Assembly (NCBI RefSeq): GCF_023016265.1 | Contig: NZ_CP095412.1 | Span: forward strand, 2,852,001 to 2,916,000 | Direction of reading: 5' to 3' | Origin: Blastococcus sp. PRF04-17 | GTDB taxonomy: Bacteria; Actinomycetota; Actinomycetes; Mycobacteriales; Geodermatophilaceae | DNA: 64,000 nucleotides | In this document: positions 1 to 64,000 of the stretch, piece after piece | How positions within the stretch are numbered: the stretch's first letter is position 1 | Layout of the letters: the number at the start of each line of letters is the position of its first letter | Program-made: the position numbers and the translations under genes | Notes under the pieces: generated by a model | What the model saw: only the letters and a program-made list of their open reading frames with translations | What the model was told of the DNA's origin: nothing | The model's database searches: none

Positions 1-485
1 ACCGCAACTTCCACCGCCGGCAGGCTGACGTCGCCTACCTGCGGCTGGACTTCCAGCGGACCGACGTGCAGGCGTTCGTGCACGTCAGCTGGCTCAGCCC
101 GCAGAAGGTCCGGCAGGTGACCGTGGTCGGCGAGAAGATGATGGCCGTCTACGACGACCTCTCGGACAACGAGCGCATCCGGATCTACGACATCGGCGTC
201 GACCTGGAGACGATCGACGACCCGCTCAACGCCCACGGGCACCCGGTCTCCTACCGCACCGGTGACATCCGGTCGCCCTACATCCCGTTCCAGGAGCCGC
301 TGCTGCTCCAGGACCGCCACTTCGTCGACTGCGTGCGCAACGGAACCCGGCCCGACACCCCCGGTGAGCGGGGACTGGACGTGGTGCGCACGCTGACGGC
401 CACGGACGCCGTGGCGGCGAGCTCGGCGGTCGCCCCCAACTTCGTCGCGCCGATGACGCCGTCGACCACGTCGATCGCGTCGTGA
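1..485 (+). CDS. Gfo/Idh/MocA-family sugar dehydrogenase, C-terminal part
   Basis: The frame is open from base 3, so the start lies before the window. The visible ~160 residues match the C-terminal substrate domain of NAD(P)-dependent Gfo/Idh/MocA oxidoreductases: a beta-strand-rich segment (VSWLSPQKVRQVTVVGEKMM), a strand reading IRIYDIGVD, and the late FVDCVRNGTRPDTPGERGLD stretch that closes the domain. The Rossmann half is missing. Such enzymes oxidise nucleotide sugars, for example at C3 of UDP-GlcNAc uronic acids, and the following initiating sugar transferase fits polysaccharide precursor synthesis. The exact substrate cannot be read from this fragment. Confidence 0.8.
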   Translation, partial: RNFHRRQADVAYLRLDFQRTDVQAFVHVSWLSPQKVRQVTVVGEKMMAVYDDLSDNERIRIYDIGVDLETIDDPLNAHGHPVSYRTGDIRSPYIPFQEPLLLQDRHFVDCVRNGTRPDTPGERGLDVVRTLTATDAVAASSAVAPNFVAPMTPSTTSIAS

Positions 486-510
486 GCCGGGAGGCGCGGG
501 AGGAACGACG

Positions 511-1146
511 ATGACGACGCCCGAGCCCGCCGCGGCCCGCGTGGCCCGGCGCCTCCTGGACCTCGTCGTCTCCTCGGCGCTGCTGGTGCTGTCCGCGCCC
601 CTCACGGTCGGCCTGGCGGCGTGGATCCGGCTGGACAGCCCCGGGCCGGCGGTGTTCCGGCAGGAGCGCGTGGGCCGAGGGCGGGTGCCGTTCGTGCTCT
701 ACAAGTTCCGCTCCATGCGGAACGAGGGCGACGACGCGGCGCTCCGGGCGCTGATCGCCGCGGAGATCGCCGGCACGGACACCCGGCAGGACGGCAGCAC
801 CAAGCTCGCCGACCGCCGGATCACCCGACCCGGACGGTTCCTGCGCCGCACCAGCCTCGACGAGCTGCCCCAGCTGTGGAACGTCCTCCGCGGCGACATG
901 ACCTTGGTCGGCCCGCGCCCCTGCCTGCCGTGGGAGGCCGACCTGTTCCCGCCCGAGTACCAGCAGCGCTTCGCCGTGCCCCCCGGTCTGACCGGCCTGT
1001 GGCAGGTGCGGGGCCGCAGCACGCTCGGCTCGCTGGACATGCTCCGCCTCGACCTGGAGTACGTCCGCAGCCGCACCCTCCGCGGAGACCTGGCGATCCT
1101 GCTGCGCACCGTGCCGGCCCTGCTCCGTGGCGACGGTGCGCGGTGA
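511..1146 (+). CDS. Initiating sugar-1-phosphate transferase (WcaJ/PglC type)
   Basis: A 211-residue polyprenyl-phosphate sugar-1-phosphate transferase of the short, monotopic type. One hydrophobic segment at about residues 17-37 precedes the catalytic region. Seen: FRQERVGRGRVPFVLYKFRS (about 49-68), [19 protein letters not shown] (about 112-130), VGPRP, and GLTGLWQVRGRS near 160. The family transfers a sugar phosphate from a UDP-sugar to undecaprenyl phosphate at the inner membrane face, starting a repeat unit. It follows the sugar dehydrogenase by 25 bp and its TGA overlaps the next GTG (GTGA). A second, longer transferase lies at 23088-24647, so the region may make more than one glycan. 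Confidence 0.9.
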   Translation: MTTPEPAAARVARRLLDLVVSSALLVLSAPLTVGLAAWIRLDSPGPAVFRQERVGRGRVPFVLYKFRSMRNEGDDAALRALIAAEIAGTDTRQDGSTKLADRRITRPGRFLRRTSLDELPQLWNVLRGDMTLVGPRPCLPWEADLFPPEYQQRFAVPPGLTGLWQVRGRSTLGSLDMLRLDLEYVRSRTLRGDLAILLRTVPALLRGDGAR

Positions 1147-2185
1147 CGAGCTCGGTCCGCACGGTCGACCCGCGCACCGATCCGGCCTGGCGAGCCCTCG
1201 CCACCGGACCGGGCGGGAGCCTGTTCACGTCACCCCCGTGGATCACCGCCGTCTGCGACACCTACGGCTTCACCCCCGACGCCCGTGTGCTCATCGGTGC
1301 CGACGGCCGGGCCGAGGCGGGTCTGGCCTGGACCGACGTCAGGGACCTGCGCGGCGAGCGGCGCCTGGCGCTGCCCTTCTGCGACCGGGCGGACCCCGTC
1401 GTCGCCGACCTCGACCAGTGGAGGGCGGTGTCGGCCGACGCGCTGGCCGGGGACCTGCCCTTCACCCTCCGCGCGCTGGCCGGTTCCCCCGCCGCCGCCG
1501 ATCCCCGGTTCACCGTGACCGGGGAGGCGGCCTGGCACCGCACCTCGTTGCAGGCCGCCCCCGACAACCTGTTCCGCTCCTTCCGACCGGAGACCCGCCG
1601 CAACATCGCCAAGGCCGAGCGCTCCGGGGTCGAGGTGGTGCTCAGCGCCGACGCCGACGCGGTCGCCGTCATGCACGGCCTGCACGTGGGCCTGCGCAAG
1701 CGCAAGTACCGCCTGCTGGCCCAGCCGCAGGAGCTCTTCGACCGGATCCACAGGCCTTCGCCCCCGACGACGGCGTCCGCACCGCCCTGGCGCTGGTCGA
1801 CGGGGTGCCCGTCGCCGGGGCGCTGTACCTGGTGTGGCAGGACACCGTCTACTACAAGTTCGGGGCCTCGCAGGCCGAGCACCTGCACCTGCGACCCAAC
1901 GACGCCCTGCACTGGGCGCTGATCCAGTGGGCCGCCGGACGTGGTCTGCGGTGGCTGGACTGGGGGCTGTCCGACCTCGACCAGCCGGGGCTGGTGGCCT
2001 ACAAGCGCAAGTGGGCCGCACAGGAGAGCCGCATCCAGACCCTGAACGCCGGCGGGCCGCCCCACGGCCGCCGGGACGACGTCGAGGAGACCCTCCGGCA
2101 GATGACGACGCTGTTGACCGACCCGGCCGTGCCCGACGCCGTGACCGCGCAGGCGGGCGCCGCCCTCTACCGGTACTTCTGCTGA
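1143..2185 (+). CDS. FemAB/GNAT-like acyltransferase, apparent frameshift near 1753
   Basis: Starts at GTG 1143, overlapping the previous stop by 4 bp. The first frame reads to about 1753 (including SFRPETRRNIAKAERSGVEV and GLRKRKYRLLAQPQELFDRI) and the second frame continues to 2185 (AFAPDDGVRTALALVDGVPV, YYKFGASQAEHLHLRPNDAL, LDWGLSDLDQPGLVAYKRKW). One extra G in the GG at 1753-1754 joins them into a normal ~347-residue protein. The pattern is that of the FemAB/BioF2-like GNAT family (peptidoglycan-bridge type aminoacyl or acyl transferases) common in exopolysaccharide loci. The substrate is unknown. Whether the break is real or a consensus error cannot be decided here. Confidence 0.75.
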
Positions 2186-2187
2186 CC

Positions 2188-3351
2188 GTGGAGGCACGGG
2201 TGGAGGAAGGGCGGCTCCTGACCGTCGGCGGTGATCCGGGCGGCACGCGCCTGGAGGCATGGGACCGGTTGGTGCGGTCGTGCCCGACGGCCGACGTCGC
2301 CCAGCTGTCGGCCTGGGCGCGGGTCCGCTCGCAGGCCGGCTACCGCGCCCGGTACGTCCTCGTCGAGGAGTCCGGGGAGGTGGTCGGTGGCGCCCAGGTG
2401 CTCGTGCGGCGGCTGCCTCTCGTCGGGGAGATCGGCTACGTCCCCTACGGCCCGCTGGTCGCCCCGGGAGTCGCGGGCCGGGCCGAGGTCGCCGACGCCG
2501 TCGCGCGGGGCCTGCGCGACCTGGCGGTCCGCCACACCCGGATGCTGTTCGTCCAGCCCCCCGAGGACGGGGAGGACGTCGCCGGGGCGCTGCGGCACGC
2601 CGGATTCCGGCCCTCCGCAGCCGAGGTGGCGCCCCGGGCGTCGGTGCACGTCGACCTCACCGCCGACGAGGAGCGACTGCGCCGCGGACTCAGTCGCCGG
2701 TTGCAGCAGTGGACGCGAGTGTGGGGCAAGCGGGGGGTCACGGTCCGGCAGGGCGACAGCACGGACCTGCCCCTGCTCGCCGATCTGCTCGCCCAGACAG
2801 CCGAGCACCAGGGGTTCACCCCGTTCGGGCTCGACTACCTGCAGGTGATGCACCGTGAGCTCGCCGCCGACGGGCACCTCGCCGCCTTCGTCGGCGAGGT
2901 GGACGGTCGGCCGGTCGCCATGTGCCTGCTGACCGGCTGCGGTTCGGTGCTCCGCTCGCGGCTGATGGGCCTCGACCGCAGCGACCAGGCTTCGCGTCTC
3001 AACGTGTCGGCCGCGGTCTTCTGGACGGCGATGCTCTGGGGCAGGAGCGCCGGTTACCGCTGGTTCGACTTCGGCGGCCTGCTGCCCGAGTCGGTGCCGG
3101 CCGTGCTCGGCCCGCAGCCTCCGCGGCCCGACGACCTCGCCGGCATGGACCGGTACAAGCTCCGGTTCGGGGGCTCGCCGTACCTGTGCCCGGAACCTTT
3201 GGAGCTCATCCCGTCACCGCTGGTCCGCAGGGCCTACGACCTCGCCCGCGGGTCGTCGGCGGGGTCGCGCCTGCTCGCGACGGCTCAGCGCGCGGCCCGG
3301 GCAGGGGCGGTCCTGCGGCCCGGCCTTGCTCGACGGCGGAGGCAACCATGA
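2188..3351 (+). CDS. FemAB-like GNAT transferase
   Basis: A ~387-residue protein starting at GTG 2188, 2 bp after the previous stop (GTG 2200 is an alternative). Two GNAT-like halves are visible: an N-terminal half with YVLVEESGEVVGGAQVLVRR and IGYVPYGPLVAPGV, and a C-terminal half with LRRGLSRRLQQWTRVWGKRG, FVGEVDGRPVAMCLLTG, and WFDFGGLLPES followed by DRYKLRFGG. The closing 'GG...YKLRFGG' pattern is typical of lipid II:glycine-glycyltransferase/FemAB relatives. It is adjacent to a second member of the family, so the two may modify the same glycan or peptide. The stop overlaps the next ATG (ATGA). Confidence 0.8.
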   Translation: MEARVEEGRLLTVGGDPGGTRLEAWDRLVRSCPTADVAQLSAWARVRSQAGYRARYVLVEESGEVVGGAQVLVRRLPLVGEIGYVPYGPLVAPGVAGRAEVADAVARGLRDLAVRHTRMLFVQPPEDGEDVAGALRHAGFRPSAAEVAPRASVHVDLTADEERLRRGLSRRLQQWTRVWGKRGVTVRQGDSTDLPLLADLLAQTAEHQGFTPFGLDYLQVMHRELAADGHLAAFVGEVDGRPVAMCLLTGCGSVLRSRLMGLDRSDQASRLNVSAAVFWTAMLWGRSAGYRWFDFGGLLPESVPAVLGPQPPRPDDLAGMDRYKLRFGGSPYLCPEPLELIPSPLVRRAYDLARGSSAGSRLLATAQRAARAGAVLRPGLARRRRQP

Positions 3352-4025
3352 TCAAGTTGGTGTTCGCGACGCTCGTGAAGCCGCCGTACGTGCGGATTCG
3401 CGGGGCGGTGCAGACGGCGATGTTCGACCGGCGCTACGGCGTCGAGACCGAGGGCCTGGTCAGCACCGCGGACGCCGGGGTGACCGATCCGCACAGCATG
3501 CACTACCTACCCGCCGGCGTGCTGAGCCTGCGCCGCATCCTCCCGCCCAGCAGCGTGGGGCCCGACGACGTCTTCGTCGACTTCGGCTCCGGCAAGGGGC
3601 GGATCGTCCTGCAGGCGGCCCTGCACTATCCGTTCCGGGCGGTGTACGGCGTCGAGCTGTCCGAGTCGCTGCACACGGTGGCCGAGCGGAACGTGGCCAC
3701 GCTGCGCGACCGCTTCCGGTGCCCCGAGGTGCATCTCCTCCAGGGTGACGCGCGCACCGTCGACCTGCCCGACGACGTCACCGTCGTCTACCTCTACAAC
3801 CCATTCCGCGGCGCCGTGTTCGCCGACGTCGTCGACCGCCTGATCGCCTCGGTGGACCGCAATCCGCGGCGCATGCGGATCGTCTACGGCAACCCCGAGG
3901 AGGAGGCGGCGCTGCTGGCCACCGGGCGGGTGCGGCTGCTGCGCGCAACCCGCGGCTGGCGTCCGAGCCGCGAGTGGTCACGGTCGAACTCGTTCCGGCT
4001 GTACGAGGTCACCCCCAGGAGCTGA
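3348..4025 (+). CDS. Class I SAM-dependent methyltransferase
   Basis: 225 residues from ATG 3348, with GGAGG at 3338-3342 and a 4-bp overlap with the previous gene. The SAM-binding core is clear: FVDFGSGKGRIVLQAAL (motif I, about residues 76-92), YGVELSES (acidic end of strand 2), LLQGDARTVDLPDDVTVVYL, and YLYNPF in the motif-IV position. The methyl acceptor cannot be read from sequence. As the last gene of a sugar-transferase/FemAB operon it may methylate a sugar of the surface glycan. The gene converges with 4037-5421 with only 11 bp between the stops. Confidence 0.85.
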   Translation: MIKLVFATLVKPPYVRIRGAVQTAMFDRRYGVETEGLVSTADAGVTDPHSMHYLPAGVLSLRRILPPSSVGPDDVFVDFGSGKGRIVLQAALHYPFRAVYGVELSESLHTVAERNVATLRDRFRCPEVHLLQGDARTVDLPDDVTVVYLYNPFRGAVFADVVDRLIASVDRNPRRMRIVYGNPEEEAALLATGRVRLLRATRGWRPSREWSRSNSFRLYEVTPRS

Positions 4026-4036
4026 GGGACGGCGGG

Positions 4037-5421
4037 TCAGCGCCCCTTGTCCTTCTTGGCCTTATCGGCCTTCTCTTTGTCGGCCTTCTCTTTGTCGGCC
4101 TTCTCTTTGTCGGCCTTCTCTTTGTCGGCCTTGGCCTTGTCCGCTTTCTCCTTGTCGGCCTTGGCCTTGTCCGCTTTCGCCTTGTCGGCCTTGGCCTTGT
4201 CCGCTTTCGCCTTGTCGGCCTTGGCCTTGTCCGCCTTGGCCTTGTCCGCCTTGGCCTTGTCCGCCTTGGCCTTGTCCGCCTTCTCCTTCTCCGCCTTCTC
4301 CTGCTTGGCCTTCTCCTCGTCGGCCGTGTTCGGCCGCGGCGCCGGCTGGGGTGCGGGCTGAGGTGCGGGCTGCGGCGCCGGCCGAGGTGCGGGCTGTGCC
4401 CCCGGCTGCGTCCCAGGTTGTGCCCCCGGCTGCGTCCCAGGTTGTGCCCCCGGCTGCGTTCCCGGCTGCGTCCCCGGTCGGGGCGCGGGCTGGGGTGCCG
4501 ATCCGGGCGAGCCGGCGCCCGGCGAACCGCCCTGCGCGGGGGCGCGGTCGGGGCCTGCGGCCCGGCACCCGCCCCGGGGTGCGACGCGCCCCCACGGGAC
4601 CCGGCCACGGCCGACCGCACCGCGTGCACCGAGCTCTCGACGAGGATCACGGGGAACAGCGCCGTGGACGAGGGCTCATCCGGCACTGCTCCGGGCAGCG
4701 CGGCCTGGGTGAGCACGACCGACCGCCGCCCCGAGTCGTCCAGGTCCGGCGCGCTGCTCTCCGCCCACTGCCCCCACAGCTCGCGGTCCAGCGCGACCGG
4801 CAGCACCGCGTCGGTCTGGGCGTCGCCGAGCAGCCCGCTCACCGTCTCGGTCACGGCCCGGGCGGTCAGCACGTCGCAGGCCGTGGCCTGGAGCCAGTTC
4901 TGGTCCTCGTGGCAGGCCGCCCGCTCCTCGACCGCCGGAGCCAGCTCGCGCACCAGCCCGGCGAACGTCTCGTAGACCGCCGAGCGCCCCTGGCCCGCCG
5001 GCCGGCTCGGCAGGAACGTCCGCAGTGAGTCGGCCATGGCCGAGGCGATCCGCGGTTCGGCGGTCGACAGCACGACCGCCGCCGGCCCGTCGGTGAGCGG
5101 CCACCGGACGACGTCCCCGGGCAGCAGGGTGACGTCGGCCTCGACCACCAGCCGGACCAGCGTCGAGCGCGGCCCGTCGGCCTGCCGCGCGAAGACCGGC
5201 GCACCGGTGCCGTCGGCCTCCGCCACCACCGGGAAGTCGAGGCCGTTGCGGAGCACGATCGTCCGACCGTCGACGCACGCCTCGAGCGCGAAGTTCGACG
5301 GCACCTGGCCGCGCACGTCGTCGTACCTGCAGAGGTCCGGCGCCGGCCCGGCGGCAGCGGAGCCCGGCACCCCGAGCAGGACCACCGCACCGGCCAGCGC
5401 CCAGGCCGCGACGCGCCTCAT
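4037..5421 (-). CDS. Secreted protein with Pro/Gln linker and Lys-rich ADKAK repeat tail, apparent frameshift
   Basis: A signal peptide (MRRVAAWALAGAVVLLGV, cut near AAA-GP) is followed by a ~230-residue domain I do not recognise, with cysteines in DLCRYDD, EACVDG, RAACHED and ATACDV that could form disulfides. In the first frame the protein then turns into Arg-rich nonsense. Adding one G to the five-G run at 4538-4542 restores a natural continuation: PTAP-type linker, several (G)TQPGAQP units, PAPQPAPRPN, then about 15 copies of the pentapeptide ADK(A/E)K, ending KKDKGR and TGA at 4037. The ATG overlaps the stop of the lipoprotein gene 5418-5882, so the two are probably co-translated. Role unknown; a polycationic tail could bind anionic wall polymers (inference). 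Confidence 0.65.
4048..4290 (-). repeat. 15-bp tandem repeat encoding ADK(A/E)K
   Basis: About 15 adjacent 15-bp units, each coding Ala-Asp-Lys-Ala/Glu-Lys in the frame that ends at 4037. Synonymous third-base changes (GCC/GCG, AAG/AAA) make two visible sub-types that alternate, suggesting expansion by recombination of larger blocks. On the plus strand the same bases read as an artificial Leu/Phe-rich hydrophobic ORF. Confidence 0.85.
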
Positions 5422-5882
5422 GTCGGGAACTCGCAGATCGGCTGCGCCGCCCGGCCGACGTCGGACAGCCCGTCGGCGATCCGGTCGGTCGACTCCTCGT
5501 CCAGCGGCCCCGAGGCGGCCAGGGACAGCGCCTGGACCAGTTCGTCGAGAGCGCCCGCCAGCTCACCGTGCCCGCCCTCCGCCCGGACGGCGTCCCGGAC
5601 GTCGCGGAGCTCGCCGGCGCTGCGGCTGAGCCGCCAGGCCTGCTGGGTGTCGGCGGGGTCGTCCAGCAGCACACCGACGGCGTCGGGGATCTGTTCGACG
5701 TGCTCGGTGGCGGCGAGCGTCGTGCAGAACTCGGGTGCGCCGGCCGGGGGCTGCCAGTCGGAGAGGCCGGCGACCGCCGGCTCGGTGTCGCCGCGCTCGG
5801 TCGCGGGCGCCTCGGACGACCCGGTGCAGCCGGCCACCAGAAGGCAGGCTGACGCCGCGACCGTCACTCCCCGCAGCCGCAT
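5418..5882 (-). CDS. Small lipoprotein of unknown function
   Basis: 154 residues beginning with a lipoprotein signal: MRLRG, a hydrophobic stretch, and the lipobox LVAGC at about residues 15-19. A Ser/Thr/Glu-rich spacer precedes a mainly helical domain (TEHVEQIPDAVGVLLDDPAD, LVQALSLAASG) ending in PICEFPT. I do not recognise the family. Its stop overlaps the ATG of the repeat-tailed secreted protein by 4 bp, so the pair is likely one transcription unit, exported together and acting at the cell envelope. Confidence 0.7.
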   Translation of the reverse strand: MRLRGVTVAASACLLVAGCTGSSEAPATERGDTEPAVAGLSDWQPPAGAPEFCTTLAATEHVEQIPDAVGVLLDDPADTQQAWRLSRSAGELRDVRDAVRAEGGHGELAGALDELVQALSLAASGPLDEESTDRIADGLSDVGRAAQPICEFPT

Positions 5883-5924
5883 GAGGCGAAGCTAGGGGCT
5901 CGCGCGGCGTTCCGCAGCTCCAGT

Positions 5925-7172
5925 TCACCCGGTCGACGGAATCGGGGGCCAGGAGGCGTCACCCTCCGTCACCACCGGCTTCCCGAGCAGGCGGTCGTAG
6001 GCGGCCAGGTAGGTCCGCTTCTGGGCCTCCCAGGTCAGTGACCGGCAGCGCTCCCGCGCCGCGGCGACCAGCGACCGGCGGCGCTCCGGGTCGTCGTGGA
6101 GGGCGACCAGTGCCTCGGCCAGGCTCTCCGCCGAGCCCGGCTCGAAGTACTGCACCGCGTCGTCGCCGAGGTAGCGGGCGGTCGACCGCAACCGGCTGGC
6201 GACGACCGGCAGGTCGAAGAGCACGTACTCGTACATCTTGTTCGTGTGCACGAGGTGCGAGTACGGCGAGCCCTTCTGCGCCACGACTCCGACGTCGGCA
6301 CGCTGCAGCTCACCGACCAGGGTGGGCATGTCCACCCAGCCCAGGTACTGCACCCGGTCGGCCACACCTTCGGCCTCGATGAGCCGCTGCAGCTCGTCGA
6401 CGTAGTCCCCGGTCCCGGTGATCCGCAGTCGCAGGTCCGGCAGCCGATCGGCGGTCATCGCCACCGCCCGCAGCATCAGGTCGTGGCCGTAGCGGTCGTC
6501 GACCAGGCCGTGGCAGACGGCGGTGAAGTACCGCGGGTCGGGCCGGGCGTCGTCGGTGCGGTGCTCGAGCAGGTGCCGCGCGTCGGGGCCGTTGAGCACC
6601 ACCACGATCTTGTCCGGGTCGGCGCCGCGGCCGACGTAGACCTCCTTGAGGTCCTCGGTCACCGTGAACGCCAGATCGACGTAGCGCAGGGCCGCCTGCT
6701 CCACCCACTGCAGCACGCGCCCCAGCCGCCGGGAGCCGTACTTCGTCTCGCCCAGTTCGGGCGTCGGCTCCTTCATGAACGCGATCGCCTTGGCACCCAG
6801 CAGCCGCGGCACGAGCGCGGTGAACGCCAGGATGTCGGGCATCGAGTTGGCCTGCACCGCGACGAAGGGCCGCTGCAGGTGCAGCTTGGCCACCGTGACC
6901 GTCGCGGCGAGGAAGAAGCCCAGGTAGTCCAGCACGTAGTTCAGCGGGCCGCCGCGGCGCCGGCGCAGCGGCAGCCGGTGCAGCGTCACGCCGCCGTCGA
7001 CCTCCACCGCGGGGGTGCCCGGCTCGCGCAGGCAGACGATGTCGACGTCGAAGCCGGCGTCCCGCAGGGCCTCGGCCTCCCGCCGCAGGGAGAGCTCGTA
7101 GTAGTCGCGCTGCCGCACCAGGCAGACCCGGCCCCGGCCGCTCGTGGGGTCAGGAGCCCGTCGCAGCCGCAT
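5925..7172 (-). CDS. Glycosyltransferase family 4
   Basis: 415 residues with GT-B architecture: an N-terminal acceptor domain (VCLVRQRDYYELSLRREAEA, then a MPDILAFTALVPRLLGAKAI stretch) and a C-terminal nucleotide-sugar domain containing VVVLNGPDARH, LRLRITGTGDYVDELQ, YLGWVDMPTLVGELQRADVG and NKMYEYVLFDLPVVASRL. The EX7E-like region is the GT4 signature in which the retaining enzyme binds the donor. It acts at the cytoplasmic face in polysaccharide assembly. The ATG lies 23 bp inside the end of the GH5 gene, indicating translational coupling. Donor and linkage are not predictable. Confidence 0.88.
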   Translation of the reverse strand: MRLRRAPDPTSGRGRVCLVRQRDYYELSLRREAEALRDAGFDVDIVCLREPGTPAVEVDGGVTLHRLPLRRRRGGPLNYVLDYLGFFLAATVTVAKLHLQRPFVAVQANSMPDILAFTALVPRLLGAKAIAFMKEPTPELGETKYGSRRLGRVLQWVEQAALRYVDLAFTVTEDLKEVYVGRGADPDKIVVVLNGPDARHLLEHRTDDARPDPRYFTAVCHGLVDDRYGHDLMLRAVAMTADRLPDLRLRITGTGDYVDELQRLIEAEGVADRVQYLGWVDMPTLVGELQRADVGVVAQKGSPYSHLVHTNKMYEYVLFDLPVVASRLRSTARYLGDDAVQYFEPGSAESLAEALVALHDDPERRRSLVAAARERCRSLTWEAQKRTYLAAYDRLLGKPVVTEGDASWPPIPSTG

Positions 7173-8292
7173 CGGCCACCTCCGTGTCGTAGCTGCGGCC
7201 GTAGTCCAGCCGCCAGTAGTGGTGCGCGGTGTAGCGCACCGCGCCGAGCGGGTCGTCGATCCACGCCCGTGGGTGCTGCTGAGCCCAGCCGCCCACGTGC
7301 GAGTACGCGTAGCCGGCGACCATGATCAGCGTGTCGTCGCCGGTGGCGCGGATCGCGTCGACGGCGTCCTGTGACGCCGCCTCCCACAGCCGGGCCGGCG
7401 GGAGCCCGTCGGCCGCGGGCATCCGGGCCGGCTCGTTCATCAGGTCGTAGGCCAGCACGCCGGGGACGTCGGCGAACGCCGTGCTCAGCCGGCGCCAGAG
7501 GTCGGCGAAGTCGGCGCGCGAGACCTGCGGGCTGCCGATCGGGCGGCGCACCCCGCGGCCGTCCTCGGCCAGGTGGTAGGCGCCGAAGTTGTGCACGTCG
7601 AGGACGACGCCGAGCCCGGCCTGGTGCGCCCGGCCGACGGCTGCGGTCAGCCGGGCGACCTCGCCGGCGTCGAGCTCGCCGCCCGGGCGCGGCTGTACCC
7701 GCTCCCAGCGGAAGGGCAGCCGGACGGTGTCCAGGCCCTGCTCGGCGAGGTAGTCGAAGGTCGCCTGCCCGTCGTAGTGCCAGTCGCGGCCGTAGGTGCC
7801 GGGGTTGTCGTTGGAGAAGTCGGTGACGTCCTCGGTGCTGCCGGCCGCGCCGAACTCGCCACCGGACACGTTCACCCCGCGCCGCAGGTCGGTGCGGCGG
7901 GCGTCCGCGCTGAAGAGTTCCCCGGACGGGCGGGCGACCGACACGGGACGGTCGTCCTCGGGGGCGACCCAGGGGCTGTAGTCGTAGTCGGTGCCCCACC
8001 ACTCGCCGGTGGCCCAGACGTCCACCCAGAGGCGGGCGCGTTCGGCGTCGGCCAGCCAGGCCCGGGCCAGGCGCAGCCAGCGCCCGTCGCCGTCCGACGG
8101 GATGCCGACCTCGCCGATGTAGCCCTGGGCGTCGTTCTCCTCGAGCCACGTGGTGAACTCGGCCAGGTCGTCGAGGACCTTGCGCTGCAGGGCGTCACCG
8201 GCGTGCGGCTGCCGCGCGTCGACGGCGTCCCCGCCGACGCCGGTGACCATCAGCGCGGCCACGACGGCCAGGACGACGACCCGGCTGGTCAC
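7150..8292 (-). CDS. Secreted GH5-type glycanase, apparently circularly permuted
   Basis: 380 residues from GTG 8292, with a hydrophobic export signal at about 5-20. GH5/cellulase motifs are all present but in rotated order. Residues ~35-90 carry what is normally the C-terminal end: FTTWLEENDAQGYIGEVGIP with the nucleophile Glu (about E61), then WVDVWATGEWWGTDYDYSPW. Residues ~130-380 carry what is normally the N-terminal part: RRGVNVSGGEFG, DTVRLPFRWERVQP, VVLDVHNFGAY, DLMNEPARMP with the acid/base Glu (about E287), and YTAHHYW at the end. It probably hydrolyses or trims the exported glycan outside the membrane. It overlaps the polymerase gene by 4 bp and the GT4 gene by 23 bp. Confidence 0.8.
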   Translation of the reverse strand: MTSRVVVLAVVAALMVTGVGGDAVDARQPHAGDALQRKVLDDLAEFTTWLEENDAQGYIGEVGIPSDGDGRWLRLARAWLADAERARLWVDVWATGEWWGTDYDYSPWVAPEDDRPVSVARPSGELFSADARRTDLRRGVNVSGGEFGAAGSTEDVTDFSNDNPGTYGRDWHYDGQATFDYLAEQGLDTVRLPFRWERVQPRPGGELDAGEVARLTAAVGRAHQAGLGVVLDVHNFGAYHLAEDGRGVRRPIGSPQVSRADFADLWRRLSTAFADVPGVLAYDLMNEPARMPAADGLPPARLWEAASQDAVDAIRATGDDTLIMVAGYAYSHVGGWAQQHPRAWIDDPLGAVRYTAHHYWRLDYGRSYDTEVADAAATGS

Positions 8293-9752
8293 GGGCCGAC
8301 CCGCTCGGCCGGGGCAGCGATCAGCGGCGGCTCCGGCGGCGGCGCGGCACGGCGCCGGTCCAGGGCCGCGGCCAGCGCGAGCAGGACGAAGAGCAGCTCC
8401 GCTCCGCCGCGCAGCGTGAGGTGCGGGTCGAAGACCATGAGCACCGTCAGCGCCACCGACGCCGCGAAGACGCTCACGCCGACGGCAGCGGCCACCGGCT
8501 CCGGCGCCGTCCACAGCCGCCGGCCGGTCGTGGCCGCGACCGCGACGAGGGCCAGCGTGGCCAGCAGCAGCGGCAGGCCGCCGCTCCAGACCAGCCAGGT
8601 GTAGCCGCTCTCGATGTAGACCCAGTCCCGCCACCACTCGGCGCCGGGCACCCGCGCTGCGGGGCGCACGCCCAGCAGCCAGTTCCAGTCGGCACCGATG
8701 TCGGGCCAGAAGTAGGTCTGCAGGTTCTCCAGCCGGCCGTAGCGCCCGGTCCAGGAGACCGGGAGGCCGCTGCGCGGGTCGGTGTTGCCCAGGCGCGCCT
8801 CGACCACTGGTTGCAGGAGGGGGAGCGCGACGATGCCCACGCCGGTGGCCACCAGCACGGCCCGGCTCAGCGTCCGCGTGGCCACGGTGAAGGCCGCGGC
8901 AGCCACCACGACGCCCAGCAGCACCGAGAACTGGCCCGACGCCAGACCGCAGAGCAGCAGGAAGGCGGCGGCGGCGGTGAGCACGGCCCGGTGCTCCCGC
9001 CCCCGCAGGGCCAGGGCCGCGGCGGCGAGCGCGGCGTAGATCATCACGTCGCCGAAGGCGATCGGGTTGCCGAGCGTCGAGGTGGCCCGGCTGCCGTCGA
9101 TGCTGTAGCCGTCGGCCTCGGGCGGGGTGAGGACGGTCAGGAAGTCGATCACCGGACCGACGCCGACCACCTGCAGCAGGCCGACGGAGCCGACGGCGGC
9201 GGCACCCGCGACCGCGGCCACGAGCAGCCACCAGGCCGCCCGGGCGTCGCGCACGACCAGGCGGACGACGGCGTAGACCAAGGCGAGCTTCCAGAGCGTG
9301 GCGGCGTAGAGCACGTCGTCGGCGGAGATGTCGCGGCCGCGGGCGTACATCCACAGCAGCGGGGTGACCGAGCCGGTGACGGCGACGACCGGCACGAGGA
9401 CGTCCAGGGCGTGCCGGGGCCGGGGCAGCCCGCGGTCCGAGCGCAGCCAGCGCAGCAGCGCCCACAGCGCGACCCCCGCGGCCAGGCCGAGCAGCAGCGC
9501 CTCGTTCAGCCGCACCAGGGGGACGACGGTGCCGCGCTCGACCCCCGCGAGCAGGGGGTTGACCGCCACGAACACCGCCACCGCCGCCAGGGGGAACAGC
9601 GCGCACAGCAGCACCAGCAGCAGCCCGCCGCTGATCACGAGGCCGGCGCCGGGCGCACCCGCCAGCACGGGCGTGGCGGCCAGGGCCACCGCGAGCAGCC
9701 CCGCGGCGGGCCGGAGGAGGTCCCGCGCACCCACGGCGGAGGGCTCAGCCAT
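8289..9752 (-). CDS. O-antigen ligase/polymerase-like membrane protein (Wzy type)
   Basis: 487 residues with about 11-12 hydrophobic helices and the O-antigen ligase/polymerase layout: a large extracytoplasmic loop after the eighth or ninth helix (VEARLGNTDPRSGLPVSWTG, then YFWPDIGADWNWLLG and ESGYTWLVWSGGLP). The segment RATSTLGNPIAFGDVMIYA matches the conserved 'R..GT..nPn.fg' signature of the Wzy_C family. It would polymerise repeat units or transfer glycan at the outer membrane face. It lies between the MurJ-like flippase gene (8-bp overlap) and the GH5 gene (4-bp overlap), consistent with a flip-polymerise-process operon. Confidence 0.82.
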   Translation of the reverse strand: MAEPSAVGARDLLRPAAGLLAVALAATPVLAGAPGAGLVISGGLLLVLLCALFPLAAVAVFVAVNPLLAGVERGTVVPLVRLNEALLLGLAAGVALWALLRWLRSDRGLPRPRHALDVLVPVVAVTGSVTPLLWMYARGRDISADDVLYAATLWKLALVYAVVRLVVRDARAAWWLLVAAVAGAAAVGSVGLLQVVGVGPVIDFLTVLTPPEADGYSIDGSRATSTLGNPIAFGDVMIYAALAAAALALRGREHRAVLTAAAAFLLLCGLASGQFSVLLGVVVAAAAFTVATRTLSRAVLVATGVGIVALPLLQPVVEARLGNTDPRSGLPVSWTGRYGRLENLQTYFWPDIGADWNWLLGVRPAARVPGAEWWRDWVYIESGYTWLVWSGGLPLLLATLALVAVAATTGRRLWTAPEPVAAAVGVSVFAASVALTVLMVFDPHLTLRGGAELLFVLLALAAALDRRRAAPPPEPPLIAAPAERVGP

Positions 9753-11397
9753 GCGCCGCTCCCCCGCGCCGCCGCGCCCGCACCGCGGCGGTGAGCTCGC
9801 GCAGCTCGGGCGTCCGCAGCACCGCGTGCGCGGCGACGTAGCTCGCCAGCCCCACGGCGCCGGCGGCCAGCACGAGCCCGACCGCCGCCGCCTGGCTCGC
9901 CGGGTTCCCGATCAGGGCCATGACGCCGAGCATCGGCGCCAGGGAGACCAGGCCGGCGGTGACCGGCCGGAGCACCGTGCCGCGCCACGATCCCGGGGAC
10001 GGCGCGGCCCCGGCGGGCCGGCCGACCCACCACCACAGCAGCGCTCCGGCCAGCAGGTCGCTGACCGCGACGCTCAGCGCCACCCCGACCAGCAGCGCGG
10101 GCCCGTCGAGGAGCAGGGCGGCGGCCAGCATGCCGGCGATCGCCAGGGCGGCCCGCAGCACGACGGCGCGCAGCGGGTGGGTGCCGTTGCGGCGGGCGTA
10201 GCCGGCCTGGGTGCCGAGGACGACCGCGGACTCCCCCACGACGCCGATACCCAGCCCGACGAGGCAGGCGGTCAGGGCCGCCCGGCCGGTGTCGCCGGCC
10301 ATCTCCCCGAACGCGACGGCGGTGGCCAGCGGGCCGCTGAGCAGCACGTACCAGAGCGCGGCGGGCAGCGTGGCCAGCAGCACCAGGCTCGCCGTGCGGC
10401 GGAAGGTGGCGGCGAACGCGGCGTCGTCGCCGCGGTGGTGCGCCCGCGCCAGGACCGGCAGGGTGGCCGAGGCGACCGGCCGGGCGACCAGGGCGACCGG
10501 CAGGTTGTAGAAGGCGTAGGCCATGGTGAACGCCACCACGCCGCCGGGCACGGCCGCGGTCACGACCAGCACGCAGAGGTACCGCACCGTGGTGGCGGCC
10601 GCGTAGCCGAGCGAGGGCCGCACGAGGCGCAGCAGGTCGCGGACCTCGCCGTCGCGGGCTCCCCGGAACCGTGGCCGCAGCCGCACACCGCAGCGGCGGG
10701 CGCCCTCCCACTGGACGGCGGCGTGCAGGAGCACCGCGCCCGTGGTGCCGGCGCCCAGCAGCGCCACCTCGGCCGTGCCCTGCCCTGCGGTGGCGCCGGT
10801 GCCGAAGACCGCCGCGTAGACCGCGAGCACCGCGACGATGCCCAGGTTCTCGGCGCAGGGTGCCGCGGCGGCCAGGCCGAACCGGCCGTGGGCGTGCTGC
10901 ACGGCGGCGCCCATGCCGGCGACCAGGTACAGCGGCACCTGCAGCAGCAGGAGGGCCAGCAGGAGCCAGGCCGGACCGGTGCCCGGCGCGCGGGCCTCGT
11001 CGGGCACGCCCGCGGTGAGCAGGTCCAGCACCAGCGGCCCGGCGAGGATCGGCACGGCCACGACGGCCAGCGCGGCGAGCACGGCGAGGGTCAGGAAGCT
11101 GCTGGCCATGAACTCGGCCGCGCCGGGGCGGCCGCGGTCCAGGTGGCGGACCAGCGCGGGCACCACCAGCGAGCCGAGCAGCGCGCCGGTGAGCAGCTCG
11201 AAGGCCAGGCTGGGCAGCTGGTTGGCCGCCGCGTACAGGTTGGCGAAGAACGTCGGGCCGAGCACGGCGCCGACCGCGACCACGCGCAGCAGGCCGGTGA
11301 CCCGGCTGACCGTCGTCCACAGGGAGCCGATGGCCGAGTTCGCCGCGACACGGCGCAGGTCGCCGCCGTCGGCGGCGAGGGCGGGGGCGCGGTCCAC
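9745..11397 (-). CDS. MurJ/MviN-like lipid-linked oligosaccharide flippase
   Basis: 550 residues, about 14 membrane helices, with the MOP-exporter signature near the N-terminus: NSAIGSLWTTVSRVTGLLRV followed by FANLYAAANQLPSLAFELLT, as in MurJ. GTG start at 11397, 2 bp from the stop of the Wzz-like gene. MurJ moves lipid II across the membrane, but the location inside a glycan cluster suggests this copy flips the polyprenyl-linked repeat unit. The loop TTTVRYLCVLVVTAAVPGGV and the later arginine-rich loops fit the family; I see no kinase or peptidoglycan-binding extension. Confidence 0.85.
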   Translation of the reverse strand: MDRAPALAADGGDLRRVAANSAIGSLWTTVSRVTGLLRVVAVGAVLGPTFFANLYAAANQLPSLAFELLTGALLGSLVVPALVRHLDRGRPGAAEFMASSFLTLAVLAALAVVAVPILAGPLVLDLLTAGVPDEARAPGTGPAWLLLALLLLQVPLYLVAGMGAAVQHAHGRFGLAAAAPCAENLGIVAVLAVYAAVFGTGATAGQGTAEVALLGAGTTGAVLLHAAVQWEGARRCGVRLRPRFRGARDGEVRDLLRLVRPSLGYAAATTVRYLCVLVVTAAVPGGVVAFTMAYAFYNLPVALVARPVASATLPVLARAHHRGDDAAFAATFRRTASLVLLATLPAALWYVLLSGPLATAVAFGEMAGDTGRAALTACLVGLGIGVVGESAVVLGTQAGYARRNGTHPLRAVVLRAALAIAGMLAAALLLDGPALLVGVALSVAVSDLLAGALLWWWVGRPAGAAPSPGSWRGTVLRPVTAGLVSLAPMLGVMALIGNPASQAAAVGLVLAAGAVGLASYVAAHAVLRTPELRELTAAVRARRRGGAAHG

Positions 11398-11399
11398 GG

Positions 11400-12064
11400 T
11401 CAGGTGGTCCTGCCCCGCCCCCGCCGGAGACGCAGGAGGGCCAGCAGGAGGCCGGCCAGGAAGATCCCGAGGAGCAGCCCGGCGGCGCCCGCGCGCACCG
11501 GGTCGGGGCCGACCGGCTCGTCGAGCACGTCGGAGGGCGCGAGCACGCGCAGCCGGCCGATGTCGGAGGTGACGGCGAGCCGGTCCGCCGAGGCGAGGTA
11601 CCGGTCGACGAGGTCGTCGAGGGTCTCGCGGGCACGCTCGGGGTCGGTGTCGACCAGCTGCACCCGCAGCACGCTGCTGCCGTCGACCGCCTCGACGGAC
11701 AGGTCGTCGGACAGTTCGTCGGCGGGACGGCCGGCGTCCGCGGCCACCTCCTGCACGAGCGGGCGCCGCTGGAGGAGGACCGAATGGGTGGCCATCTCCC
11801 GGTCGACGCCCTCGACGGTGCTGTTGTCCTCCGGCTGGTGGATGAGCTCGACGACGGCCGCGTACTCGGTGGGTTGCCGGGAGGCGAGGGCTGCCGCGGT
11901 GGCGGCCGGCGCGGCGACGAGCGTCAGCAGGACGAGTGCGAGCAGCGCCGTGCCGCGGCGCCGGCGGGGGTCACCAGCGGTGCGCGCACCGACGGCGGCG
12001 GCACCCCGGTGGTGGGCGAGGGCGGGGGGACCGTGCGGGGGGTGAGCGCGTCCGGCCGGGTCAC
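11400..12064 (-). CDS. Wzz-like chain-length protein, apparent frameshift
   Basis: The preferred start is GTG 12064, overlapping the aminotransferase stop (GTGA). That frame gives a short Pro-rich cytoplasmic N-terminus and then breaks; adding one G to the five-G run at 11966-11970 joins it to the frame ending at 11400. The joined protein (~222 residues) has two terminal helices (TALLALVLLTLVAAPAATAA and GAAGLLLGIFLAGLLLALLR) around an extracytoplasmic domain (TEYAAVVELIHQPED, VLRVQLVDTDPERARETLDD). This is the polysaccharide co-polymerase (Wzz/YveK) layout. There is no kinase domain. Confidence 0.7.
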
Positions 12065-13191
12065 GTCGGCCCCCGGCGGCGCCGCAGGACGTCGGCGAGC
12101 GCGTCACGGACGACGTCGACGTCCTCGAGGTCCATGTAGGGGTGCAGCGGGAGGGAGAGGATCTCCCGCGCCGCCTCGCTCGCGCAGGGCAGGGGCCCGT
12201 CGGCCCAGGCGGCGAACGCCGGCTGCTCGTGGCAGGGCACCGGGTAGTGGATGCCGGTCAGCACGCCGCGCTCGGCCAGTCCGGCGCGGACGGCGTCCCG
12301 GTCGGCCACCCGGACGACCAGCAGGTGCCAGGCGCTGTCGACGCCGACGTCGGGCTCGACGATGCGCAGCGGGAGGTCGGCCAGACGCTCGCGGTAGGCG
12401 TCGACGATCTTGGCCCGCCGCTGCGTCCAGGCGTCGAGGCGGGCGAGCTTGGCCGAGAGGACGACGGCCTGCACCGCGTCGAGGCGGCTGTTGGTGCCGA
12501 CGGAGGTGTGCAGGAACTTGTCGTCGGCCGCGCGGCCGTGGTCGGCCAGCGAGCGGATCGTCGCGGCCAGGGCGGCGTCGTCGGTGGTGACCGCGCCGGC
12601 GTCACCGAAGGCCCCGAGGTTCTTGCCCGGGTAGAAGCTGAAGCCGGCGGCCCGGCCGGTGGATCCGGCCCGCACGCCGTTGCGCTCGGCGCCCTGGGCC
12701 TGGGCGGCGTCCTCGACCAGAGCGAGGCCGTGCCGCCGCGCCACCTCGGCGAGGCCCTCGACGTCGGCGACGTGGCCGAACAGGTGCACGGGCACGATGG
12801 CGGCGGTCGACGGGGTCAGCGCCGCCTCGGCGCCCTGGGGGGTCATCAGCAGCGACGTGGGGTCGACGTCGACGAAGCGGGGACGGGCGCCGGCCAGCAC
12901 CACGGCCTCGGCGGTGGCGATGAACGTGTTGGCGGGCACGAGCACCTCGTCGCCGGGACCGATACCCAGCGCCCGCAGGATGAGGTGCAGCGCGTCGGTT
13001 CCGTTGGCCACGGCGACGGCCTCGGCCGTGTCGCAGTAGGACGCGAACGCCCGTTCGAACCGCTCGACCGGGGCGCCGCCGACCCAGGCGTTGCCGTCGA
13101 GCAGCCGGCGCCAGCCGTCCTCCACCTCGGCCCGGATCTCGGCGGTGGTCGGCGCGAGGTCGGAGAAGGGGATGACCCGGTCGTTCACCAT
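12061..13191 (-). CDS. DegT/DnrJ/EryC1-family PLP sugar aminotransferase
   Basis: 376 residues from ATG 13191 (GTG 13188 possible). It shows the fold-type I nucleotide-sugar aminotransferase pattern: VANGTDALHLILRALGIGPG (cofactor phosphate region), VPANTFIATAEAV, PVHLFGHVADV, VEDAAQAQGA, and the PLP lysine in FSFYPGKNLGAFGDAGAV. The family converts keto-sugars to amino-sugars, for example dTDP-3-keto or UDP-3-keto sugars. Paired with RmlB in the same strand block and a Gfo/Idh dehydrogenase upstream, it probably makes an amino-deoxy sugar for the glycan. A TAGCGT at 13196-13201 (minus strand) is a possible -10 for a very short leader. Confidence 0.9.
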   Translation of the reverse strand: MVNDRVIPFSDLAPTTAEIRAEVEDGWRRLLDGNAWVGGAPVERFERAFASYCDTAEAVAVANGTDALHLILRALGIGPGDEVLVPANTFIATAEAVVLAGARPRFVDVDPTSLLMTPQGAEAALTPSTAAIVPVHLFGHVADVEGLAEVARRHGLALVEDAAQAQGAERNGVRAGSTGRAAGFSFYPGKNLGAFGDAGAVTTDDAALAATIRSLADHGRAADDKFLHTSVGTNSRLDAVQAVVLSAKLARLDAWTQRRAKIVDAYRERLADLPLRIVEPDVGVDSAWHLLVVRVADRDAVRAGLAERGVLTGIHYPVPCHEQPAFAAWADGPLPCASEAAREILSLPLHPYMDLEDVDVVRDALADVLRRRRGPT

Positions 13192-13315
13192 TTTGACGCT
13201 ACCCGCTGTTCGCGGCCGGGGTGGGGGCGAGCGCGGGCCGCCCACTCGGTCGGGGGACGGGGCCGACGTGCCCCGCTGACCAGCATCGACCCGGCGCGCA
13301 CCGGATCGCCGGCGG

Positions 13316-14188
13316 TCAGCCCCGCTCGGCCACCGGCGATGCGGCGGGGACGTCGAGGGTCTGCGCGTCGGACTCGCGGCGCAGGCGCCAGGACGCCGGC
13401 AGCACCAGGCGCGGCGCGACACCGACCAGGACGGCGATCAGGAACGCGACGCCGGCCAGCGCCTCGGCGGACTCCTCGACGTACGTGGCGGTGGCGACCC
13501 AGCCGCCGGGGACGACGGCCGACACGGCCGACAGCCCCACCGAGGCGACGGCGTAGCAGCCCAGCGTGCCGAGCACCCGGCGGCGGTCACGGCGCTCGGT
13601 GCGGGTGAAGGACCAGAGCCCGGCCACGACGACGACCGCCGCGACCGCGCTGAGCAGCACGGCGGCGCCGGCCCCGAGGGCGTCCTCGAGGGCGCCGATG
13701 GCCTCGGCGTGCACGGTGCCCCCTGCCTTGACCGAGGCGATGCCGGCCGCGACCACGGCGACGCCCAGCCACCAGGCGCGGCGGCTCTCGGCCTGGGCGG
13801 CCGCGACGACGGCGGCGACCGCCGCGGCGGCGAAGAGGACGGCGACGAACAGGCGGGGCAGGGAGAAGGGGGCGTCCATCGACAGCAGCTGCGCGGTGGG
13901 GCCGGTGGCGCCGTCGAGCCGCAGCACGAAGCCGACGGTCTCCAGCGCCACGGCGGTGGCCGCCAGCGCGATGCCGACGGGCGGCAGCGGGATCGCCCGG
14001 CGCCGGGGCGGTGCGACGGCCGGCCGCTGGGCCACGAACGCGCCGGGCAGGTCGGCGGTGGTCAGCGCGACGCCGGTGCCCGGCGAGCGGCGGTCGGCCA
14101 GCCGGATGCCGCGGCCGATGACGAGGGCCAGCAGGACGGCGACGACCAGCCACACGACCAGTCCGCCCACGACCCAGTGCCACCACAC
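13316..14188 (-). CDS. Integral membrane protein of unknown function
   Basis: About 290 residues if started at GTG 14188 (GTG 14227 is an alternative). It has roughly seven hydrophobic segments and no recognised domain. The N-terminus, WHWVVGGLVVWL...VIGRGIRLADRR, closely resembles the 78-residue protein at 20480-20716 (SWLWVVGAVWVLL...LIGRGVRLADLR), and that similarity is the reason for choosing 14188. It lies between the aminotransferase and rmlD but is not overlapped with either. A role in the envelope is a guess from context only. Confidence 0.6.
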   Translation of the reverse strand: MWWHWVVGGLVVWLVVAVLLALVIGRGIRLADRRSPGTGVALTTADLPGAFVAQRPAVAPPRRRAIPLPPVGIALAATAVALETVGFVLRLDGATGPTAQLLSMDAPFSLPRLFVAVLFAAAAVAAVVAAAQAESRRAWWLGVAVVAAGIASVKAGGTVHAEAIGALEDALGAGAAVLLSAVAAVVVVAGLWSFTRTERRDRRRVLGTLGCYAVASVGLSAVSAVVPGGWVATATYVEESAEALAGVAFLIAVLVGVAPRLVLPASWRLRRESDAQTLDVPAASPVAERG

Positions 14189-14285
14189 ACGGGAATCATC
14201 GGCAGCATGGAGGCGGAACGTGACCACCCCGTCACGGAGAACTCCCGTGTCGCTCCCTCGGGGCGCTGGAGTCCCACGCGCCCCG

Positions 14286-16497
<2,212 letters not shown>

Positions 16498-17246
16498 ATG
16501 AGGGGCGGCACGGTGAACACCGACAACTGGCTTACTCTGATCCTTGGCATGGCCGGGCTTTTTGTCACAGGCGCGGGGGTCCTTGCCGCCTTTGCCGGAT
16601 TCGCCCACCAGAGCAAGCACCGGTCTAGTCGACCACTTTGGATTGGCAGCGGCATCTGCCTTGCAGTCGGCGTGGTTATCGCCCTTGTCGCGCTGCCCGT
16701 TGTGATTTGGGCTCCTGATAGTGAAGCGTCGTCGGGGACCTCACCTACTCCCGATTCGCAGCCCCGATCGACCACGAGTGCAACCTCAATCGGTTCGACG
16801 TCGACATCACGACCCACTGCACCGACGTCGACATCAGACCGATCGACTTCTCCTGAGTCCTTCGCGGTTTCGATGGTTCAATGGTGCAATTGCGGAAGCG
16901 GCGATCGCGAATATGTTGCGGGTGAGTCATTCCACGCGCTCTTCCGCTGGGGCACTAGCGACAGCTGGGATATTGAGAACAGCAGCTGCACGTCGTTGAC
17001 GATGCGAGCCGGCATAAGTGACCTCGCCCATGAGACTTTCCCCGACCCGTCTATAAGCAATGTCACGGTTCGGGGGAGGCCGGTACTGATTGGGATCAGA
17101 CATGGCAAGTATTAGCCGGCGTACCCGTACAGACTCATGAGTTCACACTGCAACCCGGTCTGGTGACAATCTCCGCGAGTGGAGCCTCGGGCGTGATGAT
17201 CAACGGCGACCTGACGTGCACAACCCCAGACGGCCGTCTCCCCTAG
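16498..17246 (+). CDS. Low-GC orphan membrane-anchored protein, apparent frameshift
   Basis: Starts at ATG 16498 (GTG 16513 also plausible). Two membrane helices (LTLILGMAGLFVTGAGVLAA and CLAVGVVIALVALPVVIW), a Ser/Thr-rich linker, and an exported domain with MVQWCNCGSGDREYVAGESF and SSCTSLTMRAG. The first frame stops at 17115. Adding one G to the five-G run at 17072-17076 opens a sensible ~50-residue end (DWDQTWQVLAGVPVQ, LQPGLVTISASGASG, DLTCTTPDGRLP) stopping at TAG 17246. Base composition is clearly lower in GC than the rml genes, suggesting acquisition. No family recognised. Confidence 0.6.
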
Positions 17247-17281
17247 CGTTCACCACCGCTAAGGAGGACCGCGTCGGCAGC

Positions 17282-18567
17282 TAGTGCCGCGGCTGCCAAC
17301 CTTCGCCCTCGTTGGCGACACCCCGGCCGAGGTCCCGCGCTGAGGTCTTGAGCGGGTGCACCGTTTGGTGCATCTGATCCTGTCTTCCCCGCAGGAGATG
17401 CGAGATGGTCGCTCGCGTGCAGGTCCGTCCGGTCAGCAACGACGAGGGCAACAGGCTGCTGCGCATCGTGCGCCGCGGCAGCGGGTCGGTGGTGACCTGG
17501 CGAAGAGCCCAGATGGTGTTGCTCTCGGCGCAGGGGATGAGCGTGCCGCAGATCGCGGAGGTGACGTTCAGCAGCCCCGACCGGGTGCGGGACGTGCTGC
17601 ACAACTTCAACGTTGACGGCTTCGAGTCGCTGAAGCCGAAGTACGCCGGCGGCAGGCCGCCGAAGTTCGATCTGGCTCAACGCGCGGAGATCAAGAAGGT
17701 CGCGCTGGGCCGCCCGGCCGATCACGGGCTGCCCTTCTCCACCTGGAGCCTGTCCAAGTTGGCCGACTTCCTGGTCGCCGAGGGGGTGGTCGACGACATC
17801 TCCCACGAGGGCCTGCGCACGCTGCTGCGCGAGCAGGGCGTCTCCTTTCCAAGCCGTCAAGACCTGGAAGACCAGCACCGACCCTGACTACGAGGCCAAG
17901 AAGAACCGGGTGCTGGAGCTCTACGCCATCGCCGACGGGCACCGCCAACCCGGTCCCGACGATCCGACCGTGGTCATCTGCATGGACGAGTTCGGGCCGC
18001 TGAACCTCCAGCCCCACCCGGGCAAGCAGTGGGCGCCGGTCGCGGCCGGCAAGGGAGTGCAGGACCGGCCGCGCCGGCGTCGTCGACGGGCCACCTACAA
18101 GCGGCCGCACGGCGTGCGGCACCTGCTGGCCGGCTACGACCTGTCCACCGACCGCCTCTACGGCCACGTCAAGATCCGCAAGGGCCGCACCGAGTTCCTG
18201 GCGTTCTGCCGCTACCTGCGCTCCCTCTATCCGCCCGGCGTTCCGATCGCGATCGTGCTGGACAACTTCAGTCCGCACCTGTCCACCAAGACCGACCGCC
18301 GGGTCGGCGATTGGGCCGCGGCGAACAACGTCGAGCTGGCTTACGTGCCGTTCTACGGCTCCTGGCTCAACCGGATCGAGGCCCAGTTCACCGCACTGCG
18401 CTACTTCGCGCTCGACGGCACCCACCATGAATCGCACCACGAGCAGGCGAGCATGATCCGCCGCTACATCGCCTGGCGGAACCGGCACGTCACCGATCCC
18501 AGACTCCGCAAGGTCATCCGCCGAGCCGGAACCATCAAGAGGGCGAAGGTTGCCTGACCCGGCACTA
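17282..18567 (+). mobile_element. Complete IS630-type insertion sequence
   Basis: The element is bounded by inverted repeats of 29 bp with 25 matches: the left end reads TAGTGCCGCGGCTGCCAACC onward from 17282, and the right end, read inward from 18567, begins TAGTGCCGGGTCAGGCAACC. Both share the inner AACCTTCGCCCTC. The flanking TA at each end is the IS630-family target duplication. The transposase stop lies inside the right repeat. The insertion sits between the orphan gene and ugd, disrupting no recognisable gene. Confidence 0.88.
17405..18557 (+). CDS. IS630-family DDE transposase in two overlapping frames
   Basis: The first frame (17405-17887) carries the helix-turn-helix part (RRGSGSVVTWRRAQMVLLSA, MSVPQIAEVTFSSPDRVRDV). 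The second frame, open from about 17850 to 18557, carries the catalytic domain: VVICMDEFGPLNL (first Asp), VLDNFSPHLS (second Asp), WLNRIEAQFT (Glu). The frames join at TCC TTT CCA (17846-17854): reading TTC CAA GCC after a +1 slip restores SFQAVKTWKTSTDPDYEAKK. This is either a programmed +1 frameshift on TTT-C or one extra T. ATG 17405 has AGGAG about 8 bp upstream. Confidence 0.85.
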
Positions 18568-18731
18568 GCCACCACACGGTCACCCTTCGGAACCGAACCT
18601 GCGTCCGCGAGTACAACATCTGATGGAGGCCCGCCTGCGCAGACGCTTCCGCGGAAGCGCCTTGAGCCGCATAACGCGAGGGCGCAGGCGGTTTCTCACG
18701 GACCCCCCGCCGAATGCTTTTCGGAGTGGCG

Positions 18732-20051
18732 TCAGCCGGCGCGGCGGCCCAGGGCGCGGTACTGCCAGCCCGCGGCCGTCCACGCCTCGCGGTCGAGGGC
18801 GTTGCGGCCGTCGAGCACCCGCTTCTGGGCCACGACCTTGCCGAAGATCGCCGGGTCTAGGTCGCGGTACTCCCGCCACTCGGTGAGCACCAGGACGGCG
18901 TCGGCGCGCTCGGCCGCCTCCTCCGGCGTCTCCGCGTAGTCCAGCTGCGGCCACTGGCGGCGGCTGTTCTCGACCGCGGCCGGGTCGGTCACGCGGACCA
19001 CGGCGCCCTGCAGCTGCAGCTGTGCGGCCACGTTGAGGGCTGGGGAGTCGCGGATGTCGTCGCTGTCGGGCTTGAAGGCAGCGCCGAGGACGGCGATCCG
19101 CTTGCCGAGCAGCGAGCCCCCGCAGACCTCGCGGGCGAGCTCGACCATGCGGATGCGGCGGCGCATGTTGATGTTGTCGACCTCACGCAGGAAGGTCAGC
19201 GCCTGGTCGGCACCGAGCTCGCCGGCGCGGGCCATGAAGGCGCGGATGTCCTTGGGCAAGCAGCCGCCACCGAAGCCGAGGCCGGCGTTGAGGAACTTGC
19301 GGCCGATGCGGTCGTCGTAGCCGATCGCGTCGGCGAGGAGCTTCACGTCGGCGCCGGTGGCCTCGCACAGCTCGGCCATCGCGTTGATGAAGGAGATCTT
19401 GGTGGCGAGGAACGAGTTGGCGGCCGTCTTCACCATCTCGGCGGTGGCGTAGTCGGTCTCCACCTTGGGGGTGCCGCGTTCGACGATGACGGCGTAGACC
19501 TCGTCGAGCAGCCGGCGCGCGACCTCGCCGTCCTCACCGGCGGGCAGGCCGTAGACCAGCCGGTCGGGGTGGAGGGTGTCCTGGACGGCGAAGCCCTCCC
19601 GCAGGAACTCCGGGTTCCACGCGAGGATCGCGCCGGGCACCTTCTCGTCGACCAGCGTGGCCAGGCGCGCCGCGGTGCCGACCGGCACGGTGGACTTGCC
19701 GACGACGAGGTCGCCCGGCTCGAGCACGCCGAGCAGCGACTCGGTGGCGCCCTCGACGTAGCGGAGGTCGGCGGCGTACTCCCCGCGCTTCTGCGGTGTG
19801 CCGACGCAGACGAAGTGCACCTTCGAGCCGCGGGCGGCCTCGAAGTCGGTGCTGAAGCGCAGCCGACCAGTGGCCAGCGTGCGCTCGAGCAGCTCCTCGA
19901 AGCCGGGCTCGTGGAACGGCGTCGCACCCTTGGAGAGGGAATCGATCTTCCTCTCGTCGACGTCGACGCCGACGACCTCGTGGCCGAGCTCGGCCATCGA
20001 CGCCGCATGCACGGCGCCGAGGTAGCCGCATCCGATGACCGAGATCTTCAT
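18732..20051 (-). CDS. ugd: UDP-glucose 6-dehydrogenase
   Basis: 439 residues from ATG 20051. The UDP-glucose/GDP-mannose dehydrogenase layout is complete: MKISVIGCGYLGAVHAASMA (NAD+ fold), FVCVGTPQ, GKSTVPVGTAARL, NPEFLREGFAV, AEMVKTAANSFLATKISFIN, the catalytic cysteine in LGFGGGCLPKD (about residue 266), and the C-terminal UDP-binding half with VLGAAFKPDSDDIRDSPAL. It oxidises UDP-glucose twice to UDP-glucuronate, a common acidic sugar donor for capsules. The neighbouring IS630 ends 165 bp beyond its stop. Confidence 0.95.
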   Translation of the reverse strand: MKISVIGCGYLGAVHAASMAELGHEVVGVDVDERKIDSLSKGATPFHEPGFEELLERTLATGRLRFSTDFEAARGSKVHFVCVGTPQKRGEYAADLRYVEGATESLLGVLEPGDLVVGKSTVPVGTAARLATLVDEKVPGAILAWNPEFLREGFAVQDTLHPDRLVYGLPAGEDGEVARRLLDEVYAVIVERGTPKVETDYATAEMVKTAANSFLATKISFINAMAELCEATGADVKLLADAIGYDDRIGRKFLNAGLGFGGGCLPKDIRAFMARAGELGADQALTFLREVDNINMRRRIRMVELAREVCGGSLLGKRIAVLGAAFKPDSDDIRDSPALNVAAQLQLQGAVVRVTDPAAVENSRRQWPQLDYAETPEEAAERADAVLVLTEWREYRDLDPAIFGKVVAQKRVLDGRNALDREAWTAAGWQYRALGRRAG

Positions 20052-20479
20052 TGAACCGCTCCATTTCGGGACTGACTGCAAGCGTAGGGGCGGTGGTTCT
20101 GTCGCCCGCTGGTGCTCGTGGCTCCGGACCGTAGGCCCTGAGTGGCGTTATCGCCCCATCGGTGTGCACGCATGCCGTACGCCGGAGCCGGTCCGCGGCT
20201 GGCCTCCGCCTGCGAACGGCACACGCCCAGTGACGGACTGGTACACCCCTGTTGTGTAGCTGCCGATGAAGATCGACAGGGTGCGACGCGCCAACGAGGC
20301 GGGGCCGGATGCGGCCAAACCATATCCGCCCTCTCTTCCGGAACATCCGTCGCAGGAACCACGCATGTTCTTCCGGGCGAGTGGGCACTGACGCCGGCAC
20401 CAGAACGTTGTCTGGCTTTCGGCACCATCCATCCACGCCGGAACCGGGAGGGGCGCCGGCGTCCGTCCGAGAAGGTCGC
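20052..20479. other. Intergenic region between ugd and a small membrane gene
   Basis: 428 bp with no convincing coding frame on either strand; the open frames here are short, Arg/Pro-rich and unlike neighbouring proteins. It must contain the leftward ugd promoter and the promoter for 20480. I cannot assign either with confidence. Confidence 0.4.
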
Positions 20480-20716
20480 ATGAGCTGGCTGTGGGTCGTC
20501 GGAGCGGTGTGGGTGCTGCTCGGCGTGCTCATCGGAGTGCTCATCGGTCGCGGCGTGCGCCTCGCCGACCTTCGGCAGGCCGAGTCCGACCGCGCCGACG
20601 CGCCGAACGTCGTCATCGACCCGGCGCCGACGCCGACACCCGTCCGCAACGTCCCCGGGCGGCCCCCACGCCACCGCCCGAACGCCTCTCGCCACCCCCG
20701 AGGTAGCACCCTGTAG
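20480..20716 (+). CDS. Small single-pass membrane protein
   Basis: 78 residues from ATG 20480 with a GAAGG ribosome site 6 bp upstream. One N-terminal helix (WVVGAVWVLLGVLIGVLIGR) is followed by RGVRLADLRQAESDRAD and a Pro/Arg-rich tail. The helix plus the GRGVRLADLR motif is nearly the same as the N-terminus of the larger membrane protein at 13316-14188, so the two share a module. It stops with TAG. No known function; it precedes the LCP gene by 87 bp. Confidence 0.65.
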   Translation: MSWLWVVGAVWVLLGVLIGVLIGRGVRLADLRQAESDRADAPNVVIDPAPTPTPVRNVPGRPPRHRPNASRHPRGSTL

Positions 20717-20803
20717 CCCCTCACCCGACGGAGTGGCCGTCACCCCCGCCTGCGTGACCAGCGCCGTACCCTCGGACAGGCATACGGCTGACGGGGGTCT
20801 GGC

Positions 20804-21883
20804 ATGAGCATCGACGGCACGGGCGTGCGCGAGCACGATGGCGAGCGCTTTCCCGAGGACGCCGAGCCGGCCAGCCGGTCGCACACCCTGCGCCGCGTGC
20901 TGATCAGCCTGGGCGTCCTCGGGCTGACGCTCGCGCTCGTCATCGGCGGCGGGCTCTGGTTCCTCACCGACCGGTGGGCCGGCAACATCGACCGGGTCGG
21001 CAACGTGTTCGACGAGCTGGACGATGCGGCCCGGCCGGCGCCGCCGACGCCCGCCGAGAGCGCCTCCGAGCAGCCGGTCACCTTCCTGCTGGTCGGGTCG
21101 GACTCACGGGAGAGCACTCCCGACGGCGCGAACCCAGGAGCCCGCTCCGACGCGATCATGATCGCCCGCTTCTCCGCGGACCGGCAGCACGCCCAGCTCA
21201 TCTCGATCCCCCGGGACTCCTGGGTGGACATCCCCGGCCACGGCATGAACAAGATCAACGCCAGCTACGCGTTCGGCGGCCCGTCGCTGCTGATCCAGAC
21301 CGTCGAGCAGCTGACGCAGGTGCGGATCGACCACTACGTCGCCATCGACTTCGAGGGCCTGATCCAGGTGACCGACGACCTGGGCGGCGTCGACGTCATG
21401 GTGGCCGAGACGACATCGCACGGTGGACACACCTTCAGGGCCGGGTCGAACCACCTCAACGGCGAGCAGGTCCGCTGGTACCTGGCCGAACGCAAGACGC
21501 TGCCGGGCGGCGACTTCGACCGGGTCAAGCGGCAGCAGCAGTACCTGAAGTCGATGTTCGGCAAGCTGTTCAGCACCGACACCTTCACCAACCCGGGCCG
21601 GCTCGATGCGGCCATGCTCGCTGTGACCAGCGCCGTCGCAATCGACGACAGCCTGAGCAACGGCGACCTGCTGCAGCTGGCCTACTCGCTGCGCGGCGTC
21701 ACGCCCGACAGGATCGAGTTCTTCACCGCGCCGATCCTCGGCACCGGCATGGAGGGACCCGCGAGCGTGGTCTACCTCGACCAGGTCACCGGCGAGCGGA
21801 TGTGGTCCTACCTGCGGACGGACTCGCTGGCGCAAAACGCCGCGGAGTTCGCCGACCAGGCCCTGCCCGAGGTTCCTCGCTGA
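20804..21883 (+). CDS. LytR-CpsA-Psr (LCP) glycopolymer transferase
   Basis: 359 residues: a short cytoplasmic tail, one helix (LISLGVLGLTLALVIGGGLW, about 29-48) and the extracellular LCP catalytic domain: TFLLVGSDSR, GARSDAIMIARF (Asp and Arg that bind pyrophosphate), LISIPRDSWVDIPGHGMNKI, DHYVAIDFEGLIQVTDDLGG, and FDRVKRQQQYLKSMF. LCP enzymes move a polyprenyl-pyrophosphate-linked glycan onto peptidoglycan or arabinogalactan. In this setting it is the likely enzyme that attaches the exopolysaccharide or capsule to the wall. Confidence 0.93.
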   Translation: MSIDGTGVREHDGERFPEDAEPASRSHTLRRVLISLGVLGLTLALVIGGGLWFLTDRWAGNIDRVGNVFDELDDAARPAPPTPAESASEQPVTFLLVGSDSRESTPDGANPGARSDAIMIARFSADRQHAQLISIPRDSWVDIPGHGMNKINASYAFGGPSLLIQTVEQLTQVRIDHYVAIDFEGLIQVTDDLGGVDVMVAETTSHGGHTFRAGSNHLNGEQVRWYLAERKTLPGGDFDRVKRQQQYLKSMFGKLFSTDTFTNPGRLDAAMLAVTSAVAIDDSLSNGDLLQLAYSLRGVTPDRIEFFTAPILGTGMEGPASVVYLDQVTGERMWSYLRTDSLAQNAAEFADQALPEVPR

Positions 21884-21884
21884 T

Positions 21885-22274
21885 TCAGCGCTCGTCGGGG
21901 CTCAGCGCCCGCGTGCCCACGCCGAGCTCGGCGAGGGTGTTCTCCTCGAACCGCGTGGGGCGGTGACCCCGGACGCCCGGCCGGTGAGCACGGCGGCGCC
22001 AGCGGCGACGGCCGCGGAACTCGTTGAGGATGAAGCCGAGGATCGTCACGTTGGCGGCCTCGGCCCGGTTCAGCATCACCTCCAGGTCGGTCAGCGTCGT
22101 CCGCGGTGAGACGACGACCAGCGCGCTGGCGCCGGCGAGCTGCAGGGCAGCGGGTGGTCGTTGACCGGCGGGCTGTCCACGACGGCGGTGAAGGAGTTGG
22201 TGCCCGCGCACGCGCATGCGGGTCAGCGCGGCCGACCGCTGTGACGCGGGGCGGGTCGTCGTGCGGCGTGCCAC
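21885..22274 (-). pseudogene. Remnant of a CpsD/CapB-like tyrosine kinase
   Basis: The last ~95 residues read like the end of a P-loop BY-kinase: LAGASALVVVSPRTTLTDLE, NRAEAANVTILGFILNEFRG. The Walker B-like stretch TAVVDSPPVNDHP sits in a neighbouring frame at about 22150-22190 and needs one added and one removed G (near 22146 and 22195) to connect. No Walker A motif, N-terminal helix or tyrosine cluster is present. It is best read as a decayed fragment facing the LCP gene. An intact kinase is encoded at 24892-26277. Confidence 0.6.
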
Positions 22275-22420
22275 CGCCCACGTGAGTCTCCTGGGTCCCC
22301 CGTAGGCGTGAAGTGGCGCGAAGCTACAACGGGTGACCGCCCGTGAAGAGGATTTCGTTCCTGCCTCGTCGACTCTGTGGCTTGCTGGGAGCGACGCGGC
22401 ACTGGGACGCGATGGCCCGA

Positions 22421-23071
22421 TTACCGAGCGTCGAGGACGGAGCCCTTATCGATGGGCCGGCCAGGTACCGCGTGCAGGCTCGCGATCCGGGCGAGCAAGG
22501 GCAGGAGCGCACCGACGATGAGCTCACCTGCCTCGGCATGAGCCTCGATCGGCCGCCCGATCGGGTCGGGTACGTCGTCACCGTCGTCGGCGGCCCGGCG
22601 CGAGCGGGCATCGGCCAGCGCTCTCACCAGGTTGCGAGCACGCTCCCCCAGGTCGGCGCCGGCCGGCTGGAAGTCGTCCCCGAGGAGTTCCAGCAGGGCG
22701 GCGGCTTCGCGCACCGTGAAGGTCCGCGCCAGGGCTCGCGGGGCTCGGGCGAGGACGTCGCGACGATGACCGCGGGTCATCGTGAGGGTGAGGTCGGCGT
22801 CGGCGACGATCGCGTCGGTGAGCTGGCGCGCCCGGAAGTCGCCGGGCTCTGCGCCGTAGCCCTGCAGGACGAGGGCGCTGTCGGGGTGCATGGCCGAATC
22901 CACGACTGCCTGCGTCCCAGCGCTCATGAGCTCGATGGCGCCGGTGTGGCCGCCCAGCTGTTCGGCCAGGTAGGCCCGGCCGAGTTGCTCGGCCATGGCC
23001 GAGCGACAGATGTTGCCGGTGCAGACGATCAGGACCGTGAACGCGGGGCCCGAGGATCGGGGGTCGGGCAC
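22421..23071 (-). CDS. Low-molecular-weight protein tyrosine phosphatase (Wzb type)
   Basis: About 216 residues; GTG 23071 is chosen because it lies beyond the previous gene's stop, though GTG 23098 is in frame. The phosphatase loop CTGNICRSAM gives the C-x5-R-S signature close to the N-terminus, with the helix AMAEQLGRAYLAEQLGG following, and ADLTLTMTRGHRRDVLA and PDPIGRP further on, the latter in the place of the general acid Asp. It would dephosphorylate the tyrosine cluster of the Wzz-kinase at 24892-26277 and so control chain length and export. Confidence 0.88.
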   Translation of the reverse strand: MPDPRSSGPAFTVLIVCTGNICRSAMAEQLGRAYLAEQLGGHTGAIELMSAGTQAVVDSAMHPDSALVLQGYGAEPGDFRARQLTDAIVADADLTLTMTRGHRRDVLARAPRALARTFTVREAAALLELLGDDFQPAGADLGERARNLVRALADARSRRAADDGDDVPDPIGRPIEAHAEAGELIVGALLPLLARIASLHAVPGRPIDKGSVLDAR

Positions 23072-23087
23072 CCGGACAGTGTGCAGG

Positions 23088-24647
23088 CTAGTACGCACCC
23101 GAACCGCGCAGGACGGCCCCGAACGTCTTCCAGAGGATCATCAGGTCGAACGTGAGGGTCCAGTTCTCGACGTAGCGGACGTCGATGCGCACCGACTCGT
23201 CCCACGAGAGGTCGGAGCGCCCGCTGACCTGCCAGAGGCCGGTGATACCGGGCTTGACGAGCAGGCGACGGGCCATGTCGTAGCCGTACTGCTCGACCTC
23301 TCGGGTGACGTGTGGACGGGGCCCGACCAGGCTCATGGTGCCCCCGAGCACGTTGAACAGCTGCGGCAGCTCGTCGAGCGAGTAGCGCCGCATGAAGGCG
23401 CCGATCGGGGTGACCCGGGGGTCGCGCTTCATCTTGAACTGGACGTCGTTGCCCTCGTTGCTCTGCTCGAACAGCTGGTCGACGATCTTGTCGGCGTCGG
23501 GCACCATGCTGCGGAACTTCCAGACGTGGAACGTCTCGCCACCGCGGCCGATGCGCTCGTGCTTGTAGAACACGGGGCCGCGGCTGCTCAGCTTCACGGC
23601 GACGGCCAGGCCGATGAGGACCGGCGAGATGAGCAGGATGCCGAAGAAGGCGGCGGTCCGGTCGAAGGCGTTCTTGAGGAACCTGCGGTGGCCCTTGAAC
23701 TCCGGCCGCTCGAGGTGCATCAGCGGCAGGCCGGCGACCGGACGGATGCGGACGCGGGGACCCGCGACCTCCGTGACAGCCGGGGCCAGCAACAGCTCGG
23801 CCTCGGTCTTCTCGAGGTCCCAGCCCAGGCGACGGAGGGCGGCGCCGTCGAGTTCGGGGGAGGGCAGAACGGCGACGGTGTCCACCTCGTACTGCTCGAC
23901 GACGTCGACGACGTCGTCGAGCGAGCCCAGGACCGGGAGGCCGTGGAAGGTCGCGACCGGGTCGTCCTTGCGCTGCGGCACGCAGCAACCGATCACCCGG
24001 TAGCCGTGCTTGGTCTGGCGCTGGAGCTGGTCATGCAAGTCGGCAACACCACCACGGTGCCCGACGACGATGGCCGTCTGCTGGAATTCGCCCCTCGCGC
24101 GACGCCGGTGCAGCAGCTCCCGCTGCGCGAGGCGGTGGCCGAGGGTCAGCGCGGCGGCAAGGGGCAGGGCCACGATGACGAATCCCCGGGCCACCTCTAC
24201 ACGGAAGGCCCAGGAGAGCGTGCCGAGCGTCGCAAGGAGCATCGCCGCAGCGAAGAACACCCGACGGAACTCCTCGGACCCAACCCAGAGGAACCGCTCC
24301 TCGTACGCGCGGGCGGTGACCATGGCGACGAGCCAGAGCACCGGCAGGACGAGGATGGCCCACGCGGGGCTCAGCTCAGTGCTCCACGACTTGCCGACGG
24401 GGCCGACCTCGACGAGTTGTCCCACCGCGCCGGCCACGACAGCCGCCAGCGCATCTACGCCGTAGAGCCGGCGGACGTACTTCGACCGCCACGCACGTCG
24501 GGCTTGGGTGCCCTCACCGCGGAGACGGGCGATCGACCACGTCGCGCGGCGGTCCCGCTGCTGCGGGATGTGACGAACTGCCTCGCCACTACGAACATCG
24601 AGCATGGACAAGCCGCGAACCCCCGTGCGCGTAAGTCCCCCGTGCAT
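23088..24647 (-). CDS. Polyprenyl glycosylphosphotransferase initiating repeat-unit synthesis
   Basis: 519 residues from 24647 (ATG 24605 also possible). Several N-terminal helices ([54 protein letters not shown]), a Rossmann-like middle domain ([20 protein letters not shown]), a further helix ([20 protein letters not shown]) and the catalytic end: [72 protein letters not shown]. This is the WbaP/WcaJ-like five-helix type that puts the first sugar phosphate on undecaprenyl phosphate. It ends with TAG, showing that UAG works as a normal stop in this genome. Confidence 0.93.
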
Positions 24648-24741
24648 GCGCCGCGGGGTGAACGACTGCTGACCGTTGCGTCGAGCAGCCTCATTGCTTC
24701 AACGCACCGGAGAAGTTACCTAGACCGGGACGTCCTGAATA

Positions 24742-24755
24742 GCCCCATTTGGGGC
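24742..24755 (-). terminator. Possible terminator hairpin after the Wzz-kinase gene
   Basis: A GCCCC-ATTT-GGGGC hairpin lies about 140 bp past the kinase stop on the minus strand. No U-run follows, so the call is weak. The rest of 24648-24891 shows no gene. Confidence 0.3.
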
Positions 24756-24891
24756 CGCACCTGTTTCAAGCGTCCAGGAGCGGGGCATCAGCGCTCAGCG
24801 CCACCACAGAGAGTCCGCTATCAGCTGCGGTCAGCAGCGGCACGCCGACCGCGCCATTGCTGCACCGCGGCACTCCCCGAAGTGAGCCCGC

Positions 24892-26277
24892 TCACGCTCG
24901 GCGCCTGCCGCCTCTTTTCTTCTCGGTCTCCCCGTACGTGTAGCCGTAGCCGTAGGCCGACGTGATGCCTGCCCTCGGCGGCACGATGTTGAGGATCAAC
25001 CCGAGGGTTCGGGCACCGACGCGCTTCAGCGTTGCCGCCGCCTGCTGAAGCTGATCCTTGCGGCTGCTGCCGTAGCGAACTGACAGCAAGACCCCGTCGA
25101 CCATTACGGCGAGGCCTGTGGAGTCTGCGACCGGCAACAGCGGCGGTGCGTCGATCAGGACGTATTCGTTCGTCGCCCGCAGCTCATCCAGCAGAGTGGA
25201 CATGTGCTGAGAGGCAAGCAGCTCACTGGGATTCGGCGGCGTCGGCCCGGCACCGATCACCGTCAATCCGGTCTCGCCGTATGGCTGCATGACATCCGCA
25301 GTCCCTGCCACGCCGGCCAGCACATTGGTCAAACCCACTCCACCGACCATGCCAAGGTAGTTCGACACCCGAGGTCGCCGAAGGTCGGCATCCAACAGGG
25401 TCACCTTGCGCCCCGCTTCGGCCAGGGCCAAGGCCAAGTGTATTGCCGTTGTCGTCTTCCCCTCGGTCGGCATGGCGCTCGTGATCATGATGACCTTGGG
25501 CGGATCGTCCACATTGAGGAATTGGAGATTCGTCCGGAGCTGCCGGTAGTCCTCAGCGGCACGGCCCCCGGTGGCGCGTTCCAGGACGTGTCTTGACGCA
25601 AGCTCGTCATCTCGAATCACCGTCCCGATGAGGGAAGTAGCAGCGAGTGAAGCAGCCTCGTCAGGGTCCTTCACCGTTCGATCGATGCGCGTACGCGCCA
25701 CTGCTGTCGCAGCCCCTACCAGGACCCCGAGAATCCCTCCCAACAGTACGTTTCGCTCCGTTCTCGGCGTGCTGGGGACGCCTGGCCGTTCGGGCCTGTC
25801 GGTAACCGTCACCTTCACCGGTGCTGCCGTGGCGCCGGCTGGAGTCTCGATCTCTTGAACGAGTTCGGTGAACTCGTCACCAACCGCGCGCGCGATAAGC
25901 TCCGCTCGATCGGGAGACGGATCGGTGACCGTCACGTTCAGCAGAACGGTATTCGGTACCGCCACCGCCCGCACTTGGGCCGCCAACTCCGCTGCCGTCA
26001 TGTCGAGGTCCAACCGTCGCACCACGCGGCCCGCTAGATCCTCTCCGACAAGCAATTGGGCATACGAGCTGACCCGCTGCTGAGAGAACTGGCTCCCCTG
26101 TAGGAACTCCGTCGTGCTGGCTGAGGCAGTCGTCGACACGAACAGCTGAGTTTGCGCAGCGTAGAGAGGCGTCGACAGTAGGCTGAGTCCAGCAGCGATG
26201 AGCCCACCCAGCACCGCCCCGAGCGTCGCCAGCCACCACCCCGACCGCAAGGCTAGTGCGACTTCTTTGGTCCCCAC
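24892..26277 (-). CDS. Wzz/BY-kinase polysaccharide co-polymerase (chain length and tyrosine autokinase)
   Basis: 461 residues. A Wzz domain has helices at about 15-35 and 178-195 around an external coiled region (RVSSYAQLLVGEDLAGRVVR, PERPGVPSTP before the second helix). A fused kinase follows: Walker A SAMPTEGKTTT (about 267-277), Walker A' TLLDADLRRPRVS (about 293), Walker B EYVLIDAPPLLPVADS (about 371), and a C-terminal tyrosine cluster SAYGYGYTYGE. The protein controls polymer length and export through autophosphorylation, reversed by the phosphatase at 22421. It is divergent from the polymerase gene at 26348. Confidence 0.95.
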   Translation of the reverse strand: MGTKEVALALRSGWWLATLGAVLGGLIAAGLSLLSTPLYAAQTQLFVSTTASASTTEFLQGSQFSQQRVSSYAQLLVGEDLAGRVVRRLDLDMTAAELAAQVRAVAVPNTVLLNVTVTDPSPDRAELIARAVGDEFTELVQEIETPAGATAAPVKVTVTDRPERPGVPSTPRTERNVLLGGILGVLVGAATAVARTRIDRTVKDPDEAASLAATSLIGTVIRDDELASRHVLERATGGRAAEDYRQLRTNLQFLNVDDPPKVIMITSAMPTEGKTTTAIHLALALAEAGRKVTLLDADLRRPRVSNYLGMVGGVGLTNVLAGVAGTADVMQPYGETGLTVIGAGPTPPNPSELLASQHMSTLLDELRATNEYVLIDAPPLLPVADSTGLAVMVDGVLLSVRYGSSRKDQLQQAAATLKRVGARTLGLILNIVPPRAGITSAYGYGYTYGETEKKRGGRRRA

Positions 26278-26347
26278 GTGGATCCGCCCGTCCGTGCGCC
26301 TTGATCAGGGCGCGCCGACGACGCGCCACCGCGCAGACTAAGTCACG

Positions 26348-27745
26348 GTGGCTGAACCGACCGAACGAACTCACCCACCCGAGGGGGCGCCCTCTACCTC
26401 GATAGTGCTCTACACCGAGCGAACTGGTACTCAGGGAGTCCGTACGCTCCGCTCGGCGGTCCACGCGTGGAGATTCCACTCGACTCGCGAAGGGAGAGTG
26501 GCCCTCATCGCCGTTCCGGCCCCCCGTGGGCGTTTCATCAGGTGGCTCCTACAACCTCACGCAATCCTTCTCATCGCAGGGGCGTGCAGCATCCTCGCGT
26601 GGGCAATCCCCACTGAAGGGATTCCCCGTGGGTTCCTCAGGCGCTCCTCCGCAGACCTATTTAGCATCAGCCTTGTAGCCACCTGGTACCTAACAGCGGC
26701 GAGCATTACCTTCTTAGGGTATCGCCTCGGGCGCGGGGCCCGACCCATCGGCGCGCTCAACACTACAACTAACGAGACCATTTACCGCCGGCTAACCTTC
26801 CTGGCAACCATCGGAGTGGCGTACTCCTGGCTGCGAGTCTCCCTAACCGTCGATGTAGCGGCAGCGCTCAGGGACTCGACCGGCAATCTGCTCGCACAGG
26901 CTCTTCCAGAAGGCGCGGGGGTGCAGACGCTCCGCTATCTTAGCGCCTTGACTGCAGGGGCAGCGATCCATCGGTGGGTGAAGCGCGGGTGGCGCCCGGA
27001 TCTGCTACTGCCCGTCAATCTGATACTCGTAACTATGACCGCACTGCTGTCTTCGCGGCTGGTGTTTATTCTGGCAGTTGTCATCTCAGTTTATCTTATT
27101 TCGCGGGAGAATGATTTCCGTGGGATGCGCTTGAGTACGGCTATTGCTGTGGCTATCATGTCCTTCGCCGCGACCACCCAGCTGAATTATCTACGGAACG
27201 CGAACTATTATGAAGCGCAAGGCATAAGCAACCGCTGGCTAATGAACGTTGCTGAGATTCTCGCATACCTCGGCACACCCGCCCAAGCGTCCTTCGGTAT
27301 CGCCAACGCAATGGGCAACGGGAGCCTGCCGCATCCTTGGTCTGGCGTCAGTGACCCCACGCATCTCCTCGTCCCCACGTACTTCACATCCTCGGGAGGC
27401 GGTGGAGGGGGTATACGTTACGCTGGTCTAGTTGATGTAGCGCCGAATCTTACGACCAATTCGATCTTTGCCGATGTCGGATCGCAATCAGGTCTCGCCG
27501 GGCTCGTTCTCGTTCTCGTCGTCATGTTCTTCGCCGCCATTTTAACTGGCCATTTATCCCTATATCAGAACTATGTCGCCCTAGCTGCCGGCGCGTTGAT
27601 TTACGCCTTTGCCGAGGTGTGGCGAGTGTACTTATTCAACGCTGGGATTCTGCATGCCTTAGTGCTTGCGACCCTTGTCGCTGCGATACCAGTCTTCACT
27701 GGAGCCCCTCGCCACCCCCCAGCAAGGAACGTGTCCGCAAACTGA
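26348..27745 (+). CDS. Putative polysaccharide polymerase (Wzy-like)
   Basis: 465 residues from GTG 26348 with about ten hydrophobic helices (ILLIAGACSILAWAIP, LVFILAVVISVYLISREN, LAGLVLVLVVMFFAAILTGH). The long loop with YLRNANYYEAQGISNRWLMN and SVFADVGSQSG-like SIFADVGSQSGLAGL resembles Wzy-type proteins that have little sequence conservation. Its GC content is much lower than the rml block, in line with the rest of 26300-37200. It is the only candidate polymerase in this second cluster. Assignment rests on topology and position, not on a diagnostic motif. Confidence 0.65.
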   Translation: MAEPTERTHPPEGAPSTSIVLYTERTGTQGVRTLRSAVHAWRFHSTREGRVALIAVPAPRGRFIRWLLQPHAILLIAGACSILAWAIPTEGIPRGFLRRSSADLFSISLVATWYLTAASITFLGYRLGRGARPIGALNTTTNETIYRRLTFLATIGVAYSWLRVSLTVDVAAALRDSTGNLLAQALPEGAGVQTLRYLSALTAGAAIHRWVKRGWRPDLLLPVNLILVTMTALLSSRLVFILAVVISVYLISRENDFRGMRLSTAIAVAIMSFAATTQLNYLRNANYYEAQGISNRWLMNVAEILAYLGTPAQASFGIANAMGNGSLPHPWSGVSDPTHLLVPTYFTSSGGGGGGIRYAGLVDVAPNLTTNSIFADVGSQSGLAGLVLVLVVMFFAAILTGHLSLYQNYVALAAGALIYAFAEVWRVYLFNAGILHALVLATLVAAIPVFTGAPRHPPARNVSAN

Positions 27746-27784
27746 GCGTCTCTTTTTGCCCTTATGCGCAGAAGGCGCCTGAGA

Positions 27785-28762
27785 TTAGGCGATGCCTCGC
27801 CGCCTCAACTCGGCCACAACATGGGAAGCAACGCCGGACCACGAGTGTCGGCGCGCGACTTCCTTTCTCGCTTCCGCTGCGCTGGCACCCGAAGCCGCTG
27901 CCTGCTGAATGGCTGAGGCGAACTCCTCATGGTCGTCGCTATCGCGGACATGGATTCCGAGTGGGCCCACAACCTCAGCGAGCGCATCGGCGCAGTAGAC
28001 AACCGGCTTGCCCAGGGCCATGGCCTCCACACCCGGAAGACCGAAACCCTCCATACGCGAGGGGAGTGCGACGACACTAGCGCCCGCATAGAGCCCCGCA
28101 AGCTCGCGATCAGACATACCTACCCGGAAGGAGAAGCGACGATCGATCCGATCGCCTCCTATCGCCCGGCCATCCGCCTCAGTTATCCCGACACATACGA
28201 TCCGCACGTCGTCGGGCAGTAGCCGGGCTGCCCTTACCATAAGGGTGAAGTTTTTGTACGCCTTAGAGTTGCCGATGCACAGCACATATCCTCGATCTGC
28301 TGACTCGGCCGCCGCTGCAGCCGAGAGGAATGTGGCGGAGCAACCGTTTCCCGTCACGACCACCGACGATGCATCGACTTCCAACAGTTCAACGATTTGC
28401 CGACGCGAGAACTCGGACACCGTGAACACCAGCCCTGAGCGCTGGATCACGGGTGAAACTAGTCTCTTGTAGAAGACGGTCCGGGCGGGACTTCGCTCCG
28501 TCTCCACGGCCAGATGAATCAGATCGTGGACCGTGAGCAACTGAGGAACACGCGAGGGCCATCCGGGGTGGAATCCGGGCGAGTACAGCGCGGAGGCTCT
28601 CCGGAGCCACGTGGCAAGTCCCAGCGCCAAGAGGTCGTGGTGGCTGGGCGCCGCGCCGCTTACCAGATGGTGGTCAAAATGCGCTGCAACACGAGGCACC
28701 ACCTCGCGGGCATACCGACCGATCCCATGATTACCTGCGTATCGACCGTCGATCAGCAGCAC
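27785..28762 (-). CDS. Glycosyltransferase family 4
   Basis: 325 residues, GT-B fold. N-terminal half: MLLIDGRYAGNHGIGRYARE, LLTVHDLIHLAVE. C-terminal donor domain: VTGNGCSATFL, GYVLCIGNSKAYKNFTLMVR, YAGASVVALPSRMEGFGLPG, VEAMALGKPVVYC. The EGFGLPGVEAMA segment is the GT4 EX7E motif. It faces the polymerase gene tail to tail (39-bp gap) and follows the next glycosyltransferase by 16 bp, so it is probably in the same leftward operon. Confidence 0.9.
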   Translation of the reverse strand: MLLIDGRYAGNHGIGRYAREVVPRVAAHFDHHLVSGAAPSHHDLLALGLATWLRRASALYSPGFHPGWPSRVPQLLTVHDLIHLAVETERSPARTVFYKRLVSPVIQRSGLVFTVSEFSRRQIVELLEVDASSVVVTGNGCSATFLSAAAAAESADRGYVLCIGNSKAYKNFTLMVRAARLLPDDVRIVCVGITEADGRAIGGDRIDRRFSFRVGMSDRELAGLYAGASVVALPSRMEGFGLPGVEAMALGKPVVYCADALAEVVGPLGIHVRDSDDHEEFASAIQQAAASGASAAEARKEVARRHSWSGVASHVVAELRRRGIA

Positions 28763-28778
28763 GGCATAGCCTGGCGCA

Positions 28779-29872
28779 TCAGAATCCTACCCATTCGCGG
28801 AATCTCGCGGCGAAAGAGTGATACGAGAATCGTTCCGCATTAGCGCGACAGTCAGCGGCGGCAAGCGGCGATGCTCTCTCCACGCCGCTTGCAAGCTCCG
28901 CCGCGGTGAGAGAATCCACCAAGGTACCAGTGACACCATCGATCACCGTGTCGAGCGCTCCACCGGCGCGAGGGGCCACAACCGGTGTACCCGCAGCTTG
29001 CGACTCAACCGGCACGATCCCGAAATCCTCCACGGCTGGGAAGACCAGAACGCTGGCCCGTCGCATGAGCTCCCTGACAACCACGTCCGACGGCTTCCGA
29101 AGGATCAACACAGGAACTGCCGCCGCCCCTGCCAATTCGCGCAGGCGCGATTCGAGCGGCCCAGAACCAGCGATGACAACTGGCTTGCCGAGCTCTTCCC
29201 CTGCGCGAATGACTAGATCGAGTCTTTTGTATTCGATCCACCTAGAGAAGCCAAGCAGGAAGCCGTCGCTGAGGGGAAGATCGAGCGAATCGTCTCGCCC
29301 GGGGCTAAAAAGCGGGTGTCCACCGGTGGATGAATCACGGTCGCATCGACACCCCACGACTCCTGAATACGACGGGCTACCTCCGCACTGTTCGCAGCCA
29401 CTGCGGTCAATCGACGTGCTGCAGCTCGGTCTACGCGCTTGAGGGCCGGACGCAGGACTTTTACAGGCCAGACATTGCCACGCGGATCCAGTGCCGGCGA
29501 CCACACATAGCGGGCAGGGGAATGAACGTAGGCCAGGTGCCTCCGGGCAGTGCGACCAATTGAGTTCTGGGTCGCGAACGCGTGGTGAGAAGTGATGACG
29601 GTGTCATAACTTCTACCACTACGCGCCTGTAACAATCGCCAAGCGACCGGCATCATCGGAAGAGTCAGAGACCTGCGATCGCGGAATCGTTTGTGGTCGA
29701 GCCAGGTAGTGAGCACTTTCCTTCCGCTTAGGTCAAGCGGAACGCCTGGCTGAACGCTGAGAGCGTAAAGATCCGCGCCCGCGTAGAGCTGCGCGATCGC
29801 CTCAAATACCTTTTCGGATCCTGCCGCGGCGGACACCCATTCGTGCACAATCGCGAGAGATTCTTCAGTCAT
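28779..29872 (-). CDS. Glycosyltransferase family 4, apparent frameshift
   Basis: ATG 29872 begins SLAIVHEWVSAAAGSEKVFE; the first frame runs to a break after TVIHPPVDTRF. One extra T (minus strand) in the five-A run at 29307-29311 joins it to the second frame: SPGRDDSLDLPLSDGFLLGF, RWIEYKRLDLVIRAGEELGK, VVIAGSGPLESRLRELA, VFPAVEDFGIVPVESQAAGT. The joined ~365-residue protein is a normal GT4 enzyme with the EDFGIVPVE motif. The homopolymer position makes a consensus error more likely than gene loss. Confidence 0.8.
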
Positions 29873-29959
29873 CGCCGCATTCCAGGACACTCGTGCTGCA
29901 TCGACCCGCGCCTGTGTCGGATACGCAGGCCATCAAGAGCCGCCAGCAATGGGGTTTAA

Positions 29960-30859
29960 TCATCGTTCTACGGCGACTTCGGTTGGGCGAGCGAAAGTGA
30001 GACCAAGGAGCCCCTCCAGCCTTCCGACCAGAACCGCGACACCGTCCAAAGCCTGATACTCACCTCTGTGCCGGAGGCTGAACGTCGCTCCGGCGGCGAG
30101 TGCACGAAGGCTCCAAGCGACACCGTATCGATGCATCCGCAGGATGCGGCCATACCCGCGGGCATACCCCCGCAACTTTCGCCGTCGCTCCAGACGACTC
30201 AGACCTTCAGCGTCACTGAGCCCTCCGATACGCACTTCTGGCAACCAGGCGAATCCCTCAGTTCCGTACCTGAGGAGGTACCTTAGAAAGAAGTCCGTTT
30301 CCTCTCCGGACTGCCAAGGTGTCGCCGCCCCCGTCCCCAGCGTCTCATCGAAACCACCGAGATCACGGAAGATCGATTGCCTAACAACCATGGCCGGCAA
30401 GATTATCGACCATACGTTGTGTCGGTTCAGTCGGGTGCCGCGAGCGGGGACGCGCAGCCTGTCCCCGAATCGGTCCACGACCGTGACACAGCCAGCTTTC
30501 GCCTCGCCCAGTTGTTGATTGATCTGGTCAAGCGAGTCTGGATGGAAGACCGTCGTGTCATTTGGGAACAACAAGACGTCAAGCGTGCCCGGGAGGGCAG
30601 CCTCAGCAACGTTCCGCCCCCTGGCTGCTCCGCGAGCCGAGCTGACGAGGCGAAGGTCAAGTCCCCGGGAGGCGAACTCGCCCACCAATGCTTCCATGGA
30701 CGCAAACTCGCCCTGCGCGCAAATCGCCACCACGAATCGCTGATGCGTCTGGTCCTCCAAGGACGACAAGAGGCTCCTCATCGCCGACGTTCGACCGATC
30801 GTTGTCACGACGATGCCAAACGATGACTCAGGACGGGGCGGTTCCGCGCTCCCATGCAT
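29960..30859 (-). CDS. Glycosyltransferase family 2
   Basis: 299 residues from ATG 30859, with GGGAGG 6 bp upstream. GT-A fold: FGIVVTTIGRTSAMRSLLSS, DQTHQRFVVAICAQGE, SSARGAARGRNVAEAALPGT, and DVLLFPNDTTVFHPDSL in place of the usual DxD. Later WQSGEETDFFLRYLLRYG carries the ED base pair seen in GT2 enzymes. A C-terminal hydrophobic stretch may associate with the membrane. Donor and acceptor unknown. Confidence 0.82.
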   Translation of the reverse strand: MHGSAEPPRPESSFGIVVTTIGRTSAMRSLLSSLEDQTHQRFVVAICAQGEFASMEALVGEFASRGLDLRLVSSARGAARGRNVAEAALPGTLDVLLFPNDTTVFHPDSLDQINQQLGEAKAGCVTVVDRFGDRLRVPARGTRLNRHNVWSIILPAMVVRQSIFRDLGGFDETLGTGAATPWQSGEETDFFLRYLLRYGTEGFAWLPEVRIGGLSDAEGLSRLERRRKLRGYARGYGRILRMHRYGVAWSLRALAAGATFSLRHRGEYQALDGVAVLVGRLEGLLGLTFARPTEVAVER

Positions 30860-31052
30860 GCTCGCCTCCCGTCGAAAGCTTACGTGCCTGCGCTCCGTCC
30901 GCCCCGCCCCCAGTGGGACGGCGTAAGCAACGCACCCAGTGGGGAGCGAAGAGCGAGATAGGTCGCCGCCGCTGAGAAGAGCGGCGACGATGCCACGAGT
31001 ATGGTCCCACCTGCGGCTGCACACCTGACGAACCTCGGGAGGTTGGGTCACC

Positions 31053-31886
31053 GTGGCGATCTCTTTTATCGTCCGGACCTTCAACAGTATGGCGACGTTG
31101 CCAGACTGCCTGGCGAGCATCCACGCCCAAACCGTGCCCCACGAGATCGTCGTCGTGGACAGCGGATCCTTCGACGGCACAGTCGAGTACGCGCGGGCGC
31201 ACGCGGACGTTGTTCTTGAGATTGCGCATGAAGAGTTCACATACGGCCGGGCCCTCAACTTGGGCATGCAGGCGGCTCGACATGCCATTTGCGCCCCCCT
31301 CAGTTCCCACTGCGTGCTCACATCACCCGAGCACGCGGCGATCGCCCTGGCCATCCACGAGGACCCACGCGTCTGTGCAACCAATGGCATGCTATTCGAT
31401 CCAGAGGGCCATCCACTCACCAGCACCTACTTTGAAAGACGATGGAGTGGCGGGCTCGGCTACTCACATCACAGTGCGACGGTGTCTCGGGCCGTGTGGC
31501 AACAGGAGCCGTTCAACGAAGGGTTGACCGCCAGCGAGGATAAGGACTGGGCGAGACGTGTACTCCGGGGTGACCGGATCATCGCGTTCGATCGACGACT
31601 GTTCGTGAGTAGCGCTCATAGGCGAGGACAAGGCATCAGGGCGCTTCACGCCCGTGGACGGCGGGAGGGGGAAGCCGACGCTCGCCTGCGTTCCGATCTA
31701 GCGGACTCTCCCGCCAAGGCCTCGCTCCGCGCCTGGCTGCACGACCTGCCCAAGCCTCGCCGATATCCTTACCTGGCATATCTCGTGTATCCGAAGCGGC
31801 TGGTGGAGCTGCACGGCCGATATCTAGGCTACCGGGTCGCTGCAGTGGATGTGCGGTCGCGCTCCGCCGAGAAAGGCGAGCCGTAG
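31053..31886 (+). CDS. Glycosyltransferase family 2 (rhamnosyltransferase-like)
   Basis: 277 residues from GTG 31053. GT-A motifs: ISFIVRTFNSMATLPDCLAS, EIVVVDSGSFDGTVEYARAH, RALNLGMQAARHAICAPLSS, and NEGLTASEDKDWARRVLRGD with the ED pair that supplies the base. The overall look is of WbbL/RfbF-type rhamnosyltransferases, which fits the nearby dTDP-rhamnose genes, but the specificity is inferred. It is alone on the plus strand between two leftward genes and ends in TAG. Confidence 0.82.
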   Translation: MAISFIVRTFNSMATLPDCLASIHAQTVPHEIVVVDSGSFDGTVEYARAHADVVLEIAHEEFTYGRALNLGMQAARHAICAPLSSHCVLTSPEHAAIALAIHEDPRVCATNGMLFDPEGHPLTSTYFERRWSGGLGYSHHSATVSRAVWQQEPFNEGLTASEDKDWARRVLRGDRIIAFDRRLFVSSAHRRGQGIRALHARGRREGEADARLRSDLADSPAKASLRAWLHDLPKPRRYPYLAYLVYPKRLVELHGRYLGYRVAAVDVRSRSAEKGEP

Positions 31887-31920
31887 AGACACCCTTTGAC
31901 CCTTAGCGCTCGCTGCGTCA

Positions 31921-32955
31921 CTATTGGTCAAGTAGCTGCCGGGCAAGTTCCACCGCTTCATCCATGGACGCTGCGAAACGCGTTCCGGAAAGCTCGTGGC
32001 CGTACTCCCGATATATGGCGGACACCTTTCCGTAACTATTATCCAAGGCTATGACGGGGATGCCGGAGAGCGATGCCAGCACCATGGCGTGAAGACGGTC
32101 CGTTATGACCACGCGACCGCGACCTAGGACCCGCCGAGCGAAGAATACATTTGCTCTGGCCATCGCGCCGGCATTCGCACTAACGATGCCGTAGACGCTG
32201 GCGCCAAGAGTTCCGAGTCCACGCGTCAGCGCCTCAGGGACCAACATCATTTTCCATAGCAGCGTCCCGTACCCAGGCGGGAACCGCCAGTCGGCCCGCG
32301 CTACTGTGACGCCTTCCATTGTTGGAAGGATACGAGGCACGGCTTCCGTGTCATTCCGGAGCAACAGCATGATATCCACATCCGGCCGACCAACCCGCGA
32401 GAGAGGCCCCACCCCGTAGGCCGCATCAGGGCAGAACCGGGTCTTCACGCCGGGGAATGCCGCTCTGGCTGCCGCCAAGGACACCTGATCCCGCATCAGC
32501 AGGGTCAGGTCCGGATGGGCCTCGAATACACTTCGAGCGGCGTCCCGCCTTGCCTCGTTCGAAAAGTTGATGCTCTGAGGCAGTTGGATGATCCTCCGGT
32601 CAGGGAAGGTCGCCACAACGGCCTCGCGCATTTCCTGATGAGGCAACCAGCGATCACCGAGGTTTCCGCCACCGGTGATGAGCAGTGGTCCCGATGGATG
32701 CAACTTGCGCAATTGCCTCGCGTCGAAGCCGAACTGCGAAGCCTGATAGCGAACCCTGCACCCCAGAGTGCGCAGATAGTGCAACTGCCCCAGCCAGATA
32801 AGAGCGTCGCCGGCGTTCTGGTACCTCGGGTAGTCCAGTAGGGCGACCTCCGTCCCGACTGGACCAATGACACTTCGGAGAACATCCTTGGTCTGATCGC
32901 GAATACCCTCGAGTGCTGATGCCAAGTTGCAGTCCTCCAGTCTCCGTTGAGCCAT
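31921..32955 (-). CDS. Polysaccharide pyruvyltransferase
   Basis: 344 residues. Typical of the family: LLDYPRYQNAGDALIWLGQL near the start, LLITGGGNLGDRW, RIIQLPQSINFSN, LLMRDQVSLAAARAAFPG, CPDAAYGVGP, and VVITDRLHAMVLASLSGIPV with the conserved TDRLH. It moves pyruvate from phosphoenolpyruvate to a sugar of the repeat unit, making an acidic ketal. It is followed 107 bp upstream by the PP-loop gene, on the same strand. Confidence 0.92.
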   Translation of the reverse strand: MAQRRLEDCNLASALEGIRDQTKDVLRSVIGPVGTEVALLDYPRYQNAGDALIWLGQLHYLRTLGCRVRYQASQFGFDARQLRKLHPSGPLLITGGGNLGDRWLPHQEMREAVVATFPDRRIIQLPQSINFSNEARRDAARSVFEAHPDLTLLMRDQVSLAAARAAFPGVKTRFCPDAAYGVGPLSRVGRPDVDIMLLLRNDTEAVPRILPTMEGVTVARADWRFPPGYGTLLWKMMLVPEALTRGLGTLGASVYGIVSANAGAMARANVFFARRVLGRGRVVITDRLHAMVLASLSGIPVIALDNSYGKVSAIYREYGHELSGTRFAASMDEAVELARQLLDQ

Positions 32956-33062
32956 CTACGACCCAGTGCCGCTCGCAGTCCAGGGGCCGCTTCCGACCAA
33001 ACGTCCGAATGTCGTACGGATTTGGCGCTGACGCGTCCGCGTCAAGTTGCTCGGTTAGCTGA

Positions 33063-34157
33063 TCAATGGCGCCGCAGGCGGGAGGCTCTTCGAACGGTCG
33101 TCCACACGGCATGTCGCACTGGGCCAATGCGGAGGCGCCAGCGAAGCGCTGCTGCTAAATCCGGATCCGAACCCTGCGTTTCAAGTTGAGCGAGAGCCTG
33201 CTGGGTGAACGTCTTCTGTGCAGTGTCGCGTAGGACGCCGAATCGCACTCTGTTGAGGTTGAGCGGACGATCAAAGGTAGTGAAACGCTCAATGGCACCG
33301 AGCGAGCGAAGCGCGATCATCGTCCGAGTGCACTTTTCGCACTCGCAACAATTGAAGCGACCACCTCGGTTTTCCCAACAGACTCGCAGGTGATGTGCTG
33401 CCGCCGAAGACCGGACAACGAGCGAGAGCTTATCTAAGCGGGTTACGCCCGCACCGTCATGCACCAGTTGCACCGCGCCACTCCAAAGCGGATCCGTCAT
33501 CGGATGAGATCCCCACGGGAACACGTCGCGGTATGTGTAGGTGGCGGGAATTAGAACTTTCTTAAACAGCCCGGAGAGGGTATGCGCTACCGCCGCCATG
33601 GCGGCGCCGTGCGTGAAGCCCCAGTCACCCCCCAGAGGCTCGTGCCGCCGCAGGTCAGTCTTCACTTCAACGAGTGTCTTGCCGAGGGCCGCAGCAGCCT
33701 GACGTGCATTGTCGGAAGCCTGTTCTCCCAAGAACTCGTCATCCAGAGAGATATCGAATCCGTGGACGAAGATCAGTGCGTCAATCTCATCAAGGTTGGT
33801 CAGGGCTGTGAAGAAGCTATCCACGCCTCCACTAAAGAAGGCCCCAACCAGATCCCCACTCGCTCGAGCCTCGGGACGCGGTGTCCTAAGCTCGACCGGG
33901 ACGCTATCGAACCAGTTCGCGAAAATCGCCTGCTGCGTCGCTAAGTGATCAAGCAAGTCCGCTGTTGGTGCAAGATCGACTGACACGGGACGTCCTGCAC
34001 GCAGGGCTGGGACCAACGCCAGGGCAAGCTCGGCGTCGCCCACAGCTCGCACCGCAGGTTCGCTCGACTCAATCGTCACAGGTGCACCGTCAAGGTTGAA
34101 CGTGACCGATCGGTCTGAGACGTGGACCAACCTGACGCTCAAAGGCTCCCCGCTCAT
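33063..34157 (-). CDS. PP-loop ATP-pyrophosphatase-like protein with Cys-rich zinc site
   Basis: 364 residues with an unassigned N-terminal ~110, then the ATP-binding PP-loop GAFFSGGVDSFFTALTN (SGGxDS). The stretch LIFVHGFDISLDDEFLGEQA follows in the usual second strand. GGRFNCCECEKCTRTMIALR gives a cluster of four cysteines like the zinc site of QueC-type enzymes. Such proteins adenylate a carboxylate or amide. In a glycan cluster it could make an amide or amidine on a uronic acid or modify an acyl group, but this is inference. The IS256 element ends 31 bp upstream of its ATG and may affect its expression. Confidence 0.72.
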   Translation of the reverse strand: MSGEPLSVRLVHVSDRSVTFNLDGAPVTIESSEPAVRAVGDAELALALVPALRAGRPVSVDLAPTADLLDHLATQQAIFANWFDSVPVELRTPRPEARASGDLVGAFFSGGVDSFFTALTNLDEIDALIFVHGFDISLDDEFLGEQASDNARQAAAALGKTLVEVKTDLRRHEPLGGDWGFTHGAAMAAVAHTLSGLFKKVLIPATYTYRDVFPWGSHPMTDPLWSGAVQLVHDGAGVTRLDKLSLVVRSSAAAHHLRVCWENRGGRFNCCECEKCTRTMIALRSLGAIERFTTFDRPLNLNRVRFGVLRDTAQKTFTQQALAQLETQGSDPDLAAALRWRLRIGPVRHAVWTTVRRASRLRRH

Positions 34158-34180
34158 GCCTACATTGAACCAGGCGCCGC

Positions 34181-34188
34181 GATGCGCG
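34181..34188 (+). repeat. 8-bp target duplication, left copy (GATGCGCG)
   Basis: Identical to 35606-35613 and directly next to the inverted repeat of the IS256-type element. An intact duplication indicates a recent insertion without later rearrangement. Confidence 0.85.
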
Positions 34189-35605
34189 GGTGACGTCCCG
34201 CTGAGTGGTGGATGTAGTCCTCACCGTGTTGGTCAGCGGTGTGGTGACTATGAGGCCATGAGGGCTGGCTGCGCCACCTCCTTGTCGGACTGCTTGGGCC
34301 GGGTGAGTAGGGCCATGGAGCCTTCGGAGAGGTAGCGGCGGTCGGAGACCTGCCATTCGTCGTGGGCCTCGACCAGGACGGCGCCGGCGAGGCGGAGCAG
34401 GGCTTCGGGGTTGGGGAAGACGCCGACGACGTCGGTGCGCCGCTTGATCTCCTTGTTCAGCCGTTCCAGCGGGTTGGTCGACCAGACCTTCTTCCAGTGC
34501 GCGACGGGGAAGCCGGTGAAGGCCAGCAGATCCTCCTCGGCGTCGCGCAGCAGGGCCTCGACCTTGGGGAACTGGCGGCCGAGCATGCCGGCGATGACGT
34601 CGAGCTGAGAGTGCACGTGCTCGGCGTCGGGCTGGGCGAAGATCGTGCGGATCGCGGCGGCGACCATCTCGCTGTTGCCCTTCGGTACCTGGGCGAGCAC
34701 GTTGCGCATGAAGTGCACCCGGCAGCGCTGCCAACTGGCACCGAGCAGCACCGCGCCGATGGCGGCCTTCAACCCGGCGTGGGCGTCGGAGATGACCAGC
34801 TGCGTGCCAGCCAGCCCGCGGGCCTTCAGCGAGCGCAGGAACGCCGTCCAGAACGCGCCGTCCTCGGAGTCGCCGACGGCGAAGCCGAGGACCTCCCGGT
34901 GCCCGTCGGCCGCGACACCGGTGGCGATCACCACGGCCTGGGAAACGACCCGCCGGTTCACCCGCGCCTTGCAGTAGGTCGCATCCAGGAACACGTAGGG
35001 GAAGGGCTGCTCGGCCAGCGAGCGGTCGGCGAACGCACTGACCTCGGCGTCCAGATCGGCGCAGATCCGGGAAACCTCGGACTTGGAGATGCCGGTGTCG
35101 GCGCCCAGGGCGCGCACCAGGTCGTCGACCTTGCGGGTGGAGACGCCGTGCAGGTAGGCCTCCATGACCACCGCGAACAGCGCCTGGTCGATCCGCCGGC
35201 GGCGTTCCAGCAGCGAGGGGAAGAACGATCCGGCGCGCAGCTTCGGGATCCGCAGCTCCAGATCCCCGGCCGTCGTGGACAGGGTGCGCGGGCGGGAGCC
35301 GTTGCGCTGCGCGGTGCGGGCCTCGGTGCGCTCGTGCGGGCCGGCGCCGATCACCGCGGTGAGCTCGGCCTCGATCAGGGCCTGGTAGATGGTTGTGGCC
35401 GCCGACCGGATTCGGTCGTCGACATCGGCGGCCTTCAGTGCCTCGAGCACCTCGAGCAGGGCAGACTGGTCCAGGGCCATCGTGTGCTGTGTCCTTCCGC
35501 GAGAACCATTGGCGTGGTCTCGCTGACCATCACACGATGGCCCCTCGCACGTGATCAACCACGCGGTCAGTGGCCTGGACTTACACCACCCCGGGGGACG
35601 TCACC
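34189..35605 (-). mobile_element. Complete IS256-type insertion sequence
   Basis: 1417 bp. The ends are inverted repeats starting GGTGACGTCCC on both sides; over the first 22 bp 19 match (left GGTGACGTCCCGCTGAGTGG, right read inward GGTGACGTCCCCCGGGGTGG). An 8-bp direct repeat GATGCGCG borders it, the size usual for IS256. It carries one intact transposase. It separates the Wzx gene from the PP-loop gene in the same leftward operon. Confidence 0.9.
34248..35480 (-). CDS. IS256-family transposase
   Basis: 410 residues from ATG 35480 (MALDQSALLEVLEALK). The DDE catalytic set is in order: YVFLDATYCKARV, TQLVISDAHAGLKAAIGAVL, and STNPLERLNKEIKRRTDVVG. The RCRVHFMRNVLAQVPKG segment is the family's zinc/DNA-binding helix region. 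No frameshift or internal stop is visible, so the element may be active. Confidence 0.95.
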   Translation of the reverse strand: MALDQSALLEVLEALKAADVDDRIRSAATTIYQALIEAELTAVIGAGPHERTEARTAQRNGSRPRTLSTTAGDLELRIPKLRAGSFFPSLLERRRRIDQALFAVVMEAYLHGVSTRKVDDLVRALGADTGISKSEVSRICADLDAEVSAFADRSLAEQPFPYVFLDATYCKARVNRRVVSQAVVIATGVAADGHREVLGFAVGDSEDGAFWTAFLRSLKARGLAGTQLVISDAHAGLKAAIGAVLLGASWQRCRVHFMRNVLAQVPKGNSEMVAAAIRTIFAQPDAEHVHSQLDVIAGMLGRQFPKVEALLRDAEEDLLAFTGFPVAHWKKVWSTNPLERLNKEIKRRTDVVGVFPNPEALLRLAGAVLVEAHDEWQVSDRRYLSEGSMALLTRPKQSDKEVAQPALMAS

Positions 35606-35613
35606 GATGCGCG
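35606..35613 (+). repeat. 8-bp target duplication, right copy (GATGCGCG)
   Basis: Matches 34181-34188 on the other side of the element. Confidence 0.85.
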
Positions 35614-35705
35614 CATCCGGCTCTACGGCGATCGGCTTACTCCTTGGCGATTGCTTGATGCCTCGCGCAACAAGCCAGGCTTGCCCGGTACACAGCCGTA
35701 ACGAC

Positions 35706-37169
35706 CTACGACGTGCGCAGCCGACCCAGGAGGCGGATGAGGCCCGGAAAGAACGTCCGGTCGCGGAGATGCAGACAGCCAGCAAATGCCGACAGGCCGG
35801 CGGCCGTGGCCAGGGCGAGCCGCAGAGTTGCCGGCGCGGTGTCGAGCGCTAACGACAGACCGGTCGATACGATCGCAAACGCGATCGATGCCAGTACCGG
35901 GTCGAGCCATTCCCGCAGCAGCATCCGGAGCCGGATGCCGATGGCAATCTTGAGCGTCGCGAGCCGAAGCGGCGAGATTGCGACCGCCCGCAGGGCAATG
36001 GCTGCGGCGACAACGGTTAGGCCATATTGTGCTCCGATCCCACTGGCAAAGAGGGTTACGATTGCCGCAACGCCCATAACCAGCAACTCGAGACCAGGGC
36101 GGCCCGCTGCATATAGGACGCTCCGGTTGAAGAAGTTTACAGAATTGACTATCCCTGCGATGCATAGCCACTGAAACAGCGCGACGCTTTGGCTCCACTG
36201 ATCCCCGAAGACGAGTGGAATCAATACCGGCGCCCACATAAGCATGGTCAAGAAGAGGGGAGCTGCGCCACTCAGGCTGACCTTAGTCGCCCGAGCAAAC
36301 GCCCTGGCCGTCCGGTCACGATCCGCCTTTATTCTGGCGAAGATTGGCAAAGCAAGAGCATCGAGGACCCCGGTGATTGTTTCTTGTAGGACGGATAGCA
36401 ATCTGTGGGCGATAACATAATATCCAAGGGCGGTCGTGCCCAAGATGGCGCCCACCAAGAAGTTGTCGCCGTACTGGAGAACCACCGTGGCTAGCTCAAT
36501 GGCTAGGAGTTTGCCGCTGAACTTTGCGATGCGACGGAGGCTATGGACTTGGGGCCTGAAGGTTGGCCGGATGCGCGCAGCAATCCACATGACGGTGGCC
36601 GCGACGAGCGCCTGGGTGATGCTTTGTCCCACCAGCGCCCAAACTCCGGCACCGGAGAAGGCCATGGTGAGCCCCACGATAGAGCCAGCGACCGCCGAAA
36701 CTATGGACCTTAGGGCGATAGCCCTGAAGTGGAGTTCCTTCAGGAGAAGCGCCTCCGGGACGACGCTTATGCCTCTAATCACAAGCAAGGCAGCCATTAC
36801 GCGTAGGACCGGCGTTATTCCATCTACGTGGAATATCCCAGCGGCCAGTGGAGCGATTAAGAGCAGCAGAGTCGCAGGAGCAAGTCCAGCGAGCAGCCCG
36901 AGCCAAAAGCCGCTCGCCCTCGTCCGGGCGTCGAGCTTCTCCTCGAGGACTAGCGCTGGAACGAGACCACTGTTAGTGAAGACCCCCAGGAGCATGATCA
37001 CTACCTGGGCGGCCGCGACGATGCCGAACGCTTCGGGGCCTAACAGTCGTCCGAGCAGCGCGAATGTAATCAGCGACAGTATGCGCCCCAACCACTTGTC
37101 AAGAGCCGACCAAGCGGCGCCGCGCACAGCCAGCGTGCCTAGGTCCTGCCTATGCTCTGACTGCGTCAC
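35706..37169 (-). CDS. Wzx-type oligosaccharide flippase
   Basis: 487 residues from GTG 37169 (the longer frame from 37208 adds an unlikely cysteine-containing leader). About 12-14 helices. The N-terminal signature GAAWSALDKWLGRILSLITF followed by LLGRLLGPEAFGIVAAAQVV is typical of MOP-family polysaccharide exporters, as is GDNFLVGAILGTTALGYYVI in the centre. It moves the polyprenyl-linked repeat unit to the outer face for the polymerase. It is the first gene of the leftward cluster and is now cut off from it by IS256. Confidence 0.9.
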   Translation of the reverse strand: MTQSEHRQDLGTLAVRGAAWSALDKWLGRILSLITFALLGRLLGPEAFGIVAAAQVVIMLLGVFTNSGLVPALVLEEKLDARTRASGFWLGLLAGLAPATLLLLIAPLAAGIFHVDGITPVLRVMAALLVIRGISVVPEALLLKELHFRAIALRSIVSAVAGSIVGLTMAFSGAGVWALVGQSITQALVAATVMWIAARIRPTFRPQVHSLRRIAKFSGKLLAIELATVVLQYGDNFLVGAILGTTALGYYVIAHRLLSVLQETITGVLDALALPIFARIKADRDRTARAFARATKVSLSGAAPLFLTMLMWAPVLIPLVFGDQWSQSVALFQWLCIAGIVNSVNFFNRSVLYAAGRPGLELLVMGVAAIVTLFASGIGAQYGLTVVAAAIALRAVAISPLRLATLKIAIGIRLRMLLREWLDPVLASIAFAIVSTGLSLALDTAPATLRLALATAAGLSAFAGCLHLRDRTFFPGLIRLLGRLRTS

Positions 37170-37603
37170 GGGGCCATTTTGGCAGACCCTCGAGGAGATC
37201 CGGCACACCAGGGGTCTCCCCTATGCGAAACAAGGTCAGGATCGGCTGCAACGGATGCCATCTTCCGGCATCACCATTCCTACTGCGCCAGCGGGCGACA
37301 TCTGTCGACGTGGCGTTTGGACCCCTTATGCCAGCGAGAGGCGATTGCGCATGAGCGGGCGTCGCCGGGGCTGTCGCCATCCGGGCCGACTCACAGCTTC
37401 TGGTTGCCGGGAGGCCGACGTACATGCGGAAGTCCGAGATGTCGTTCTGCGCTGGGTCCCTTCAGCCACCGTGTCGCGGGAATAGGTCAGACGGCGGACG
37501 GCGGGCGATCGGCCCGATGGACCTCGTGGTCTGGGTGGGACTCCTCGTGTTTCGTCTGGCAGGGAGGAGCGGCAATGTCTGCATCGGATCCCTGCCGTCA
37601 CTC
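37170..37603. other. Gap between the glycan cluster and the formate dehydrogenase genes
   Basis: 434 bp without a supportable gene; all open frames are short and compositionally unlike the neighbours. It should contain the wzx promoter. No clear terminator with a U-run was seen. Confidence 0.4.
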
Positions 37604-38640
37604 TCAGCGGGGAACGGAGCGAACCTCGCCGACGCGGGCGGCCAGTCGTTCCTTCTGCGGGACGACGATGTACTTCGGATCCTTGGTGCTGGCGATCCCC
37701 GCCTCGAAGACACCGAAGCGGGTGAGCAGCGAGCCGGCCGCCAATAGCGTTCCTGACGCAACCCGCCCGGCACGCCAGCGCCCGGCCACGACGGCGAGCC
37801 CGAGCCCCGAGGTGGTGCACGCCTTCGCGGCTCGCATGAACTTGCCCGGCCGGCCCTCGTGATACGGCTCGGACAGGATGCTGTCGCTCTCCTCCACGCC
37901 GCGCACCGCGACCAGCTCGATGCCCGCGCCGAGGATCGCCATCTTGCGCGCCGGCTCCGACTCGCTCAGCGGCGTCAGCGCCATGCAGATGCCGCCCCCG
38001 GCGGCCATCGCCGATGCGCCGAACACGTACGGCAGCTTGCCGTGGAACTCGTGCCACGACGGCACCGCGGTGTTGGCCAGCAGCACACCGGTGTAGGTGG
38101 CCAGCGGCCCGCCGAACAGCGCCGCCACCACTCCCCGAACCGCTTCAGCCGCGGGAACCAGCCCAGCAGCTCCACCGCGGCCGTCGCCCCGGCCGCCGCG
38201 CTGAACGGCGACAGGATGTAGGTGCCCACCGACAGCGGCGACGTCGGCTTGAACACCCGCAGCATGTGCAGGAAGCGCTCCGGCCGCCCGAGGTCGTGCA
38301 CGAGAAACACCACCGACGCCATCGCGCCACCGGCCGAGGTCAGCCGCGCGACCTTCGTCAGCTTCGGCCGGCCGGTGACGTCGGCCAGCGCGGCCAGGAT
38401 CGACGACGAACCCGCCGCACCACCGAGGAACAGGTACAGCGGCACGTCCGGCGACTTCCACACCGGCGTCTTGACGATCTGCCGCCCGTAGTACGAGGTG
38501 AACTCGACGTCGTCGACCATCGGCACCTCGCCGCGGCCGCGCCCACCGCCGCGCCGGCGGCGCTTGCCGGTCCGCTGCGTGGCCGGGCCGCGGTCGGCCT
38601 GGCGCCAGCCGGCCTCCGGGCTGGTGATGCCGCCGGTCAT
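37604..38640 (-). CDS. nrfD: NrfD/PsrC-like membrane anchor of formate dehydrogenase, apparent frameshift
   Basis: ATG 38640 lies 1 bp past the stop of the iron-sulfur subunit. After a basic N-terminus it reads SYYGRQIVKTPVWKSPDVPL, YLFLGGAAGSSSILAALADV, VVFLVHDLGRPERFLHMLRV (the NrfD 'DLGRP..f.ml' signature) and SPLSVGTYILSPFSAAAGAT. The frame breaks after LKRFGE; adding one C near 38131 restores VVAALFGGPLATYTGVLLAN and the rest to 37604. The anchor passes electrons from the iron-sulfur subunit to the quinone pool. About eight helices are expected in the joined protein. Confidence 0.8.
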
Positions 38641-38641
38641 G

Positions 38642-39706
38642 TCACCTCTTCCTCGAGCCGAGCACGGCCGTGAGCGCGACCCCGACCATCATGACCGCCG
38701 CCTTGCCCGCGGCCTTCCACATGGCCGGCAGGTCGCGGGTGGTCACGATCGGGTCCGGCGGCAGCCCGTAGACCTCCGGCTCGTCGAGCAGCAGGAAGAA
38801 CGCGCCGGCTCCCCCGACGCCGTCGTTCTCGTCCCGCCCGTACAGCCGTGCGGTCTCCACGCCCTGGGCCTGCAGCGTCGCCAGCCGGGCGTCGGCCCGG
38901 GCCTGCAGCTCGTCGAGGTCGCCGTACTGGATCGACTGGGTGGGGCAGGCGGTGGCGCAGGCCGGCTGCAGCCCGTCGGTCAGCCGGTCGTAGCACATCG
39001 TGCACTTGAAGACCCGGCCGTCGTCCTTGCGCTGGTCGATGACGCCGTATGGGCATGAGGCCACGCAGTAGCCGCAGCCGTTGCAGATGTCGCCCTGCAC
39101 GACGACGGTGCCGAATTCGGTGCGGAACAGCGCCCCGGTCGGGCACACGTCGAGGCACCCGGCGTGCGTGCAGTGCTTGCAGACGTCGGAGCTCATCAGC
39201 CAGCGGATCTGCTTGTCCGCGCCGCTCTGTCCCGTCTGCGGGTCGAACTCGCTCAGCGCCTCGGCGTTGAGCACGCTCTGCTGGGCGTTGGCCAGGCTGA
39301 CGTCGCTGCCAGACTCGGCGGGCGACGGGCCGCCGTCCTGCCGGTCGTCGCCGGGGCGCCCGAACGTCGGCATCGGCAGGTCGACCGCGCGGCTCTGCTC
39401 GATGAACGCGACGTGCCGCCACGAGTTGGCACCCAGCTGGCCGGTGTTGTCGAAGGACATCCCGGACAGGCCGATCGCGTCGCGGACGCCGTGCGAGTCG
39501 TCCATCGGCAGCGTGTTCCACTCCTTGCACGCCACCTCGCACGCCTTGCACCCGATGCAGACCGACGTGTCGGTGAAGAACCCGACCCGCTTCGGGTGCT
39601 CCTCGACGTAGCCGGACTGCTCCGCCACGTCGGGCACCGGCCCGTACAGCCGGTTGCCCGGGTCGCGGCCGGTGAACGCCGCGCTCACCGAGCTGATCGT
39701 GGTCAC
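38642..39706 (-). CDS. fdhB: Formate dehydrogenase iron-sulfur (beta) subunit
   Basis: 354 residues from GTG 39706. Four 4Fe-4S cluster motifs: CIGCKACEVACKEWN (about 50-64), CKHCTHAGCLDVCPTGA, CNGCGYCVASCPYGVI, and CTMCYDRLTDGLQPACATAC. The layout equals FdnH/FdoH of formate dehydrogenase N/O, and a C-terminal helix (AVMMVGVALTAVLG) anchors it. It passes electrons from the molybdenum subunit to the NrfD-like anchor. It is parted from fdhA by a divergent toxin-antitoxin pair of about 600 bp. Confidence 0.93.
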   Translation of the reverse strand: MTTISSVSAAFTGRDPGNRLYGPVPDVAEQSGYVEEHPKRVGFFTDTSVCIGCKACEVACKEWNTLPMDDSHGVRDAIGLSGMSFDNTGQLGANSWRHVAFIEQSRAVDLPMPTFGRPGDDRQDGGPSPAESGSDVSLANAQQSVLNAEALSEFDPQTGQSGADKQIRWLMSSDVCKHCTHAGCLDVCPTGALFRTEFGTVVVQGDICNGCGYCVASCPYGVIDQRKDDGRVFKCTMCYDRLTDGLQPACATACPTQSIQYGDLDELQARADARLATLQAQGVETARLYGRDENDGVGGAGAFFLLLDEPEVYGLPPDPIVTTRDLPAMWKAAGKAAVMMVGVALTAVLGSRKR

Positions 39707-39726
39707 GCGATCTCCTTGCTGCGACG

Positions 39727-39744
39727 GTCATACCGAGTCATACT
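39727..39744 (+). promoter_or_regulatory. Direct repeats and -10 of the MazEF operon
   Basis: Two GTCATAC copies 10 bp apart (39727-39733, 39737-39743), one helical turn, probably bound by the ribbon-helix-helix antitoxin. CATACT at 39739-39744 could be the -10, 7 bp before GTG 39752, giving a leaderless mRNA. Confidence 0.45.
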
Positions 39745-39751
39745 TCTCGAC

Positions 39752-40018
39752 GTGAAGACGGCCATCTCCATTCCGGACCACACCTTCGCCGAAGCCGACC
39801 GCCGTGCCCGCGAGTTGGGGCTCAACCGCTCGCAATTCGTCACCAGGGCGATCGAGAGGTACCTGAACGAGTTGGCCGAAGGCGACGACCTCACCGACCG
39901 CATCAACGCGGCCCTGGACGCTGCCGGTCCGGAGGACCCCGACGACATCGCCGTTCGCAAGGCGGCCACGCGGGCAGCCTTCGCCCGGCTCGATGCCGAG
40001 GACGGCGGCTGGGCGTGA
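39752..40018 (+). CDS. Ribbon-helix-helix antitoxin (MazE/CopG type)
   Basis: 88 residues from GTG 39752. The DNA-binding N-terminus reads VKTAISIPDHTFAEADRRA with ELGLNRSQFVTRAIERYLNE, the beta-strand then helix-turn-helix of RHH antitoxins. The acidic C-terminus (EDPDDIAVRKAATRAAFARL) would cap the toxin. The stop overlaps the toxin GTG by 4 bp. Confidence 0.85.
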   Translation: MKTAISIPDHTFAEADRRARELGLNRSQFVTRAIERYLNELAEGDDLTDRINAALDAAGPEDPDDIAVRKAATRAAFARLDAEDGGWA

Positions 40019-40359
40019 TCCAACGGGGCCAGGTCCGCTGGGCAGATCTGGGGCCACCCCGCGGGAGCGCACCCGCACTGCGGCGCCCGGTGCTCGTGGT
40101 GCAGATCGACCGGCTGTCCCGCTCTCGGATCGCGACGGTTGCGGTCGTGATCCTGACGTCGAATCTGCGCCTGGCTGAGGTGCCGGGCAACGTCCTCGTG
40201 AAGCCGGAGGACTCCGGCCTGCCCGACCCTTCGGTCGTCAATGTGAGCCAGCTGGTCTCGGTGGACAAGGCATTCCTGGACGACCAACCTCGAGGTCTGC
40301 TGCCGCTGGACGTCATGGCCCGCGTCGATGCCGGCCTGCGGCTGGTGCTCGGGCTCTGA
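40015..40359 (+). CDS. MazF/PemK-family endoribonuclease toxin
   Basis: 114 residues from GTG 40015. Characteristic start IQRGQVRWADLGPPRGSAPA (MazF 'G.i..v.l.p..G'), RRPVLVVQIDRLSRSRIATV, VVILTSNLRLA, GNVLVKPEDSGLPDPSVVNV (with the 'l...S.v.v..l' strand) and QLVSVDKAFL. The family cuts mRNA at short sequence motifs. The pair lies between fdhA and fdhB on the opposite strand. Confidence 0.9.
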   Translation: MIQRGQVRWADLGPPRGSAPALRRPVLVVQIDRLSRSRIATVAVVILTSNLRLAEVPGNVLVKPEDSGLPDPSVVNVSQLVSVDKAFLDDQPRGLLPLDVMARVDAGLRLVLGL

Positions 40360-40457
40360 GCTCCGTACGCCGTGCTCCCTCATCGTCCCGCGTCCTCCCT
40401 CACCGCACACCATGCGGGTGGACGCGCCATGATCAGGGACCCTGATCCCAGCGGGGA

Positions 40458-43400
40458 TCACAGGTGCGAACCCTCTCCTGCCTCGGCGGCGACCGGGTCC
40501 CGGCCGTTCACGCCCACCCGGCCGGAGTCGACCCCGGCCCGCCGCCGGTAGGACTCCACGAACTCGATCAGCTCGGGCCCGCGCGGGCGCCGGCCGGCCA
40601 CGATGTCACAGCTGCTGACCTTGGACTCCTGGATGTGCGTGTTCGGGTCCATGACGATGCCCAGCAGGTCGTTGGCCGCGTCGCCGGTCGAGATGCCGGC
40701 GTAGGACCAGTGGTAGGGCATGCCGATCTGGTGCACGACGGTGCCGTCGCGCAGCCTGATCGGCCGCACCCGCTCGGTGACCAGCACCTTGGCCTCGACC
40801 GCCGTCCGCGCGCTGACCAGCGTGGCGTACTCGTTGTTCCGCAACCCGCGCAGCTCGGCGAGCTCCGGGCTCACCTCGACGAAGAACTCCGGCTGGAGCT
40901 CGGCCAGGTAGGGCAGCGTGCGGCTCATCGCACCGGCCGTGTGGTGCTCGGTGAGCCGGTAGGTGGTCACCTGGAACGGGAAGACGTCGCTGCGCGTGGG
41001 GTTGGCCCGGTTCCACGGCCCCTCGATCTTCTCCAGCGTCGGGTTGTCCTGCTGCTTGTAGAGGCCGTTCTCGACCACCGACTCGGCCGGCTCGTAGTGC
41101 GTCGGCAGCGGCCCGTCGACCAGCCCCGCCGGCGCGAACAGCCACGCCTTGCCGTCGCCCTGCATGACGAACGGGTCGTTGCCGGCCAGCGCGTCCTGCG
41201 CCCGCGCGCCTTCGGGCGGCACGTAGTCCGGCCGCTTGTTCTTCTCGAAGTCGGGGATGTCCAGCCCGGTCCACTCACCGGCGTCCTCGTCCCACCACAC
41301 GTACTTCTTGCGTTCGCTCCACGGCTTGCCGTCGGGGTCGGCCGAGGCACGGTTGTAGAGCATCCGGCGGTTGAGCGGCCAGGCCCAGCCCCACTCGGAC
41401 GCGACCGGGCCCTGCTCCTTGCCGGGCTTGCGCCGCCGCGCCTGGTTCACCTCGTCGGCGTAGACGCCGCAGTAGATCCAGCAGCCACCGGTCGTCGAGC
41501 CGTCGTCCTTCATCTGCATGTAGGACGACAGCGCCCGGCCGTCGGGGCCGACGCCGTTGATCTCGCGCAGCACGGCCTCGGCGTCCGGCTCCCGCCGCTC
41601 GCCGTGCATCGGGTAGTCCCAGGTGAGGTCGAGCAGCGCGCGGTCGCGCGGATCGGTCGAGTCCTTCAGCCGCTCGCGGAGGATCCGGCCGAGGTGGAAG
41701 TAGAACCACAGGTCGCTGCGGGCCTCGTTGGGCGGCTCGACGGCCTTGTCCCGCCACTGCAGCACGCGCTGGGTCTGGGTGAAGGTGCCTTCCTTCTCCA
41801 CGTGCGTGGCCGCCGGCATGAAGAAGACCTCGGTGCCGATCGAGTCGGGCGACAGCTCGCCCGTCTCGTGCTCCGGGCCCTCCTTCCAGAAGGTCGCCGA
41901 CTCGATCATCTGCAGGTCGCGGACGACCAGCCAGTCGAGGTTGGCCAGCCCGAAGCGGTTCATCCGGCTGTTCGGGTGCCCGACGCCCGGGTTCTCACCG
42001 ACGAGGAAGTAGCCCGAGACCTCGCCGCGGATCATCGCGGCGATCGTCTGGTACGAGCTGTGGTCGCCGGTGATCCTGGGCAGGTAGTCGAAGCAGAAGT
42101 CGTTCTCCGCCGTCGCCGCGTCGCCCCACCAGCTCTTGAGCAGGCTGACCATGTAGGCGCGCTTGTTGCCCCAGAAGCCGGCCTTGCCGGCGGCGTCGGC
42201 CACGTACTCCTCGAGGCTGCCGTGCTGCAGGGCGTGCGGCATCGGCAGGTAGCCCGGCAGCAGGTTGAACAACGTCGGGACGTCGGTGGAGCCCTGGATG
42301 CTGGCGTGCCCGCGCAGCGCCAGGATTCCGCCGCCCGGTCGGCCGATGTTGCCCAGCAGCGTCTGCAGGATCGAGCACGTGCGGATGTACTGCGCGCCCA
42401 CGCTGTGCTGCGTCCAGCCCACCGAGTACACCCACGCCGTCGTCCGGTCGCGGTTGCTGTTCTCGGTCACCCACTTGGCGACCTGCTCGAAGACCGCGGG
42501 TTCGATGCCGCAGACCTCGGAGACCATCTCCGGCGTGTAGCGGGCGAAGTGCCGCTTGAGGATCTGGAACACCGTGCGCGGGTGCTGCAGCGTGTCGTCG
42601 CGCTTGGGCTTGGCGGGGATCGGCGGACCGCCGCTGCCGGCGGCCTGCGCGCGGTCGGCGTGCTGGACGTCGGGGTGGTCCTCCAGCTGGTCCTGCTCGG
42701 CGGCCTCGGCCGGGTTGTCCGACCCCGAGTGGGGCGGCTCCTCGGGCTGGTACTGCCAGCTGTCCTCGTCGTAGGTCCGGCTCTCGGGATCGAACCCGGA
42801 GAACAGGCCGTCGAGGTCCTCGGCGTCGACGAAGTCCTCGCTCACCAGTGCCGCGGCGTTGGTGTAGGCGGCCACGTACTCCTTGAAGTACAGCTCGTGG
42901 GTGAGCACGTAGTTGATCAGCCCGCCGAGGAACGCGATGTCGGTGCCGATGCGCAGCGGGACGTGCAGGTCGGCGATCGCGCTGGTCCGGGTGAAGCGCG
43001 GGTCGATGTGCACGATCTTGGCGCCGCGCGCCTTGGCCTCACCGACCCACTGGAAGCCCACCGGGTGGCACTCGGCCATGTTCGAACCCTCGATGACGAT
43101 GCAGTCGGAGTTCGCCAGGTCTTCCAGGAAGTTGGTTGCGCCACCACGGCCGAACGAGGCACCCAGACCGGGCACCGTCGCGGAGTGCTATATGCGCGCC
43201 TGGTTCTCGATCTGGATCGCGCCCAGGGCGCTGTAGAGCTTCTTCATGAGGTAGTTCTCCTCGTTGTCGAGGGTCGCCCCTCCGAGGCTCGCTATCCCCA
43301 TGGTGCGGTTGACGCGCTTGCCGCCGTCCTCGTCCTGCCAGCCCTTGCGCCGGGCCTCCAGCACGCGGTCGGCGATCATCTCCATCGCTGTGTCGAGGTC

Positions 43401-43748
43401 GAGGTCCTCCCACTCCGTCCCGAACGGACGGCGGTACTTGACCGTGGTGACCCGGGTCGGGCTGGTGACCAGCTGCTTGCTGGCGCTGCCCTTCGGGCAG
43501 AGCCGGCCGCGGTTGATCGGTGAGTCCGGGTTGCCCTCTATCTGGACGACCTGCTCGTCCTTCACGTACACGTTCTGCGCGCAGCCGACGGCGCAGTACG
43601 GGCAGACGCTCTTCACGACGCGGTCGGCGGTCGCGGTCCGCGACACCGTCGCCTCGGTGCCCTTGCTGCGCGCGGCCTTGCCGCGACCCATCGGGTCGGT
43701 GCCGGTCAGCTGCCGGTATACCGGCCACGCGTCGAGCCAGGTCTTCAC
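40458..43748 (-). CDS. fdhA: Formate dehydrogenase alpha subunit, selenoprotein with UAG-encoded selenocysteine
   Basis: 1096 residues if the in-frame TAG at 43190-43188 is read through. N-terminal 4Fe-4S site SVCPYCAVGCAQNVYV and LCPKGSAS; then ALGAIQIENQARI, TAG, HSATVPGLGASFGRGGATN. In E. coli FdnG the same place is ARV-Sec-H followed by FGRG and TN, so the TAG sits exactly at the catalytic Sec (residue 187). Further motifs: VGFQWVGEAKARGAKIVHID, VDPRFTRT-like IDPRFTRTSAIADLH, GWTQHSVGAQYIRTC, and TYRLTEHHTAGAM near the end. It oxidises formate at a Mo-bis-MGD centre. There is no twin-arginine signal, and residues ~338-382 are an acidic/Pro-rich insertion absent from FdnG. Confidence 0.92.
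43158..43190 (-). promoter_or_regulatory. SECIS-like hairpin directly after the UAG codon
   Basis: After UAG (43190-43188) and 11 nt, the RNA reads GGUGCCC-GGUCU-GGGUGCC: a 7-bp stem (43176-43170 with 43164-43158, two of the pairs G-U) closed by the loop GGUCU. The bacterial SECIS recognised by SelB in E. coli fdhF also has a GGUCU apical loop at this distance. The hairpin lies within the coding sequence, as usual for bacterial SECIS. Confidence 0.85.
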
Positions 43749-43998
43749 ATACGGGACTCTGCCATCCGGAACCGGATCTGGCTCGGCGACGGACGCCCGC
43801 GTTCGGTGAGGTCAGGAGCGGTGGCTCAGCGAGCCGCGGGGCGGTCCTCCTGCACACCCCCGTGGACGACGGCGTCTCCTCGGTGCCCGTCGTCCAGCGT
43901 GGTCGGCTCGCGACCTTGGGTACGCGACTGTCCGGTGCCGTTCCGCCCCGGCCCGACACCGGGGCGATGGCGGTAACGGGTCGGTAGCGTCCCGAATC

Positions 43999-44838
43999 GT
44001 GGCAGCGCGGCCCGGTCCACCGGGCTTCTTCCGCAGCCTTCCGCTGCCGAGCCGTCGAGAGGCCGCGGTGATCGCCGCGGTCCTGCTGGTCACCGGACTC
44101 CTGGTGGCCGGGGCTGCCTGGCACGCGAGCAATCGCACGATTCCCACCTACGAACCGCCGGTTCGCGCCGGCGCACCTCCGTCGACGACCACGCCGACGA
44201 CCACGCCGACCACCACGCCGACCACCACGCCGACGACGCAGCCTCCGGTCGACCGGGCTCCGGTCCTCGCCGTCTACGGGGACTGGTACGTGTCCGGGAC
44301 CGATGAGGGGGGCAGTGGTGCGGCCGGGTGGCCGGCGATCGTCAGCCAACGGCTCGGCGCCGCGGGGCCGTCGGTCCACGCCGTCCCGGATGCCGGATAC
44401 GTCACGGCATCAGCCGTCACGGGAGACACCATCGTCTCGCTCGTCGAGGACGCCCCCGAGCCCGCGGCCGACGTGACGATCGTCTTCGGCGGCCGCAACG
44501 ACTACGCCGCGGCACCGGCCGAGATCGCCGCTGCGGCCACCCGTACCTTCGCGGCTATCCGCGCCGCGGCACCGCAGACCCGGCTCCTGGTCATCGGCCC
44601 TGTCTGGCCGGAGGAGGTCGTACCGCCGGAACTGCCGCCGGTGCGCGACGTCATCCGGCAGGCGGCGGCCGCCTCAGGTGCGGCCTTCGTCGATCCGCTG
44701 GCCGAGCGGTGGCTCGTCGACAGTCCAGGCGCGATCAGCACCGACGACATCAGCCCGACCGACGAGGGCCACCTCCGGCTGACCGATCGGATCGAGCCGC
44801 TGGTGCGCCGACTGCTGGCCGACCGGGCGCCGCGGTGA
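43999..44838 (+). CDS. Membrane-anchored SGNH-hydrolase-like protein with altered nucleophile block
   Basis: 279 residues from GTG 43999 (TAGCGT at 43985-43990 could be its -10). A basic N-terminus, one helix (AAVIAAVLLVTGLLVAGAAW), a Thr/Pro repeat linker (TTPTTTPTTTP, 44178-44238) and an SGNH-type domain. Block I is VYGDWYVSGTDEGG, with Trp where the catalytic Ser of GDS would be; block III is FGGRNDY; block V is DDISPTDEGHLRL with the Asp-x-x-His pair. It may be an inactive or substrate-binding member, or the Ser of VSG may serve. Divergent from fdhA with a 250-bp gap. Confidence 0.72.
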   Translation: MAARPGPPGFFRSLPLPSRREAAVIAAVLLVTGLLVAGAAWHASNRTIPTYEPPVRAGAPPSTTTPTTTPTTTPTTTPTTQPPVDRAPVLAVYGDWYVSGTDEGGSGAAGWPAIVSQRLGAAGPSVHAVPDAGYVTASAVTGDTIVSLVEDAPEPAADVTIVFGGRNDYAAAPAEIAAAATRTFAAIRAAAPQTRLLVIGPVWPEEVVPPELPPVRDVIRQAAAASGAAFVDPLAERWLVDSPGAISTDDISPTDEGHLRLTDRIEPLVRRLLADRAPR

Positions 44839-44841
44839 CGG

Positions 44842-45060
44842 TCAGCAGGAACCGACGAGGGCGCTCTCCAGCGGTCGCCGCGCGCCGCAGGACGAGCAGA
44901 GCTCGTAGAGCTCCACGTCGGGGCTCCAGACGGGGTTGAGCCACGCCAGCCCCTGCCGCACCGAACGGGATTCGGTGACGACGGCCTCGCCGTGCCCGCA
45001 GAGGCCGCACGGCCGGTCCGGGAGGACGAAGAGTTCGGTTCGCTGACGCCGCTGTTGCAC
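44842..45060 (-). CDS. Zinc-ribbon mini-protein, copy 1
   Basis: 72 residues. Two Cys pairs: PCGLCGHGEAVVTESRSV and LYELCSSCGARRP. Between them is GLAWLNPVWSPDVE. It aligns end to end with the next protein (45115-45327), sharing QRR, PCG-CG, ESR-VR-G, WLNP-W and LC--CGA. The four cysteines should bind one Zn2+. No function is known to me. Confidence 0.7.
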   Translation of the reverse strand: MQQRRQRTELFVLPDRPCGLCGHGEAVVTESRSVRQGLAWLNPVWSPDVELYELCSSCGARRPLESALVGSC

Positions 45061-45114
45061 GCAGTGAGGTTATCGGTACGGACCGTTCCCGTCCACGGTT
45101 GTGCCGGCTCTCAC

Positions 45115-45327
45115 TCAGATGCGCCGGCCGGCCTCGGTCCGGTGCTTGGCCCCGCATTCCCGGCACAGGTCGTGGGTGCGGGGCGAGGACTTCCACCTCG
45201 GGTTGAGCCAGTCGACGCCGTGGCGCACCAGGCGCGACTCCACGGCCACGACGTCGGTACCGCCGCAGATGCCGCACGGGAGCGGACTCGGTCCGATCTG
45301 GACCGCCCGTCGCTGGCGAACCTCCAT
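45115..45327 (-). CDS. Zinc-ribbon mini-protein, copy 2
   Basis: 70 residues from ATG 45327 (ATG 45336 also in frame). PCGICGGTDVVAVESRLVRH, GVDWLNPRWKSSPRTHDL and CRECGAKHRTEAG parallel copy 1 without gaps in the core. The two genes are a tandem duplication 54 bp apart with clearly diverged sequence, so the duplication is old. Confidence 0.68.
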   Translation of the reverse strand: MEVRQRRAVQIGPSPLPCGICGGTDVVAVESRLVRHGVDWLNPRWKSSPRTHDLCRECGAKHRTEAGRRI

Positions 45328-45413
45328 GCGGAGCATCGTGGCAGCGCACGGAGTCGTCGCGGTTGCTCCGCGATCACCAGTTCGCGACTTTCTCGTGCCG
45401 CATCTCCGGCCGG

Positions 45414-46373
45414 TCACCCACCCAACGGCAGGGACTGCGCGCCGACGACCGGTGCGGGGTCGGCCGGTGCGGGCAGCGCCTCGGCCACCGGCTCCACCAC
45501 CTCGGCAACGGGCTTGGCAACCGGCTCGACCACCTGGGCAACCGGCTCCGTGACCGGGGCGACGGCCTCTTGAACCGGCTCCGCCACCGGGGCGACGGCC
45601 TCCTGGACCGGCTCGACCACCGGCGCGGTCGCTTCCCGGACCGGCTCCGCCACGGGCGCCACCGTCTCGCGCACAGGCGCGACGACCGGCTCGGTCACCG
45701 GTCGCACCGGCTCGACCACGGGCTCGACCACGGGCTCGACCACGGGCTCGACCGCCCGCACCACCGGGTCGGTCACCGTCCCGCTCGGAGCGGGCCCGCC
45801 CCCGTCGCCCGGCGCGGGCCCCGTCGCCGGCTCCGGTGCCGACGTGGGGGCGGGCGACTGCCCCGCCGGCCCGCCCTGCTGCGGCGCCGTCGATCCCGCG
45901 GGCGCGGCGTCGGTGCCGGGCGGCGTGGGCTCGCCGGAGCTCGTGGGCGCCGTCGTGTCGGGGACGGCGTCCGGCGACCACGTCGTGCGGGCGAGAACAG
46001 CGCCACCCGTCAGGCCGTCGCAGTAGGCCCCCGCATCGAACAGGCCCCACCGGGTGCCGGCCCAGCTGTTCCCGACCCCGCCGGAGCCCTGCCCGATCCG
46101 CTCGAGGTCGGGCGCTGCGGGAGTGCCGCCGCCCGGCCCGCCGGACCAGGAGGGTCCGGAGGCCTGCGGCGGTACCGCGGTCGCGTGCCCGACGACGTGC
46201 TGGCCGGTCAGGGCGAGCGCCAGGGCGCCGGCGGCGAGTGCGCCGCTCGCGCCCCACAGCGCCGGCACGAGCTTCTCCCGTACCGCTTCCGGCGGCGCCT
46301 CGCCGGCCGCCCGGTGCCGTCCTCCCGATCCCGCCCGCCCGGACGTCTGCCGGCCCGAATGCCGCCCGCTCAT
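45414..46373 (-). CDS. Membrane-anchored protein with Pro-Val-Glu repeat tail
   Basis: 319 residues from ATG 46373 with GGGGGAG 4 bp upstream. A cytoplasmic basic N-terminus, one helix (ALWGASGALAAGALALALTG, about 38-57), a short domain with SWAGTRWGLFDAGAYCDGLT, a Pro/Ser/Thr/Ala linker, and about 110 residues of repeats based on EPV(V/A/Q)EPV and EAVAPV. The tail could form an extended wall-spanning rod. No homologous domain is recognised. Divergent from the c-di-GMP operon. Confidence 0.65.
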   Translation of the reverse strand: MSGRHSGRQTSGRAGSGGRHRAAGEAPPEAVREKLVPALWGASGALAAGALALALTGQHVVGHATAVPPQASGPSWSGGPGGGTPAAPDLERIGQGSGGVGNSWAGTRWGLFDAGAYCDGLTGGAVLARTTWSPDAVPDTTAPTSSGEPTPPGTDAAPAGSTAPQQGGPAGQSPAPTSAPEPATGPAPGDGGGPAPSGTVTDPVVRAVEPVVEPVVEPVVEPVRPVTEPVVAPVRETVAPVAEPVREATAPVVEPVQEAVAPVAEPVQEAVAPVTEPVAQVVEPVAKPVAEVVEPVAEALPAPADPAPVVGAQSLPLGG

Positions 46374-46597
46374 GTTCTCCCCCTGTGCGCTGCGCCGTGG
46401 TGCCCTGCAGCACAGGCGGGTACGAGTGCCGTACCGGCGCCTGCCCCCGTGGTGCCGCGCGTGATGCCCGCGGTACCCACCGGTGCCCGCATCACGCACC
46501 CGTCTCGAAACTCGCGGCGCAGGCGCGTTCACCCCGACGGGTGACAGATGCATGACTCCGGCTGCAGGTAGCGCTCCGAGATCCCGATCTACACGCC

Positions 46598-48538
46598 GTG
46601 ACCACCGCCCCCCTCCTGGGGCAGCCAGCGGCTGCGTTCCCGGCCGCGCCCCGTCGGGGGCGCGCCGGGCTCGTCGCCGTCTGCGGCGCGGTGGTCGCCG
46701 TCGTCGCCGTCCTGGGCGGGCTGACGGCCGCGCACGTCGACGCCGGCGCCGGCGCGGTGATCGCCGTCCTCTCGCTCGTCGGGTTCACCGGCACCCAGGT
46801 GACACTTCTGCGCCGGCAGCGCCAGCTGACCGGCGACCTGCAGCGCAGCCAGTCCTCGTTCCGCACCCTCGTGAAGAGCAGCGTCGACCCGGTCGTCATC
46901 GTCGACCGGTCGCTGCACATCAGCTTCGTCTCCCAGGCCGCCGCCGACCTCGTCGGCCTGGACCCCGCGCAGGCGCTCGGCATGCGCCTGATCGACGTCG
47001 TGCACGCCGACGACCGCGGCCCGCTGGAGGCCGCGCTCAGCGCGCCGCCCAGCGACAGCGAGGACTTCGCCGTCCGCACCGCCCGCGTCAAGGACGCCGA
47101 GGGCCGCTGGCGACTGATCCAGGCCACCGTCCGCGACCTGCGCGCCGACCCCGACGTCGGTGCGCTCGTCCTGTACTGCCGCGACGTCTCCTCCCGCGTG
47201 CCCGCGCCCGGCGTCGACCCCGAGCTCACCGAGTTCTCCCTCACCGACCCGGTCACCGGGCTGCCCAACCGCGCAGCCCTGGTGCGCCGGCTCGGCGCCG
47301 TCCAGCGCGAGGGCCGCGCCCACGCCCTCGCCCTCATCGGCATCGGCGGCGGCGACCTGCCCCCGGGCACCGAGGACGACGTCCTCCGCGGCGTCACCAC
47401 CCGCCTCACCCGTGCCCTGCGCGGCGAGGACTGGCTGGCCCGCGGCAAGGACGGCGACTTCGTCGTCCTCGTCGACGGCACCATCGCCGAGGCCGAGACC
47501 GTCGCCGCCCGGCTGGTCGCCGCCGTCGGCCCGGTGCCCACCAGCGCCGGCCCCGTCCGCCTCACCGCCGTCGCCGGCGTCACCGCGCTGGCCGCCGACG
47601 TCGACACCGGCGAGGCGCTGCGCCGCGGCGACCTCGCCCTGCGCAGCGCCCGCACCGCCGGCCCCGGCTCGGTCCGCCGCTACCTCGACGCGCTGCGCAT
47701 CGAGCAGGACCGCCGCGAGGCCCTGCGCGCCGACCTCGACGGGGCGCTGGAGCGCGGCGAGCTGCGCCTGGCCTTCCAGCCGGTCGTGGACATCGTGCTG
47801 CAGAGGACCGTCTCCGTCGAGGCGCTGCTGCGCTGGCGGCACCCGGTCTTCGGCGACGTCTCCCCCACCGAGTTCGTGCCGCTGGCCGAGGAGTCCCCGC
47901 TGATCACCGAGCTGGGCCGCTGGGTGCTCCGCGAGGCCTGCGCCACGATCGCCGGCCTCGGCGACATCGAGCTCAACGTCGCCGTGAACGTCAGCGCCCG
48001 CCAGGTGCGCAGCGGCGAGCTCGTCCCCGACGTCATCAGTGCCCTGGAGACCAGCGGCCTGCCCGCCCGCCGGCTCATCGTCGAGATCACCGAGTCGGTG
48101 CTGCTCGACGACTCGCACGTCATCGAGGACCTCACCGTCCTGCGCCAGCTCGGCGTCCGCATCGCCGTCGACGACTTCGGCACCGGCTGGTCGTCCCTGG
48201 CCTACCTGGTGGGCATGCCGGTCGACGTCCTCAAGATGGACCAGTACTTCCTGGCCAACGTCGAGCACGACCCGGCCCGCCGGGCCATGTGCCGCGCGGT
48301 CCTGCAGCTGGGCTCGAGCCTGGGCCTGCCGGTGATCGTCGAGGGCGTCACCAACCCCGCCGTCCTCCAGCTCCTGCAGGACATGGGCCACCGCTACCTG
48401 CAGGGCTACGTGTTCTCGCGACCGCTGGAGGCCGAGCAGCTGGCCGACGGCGCGTGGGAGGCGTGGGTGGAACTGCCCGCGACGGAAACCGCCATGGCGG
48501 CGCTCGCGCAGGCAGAATCCCCCGCGATGCCGTCATGA
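46598..48538 (+). CDS. PAS-GGDEF(degenerate)-EAL c-di-GMP phosphodiesterase
   Basis: 646 residues from GTG 46598. Two N-terminal helices, a PAS domain (about 85-205, SSVDPVVIVDRSLHISFVSQ), a GGDEF-like domain with LTDPVTGLPNRAALVRRLGA whose active site reads RGKDGDFVVL (degenerate), and an EAL domain with VSVEALLRWRHPVFGDVSPT, NVAVNVSARQVRSG, IVEITESVLL, AVDDFGTGWSSLAYL and KMDQYFL / VIVEGVTNP. The EAL metal and catalytic residues appear intact, so it should hydrolyse c-di-GMP. Its TGA overlaps the ATG of the next gene. Confidence 0.9.
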   Translation: MTTAPLLGQPAAAFPAAPRRGRAGLVAVCGAVVAVVAVLGGLTAAHVDAGAGAVIAVLSLVGFTGTQVTLLRRQRQLTGDLQRSQSSFRTLVKSSVDPVVIVDRSLHISFVSQAAADLVGLDPAQALGMRLIDVVHADDRGPLEAALSAPPSDSEDFAVRTARVKDAEGRWRLIQATVRDLRADPDVGALVLYCRDVSSRVPAPGVDPELTEFSLTDPVTGLPNRAALVRRLGAVQREGRAHALALIGIGGGDLPPGTEDDVLRGVTTRLTRALRGEDWLARGKDGDFVVLVDGTIAEAETVAARLVAAVGPVPTSAGPVRLTAVAGVTALAADVDTGEALRRGDLALRSARTAGPGSVRRYLDALRIEQDRREALRADLDGALERGELRLAFQPVVDIVLQRTVSVEALLRWRHPVFGDVSPTEFVPLAEESPLITELGRWVLREACATIAGLGDIELNVAVNVSARQVRSGELVPDVISALETSGLPARRLIVEITESVLLDDSHVIEDLTVLRQLGVRIAVDDFGTGWSSLAYLVGMPVDVLKMDQYFLANVEHDPARRAMCRAVLQLGSSLGLPVIVEGVTNPAVLQLLQDMGHRYLQGYVFSRPLEAEQLADGAWEAWVELPATETAMAALAQAESPAMPS

Positions 48539-51114
48539 CGCTCCTCCGCAGCCTTCCCCGCGAGGTCCGCTGGACCGTGCCCCTGGCCCTGCTGGCCCTG
48601 GCCGCGGCCGTGCCCTTCAGCGCCCCGGACGGCACCGGCATGCAGTGGGACGAGATCGTCCTCGGCCTGGTCGCGGCCAGCTCCGCCTGGACGATGGTCC
48701 GGCTGACCCGCGCCATGACGCCGAGGGCGGCCCGCCCCTGGCGGTTCATGACCGTCGGCATCCTCATGTTCATGACCGGCCAGTTCCTGGCCGGGTTCTT
48801 CCCCGGCCCGGAGTTCGACGGCTTCGGTGGCGACGACGTGCTGCTCCTGGCCGGCGCCTGCACGCCGCTGATCACCTGCGGCCTGCTCGCGCGCCGGGTC
48901 AGCCGCACCCGGTGGACGGCGCTCGTCGTCGACGGCCTGGTCATCACCATCGCCCTGCTGACCGTCACCGAGGTCCTGCGCGCACCGCTGGTGAACCCCG
49001 TCAACGCACCCGACGACCTGCGCTCGCTCGTGCTCGCCTACGGCGGCTACGCGGCGATCATGCTGGGCGGCGCCGGCGCGCTGTGCACGGTCTCCACCGC
49101 CGCCCTTCGCCGCTCGGTCAGCGTCATGATCGGCGCCGTCGCGTGGCAGGCGTCGGCCGCCTGCTTCGAGGCCATGGCGATCATCGCGCCGTCCTGGACG
49201 TGGGTCGCCGGGTCCGATCTCTCCGTCGCCATGGGCCTGCAGACCGTCGTCATCGCCGCCGCCTTCGCCCCCAGGACGTTCGCCGAGCGCAGCGCCCGCG
49301 CCTCGGCGCCCGTCGTCAGCCCGCTCGGCATGGCCCTGGTCATCGGCGCCGTCCTGAGCCTGCCCGGCGCCATCGTGCTGATGGAGGTGCGCGACGAGGG
49401 CCACAGCGTGGCCGCGGAGATCGGCTTCGCCCTCGTCTTCAGCCTCATGGCGCTGCGCCTGGTGCTGCGCGTCCGCGAGGACGGCCGGATCACCGAGGAC
49501 CTCGTCCGCAGCGAGCAGGACTTCCGCGGGCTGATCGAGTCCAGCTCCGACGGCATCGCGATCATGGACGGCGAGTTCCGCCTCATGTTCGCCTCGCCGG
49601 CCGCCCGCCGCCTGCTGGGCCTGTCCGCGGACGACGACGAGGTCAGCCTGCTCGATCTCGTCGACCCGTCCGACCGCGAGCAGGTCCGCCAGGCCGGCAG
49701 CCTCCCCGCCGGCGACGGCCCGGCCGTGCACTTCCGCGTCCGGACGGCGGACGGCTCCTCCCGCGATCTCGAGGCCACCTCGACCGAGCGGCCCGGCAGC
49801 GACCGCCGCGTGCTGTACCTGCGCGACGTCACCAAGCGCCGCCGCCGCGAGCGCGAGCTCGAGCGCATGGCCTACACCGACCACCTCACCGGCCTGCCCA
49901 ACCGCGCCTCGCTGTTCGGCGAGATGGCCGCGCCCACCCTCGACGAGCGCTGCCTGCTGGTGCTCGACCTCGACGGGTTCAAGGCCGTCAACGACGTCGC
50001 GGGCCACGAGGCCGGCGACCACCTGCTCGTCGAGGTCGCCCGCCGCCTGGGCACCGTCGTCCGCGAGGACGACCTGGTCGCCCGCCTCGGCGGCGACGAG
50101 TTCGCCGTCCTGGTCACCGGCTCCCTCGCCGAGGCCGAGGACGTCGCCCAGCGGGTCGTCGACGCGCTCGGCATGCCGCACCGCACCAGCGAGTGGGCCT
50201 TCGCGGTCGGCGCCTCGGTCGGCGTGGCCGAGCTGACCCCGGCCGGCGGGCAGGTCGCCTTCCGCGAGGCCGACGCCGCCCTGCGCGCGGCCAAGCAGGC
50301 CGGCAAGGGCTGCGTGCGCCTGGCCGCCGGGACGGCCGGCCACCCGATCGTCGTCGTCCCCGACAGCGACCTCGACGCCGTCGTCGACGAGGGCGTGCTG
50401 CAGCTGCGGCTCGACACCGCCTGCGACGCCGACGGCCGGATCGTGCTCGTCCACGCCGTCCCGGTGTGGCAGCACGCCGTGCACGGCACCGTCCGCGGCA
50501 TGGAGCTGTGGACCGTCGCGGAGCGGCAGGGCCGCTCGGCCGCCCTGCAGCGCTGGCTGCTGCGCCAGGCGTGCCTCGAGATCGCCGGTCTGGACGACTC
50601 CGTCGGGGTCGCCGTCAGCCTGCCCGCGGGCCACGCGGTGCCCGAGGGCCTGGCCGCCGAGATCGCCGACGCGCTGCGCGAGGCCGGTCTGCACCCCTCG
50701 CGGCTGACCATCTCGTTCACCGAGGAGACGCTGCTGACCTCCTCGGCCGCGCTGGTGCCAGAGCTCGAGGCCGCCCGTGCCACCGGCGTCCGCCTGTGCC
50801 TGGACAACTACGGCATGGGCCACAGCCTGTTCGCGCTGCTCGCCCGCATCTCGCTGGATATGGTGCGGGTCGACCTCGCCGCGCTGGCCACCCGTGACGA
50901 CACCGGCCGGGCGCAGCAGGTGCTCACCGCCATCGTGCGGACGACGACCAGCTTCAACCTCCTGACCATCGCCGGCGGGGTGCACACCCCCGAGGTGCGC
51001 CGCACGGTGCTCGCCGCCGGCGTCGCGCTGATGCACGGCCGGCTGCAACCGCACGACCTGCCCGTCGAGGCACTGGCCGCGCTGCTGCCGCTCCCCTCCC
51101 CCACTTCGCGATGA
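48535..51114 (+). CDS. Membrane PAS-GGDEF-EAL(degenerate) diguanylate cyclase
   Basis: 859 residues from ATG 48535 (ATGA overlap). Eight or so N-terminal helices (to about residue 320), a PAS domain (LIESSSDGIAIMDGEFRLMF), a GGDEF domain with YTDHLTGLPNRASLFGEM, LLVLDLDGFKAVNDVAGHEA and the intact active site RLGGDEFAVLVTG, then an EAL-like domain where the EAL motif is replaced (MELWTVAERQG) and the loop reads LDNYGMGHSLFAL instead of DDFGTG. It should make c-di-GMP, while the C-terminal domain may only bind it. This complements the upstream protein. Confidence 0.9.
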   Translation: MTLLRSLPREVRWTVPLALLALAAAVPFSAPDGTGMQWDEIVLGLVAASSAWTMVRLTRAMTPRAARPWRFMTVGILMFMTGQFLAGFFPGPEFDGFGGDDVLLLAGACTPLITCGLLARRVSRTRWTALVVDGLVITIALLTVTEVLRAPLVNPVNAPDDLRSLVLAYGGYAAIMLGGAGALCTVSTAALRRSVSVMIGAVAWQASAACFEAMAIIAPSWTWVAGSDLSVAMGLQTVVIAAAFAPRTFAERSARASAPVVSPLGMALVIGAVLSLPGAIVLMEVRDEGHSVAAEIGFALVFSLMALRLVLRVREDGRITEDLVRSEQDFRGLIESSSDGIAIMDGEFRLMFASPAARRLLGLSADDDEVSLLDLVDPSDREQVRQAGSLPAGDGPAVHFRVRTADGSSRDLEATSTERPGSDRRVLYLRDVTKRRRRERELERMAYTDHLTGLPNRASLFGEMAAPTLDERCLLVLDLDGFKAVNDVAGHEAGDHLLVEVARRLGTVVREDDLVARLGGDEFAVLVTGSLAEAEDVAQRVVDALGMPHRTSEWAFAVGASVGVAELTPAGGQVAFREADAALRAAKQAGKGCVRLAAGTAGHPIVVVPDSDLDAVVDEGVLQLRLDTACDADGRIVLVHAVPVWQHAVHGTVRGMELWTVAERQGRSAALQRWLLRQACLEIAGLDDSVGVAVSLPAGHAVPEGLAAEIADALREAGLHPSRLTISFTEETLLTSSAALVPELEAARATGVRLCLDNYGMGHSLFALLARISLDMVRVDLAALATRDDTGRAQQVLTAIVRTTTSFNLLTIAGGVHTPEVRRTVLAAGVALMHGRLQPHDLPVEALAALLPLPSPTSR

Positions 51115-51169
51115 TCATCGGCAAGTGGTCGCCCGCTGCGGCGTGTCGGGCAGCCACCTGCCGATGATC
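51113..51169. repeat. Long inverted repeat after the c-di-GMP operon
   Basis: GATCATCGGCAAGTGG at 51113-51128 pairs with CCACCTGCCGATGATC at 51154-51169 (15 of 16), with a further GCCCG/CGGGC stem inside the 25-bp loop. It begins inside the stop codon of the cyclase gene. No U-run follows; it may be a terminator, an mRNA-stabilising structure or a REP-like element. Confidence 0.6.
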
Positions 51170-51258
51170 GACATGTACGGGTCAGGGTTCTCCCCCAATT
51201 CCGGGTGAGGTGTCCCCGACCAGGACCCAAACCGCTGGGAACTGTCCGCCGCCGGGCG

Positions 51259-51264
51259 AATACT
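51259..51264 (+). promoter_or_regulatory. -10 element of a leaderless operon (AATACT)
   Basis: AATACT ends exactly 6 bp before GTG 51271, the same spacing as at 56317, 60721 and 61659, so transcription would begin at the start codon. Confidence 0.45.
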
Positions 51265-51270
51265 GGCGCC

Positions 51271-52092
51271 GTGGGGAGCCCGGAGCTGCACTTCCTGGGC
51301 CACTCGACCGTCCGCGTCGAGCTGGCCGGCCGCACGGTGCTCACCGATCCCGTCCTCGCTCCCACGATCGGGGCGCTGCGCCGGGTCGTGCCGCTGCCCG
51401 ATCCCGCCGCCTGGGCCGGCGTCGACCTGGTGCTGATCAGCCACTTGCACGGCGACCACCTGCACATCCCGTCGCTGCGCATGCTCGGCCGCGACGTGCG
51501 CGTCCTCGTGCCGCGCGGCGCCGGCGCCTGGCTGCGCGGCCGCGGCTTCCCGAACACCCGCGAGCTCTCGGCCGGGGAGACCCTGTCGGACGGCGACCTG
51601 CGCATCACCGGCGTCCGCGCCGAGCACAGCGGCCACCGCTGGGGCCCCCGCTCCACCCACGGCCCGGCCACCGAGTCCCTGGGCTACCTGCTCGAGTCCC
51701 CCGGCGCCGGCACCGTCTACGTCAGCGGTGACACCGGGCTGTTCGACGGCATGGCGGTGCTCGCCGCGCGCGCGGTCGACGTCGCCCTCCTGCCGGTGTG
51801 GGGCTGGGGGCCCTCGCTCGGCCCCGGCCACCTCGACCCGGTCACCGCGGCCGACGCCGTCGCGCTGATCCGCCCGCGGGTCGCCGTCCCGGTGCACTGG
51901 GGCACGCTGACCGTGGCGGGCATGACCGTCGTCCCCTCGCCGCTGCGGGCGCGCATGCGCCGGCTGCTGGTCGACCCGCCGCGGTCGTTCGCCACCGAGG
52001 TGGCCGCCCGCGGGCTGCCCACCCGGGTCGTCGTCACCGAGCCCGGTTCGCGCGTGCTGCTGCCGCCGCCTCCGTCGCTGGCCGCGGCATGA
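51271..52092 (+). CDS. Metallo-beta-lactamase-fold hydrolase (UlaG-like)
   Basis: 273 residues from GTG 51271, chosen because of the -10 box 6 bp upstream and the domain beginning at once (LHFLGHSTVRVELAGRTVLT). Metal motif HLHGDHLHIPS, then GVRAEHSGHRWG, TVYVSGDTGLFDG (second metal Asp), and VAVPVHWGTLTVAG (last His). This is the UlaG/NAPE-PLD-like class of MBL enzymes acting on phosphoesters or lactones. Its stop overlaps the DedA ATG. Confidence 0.88.
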   Translation: MGSPELHFLGHSTVRVELAGRTVLTDPVLAPTIGALRRVVPLPDPAAWAGVDLVLISHLHGDHLHIPSLRMLGRDVRVLVPRGAGAWLRGRGFPNTRELSAGETLSDGDLRITGVRAEHSGHRWGPRSTHGPATESLGYLLESPGAGTVYVSGDTGLFDGMAVLAARAVDVALLPVWGWGPSLGPGHLDPVTAADAVALIRPRVAVPVHWGTLTVAGMTVVPSPLRARMRRLLVDPPRSFATEVAARGLPTRVVVTEPGSRVLLPPPPSLAAA

Positions 52093-52720
52093 GCACCCTC
52101 GCCTCGGCCTGGGACGGCGGCACCGCCGTCGGCTATCCCCTGCTGTTCGGGCTGATCCTGCTCGGCTCGGTGGTCCCCGTCGTGCCCACCGGCGCCGTGG
52201 TCGGCGCGGGCGCAGCGTTCGCGATGACCACCAACACCCTCGGCCTGCCGCTCGTGCTGGCCGTCGCGACCTCCGCCGCGCTGGCCGGCGACCTGATCAC
52301 CTTCGCGGTCTGCCGGTTCGGCGGGCGGCCGCGGTGCGCTGGGTGACCCGCGGCCAGCACCCCGAGCGCCTCGACAAGGTGCGCGACCAGTTCCGCCGGC
52401 ACGGCTGGCAGATCATCGTCGCCGGGCGGCTGCTGCCCGCCGGGCGCATCCCGGTGCTCGTGGCGGCCGGCGCGCTGGCGTACCCGTGGCGGCGGCTGGT
52501 GCCGGCTGCGCTGCTCGCCGCATCCCTGTGGGCGGTGGCGTACTCGCTGCTCGGGGTGGTGAGCGGCGGCATCTTCGACTCCCCGCTGCTGGCGACGCTG
52601 CTCGCGGCGGTGCTGGTGCTCGTCGTGGGCGCCGCGCTCAACCTCCTCGGCTCCCGGCGCCGCCGTCGCGACACGGACGCCACCCCGGAGCGCGAGCCGA
52701 CGGCCTGCGAGTCGGCGTGA
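52089..52720 (+). CDS. DedA-family membrane protein, apparent frameshift
   Basis: ATG 52089 overlaps the previous stop. First frame: GYPLLFGLILLGSVVPVVPT, GAVVGAGAAFA, AATSAALAGDLITFAVCRFG-like DedA core. The break is in GGCGGGCGG at 52320-52328; one extra G leads into AAVRWVTRGQHPERL, DQFRRHGWQIIVAGRLLPAG and RIPVLVAAGALAYPWRRLVP, the conserved second half ('gRf.P..R...p..aG'). DedA proteins carry undecaprenyl phosphate or other lipids across the membrane. The stop overlaps the next GTG. Confidence 0.78.
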
Positions 52721-54854
52721 CCGCCTCTCCCGACCGGGGCCGGCTGCTGCGCACCGGCCGGACCATCGCGCGCGTCCTGCTCACCTGGAGCATCGCCGCC
52801 GGGGCCCTCGTCGCCCTGGACGCCTGGCTGTCCGGGTTCGCGATGAGCGACTGGTGGCACCCGTGGGTCGCCGCGCTGCTGCTCGGCCTCCTCACCGCGG
52901 GCGTGTGGCCGCTCGTGCTGCGGGTGGCGCTGCCGCTGGCCGTCTTCACCCTCGGCGTCGGCGGCTTCCTGCTGCTCGGCGCGGGCGTGCTGGCGGTTTT
53001 CCTGGCGATCCCGGGCGTCGAGGTGCACAGCTTCAAGACCTCCGTCGTCGTCGCCGTTGCCATGGCCGCGGTCTCCGGGCTGGTCAACAGCGCGCTGGCG
53101 GTCGACGAGGACGAGGTGTTCTTCCGCCGCGCCCGCCGCCAGGCCGCCGCCGCCGCTACCCCGGACCGGCTCCGCCGGGGGTGCTGTTCCTGCAGATCGA
53201 CGGGCTGTCGTACGAGACCGCGCGCCGCGCCGTGCGCGACGGGTCGATGCCGACGCTGGCCGCCTGGTTGCGGTCGGGCAGCCACGTGCTGACCTCGTGG
53301 CACACCGACTGGAGCTCGCAGACCGGCTCCGCGGTGTCGGGCATCCTGCACGGCTCGAACCACGACGTCCCCGGCTTCCGCTGGTACGAGAAGGACCGCG
53401 ACCACGTCATGCGGGTCTCCCACCCCGCCGACGCCGCCGAGGTGGAGCGGCGGCACTCCGACGGCCGGGGGCTGCTCGCCGGCGGCGGCGCCTCCCGCGG
53501 CAACCTGTTCACCGGCGACGCCTGGCACGTCAGCCTCACCATGAGCTCGCTGGGCTTCCTGCCCGAACGGGCCCGGCGCGCCCGGCGTCGCCGGGACCGC
53601 GTCGGCGCCGGCTACTACGCGTACTTCGCCAACCCGGTGAACGCGCTGCGCACGATCGGCGTCTCGTTCGTGGACATCTACCGGGAGCTGCGGGCGGCGG
53701 CCCAGCAGCGCCGGGCCGACGTCCGGCCGCGGGTGTCCCGGGGTGGCATCTACCCGCTGGCCCGCCCCGGGACGACGGTCATCGCGCGTGACGTCGTCGT
53801 CTCGGCGCTGCTGGAGGACATGCTGGCCGGGCGCCCCGTGGTCTACGCCGACTTCCTGGGCTACGACGAGGTCGCCCACCACTCAGGGCTCGAGCGCTTC
53901 GACAGCCTCGAGGTGCTGCGCAGCATCGACCAGCAGATCGGCCGGCTCCACCGCGCCGCCTCGCTGGCGCCGCGCGACTACCACCTGGTCTGCCTGTCCG
54001 ACCACGGCCAGACGCAGGGCTGGGCGTTCGCCGACCGCTTCGGCGAGTCGATCGAGGAGCTCGTCGGCCGGCTGTGCGGCGCACCGGGCGCGGCTCCGCT
54101 GTCCGGGCAGAAGGACAGCCGCCGCACCGCCGAGGCGTGGCAGGTGACCGCCGCGCTCGGCGAGGGCGCCGGGCCGATCGCCCGGCGGCTCCGCGCGCGG
54201 GTCGACGGGGCGTCGGAGCACGACCACCCGCTGCCCGGCGAGCCGGGCGCCGTGCCGCGGGTGGCGCCGGGCGTGGTCTGCGTCGTCTCCGGCCACACGG
54301 CGATGGTGTCGTTCGCCGACATCCCCGGCCGGGTGTCGCTGGAGGAGATCGAGCTGCACTGGCCCGACCTGCTGCCCGGCCTGGTCGACCACGACGGCGT
54401 CGGCTTCCTGCTCGTGCACTCCGAGGAGTACGGGCCCGTCGTCCTCGGGCGGGAAGGCCTGCACCGGCTCGCGTCGGGCGTCGTCATCGGCGAGGACCCG
54501 CTGCTGCCCTACGGCCCGCACGCCGCCGCGCTCGTCGCCCGCTCGTCGGGGTTCCCGCACTGCGCCGACGTGGTCATCAACAGCCGCTACGACCCCGACA
54601 CCGACGAGGCGTCGCCCTTCGAGCCGCACGTCGGGTCGCACGGCGGGCTGGGCGGGCCGCAGCAGCTGGGCTTCCTGACCTACCCGCGCGCGTGGACCCC
54701 GCCCGGCGAGATCGTCGGCGCCGAGCACCTGCACCGGGTGCTGCGCGGCTGGCTAACCGACCTCGGCCACCCCGAGCCGACGGGCGAGGGGGCTGCGGTC
54801 GGCGAGCAGAGCCGCTCGGCCCTGGACGCCTCCGTCGGCAGTCGTCTCGTCTGA
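52717..54854 (+). CDS. Membrane-anchored type I phosphodiesterase/alkaline-phosphatase-fold protein, apparent frameshift
   Basis: GTG 52717 overlaps the DedA stop. Four helices (about 12-120, including WVAALLLGLLTAGVWPLVLR) resemble the actinobacterial four-helix holin-like domain. The frame breaks in the GCC-rich run at 53141-53158; one extra base leads into PGPAPPGVLFLQIDGLSYET. Then TDWSSQTGSAVSGILHGSNH (nucleophile region), VVYADFLGYDEVAHHSG and LVCLSDHGQTQGWAFADRFG (metal His), all typical of the alkaline phosphatase superfamily. About 712 residues when joined. With the MBL and DedA proteins it probably forms an envelope-lipid or teichoic-like phosphoester pathway (inference). Confidence 0.82.
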
Positions 54855-55017
54855 CTTCCCCTGAGGGCGGCCTATGGGGCACGGGAACGGGAACGTGGCA
54901 GCTATCGGTTCAGCTCCTGCTGAGCCGAGTTCGGCGTGGTCGGCCGGAGTGAGCGGCGCGCGAAGTGCGGCGGGACTGCCCGAGTGGGTCGCCGCGCGGT
55001 CCTGCCCGAGGAGTGCC

Positions 55018-56085
55018 TCAGCTGATCGGGACGCGGTAGATCATGTGGCCGTGGCCCGTCGTGATCCAGACGACCCCCTCCGCGACAGCGATGCCGCCGC
55101 CTCCTTGCACTGCGGGGCCCAGAACTCGAGTTGCCGTGTTCGTCGCCGTATCGATCCCGGTGGCCAGTTCTTTGCTGGTACGTACCCAGATCGACCCGGG
55201 CCCGGCGGCGATGTCGCCGCGGATGATCGGACCGTCGGACACCCGAACAGTGGCCACCACGGTGTCGGTTTCAGGATCGATCCGCGAGACGGTGCCCTCC
55301 AAGGTTTCGAGCACCCAGACGGCGTCCTCGGTGACGGTCATGAGTCCGCTACCTCGACCCGTGTCGACGGTCGCGAGCGTGGTCCCATCGGCTGGATCGA
55401 TTCGGTGCACGGCATCGGTGGTCGATACCCAGAGAGACCCGAAAGCGGCGCGCACCGCAGTGGCGCCGTCAGGCGCCACGTGGATCTGCTTCACGGCACC
55501 GTCCAGCGACAACGCGGCCAGTTCGCGGGCGGGAGTCCCGAAGATGCCGTTCAGGGTCCACACGGTGTCCTCGGTGACGGCGAGCGAGGAGTTCGACACC
55601 ACGAGCGGGATGATCTTCCGCACGAGCACCTGTCCGGTGCCTGGTTCGATGCGCAGGAGCGATGTGGTGCTGCCGCCCGTCGAGAGCTCGACGGCCCACA
55701 GCGACCCGAGCCCGTACTCCATTGCAACCTTGATGCGACCCGTCGGAACGGGGACTCGCTGCTCGCCGGACAGCGGGTCGAACCCGACGATGCCGGGCTC
55801 GACGTTGCTGACCCATACGAGCCCGTCAGCGGCCAGGGCGAAGTCCGGGTAGACACCGAAGCGGAGGACGCCCGGGAGGCCGCTCACGTCCTCGGCCTTC
55901 GGGAGGTCGGCCGCCGGGGAGGTCGCGGCTGAGCCGGTGACCTGAGGGCGGCCCTCGCCGCCAGCCACTCCTCGTCCAGGGTCGGCGTCGCAGGCCGCCA
56001 GCGCGAGAAGGACCGCGCAAAACCCGGCACATCCGCGGGGATGCCTTGACGTGCGTCCGCGAAGGGACCAGCGGTTCGACCGCAC
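55018..56085 (-). CDS. Beta-propeller lipoprotein (YncE/Vgb-like)
   Basis: 355 residues from GTG 56085, with GGGAG 8 bp upstream; longer frames upstream are basic and unlikely. Lipobox LLALAAC at about residues 25-31. Then repeated propeller blades, each with a 'W(V/A)...' strand and an R-I-D-P turn: DGLVWVSNVEPGIVGFDP, GLGSLWAVELS, TEDTVWTLNGIFG, FGSLWVSTTDAVHRIDP, TEDAVWVLETLEGTVSRIDP and GPGSIWVRTSKELATGID. Probably a six- or seven-bladed extracellular binding protein. Ligand unknown. Confidence 0.8.
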   Translation of the reverse strand: MRSNRWSLRGRTSRHPRGCAGFCAVLLALAACDADPGRGVAGGEGRPQVTGSAATSPAADLPKAEDVSGLPGVLRFGVYPDFALAADGLVWVSNVEPGIVGFDPLSGEQRVPVPTGRIKVAMEYGLGSLWAVELSTGGSTTSLLRIEPGTGQVLVRKIIPLVVSNSSLAVTEDTVWTLNGIFGTPARELAALSLDGAVKQIHVAPDGATAVRAAFGSLWVSTTDAVHRIDPADGTTLATVDTGRGSGLMTVTEDAVWVLETLEGTVSRIDPETDTVVATVRVSDGPIIRGDIAAGPGSIWVRTSKELATGIDTATNTATRVLGPAVQGGGGIAVAEGVVWITTGHGHMIYRVPIS

Positions 56086-56262
56086 GGTCAGATGCTCCCT
56101 TTTCCGCCTCGTGAGCACGGCCACCACCCTCACGGAGCGCGGGGCGCTGGAGCGCGTCGCGTCCGCGCGTGACAGATGAGTGACGCCTCGTCTGGCGCCG
56201 GTATCGCGTGCCCCTGAGGGGCGTGGTCTGTGACGGCTACCGCGTGATCCGTCGGGCCTTTC

Positions 56263-56303
56263 GTGCATCATGATGCACAGACAAAGATTTCTGCATCATG
56301 ACT
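56263..56303 (+). promoter_or_regulatory. Operator of the VapBC pair
   Basis: A perfect 16-bp palindrome GTGCATCATGATGCAC (56263-56278) is followed by a half-site TGCATCATGA (56292-56301). The second site abuts the -10, so binding of the antitoxin complex would block transcription. Confidence 0.75.
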
Positions 56304-56304
56304 C

Positions 56305-56310
56305 TAACCT
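56305..56310 (+). promoter_or_regulatory. -10 element of the leaderless vapB transcript (TAACCT)
   Basis: TAACCT fits TANNNT and ends 6 bp before ATG 56317. No ribosome-binding site precedes the ATG, supporting a leaderless mRNA. Confidence 0.6.
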
Positions 56311-56316
56311 AATTCC

Positions 56317-56544
56317 ATGCGCACCACAGTGGACCTCCCAGAGGACATCCATCGCCTTGCTTCCGCCATCGCGCGCGACTCCGGCAGTTCGCTGAGCGAG
56401 ACGATCACGCGACTGCTCCGCGGCGCCCTGGCCGCCCCCGGACCAGTTCGGGTCACCACCAGCAGCCGGACGGGGTTGCAGGTCGCTTCCATCGGCCGTG
56501 TGGTCACGAGCGAGGACGTCCGCACGCTCGAGGACGACGAGTGA
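56317..56544 (+). CDS. VapB-type ribbon-helix-helix antitoxin
   Basis: 75 residues. MRTTVDLPEDIHRLASAIAR and SLSETITRLLRGAL form the RHH DNA-binding domain; the rest (TGLQVASIGRVVTSEDVRTL) is the toxin-binding arm. The stop overlaps the toxin GTG by 4 bp. The palindrome upstream is the likely site of autoregulation. Confidence 0.88.
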   Translation: MRTTVDLPEDIHRLASAIARDSGSSLSETITRLLRGALAAPGPVRVTTSSRTGLQVASIGRVVTSEDVRTLEDDE

Positions 56545-56942
56545 CGGTCCTGCTGGATGCCAACGTCCTCGTCGCCCTGTCGGTCACCGACCACGTGCAC
56601 CACGACGTCGTCGAGGACTGGTTCGTGCAGTTGTCCGAGCCCTTCGCCACGTGTCCACTCACGCAGGGAGCGCTCGTCCGCTTCATGCTCCGCGTCGGCG
56701 CCACCGCCCGGGACGCTGTGGAGATCGTCCGTGGGCTCGGCGGCGCCGACGGGCACGAGTTCTGGCCCGACGAGCTCGGCTACGACGCCGTGGACATGCG
56801 CGGAGTCGTGGGCCACAAGCAGGTGACCGACGCATACCTGGCTGGACTGGTTCGGCTGCGACGCGGTCGCCTGGCGACCCTCGATCGGGCGCTCGCCGCC
56901 GTGCACGAGGACGTCGCGCTCCTCCTCGACTCCGACCACTGA
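56541..56942 (+). CDS. VapC-type PIN-domain ribonuclease toxin
   Basis: 133 residues from GTG 56541. PIN acidic residues: TVLLDANVLVALSVTDHVHH (first Asp), CPLTQGALVRFML (Glu replaced by Gln in the usual T(e) place, worth checking), KQVTDAYLAGLVR (second Asp) and RLATLDRALAAVH (third Asp). VapC toxins cleave tRNA or rRNA. The arrangement with the RHH antitoxin is standard. Confidence 0.9.
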   Translation: MTVLLDANVLVALSVTDHVHHDVVEDWFVQLSEPFATCPLTQGALVRFMLRVGATARDAVEIVRGLGGADGHEFWPDELGYDAVDMRGVVGHKQVTDAYLAGLVRLRRGRLATLDRALAAVHEDVALLLDSDH

Positions 56943-56976
56943 GCCGGCTCAGGGCGCCCCGGCGAGAGGCTCGAGG

Positions 56977-57177
56977 TCAGCGGCGAGCGTGGCGGCGGGC
57001 GTCCCACACGATCAGCAGGGCGAGCGCCCCGACCACGAACGGCACGGCGATGGCCAGCGGGAGCGAGATGAACACCGCGATCACGGTGAGCGCCACGGTC
57101 TCGAGCAGGATGACGAGGCAGAGGAACCCGGCCAGCAGCCAACCCAGGCCCCTCGACACGCTCCGCCGCTCCTCCAC
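56977..57177 (-). CDS. Small membrane protein (two helices)
   Basis: 66 residues from GTG 57177. Two hydrophobic helices: WLLAGFLCLVILLETVALTV and LPLAIAVPFVVGALALLIVW, ending DARRHARR. No family recognised. It converges with vapC over a 34-bp gap. Confidence 0.55.
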   Translation of the reverse strand: MEERRSVSRGLGWLLAGFLCLVILLETVALTVIAVFISLPLAIAVPFVVGALALLIVWDARRHARR

Positions 57178-57312
57178 GCACCCAGTCTGACCGCTGGCGC
57201 CCGGTTCGCCCAGCACCCCAACGCGGGACGTCGAGGTCAGGTCGCCGCCCGCCACGCCGTCCGGGTCGACCCGGAGCCGGCCGACCGTGCGGACCGCCGT
57301 GGGGTCCGTTCC

Positions 57313-57510
57313 CTACCGGGCGGCGACCGCCTCGGACAGCTCCACGGTCACGATGCCGCCGCCGACCTGGCCGGGCTGCGTGCCGCCGGTGAGGTCCCCG
57401 AACGCGCCGAGGCCGGCGAGGGCGAAGGTGCCGCCCAGGACCGCGGAGATCGTCACGAGTCGCGCGCCGGTGACGCGGCGGGTCAGGGCTGCGTCGGTGG
57501 CGATCGTCAC
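57313..57510 (-). CDS. Small exported or membrane protein
   Basis: 65 residues from GTG 57510, supported by a strong GAGGAGG ribosome site 5 bp upstream (57516-57522 region). One hydrophobic segment (LVTISAVLGGTFALAGLGAF) after a short basic start, then a Gly-rich tail ending VTVELSEAVAAR. Function unknown. It is divergent from gpgS. Confidence 0.55.
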   Translation of the reverse strand: MTIATDAALTRRVTGARLVTISAVLGGTFALAGLGAFGDLTGGTQPGQVGGGIVTVELSEAVAAR

Positions 57511-57687
57511 GGTTCCTCCTCGGTCGTGGGCGGCGGTTCCCCCTCGGACGAGAAGAACTCTGGACGCCGAACCGCAGGTGGCCCGCCCGGTAACCGCAAG
57601 GAATGCGCAAGAACCCGGCGGATGACGAACCCGTGAACTGCCCGCGCCCTCCTGGTCAGGGGCGCCGCGCTGGCCGAGAGTGGGCGG

Positions 57688-58674
57688 ATGAGACCCGACG
57701 CCCGCGCCTGGTTCCAGCACCGCACGACGTCCGCCACCTCGCTCGCCGAGCTCGATCTCGACGCCCTGCTCCGCGCCAAGCGCCGGGGCGGGCACCGCGT
57801 CAGCGTCGTCCTGCCGGCCCGGGACGAGGAGGCGACCGTCGGCGCGCTGGTCGCCGACCTGCGCGAGCACTGGATGCGCCGGGTGCCGCTGGTCGACGAG
57901 CTGCTCGTGGTCGACTCCGACTCCACCGACGGCACGGCCGCGGTCGCCCGGGCCGCCGGCGCGGACGTCGTGGCCAGCGCCGACGTGCTGCCCGCCTCCG
58001 GCACCCGGCCCGGCAAGGGCGAGGCGCTCTGGAAGTCGCTGGCCGCCACCACCGGCGACCTCGTGGTCTTCCTGGACTCCGACCTGATCGGCGACGTCAC
58101 CCACTTCGTGCCGGGGCTGCTCGGGCCGCTGCTCGCCGATCCGTCGGTGCTGTACGTGAAGGGCTGCTACACCCGGCCGCTCGAGGTCGGCGGCACCGTG
58201 CACGCCGCCGGCGGCGGGCGGGTCACCGAGCTGACCGCCCGGCCGCTGCTCAACGCGCTGTGGCCGGAGCTGGCCGGGTTCGTCCAGCCGCTGGGCGGCG
58301 AGTACGCCGGACGGCGCTCCGCGCTGGAGCAGGTGCCGTTCGTGTCGGCCTACGGCGTCGAGATCGGCCTGCTCATCGACCTGCTTCGCCTCGGCGGTCT
58401 GGCCTCGCTGGCCCAGGTCGACCTCGGCGAGCGCCGGCACACCTCGCAGAGCCAGGAGGCGCTCGGCGCGATGGCCGGCCAGGTCGTCTCCACCGTCCTG
58501 GCCCGCGCCGGCCGGCCCGGCTCCCACCGGCTCGACGCCAGCGGGCTGCTCACCCAGTTCCGCCGCGAGGGCGCCGGCTTCGTGCCGCGCAGCAGCGCGG
58601 TCGCCGTCGACCAGCGGCCACCGATGGCGACGATCGCCGAGTACGCCGCACGGGAGGTCGGCATCGCGGGCTGA
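57688..58674 (+). CDS. gpgS: Glucosyl-3-phosphoglycerate synthase
   Basis: 328 residues, GT81/GT-A fold. VSVVLPARDEEATVGALVAD, ELLVVDSDSTDGTAAVARAA, GTRPGKGEALWKSLAATTGD, VVFLDSDLIGDVTHFV (metal DSD), VKGCYTRPL, GRVTELTARPLLNALWPELA and QPLGGEYAGRRSALEQVPF all match GpgS. It transfers glucose from a nucleoside-diphosphate glucose to 3-phosphoglycerate, the first step to glucosylglycerate and, in mycobacteria, to methylglucose lipopolysaccharides. Glucosylglycerate is a compatible solute, which suits a desiccation-tolerant actinobacterium. Confidence 0.93.
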   Translation: MRPDARAWFQHRTTSATSLAELDLDALLRAKRRGGHRVSVVLPARDEEATVGALVADLREHWMRRVPLVDELLVVDSDSTDGTAAVARAAGADVVASADVLPASGTRPGKGEALWKSLAATTGDLVVFLDSDLIGDVTHFVPGLLGPLLADPSVLYVKGCYTRPLEVGGTVHAAGGGRVTELTARPLLNALWPELAGFVQPLGGEYAGRRSALEQVPFVSAYGVEIGLLIDLLRLGGLASLAQVDLGERRHTSQSQEALGAMAGQVVSTVLARAGRPGSHRLDASGLLTQFRREGAGFVPRSSAVAVDQRPPMATIAEYAAREVGIAG

Positions 58675-58741
58675 CCCCCGTAGCGGGGCGCCCACCGACA
58701 GGAGAAGATCAGCGCGTGCAGGTCACCTCGCCGCTCCTCCG

Positions 58742-59587
58742 TTGACCGGCCCCGAGGTCGGCCCCGAGGTGGTCGCCCACCGCGGGGCGACCGCCGACGC
58801 CCCCGAGCACACGCTGGCCGCCTACCGGCACGCCGCGGCGATCGGCGCCGACGCCGTGGAGTGCGACGTCCGCATGACCCGCGACGGCGTGCTCGTCTGC
58901 GTGCACGACCGGCAGATCAGGCACACCTCCAACGGGCGCGGCATCGTCTCGGCGCTGCACCTGCAGGAGCTCGAGCAGTACCAGTTCGGCCCCCGCAAGG
59001 CCCGCCGCCACCGGTGGGACGACGACGAGATCACCTCGGTGACCGACGAGCCCGACGTCGAGAACGGCCTGGTGCTCACGCTCGACCGGCTGCTCGAGTA
59101 CATCACCGCCAGCCCCGGCACCGTGCGGCTGGCGATCGAGACCAAGCATCCGACCCGGCACGCCCGCAAGGTCGAGGAGGCGCTGGTCGCCTGCCTGCGC
59201 CGCTTCGGGCTGCTGGGCAACGGCCGCCCGGTCGAGTGGGCCGGCAAGCCCGCCGTCCGGATGATGAGCTTCTCCCAGCTGGCCGTGCGCCGGATGAGCG
59301 AGCTGGCGCCCACGGTGCCCACCGTGCAGCTGGTCGACAAGCGGCTGCGGCCGGTGCGCCGCGAGCTGCTGACCGGCAGCGCGACGGCGATCGGGCCGGG
59401 CTTCCACATCCTGCGGGCCGACCCCGACTACGTCGCCGACGCGCACGCGGCCGGCAAGGAGATCCACGTGTGGACCGTGAACCGACCGCACGACATGGAC
59501 TTCGTCGCCGAGCTCGGGGTCGACGCGATCATCACCGACCACCCGCGCCGGCTGATGCAGCGTCTCGGCCGCGAGCGAACGCCTTAG
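58742..59587 (+). CDS. Glycerophosphodiester phosphodiesterase
   Basis: 281 residues; the only start near the domain is TTG 58742. GDPD motifs: VVAHRGATADAPEHTLAAYR (catalytic His and Arg), DAVECDVRMTRDGVLVCVHD (Glu, Asp and second His), RLAIETKHPTRHARKVEE (metal Glu and Lys), and a C-terminal IHVWTVNRPHDM / VDAIITDHPRRL. It hydrolyses glycerophosphodiesters to glycerol-3-phosphate. No signal peptide is visible, so it is cytoplasmic. Confidence 0.9.
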   Translation: MTGPEVGPEVVAHRGATADAPEHTLAAYRHAAAIGADAVECDVRMTRDGVLVCVHDRQIRHTSNGRGIVSALHLQELEQYQFGPRKARRHRWDDDEITSVTDEPDVENGLVLTLDRLLEYITASPGTVRLAIETKHPTRHARKVEEALVACLRRFGLLGNGRPVEWAGKPAVRMMSFSQLAVRRMSELAPTVPTVQLVDKRLRPVRRELLTGSATAIGPGFHILRADPDYVADAHAAGKEIHVWTVNRPHDMDFVAELGVDAIITDHPRRLMQRLGRERTP

Positions 59588-60249
59588 CGCAGGTCGGTGT
59601 CGTCCAGCGCAGCCGTGAGCTCGGCCGGGGTGTCGTAGATCGCGACCGCGCCGGCGTCGCGCAGCTCGTCGTCCCCGAAGCCACCGGAACGGACGACGAT
59701 CGCCGGCATCCCGGCGTTCCTCGCGGCCTGGACGTCGTAGACCGAGTCGCCGACCAGCACGCTCGGGGCGTCCACCGGCTCGCCGATCGTCTTCAGGGCC
59801 ACCTGCAGCAGGTCCGGCGCCGGCTTGGTCGCCTCGACGTCCTCGCTGGTCGTCCAGCCGGCGGCCAGGTCGTCGACGTCGAGCATCCGACGGGCCCGCT
59901 CGACGTGGTGCGGCTTGCCCGAGCTGGCGAGGACGACGCGGTGCCCGCGCTCGGTGAGCGCCACCACCAGGTCGCGAGCACCCGGCAGCAGCGCGACCTC
60001 CGCCATCAGCGGGTCGGCCTCCTGCACCCAGCGCTCGCGCGCCTCGTTCCCGATCCGCTCCTCCAGCTCCTCCCCACCGAGCGCGGCGACGAGCTGGTCG
60101 CCGCCCATGCCGATCAGCCGGTGGATCCGCCAGATCGGGAAGGTCTCGCCCAGCGACCGGAAGGCGCGGTACCAGGCGAGCGCGTGCTGGTAGTTGGTGT
60201 CGACGAGAGTCCCGTCGACGTCGAGGACGGCGATGCGTGCGTCAGGCAT
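59584..60249 (-). CDS. HAD-superfamily phosphatase (PGP/beta-PGM-like)
   Basis: 221 residues from ATG 60249. Motif I IAVLDVDGTLVDTNYQHALA, a helical cap (FPIWRIHRLIGMGGDQLVAA), motif II RVVLASSGKP, a conserved Lys in EATKPAPDLLQVAL and motif IV VLVGDSVYDVQAARNAG. It removes phosphate from small sugar or glycolate phosphates; the substrate is uncertain. The stop overlaps the end of the GDPD gene by 4 bp in convergent orientation. Confidence 0.88.
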   Translation of the reverse strand: MPDARIAVLDVDGTLVDTNYQHALAWYRAFRSLGETFPIWRIHRLIGMGGDQLVAALGGEELEERIGNEARERWVQEADPLMAEVALLPGARDLVVALTERGHRVVLASSGKPHHVERARRMLDVDDLAAGWTTSEDVEATKPAPDLLQVALKTIGEPVDAPSVLVGDSVYDVQAARNAGMPAIVVRSGGFGDDELRDAGAVAIYDTPAELTAALDDTDLR

Positions 60250-60308
60250 GCGGCGGGAGCTGCCCACGCAGCGCGCCGCGCAACCGCCCGTGCGGCACGA
60301 TCGGGGAG

Positions 60309-60707
60309 ATGCCTGCCCATCCGCCCCCCGACCCGGCGGAGACCTGCCCCGGTTGCGGCTCCGTCCTCGCCCCGGTTCCCGGAGCTCCGAGCGCCCACCC
60401 GAGAGCCTCGCCGTCGTGCACGCGGCTGTTCGAGGTGACCGTCGGCGGCCTCCGCGAGGAGGCCGGTGCCGACCCCGGGACGGCGGCGGTGCTGCGCCGG
60501 GCCGAAGCGGCCTACGCCGCGCAGCACCGGGTGCCCGGGGAGAGCGACCCCCGCCCGCCCGCCGTCTGGCGGACGACGATCGCGGACGTCGCCGCCGACC
60601 TCGACGTCATCGACCTCGTCGTGCTGATCGACGCGTGGGCCCGGGCGGTCGAGGAGGACTGGTCCGCTGCGGTGACCGTGGGTGCTCAACCGCCCTACTT
60701 TCAGTAG
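60309..60707 (+). CDS. Small Cys-containing protein, possibly DUF5946
   Basis: 132 residues from ATG 60309 with GGGGAG just upstream. Starts with ETCPGCGSVLAPVPGAPSAH and SPSCTRLFEVTVGG, followed by AEAAYAAQHRVPGES and a helical end with VIDLVVLIDAWARAVEEDWS. The CPGCG...SP-C...YA-QH order resembles DUF5946 proteins, which have no known function. The family assignment is from memory and tentative. Confidence 0.6.
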   Translation: MPAHPPPDPAETCPGCGSVLAPVPGAPSAHPRASPSCTRLFEVTVGGLREEAGADPGTAAVLRRAEAAYAAQHRVPGESDPRPPAVWRTTIADVAADLDVIDLVVLIDAWARAVEEDWSAAVTVGAQPPYFQ

Positions 60708-60708
60708 T

Positions 60709-60714
60709 TAGACT
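60709..60714 (+). promoter_or_regulatory. -10 element of the leaderless TetR gene at 60721 (TAGACT)
   Basis: TAGACT ends 6 bp before GTG 60721. A small inverted repeat CTAC-TTTCA-GTAG (60695-60707) overlaps the region and may be the TetR operator. Confidence 0.55.
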
Positions 60715-60720
60715 GCAGCG

Positions 60721-61449
60721 GTGAGCGAAACGGGGGACCGGCGGGCACGCAAGAAAGCAGAGACACGGGCCCGGATCTGCCGGGTGGCGCACGCATTGTT
60801 CGCCGCCCAGGGCTTCGAGTCGGTCACCATTGCCGACATCGCCCGCGAAGCCGACGTGGCCGTGCAGACGGTGTTCAACCACTTCGCGACCAAGGAGGAG
60901 CTCTTCTTCGAGGGCCGGGCGGACTGGGTCGGCGGCGCGGCGGCCGCCGTCCGCAACCGGCCGGCGGGCGTGCCGACCCTGAGCGCGCTGCGCGAGCACC
61001 TCATCCAGTCGGTGCGCGACTACCTGGCCGCCGTCGGGTCGCCGGAGCACTGCGGCGTCGTCGCCACGCTCGAGGCGTCGCCGGCCCTCTCGGCCTACGA
61101 GCGCGAACTGCACCACGAGTCGGTGCGCCTGCTGAGCGAGGCACTGCGCGAGGCCAGCGAGGAGGACCCCACGCTCGCGCCGATCACCCGGACGGGCCTC
61201 GCGCCCGACGTCGTCGCCTCGCTGACCGCGGGGGTCTGGATGGCCGCCGTCCGCGCGCTGCTCGTCCAGCACCGCAGCCGGCTGGTCGGCACGGGCGCCG
61301 AGGACGCGACCCGCGCCGCCGTCGAGCGGTTCGCCGAGCAGGTGCTGACCCAGTTCGAGGGCATGACCCCCGACTCCATGGCGCCCGACTCCATGGCAGC
61401 GGGGACCACGGTGACCGGCTGGCCGACCGGAGTGCGCCGCGTCGGCTGA
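60721..61449 (+). CDS. TetR-family transcriptional regulator 1
   Basis: 242 residues from GTG 60721. N-terminal helix-turn-helix: RRARKKAETRARICRVAHAL, FESVTIADIAREADVAVQTV and FNHFATKEELFF. The C-terminal ligand domain contains RTGLAPDVVASLTAGVWMAA. Its DNA-binding part is almost identical in pattern to the protein at 61659, so the two are paralogs. Near the end MTPDSMAPDSMAAGT is a short Asp-Ser-Met repeat. Confidence 0.92.
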   Translation: MSETGDRRARKKAETRARICRVAHALFAAQGFESVTIADIAREADVAVQTVFNHFATKEELFFEGRADWVGGAAAAVRNRPAGVPTLSALREHLIQSVRDYLAAVGSPEHCGVVATLEASPALSAYERELHHESVRLLSEALREASEEDPTLAPITRTGLAPDVVASLTAGVWMAAVRALLVQHRSRLVGTGAEDATRAAVERFAEQVLTQFEGMTPDSMAPDSMAAGTTVTGWPTGVRRVG

Positions 61450-61646
61450 GCGCCGGGCCGCGCGACGCGCCGGAACAGGATCGTCCCCCACCACGCGCCG
61501 GACGAGCCCTCCCCGGCCGGCCTCGATCGCCGACGGGCCCCCGACCTCGGCGTCCGGCCGTCCGGGGGTCGTGGCGTGAGCGGGATCGGTCCGCCACAGC
61601 GAGCGGTCGCGCTCGCGTTGACCCGACAGTAACTACAACTGGTAGC

Positions 61647-61652
61647 TATGCT
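61647..61652 (+). promoter_or_regulatory. -10 element of the leaderless TetR gene at 61659 (TATGCT)
   Basis: TATGCT ends 6 bp before GTG 61659. The stretch CAGTAACTACAACTGGTAGC just upstream contains an imperfect inverted repeat (CTAC...GTAG) similar to that before 60721, a candidate operator. Confidence 0.55.
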
Positions 61653-61658
61653 CTGACG

Positions 61659-62374
61659 GTGGGTGACTTGAAAGACCGGCGGGCGCGCAAGAAGGCGCAG
61701 ACGCGTGAGGCGATCCGCACGGTCGCGCACCAGATGTTCGCCGAGCAGCACTTCTCGCAGGTGACGATCGCCGACATCGCCCGCCGGGCCGACGTCGCCG
61801 TCCAGACCGTCTTCAACCACTTCCCGACCAAGGAAGAGCTGTTCTTCGACGGGCGCACCCCGTGGGTGGCCGGACCGGCCGACTCCGTGCGCGACCGCCC
61901 GGCGTCCGTGCCGCCGCTGACCGCGCTGCGCGAGTACCTCGTGACGACGATCGGCGAGCTGGTCGCCACGATCAGCGAGCCGCAGCGACGCTGCTACGTC
62001 CGGACGGTCGAGGCGTCGGACTCGCTGCGGGTCTACGAGCGGGAACTGGTCCACGAGACCGAGATCCGGCTGCGCGCGGCGCTGGCCGAGGCCTGGACGG
62101 CGAGCGACGGGCCCGGCGCGCCCGCCGATCCCGAGACGGCCGCCGCCCTGGTCGCCGCCTCGTGGCTGTCCACCGCGCGCACGATGGTGGTGCTCCAGCG
62201 AACCCTGATCGAGCAGGGCGCCGATCCCGCCGAGCGCGCGGCCGAGGTGTCGGCACTGGCCGACGCCACGTTCCGGCAGTTCGCGGCGGGTGTCGAGGTC
62301 GTGCACTGCGGCGAGGCCGCCCCGGCAGCGGCGGCGGCCGCTGGCCACGACAGGAGATGCGCTGCGCCGGCTGA
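61659..62374 (+). CDS. TetR-family transcriptional regulator 2, end uncertain
   Basis: Starts at GTG 61659. RRARKKAQTREAIRTVAHQM, FSQVTIADIARRADVAVQTV and FNHFPTKEELFF give a DNA-binding domain nearly the same as regulator 1. The regulatory domain runs to about 62320 (AADATFRQFAAGVEVVHCGE-like end). The open frame continues as Arg/Pro-rich nonsense across the opposite-strand gene to 62801; a one-base shift between 62300 and 62365 gives a stop at 62374, before that gene. I annotate the shorter form. Confidence 0.75.
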
Positions 62375-62379
62375 GCCCC

Positions 62380-62990
62380 TCAGACGGTCGCGGGTTCCGA
62401 GCGGGCGCCGCGCATCCCGGGCGCCGCGATGGGCAGCAGGACGTCGTCGACCACCCGCTGCACCTGCTCGGCGAGCATCGCGCCGTCGCCGGCCGCGGTG
62501 TACCGCTGCCACCAGAAGGCCTCGAGCACCGAGCCCAGCAGCGCCAGCCGCCCGTCGTCGACCGGCTCACCGCGACGCTCGGCACGACGACCGAGCTCCG
62601 CGACCACCTCGGCCAGCGGCCGGACCAGCGCCGCGTCCAGTCCCGCCCGGAGCTCCTCCTCGTGGCGGGCGGCGCCCACGAGGCTCGCCACCGCCTTCTC
62701 CTCGCGGTCCAGGGGGCGGGTCCAGTGCTGGACGAGGGTCGCGAGGTCGGCCCGCAGCGAACCGCCGTCCTCGGGTGCGGTCACCAGGCGGAAGCGGCTG
62801 ACCGCGTGGCGGGCCAGGGCGGCCATCGTCGGCCACCGCCGGTAGATGCCCGCCTTGCCGCCCGGGCGCGTGCGGCGATGCGGTCGCTGTTCAGCCGCCC
62901 CCAGCCCTCCTCGGCGAGGATGTCGGTGGCCACCGAGAGCAGCTGCTCCGACAGCTCGGCACTGAGTGGGCGCCCGGGGGTGCCACTCAT
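62380..62990 (-). CDS. TetR-family transcriptional regulator 3, apparent frameshift
   Basis: Starts at ATG 62990: SGTPGRPLSAELSEQLLSVA, EEGWGRLNSDRIAARARA. The frame breaks; one extra G (minus strand) near 62859 gives the expected GKAGIYRRWPTMAALARHAV, the canonical end of the TetR helix-turn-helix, and continues to 62380 with DREEKAVASLVGAARHEEEL and VLEAFWWQRYTAAGDG. About 203 residues when joined. It converges on regulator 2. Confidence 0.8.
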
Positions 62991-63115
62991 GAAGAGATTC
63001 CGTGACCCGAGGTCATATGCACCGCGACATCCTGGCGTGTCGGTGGAGCGACCACAATGACCGATTGCCTACAACAGAAACTTCTTCGGGCGAAGGGCCG
63101 AAGGTCCCGGGCCGG

Positions 63116-63448
63116 TCAGGCCCCGGCGGCGCTCTCCACGGGCACCCGGATGCTGGCGCCGTCCTCCGACAGCCACCCCTGGCTGCGGGCCCGGGCGACC
63201 ATCTGGTCCCAGCGGCTCGCCCAGTCGGGGGCGCTGGCCCGCGGCTCGGCCGCCGCCCGCAGCGCCGCGGCGTCGAGGAACGCGACGTCGGCGTCCTGCA
63301 GCCTCCCCAGGCCGGCCCGCTCGAGCACCTCGGCGGCCTCCTCGTCGGTGACCTCGCCCAGCGCCAGGTGCAGCGCGGTGAGGTTGTCCACGTCGACCAC
63401 ACGAGCCTGGGGGCGCTCCTCGCGGCCCCCCACCACCTCGACGATCAC
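63116..63448 (-). CDS. Hypothetical protein next to menB
   Basis: 110 residues from GTG 63448, with AGGAGGGAG about 6 bp upstream. VIVEVVGGREERPQARVVDV and DNLTALHLALGEVTDEEAAE, then DAAALRAAAEPRASAPDWAS and SRWDQMVARARSQGWLSEDG. No motif known to me. It lies 41 bp after the menB stop on the same strand and is probably co-transcribed. Confidence 0.6.
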   Translation of the reverse strand: MIVEVVGGREERPQARVVDVDNLTALHLALGEVTDEEAAEVLERAGLGRLQDADVAFLDAAALRAAAEPRASAPDWASRWDQMVARARSQGWLSEDGASIRVPVESAAGA

Positions 63449-63489
63449 GGCGTCTCCCTCCTGTTGGAGCTTTCTGTACCGAAAGCGGC

Positions 63490-64000
63490 TCAGACGTGCC
63501 ACGGGAAGCGGGAGAAATCCGGGTCCCGCTTTTCCAGGAACGCGTCCCGGCCCTCCACGGCCTCCTCGGCCATGTACGCCAGCCGCGTCGTCTCGCCCGC
63601 GAACAGCTGCTGCCCCACCAGCCCGTCGTCGATCAGGTTGAAGGAGTACTTCAGCATCCGCTGGGCGGTCGGGCTCTTGGCCACGATCTTCCTGCCCCAC
63701 TCCAGGGCGGTGCGCTCCAGCTCCGCATGGGGGACGACGCGGTTCACCATGCCCATCGCGTGCGCGTCGGCGGCCGAGTACTCCTCGCCCAGGAAGAAGA
63801 TCTCGCGGGCGAACTTCTGGCCGACCTGGCGGGCGAGGTAGGCCGAGCCGAAGCCGCCGTCGAAGCTGCCGACGTCGGCGTCGGTCTGCTTGAACCGGGC
63901 GTGCTCGGCACTGGCCAGGGTGAGGTCGGAGACGACGTGCAGGCTGTGCCCGCCCCCCGCCGCCCACCCGGGGACGACGCAGACGACCACCTTCGGCATG
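63490..64000 (-). CDS. menB: 1,4-dihydroxy-2-naphthoyl-CoA synthase, C-terminal part
   Basis: The gene begins beyond the window. Visible: [20 protein letters not shown] (CoA oxyanion-hole loop, GWAAGGGHS), [60 protein letters not shown] and [16 protein letters not shown]. These are the conserved crotonase-fold MenB sequences. It closes the naphthoate ring in menaquinone synthesis, the quinone that would take electrons from formate dehydrogenase. Confidence 0.95.

Follow-up and report, generated by a model that had tools for sequence, protein, structure and literature searches.

The window, that is, the whole stretch of 64,000 bases analysed here (2852001-2916000 in the single 4,585,415-base contig of the soil bacterium Blastococcus sp. 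PRF04-17, a genome with a completeness of 95.89 %), contains on its minus strand an fdhA gene (40458..43748). Its product, the catalytic subunit of a formate dehydrogenase (FDH) of the FdnG type, is 1096 aa long when the in-frame TAG at residue 187 is translated as selenocysteine (Sec). Reading of the open frames in the window found one internal stop in the frame 43748-40458, this TAG (43190-43188, minus). The read-through protein matched NF041513, the NCBIfam model for actinobacterial formate dehydrogenase, along residues 4-1070 with 1909.4 bits (cut-off 1400), and TIGR01553 (formate dehydrogenase-N alpha) with 928.6 bits for a cut-off of 814.2, placing it among the FdnG-type enzymes. The sequence-only reading had described the TAG as the sole interruption of fdhA, at the Sec position of FdnG, with frame and homology intact on either side, and both the frame and the extent of the model match agree with it. 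The context, QARI-TAG-HSATVPGLGASFGRGGATN, corresponds to that of TGA codon 196 of E. coli fdnG, and a degenerate Sec-site pattern matched once in the window and never in 100 shuffles. Frame reading, site pattern and the TAG present in relatives all point to the UAG at 43188..43190 as the Sec codon of fdhA.

Downstream, the iron-sulfur (beta) subunit of the FDH is encoded at 38642..39706 (minus); its match to TIGR01582 (177.6 bits) is below the cut-off of 334.7, and relatives also have a beta-subunit match 3' of the fdhA Sec site. The NrfD-type membrane subunit (37631..38520, minus), recognised by profile and by alignment with relatives, shows a change of frame near 38122-38125. The gene is a single frame in each of the 25 relatives listed and is shifted, among these, only in the copy of the window, so that the enzyme of this strain may be incomplete, or the assembly may contain indel errors. 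A PemK/MazF-type toxin gene (Pfam PF02452, window 39755-40356, plus) separates fdhA from the beta-subunit gene and runs in the other direction; it is preceded by a frame that by eye looks like an antitoxin. Among 84 loci of 8000 bases from relatives, this toxin had a match, a distant one, in L146 only.

Decoding machinery and SECIS hairpin

A single tRNA-Sec scored above the Rfam cut-off in the genome (1595587-1595678, minus, 66.8 bits for a cut-off of 47), with eight weaker matches falling below. ARAGORN reads its anticodon as CTA/CUA, not UCA, and for this reason gives it the name 'tRNA-Pyl'. The gene is flanked by selA-selB and, on its other side, by selD; in locus L009 these are found at 7483-9237 (selB, minus), 9234-10541 (selA, minus) and 11510-12538 (selD, plus), all above the cut-offs of the TIGR00474/TIGR00475/TIGR00476 set. 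The earlier reading had proposed to look in the same genome for a CUA tRNA-Sec together with selA, selB and selD, and all four are present; neither a tRNA-Sec repertoire limited to UCA nor a lack of sel genes, which it had named as contrary findings, was encountered. The SelD of this genome reads GGGCACKIP, with Cys in the motif, a position at which some SelD proteins carry Sec.

In the mechanism that we propose, tRNA-Sec(CUA) would first be charged with serine, SelA would turn the serine-charged tRNA into Sec-tRNA using selenophosphate supplied by SelD, and SelB would deliver the product while binding a SECIS hairpin directly 3' of the UAG. Recoding of UAG would then occur only where a SECIS accompanies it. 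The ARAGORN label would better suit a different decoding, in which UAG is read as pyrrolysine or, by an amber suppressor, as an ordinary amino acid. Against this, the tRNA fits the Rfam tRNA-Sec model and adjoins selA and selB, a SECIS follows the codon, and 20 sequences fetched from other families have TGA (Sec) or TGC (Cys) at this position. In addition, PylS had no better match in the genome than one of 23.4 bits, for a cut-off of 178.15, so that pyrrolysine is not supported; we regard this decoding, in either form, as highly improbable.

The opposite possibility is that the UAG mostly terminates, yielding a truncated peptide with negligible read-through. The genome does encode release factor RF1 (477 bits), and other genes seem to terminate at UAG. 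A rough gene call covering the window and L009, without the first half of fdhA, had TGA closing 33 of 37 genes, TAG three and TAA one, and the UGSC gene of this genome also terminates with TAG. UAG thus seems to retain its stop meaning and not to have been reassigned generally; with RF1 kept and TAG apparently terminating other genes, recoding must depend on context. In the relative G024 (L180) one UGSC gene has a TAG at the Sec site and again as its final stop. Termination as the main fate of the fdhA codon is at odds with the frame of 905 codons that follows it, with full homology and a GC3 of 0.97, and with covariation at silent sites of the RNA among relatives, and we consider it just as improbable as pyrrolysine or suppression.

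This covariation belongs to the putative SECIS, whose core GGUGCCC-GGUCU-GGGUGCC (43158..43176, minus) has its apical loop at 43169-43165, i.e. GGUCU at +22 to +26 counted from the T of TAG. A lower stem (43150..43183, minus) is predicted from single-sequence folding. Folded by itself the sequence was not more stable than shuffles (z of 0.71, -0.52 and -0.46 at three lengths), and the evidence for the hairpin is therefore comparative. We aligned 145 loci with the site (125 TAG, 17 TGA and 3 TGC) and counted only distinct sequences, since the TAG loci include genomes present in two collections. Pair 18-30 joins two silent sites, the third base of a Val codon (18) and that of a Gly codon (30). 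It is standard in 52/52 distinct TAG sequences, with CG, GT, GC and TA all occurring; the maximum in 20,000 shuffles, which ignore relatedness, was 39/52. When the 76 distinct TAG and TGA sequences were pooled, 518 of 532 cells paired, compared with 167-333 if the partner was slid by 1-3 positions, and the cells changed on both sides were 43 compared with 0-15. The outermost pair (15-33) is retained in 48/52 TAG but in only 8/17 TGA sequences. In the three relatives with TGC (Cys) the hairpin is broken, none of them pairing at 18-30 or at 19-29. By this comparison, the element would be a bacterial SECIS lying immediately 3' of its codon.

Distribution and origin of the UAG codon

Within the Geodermatophilaceae (112 genomes of 12 genera), exactly one TAG was found in the fdhA segment of 118 listed rows from 98 genomes, which are 98 of the 103 genomes of nine genera. 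Of the remaining five, four are assemblies only 67-81 % complete in which no full match was found, and the fifth is G079. Both fdhA copies of G079 are devoid of the stretch with the Sec codon and the SECIS, and its CUA tRNA-Sec is retained; the gaps (L165 near 4938-4939, L166 near 2350-2356) measure 95 and 76 bases relative to the window and have a common 3' end. In genus g7, two rows with TGA belong to a different FDH type, 36-37 % identical. The tRNA follows a similar pattern. The anticodon stem-loop CGGCCTCTAAAGCCG (CUA) was present in 101 of the 112 family genomes, all of them among the 103 of the nine TAG genera. The remaining two of these 103, G097 and G098, have no CUA stem-loop and no tRNA-Sec match at E 1e-9, and genera g5, g6 and g7 (nine genomes) are also without the stem-loop. 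Of 30 tRNA-Sec loci run through ARAGORN, 22 had a CUA anticodon and eight UCA; the tRNA-Sec found in g5, g6 and g7 account for seven of these eight, and a second tRNA of G058 for the last.

UGSC proteins had one TAG in 72 of 95 listed rows (48 genomes), none in 23 and TGA in 0, and AhpD-related proteins had a TAG within CFY-TAG-L in six genomes, indicating that the switch is not confined to fdhA. The UGSC copy of the genome studied here is the Cys form (CGAC) and the AhpD-related model had no match in it, leaving fdhA as the only Sec gene found here among the three families checked. The AhpD-related search also returned the only TAA row, from G028, discarded as a Sec codon with the TAA far upstream of the CTYC motif.

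Outside the family no TAG was seen in the listed rows. In an order-wide set of 397 genomes, the 65 fdhA rows listed from other families comprised 60 with TGA, 5 free of stops and 0 with TAG, and 20 loci fetched from such families had TGA (17) or TGC (3) at the exact site. We also scanned a named genome collection (one genome per species, 84,980 species) with a Sec-site pattern that allows only TAA or TAG, finds only the FDHs fitting it, and had been checked on the window and 30 fdhA loci. All 94 stretches recovered had TAG, and 91 of them were named Geodermatophilus, Blastococcus, Modestobacter, Trujillonella, Goekera or Geodermatophilaceae. The other three came from a Frankiales MAG (L089), a Marmoricola MAG (L135), which may be a binning error, and 'Bacillus sp. 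AZ43' (L137). A sequencing error or a pseudogene, i.e. a nonsense change in a former UGA or Cys gene, is conceivable given the frame change in the NrfD gene of the same operon and the completeness figure of this one-contig genome, but we judge it the least probable of all, close to negligible, given that a TAG shared at this site by 98 family genomes and by every stretch of the named collection is not private to this genome (a comparison with family FdhA proteins had been suggested beforehand), that the tRNA anticodon matches it, and that the 1096-codon frame is otherwise intact and the hairpin conserved.

A SelA tree, rooted by midpoint only, included 36 rows from 44 loci, eight having been omitted because SelA was missing or shorter than 250 residues. 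The 20 CUA rows formed one clade with a support of 100/100, present in 100 % of 200 bootstrap trees. The UCA rows included those of g6 and g7, in the same family, and of 8 of 13 loci from other families; in the other five no tRNA was found. The rows of g6 and g7 group weakly with other families, so that a simple history within the family does not emerge from this tree. With the CUA rows in one clade and the UCA rows elsewhere, the ancestral Sec codon was probably UGA, and codon and anticodon would most simply have switched together, a single time, on the branch ancestral to most Geodermatophilaceae, a direction that we infer from this arrangement. Going from TGA to TAG takes two base changes, both for the codon and for the anticodon, and these may have passed through a UAA/UUA intermediate; a living case of UAA-Sec was not among the 94 stretches of the TAA/TAG scan. 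UGA far outnumbers the other stops in the rough gene call, so that UAG may be spared competition from the main release factor, a possible reason for the switch.

The codon, the tRNA gene, the sel genes, the hairpin and their joint distribution are observed directly in these genomes, and from them we infer a Sec residue in the FdhA protein, the charging of the tRNA and the action of SelB. Altogether, we are very confident that the fdhA UAG is a Sec codon at which tRNA-Sec(CUA), SelA, SelD, SelB and the SECIS insert Sec, in a lineage that probably came from UGA and most simply switched a single time.

A relative with two tRNA-Sec genes

The fdhA stretch of G058 is 100 % identical over 7001 bases to that of Geodermatophilus sp. 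LHW52908. G058 has TAG in its fdhA and UGSC genes and a CUA tRNA system at L164, where SelA was matched and selB- and selD-like frames were recognised by eye. Its second tRNA-Sec, UCA according to ARAGORN, is on contig C17 (L163, 1169-1263, minus), close to a peroxidase- or AhpD-related frame (1570-2154, plus) with a single TGA at 1870-1872 in the context CFY-TGA-MESH. The protein of this TGA gene scored 112.5 bits against TIGR01926 (cut-off 81.8) and 51.7 against the AhpD_rel_CFYUT selenoprotein model, below its cut-off of 175; the next best match among the 112 family genomes had 40 % identity. In the hairpin predicted 3' of the TGA, an A-T pair closes a GTT loop; were this pair open, the loop would be AGTTT, as it is in three UGA-type FDHs. 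The hairpin lies two bases closer to the codon than in fdhA, and was no more stable than shuffles, of which 117/500 were at least as stable.

The first 18 kb of C17 have a GC of 0.69 (0.62 at 1501-6000), compared with 0.76 beyond, and contain an integrase-like frame; this end of the contig looks like a mobile island. On inspection, neither selA nor selB was noticed there. When seven genomes of the same genus were compared, C17 18371-19110 showed 91 % identity to one of them, G062, making plain contamination less likely; a mis-join is possible. In a plasmid search, the tRNA-Sec stretch of G058 had partial matches in 5 records, and protein relatives were found in 327 records, all below 60 % identity. 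In Arthrobacter and Tsukamurella plasmids, stretches of about 100 bases for which no gene is listed share 78 and 83 % identity with the tRNA-Sec(UCA) region of G058, hinting at putative tRNA-Sec genes on plasmids.

We put forward tentatively, as a scenario with somewhat less than even chances, that a single event took the Sec code of the clade from UGA to UAG and that UGA-Sec later came back into one member, G058. If true, the G058 cell would use two stop codons for Sec at the same time. Among the titles and abstract openings listed from the open literature, no paper was found in which a natural genome writes Sec with UAG as well as UGA.

Comparison with known systems

The Sec codon is commonly regarded as fixed at UGA. 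Mukai et al. 2016 reportedly described UAG-programmed selenoproteins in Geodermatophilaceae, the precedent invoked by the sequence-only reading. It is restated in the Secmarker paper (PMC5330540), which gives, with a citation of Mukai et al. 2016, a CUA tRNA-Sec in three Geodermatophilaceae genomes and UAG in the genes for FDH, UGSC and AhpC; the 2016 work is also cited in PMC7609411, and according to the review PMC10778597 some species recode UAG, UAA and sense codons to Sec. UAG-Sec was therefore already published for the family in 2016-2017. With its CUA tRNA-Sec and UAG in an FDH gene, the genome studied here has the same system and adds a further member. The present analysis contributes a count across the family, the grouping of the CUA rows in a single clade, a SECIS that covaries and, in G058, a candidate relative with two codes. 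Compared with the three such genomes in the set of the Secmarker paper, 112 family and 397 order genomes were searched here, and the single clade of CUA rows and the conservation of the hairpin with either codon go beyond that paper. The clade-wide swap to UAG with an unchanged SECIS core suggests that hairpin and SelB set the meaning and that the codon is free, and Geodermatophilaceae would be a well-placed natural case of code change. Annotation pipelines likely split such UAG-Sec genes in two.

Pyrrolysine systems share UAG and a CUA tRNA with this one, but here the tRNA is of the tRNA-Sec type, a SECIS is present and no PylS was above the cut-off. The UGA-type FDHs from the order's other families, of which 17 were fetched, are 78-82 % identical over a segment of 167 aa and have the same SECIS core, but with TGA as the codon; the tRNA-Sec adjoining the selA loci of other families is UCA in 8/13, with none found in 5, and here it is CUA. 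E. coli FdnG shares the position of the Sec codon, and both FdnG and FdhF share the distance and loop of the hairpin, the loops of fdhF (GGTCT) and fdnG (AGTCT) being at the same positions as here. The anticodon of E. coli tRNA-Sec is UCA and the codon of FdnG and FdhF is UGA, whereas in this genome the codon is UAG and the anticodon CUA.
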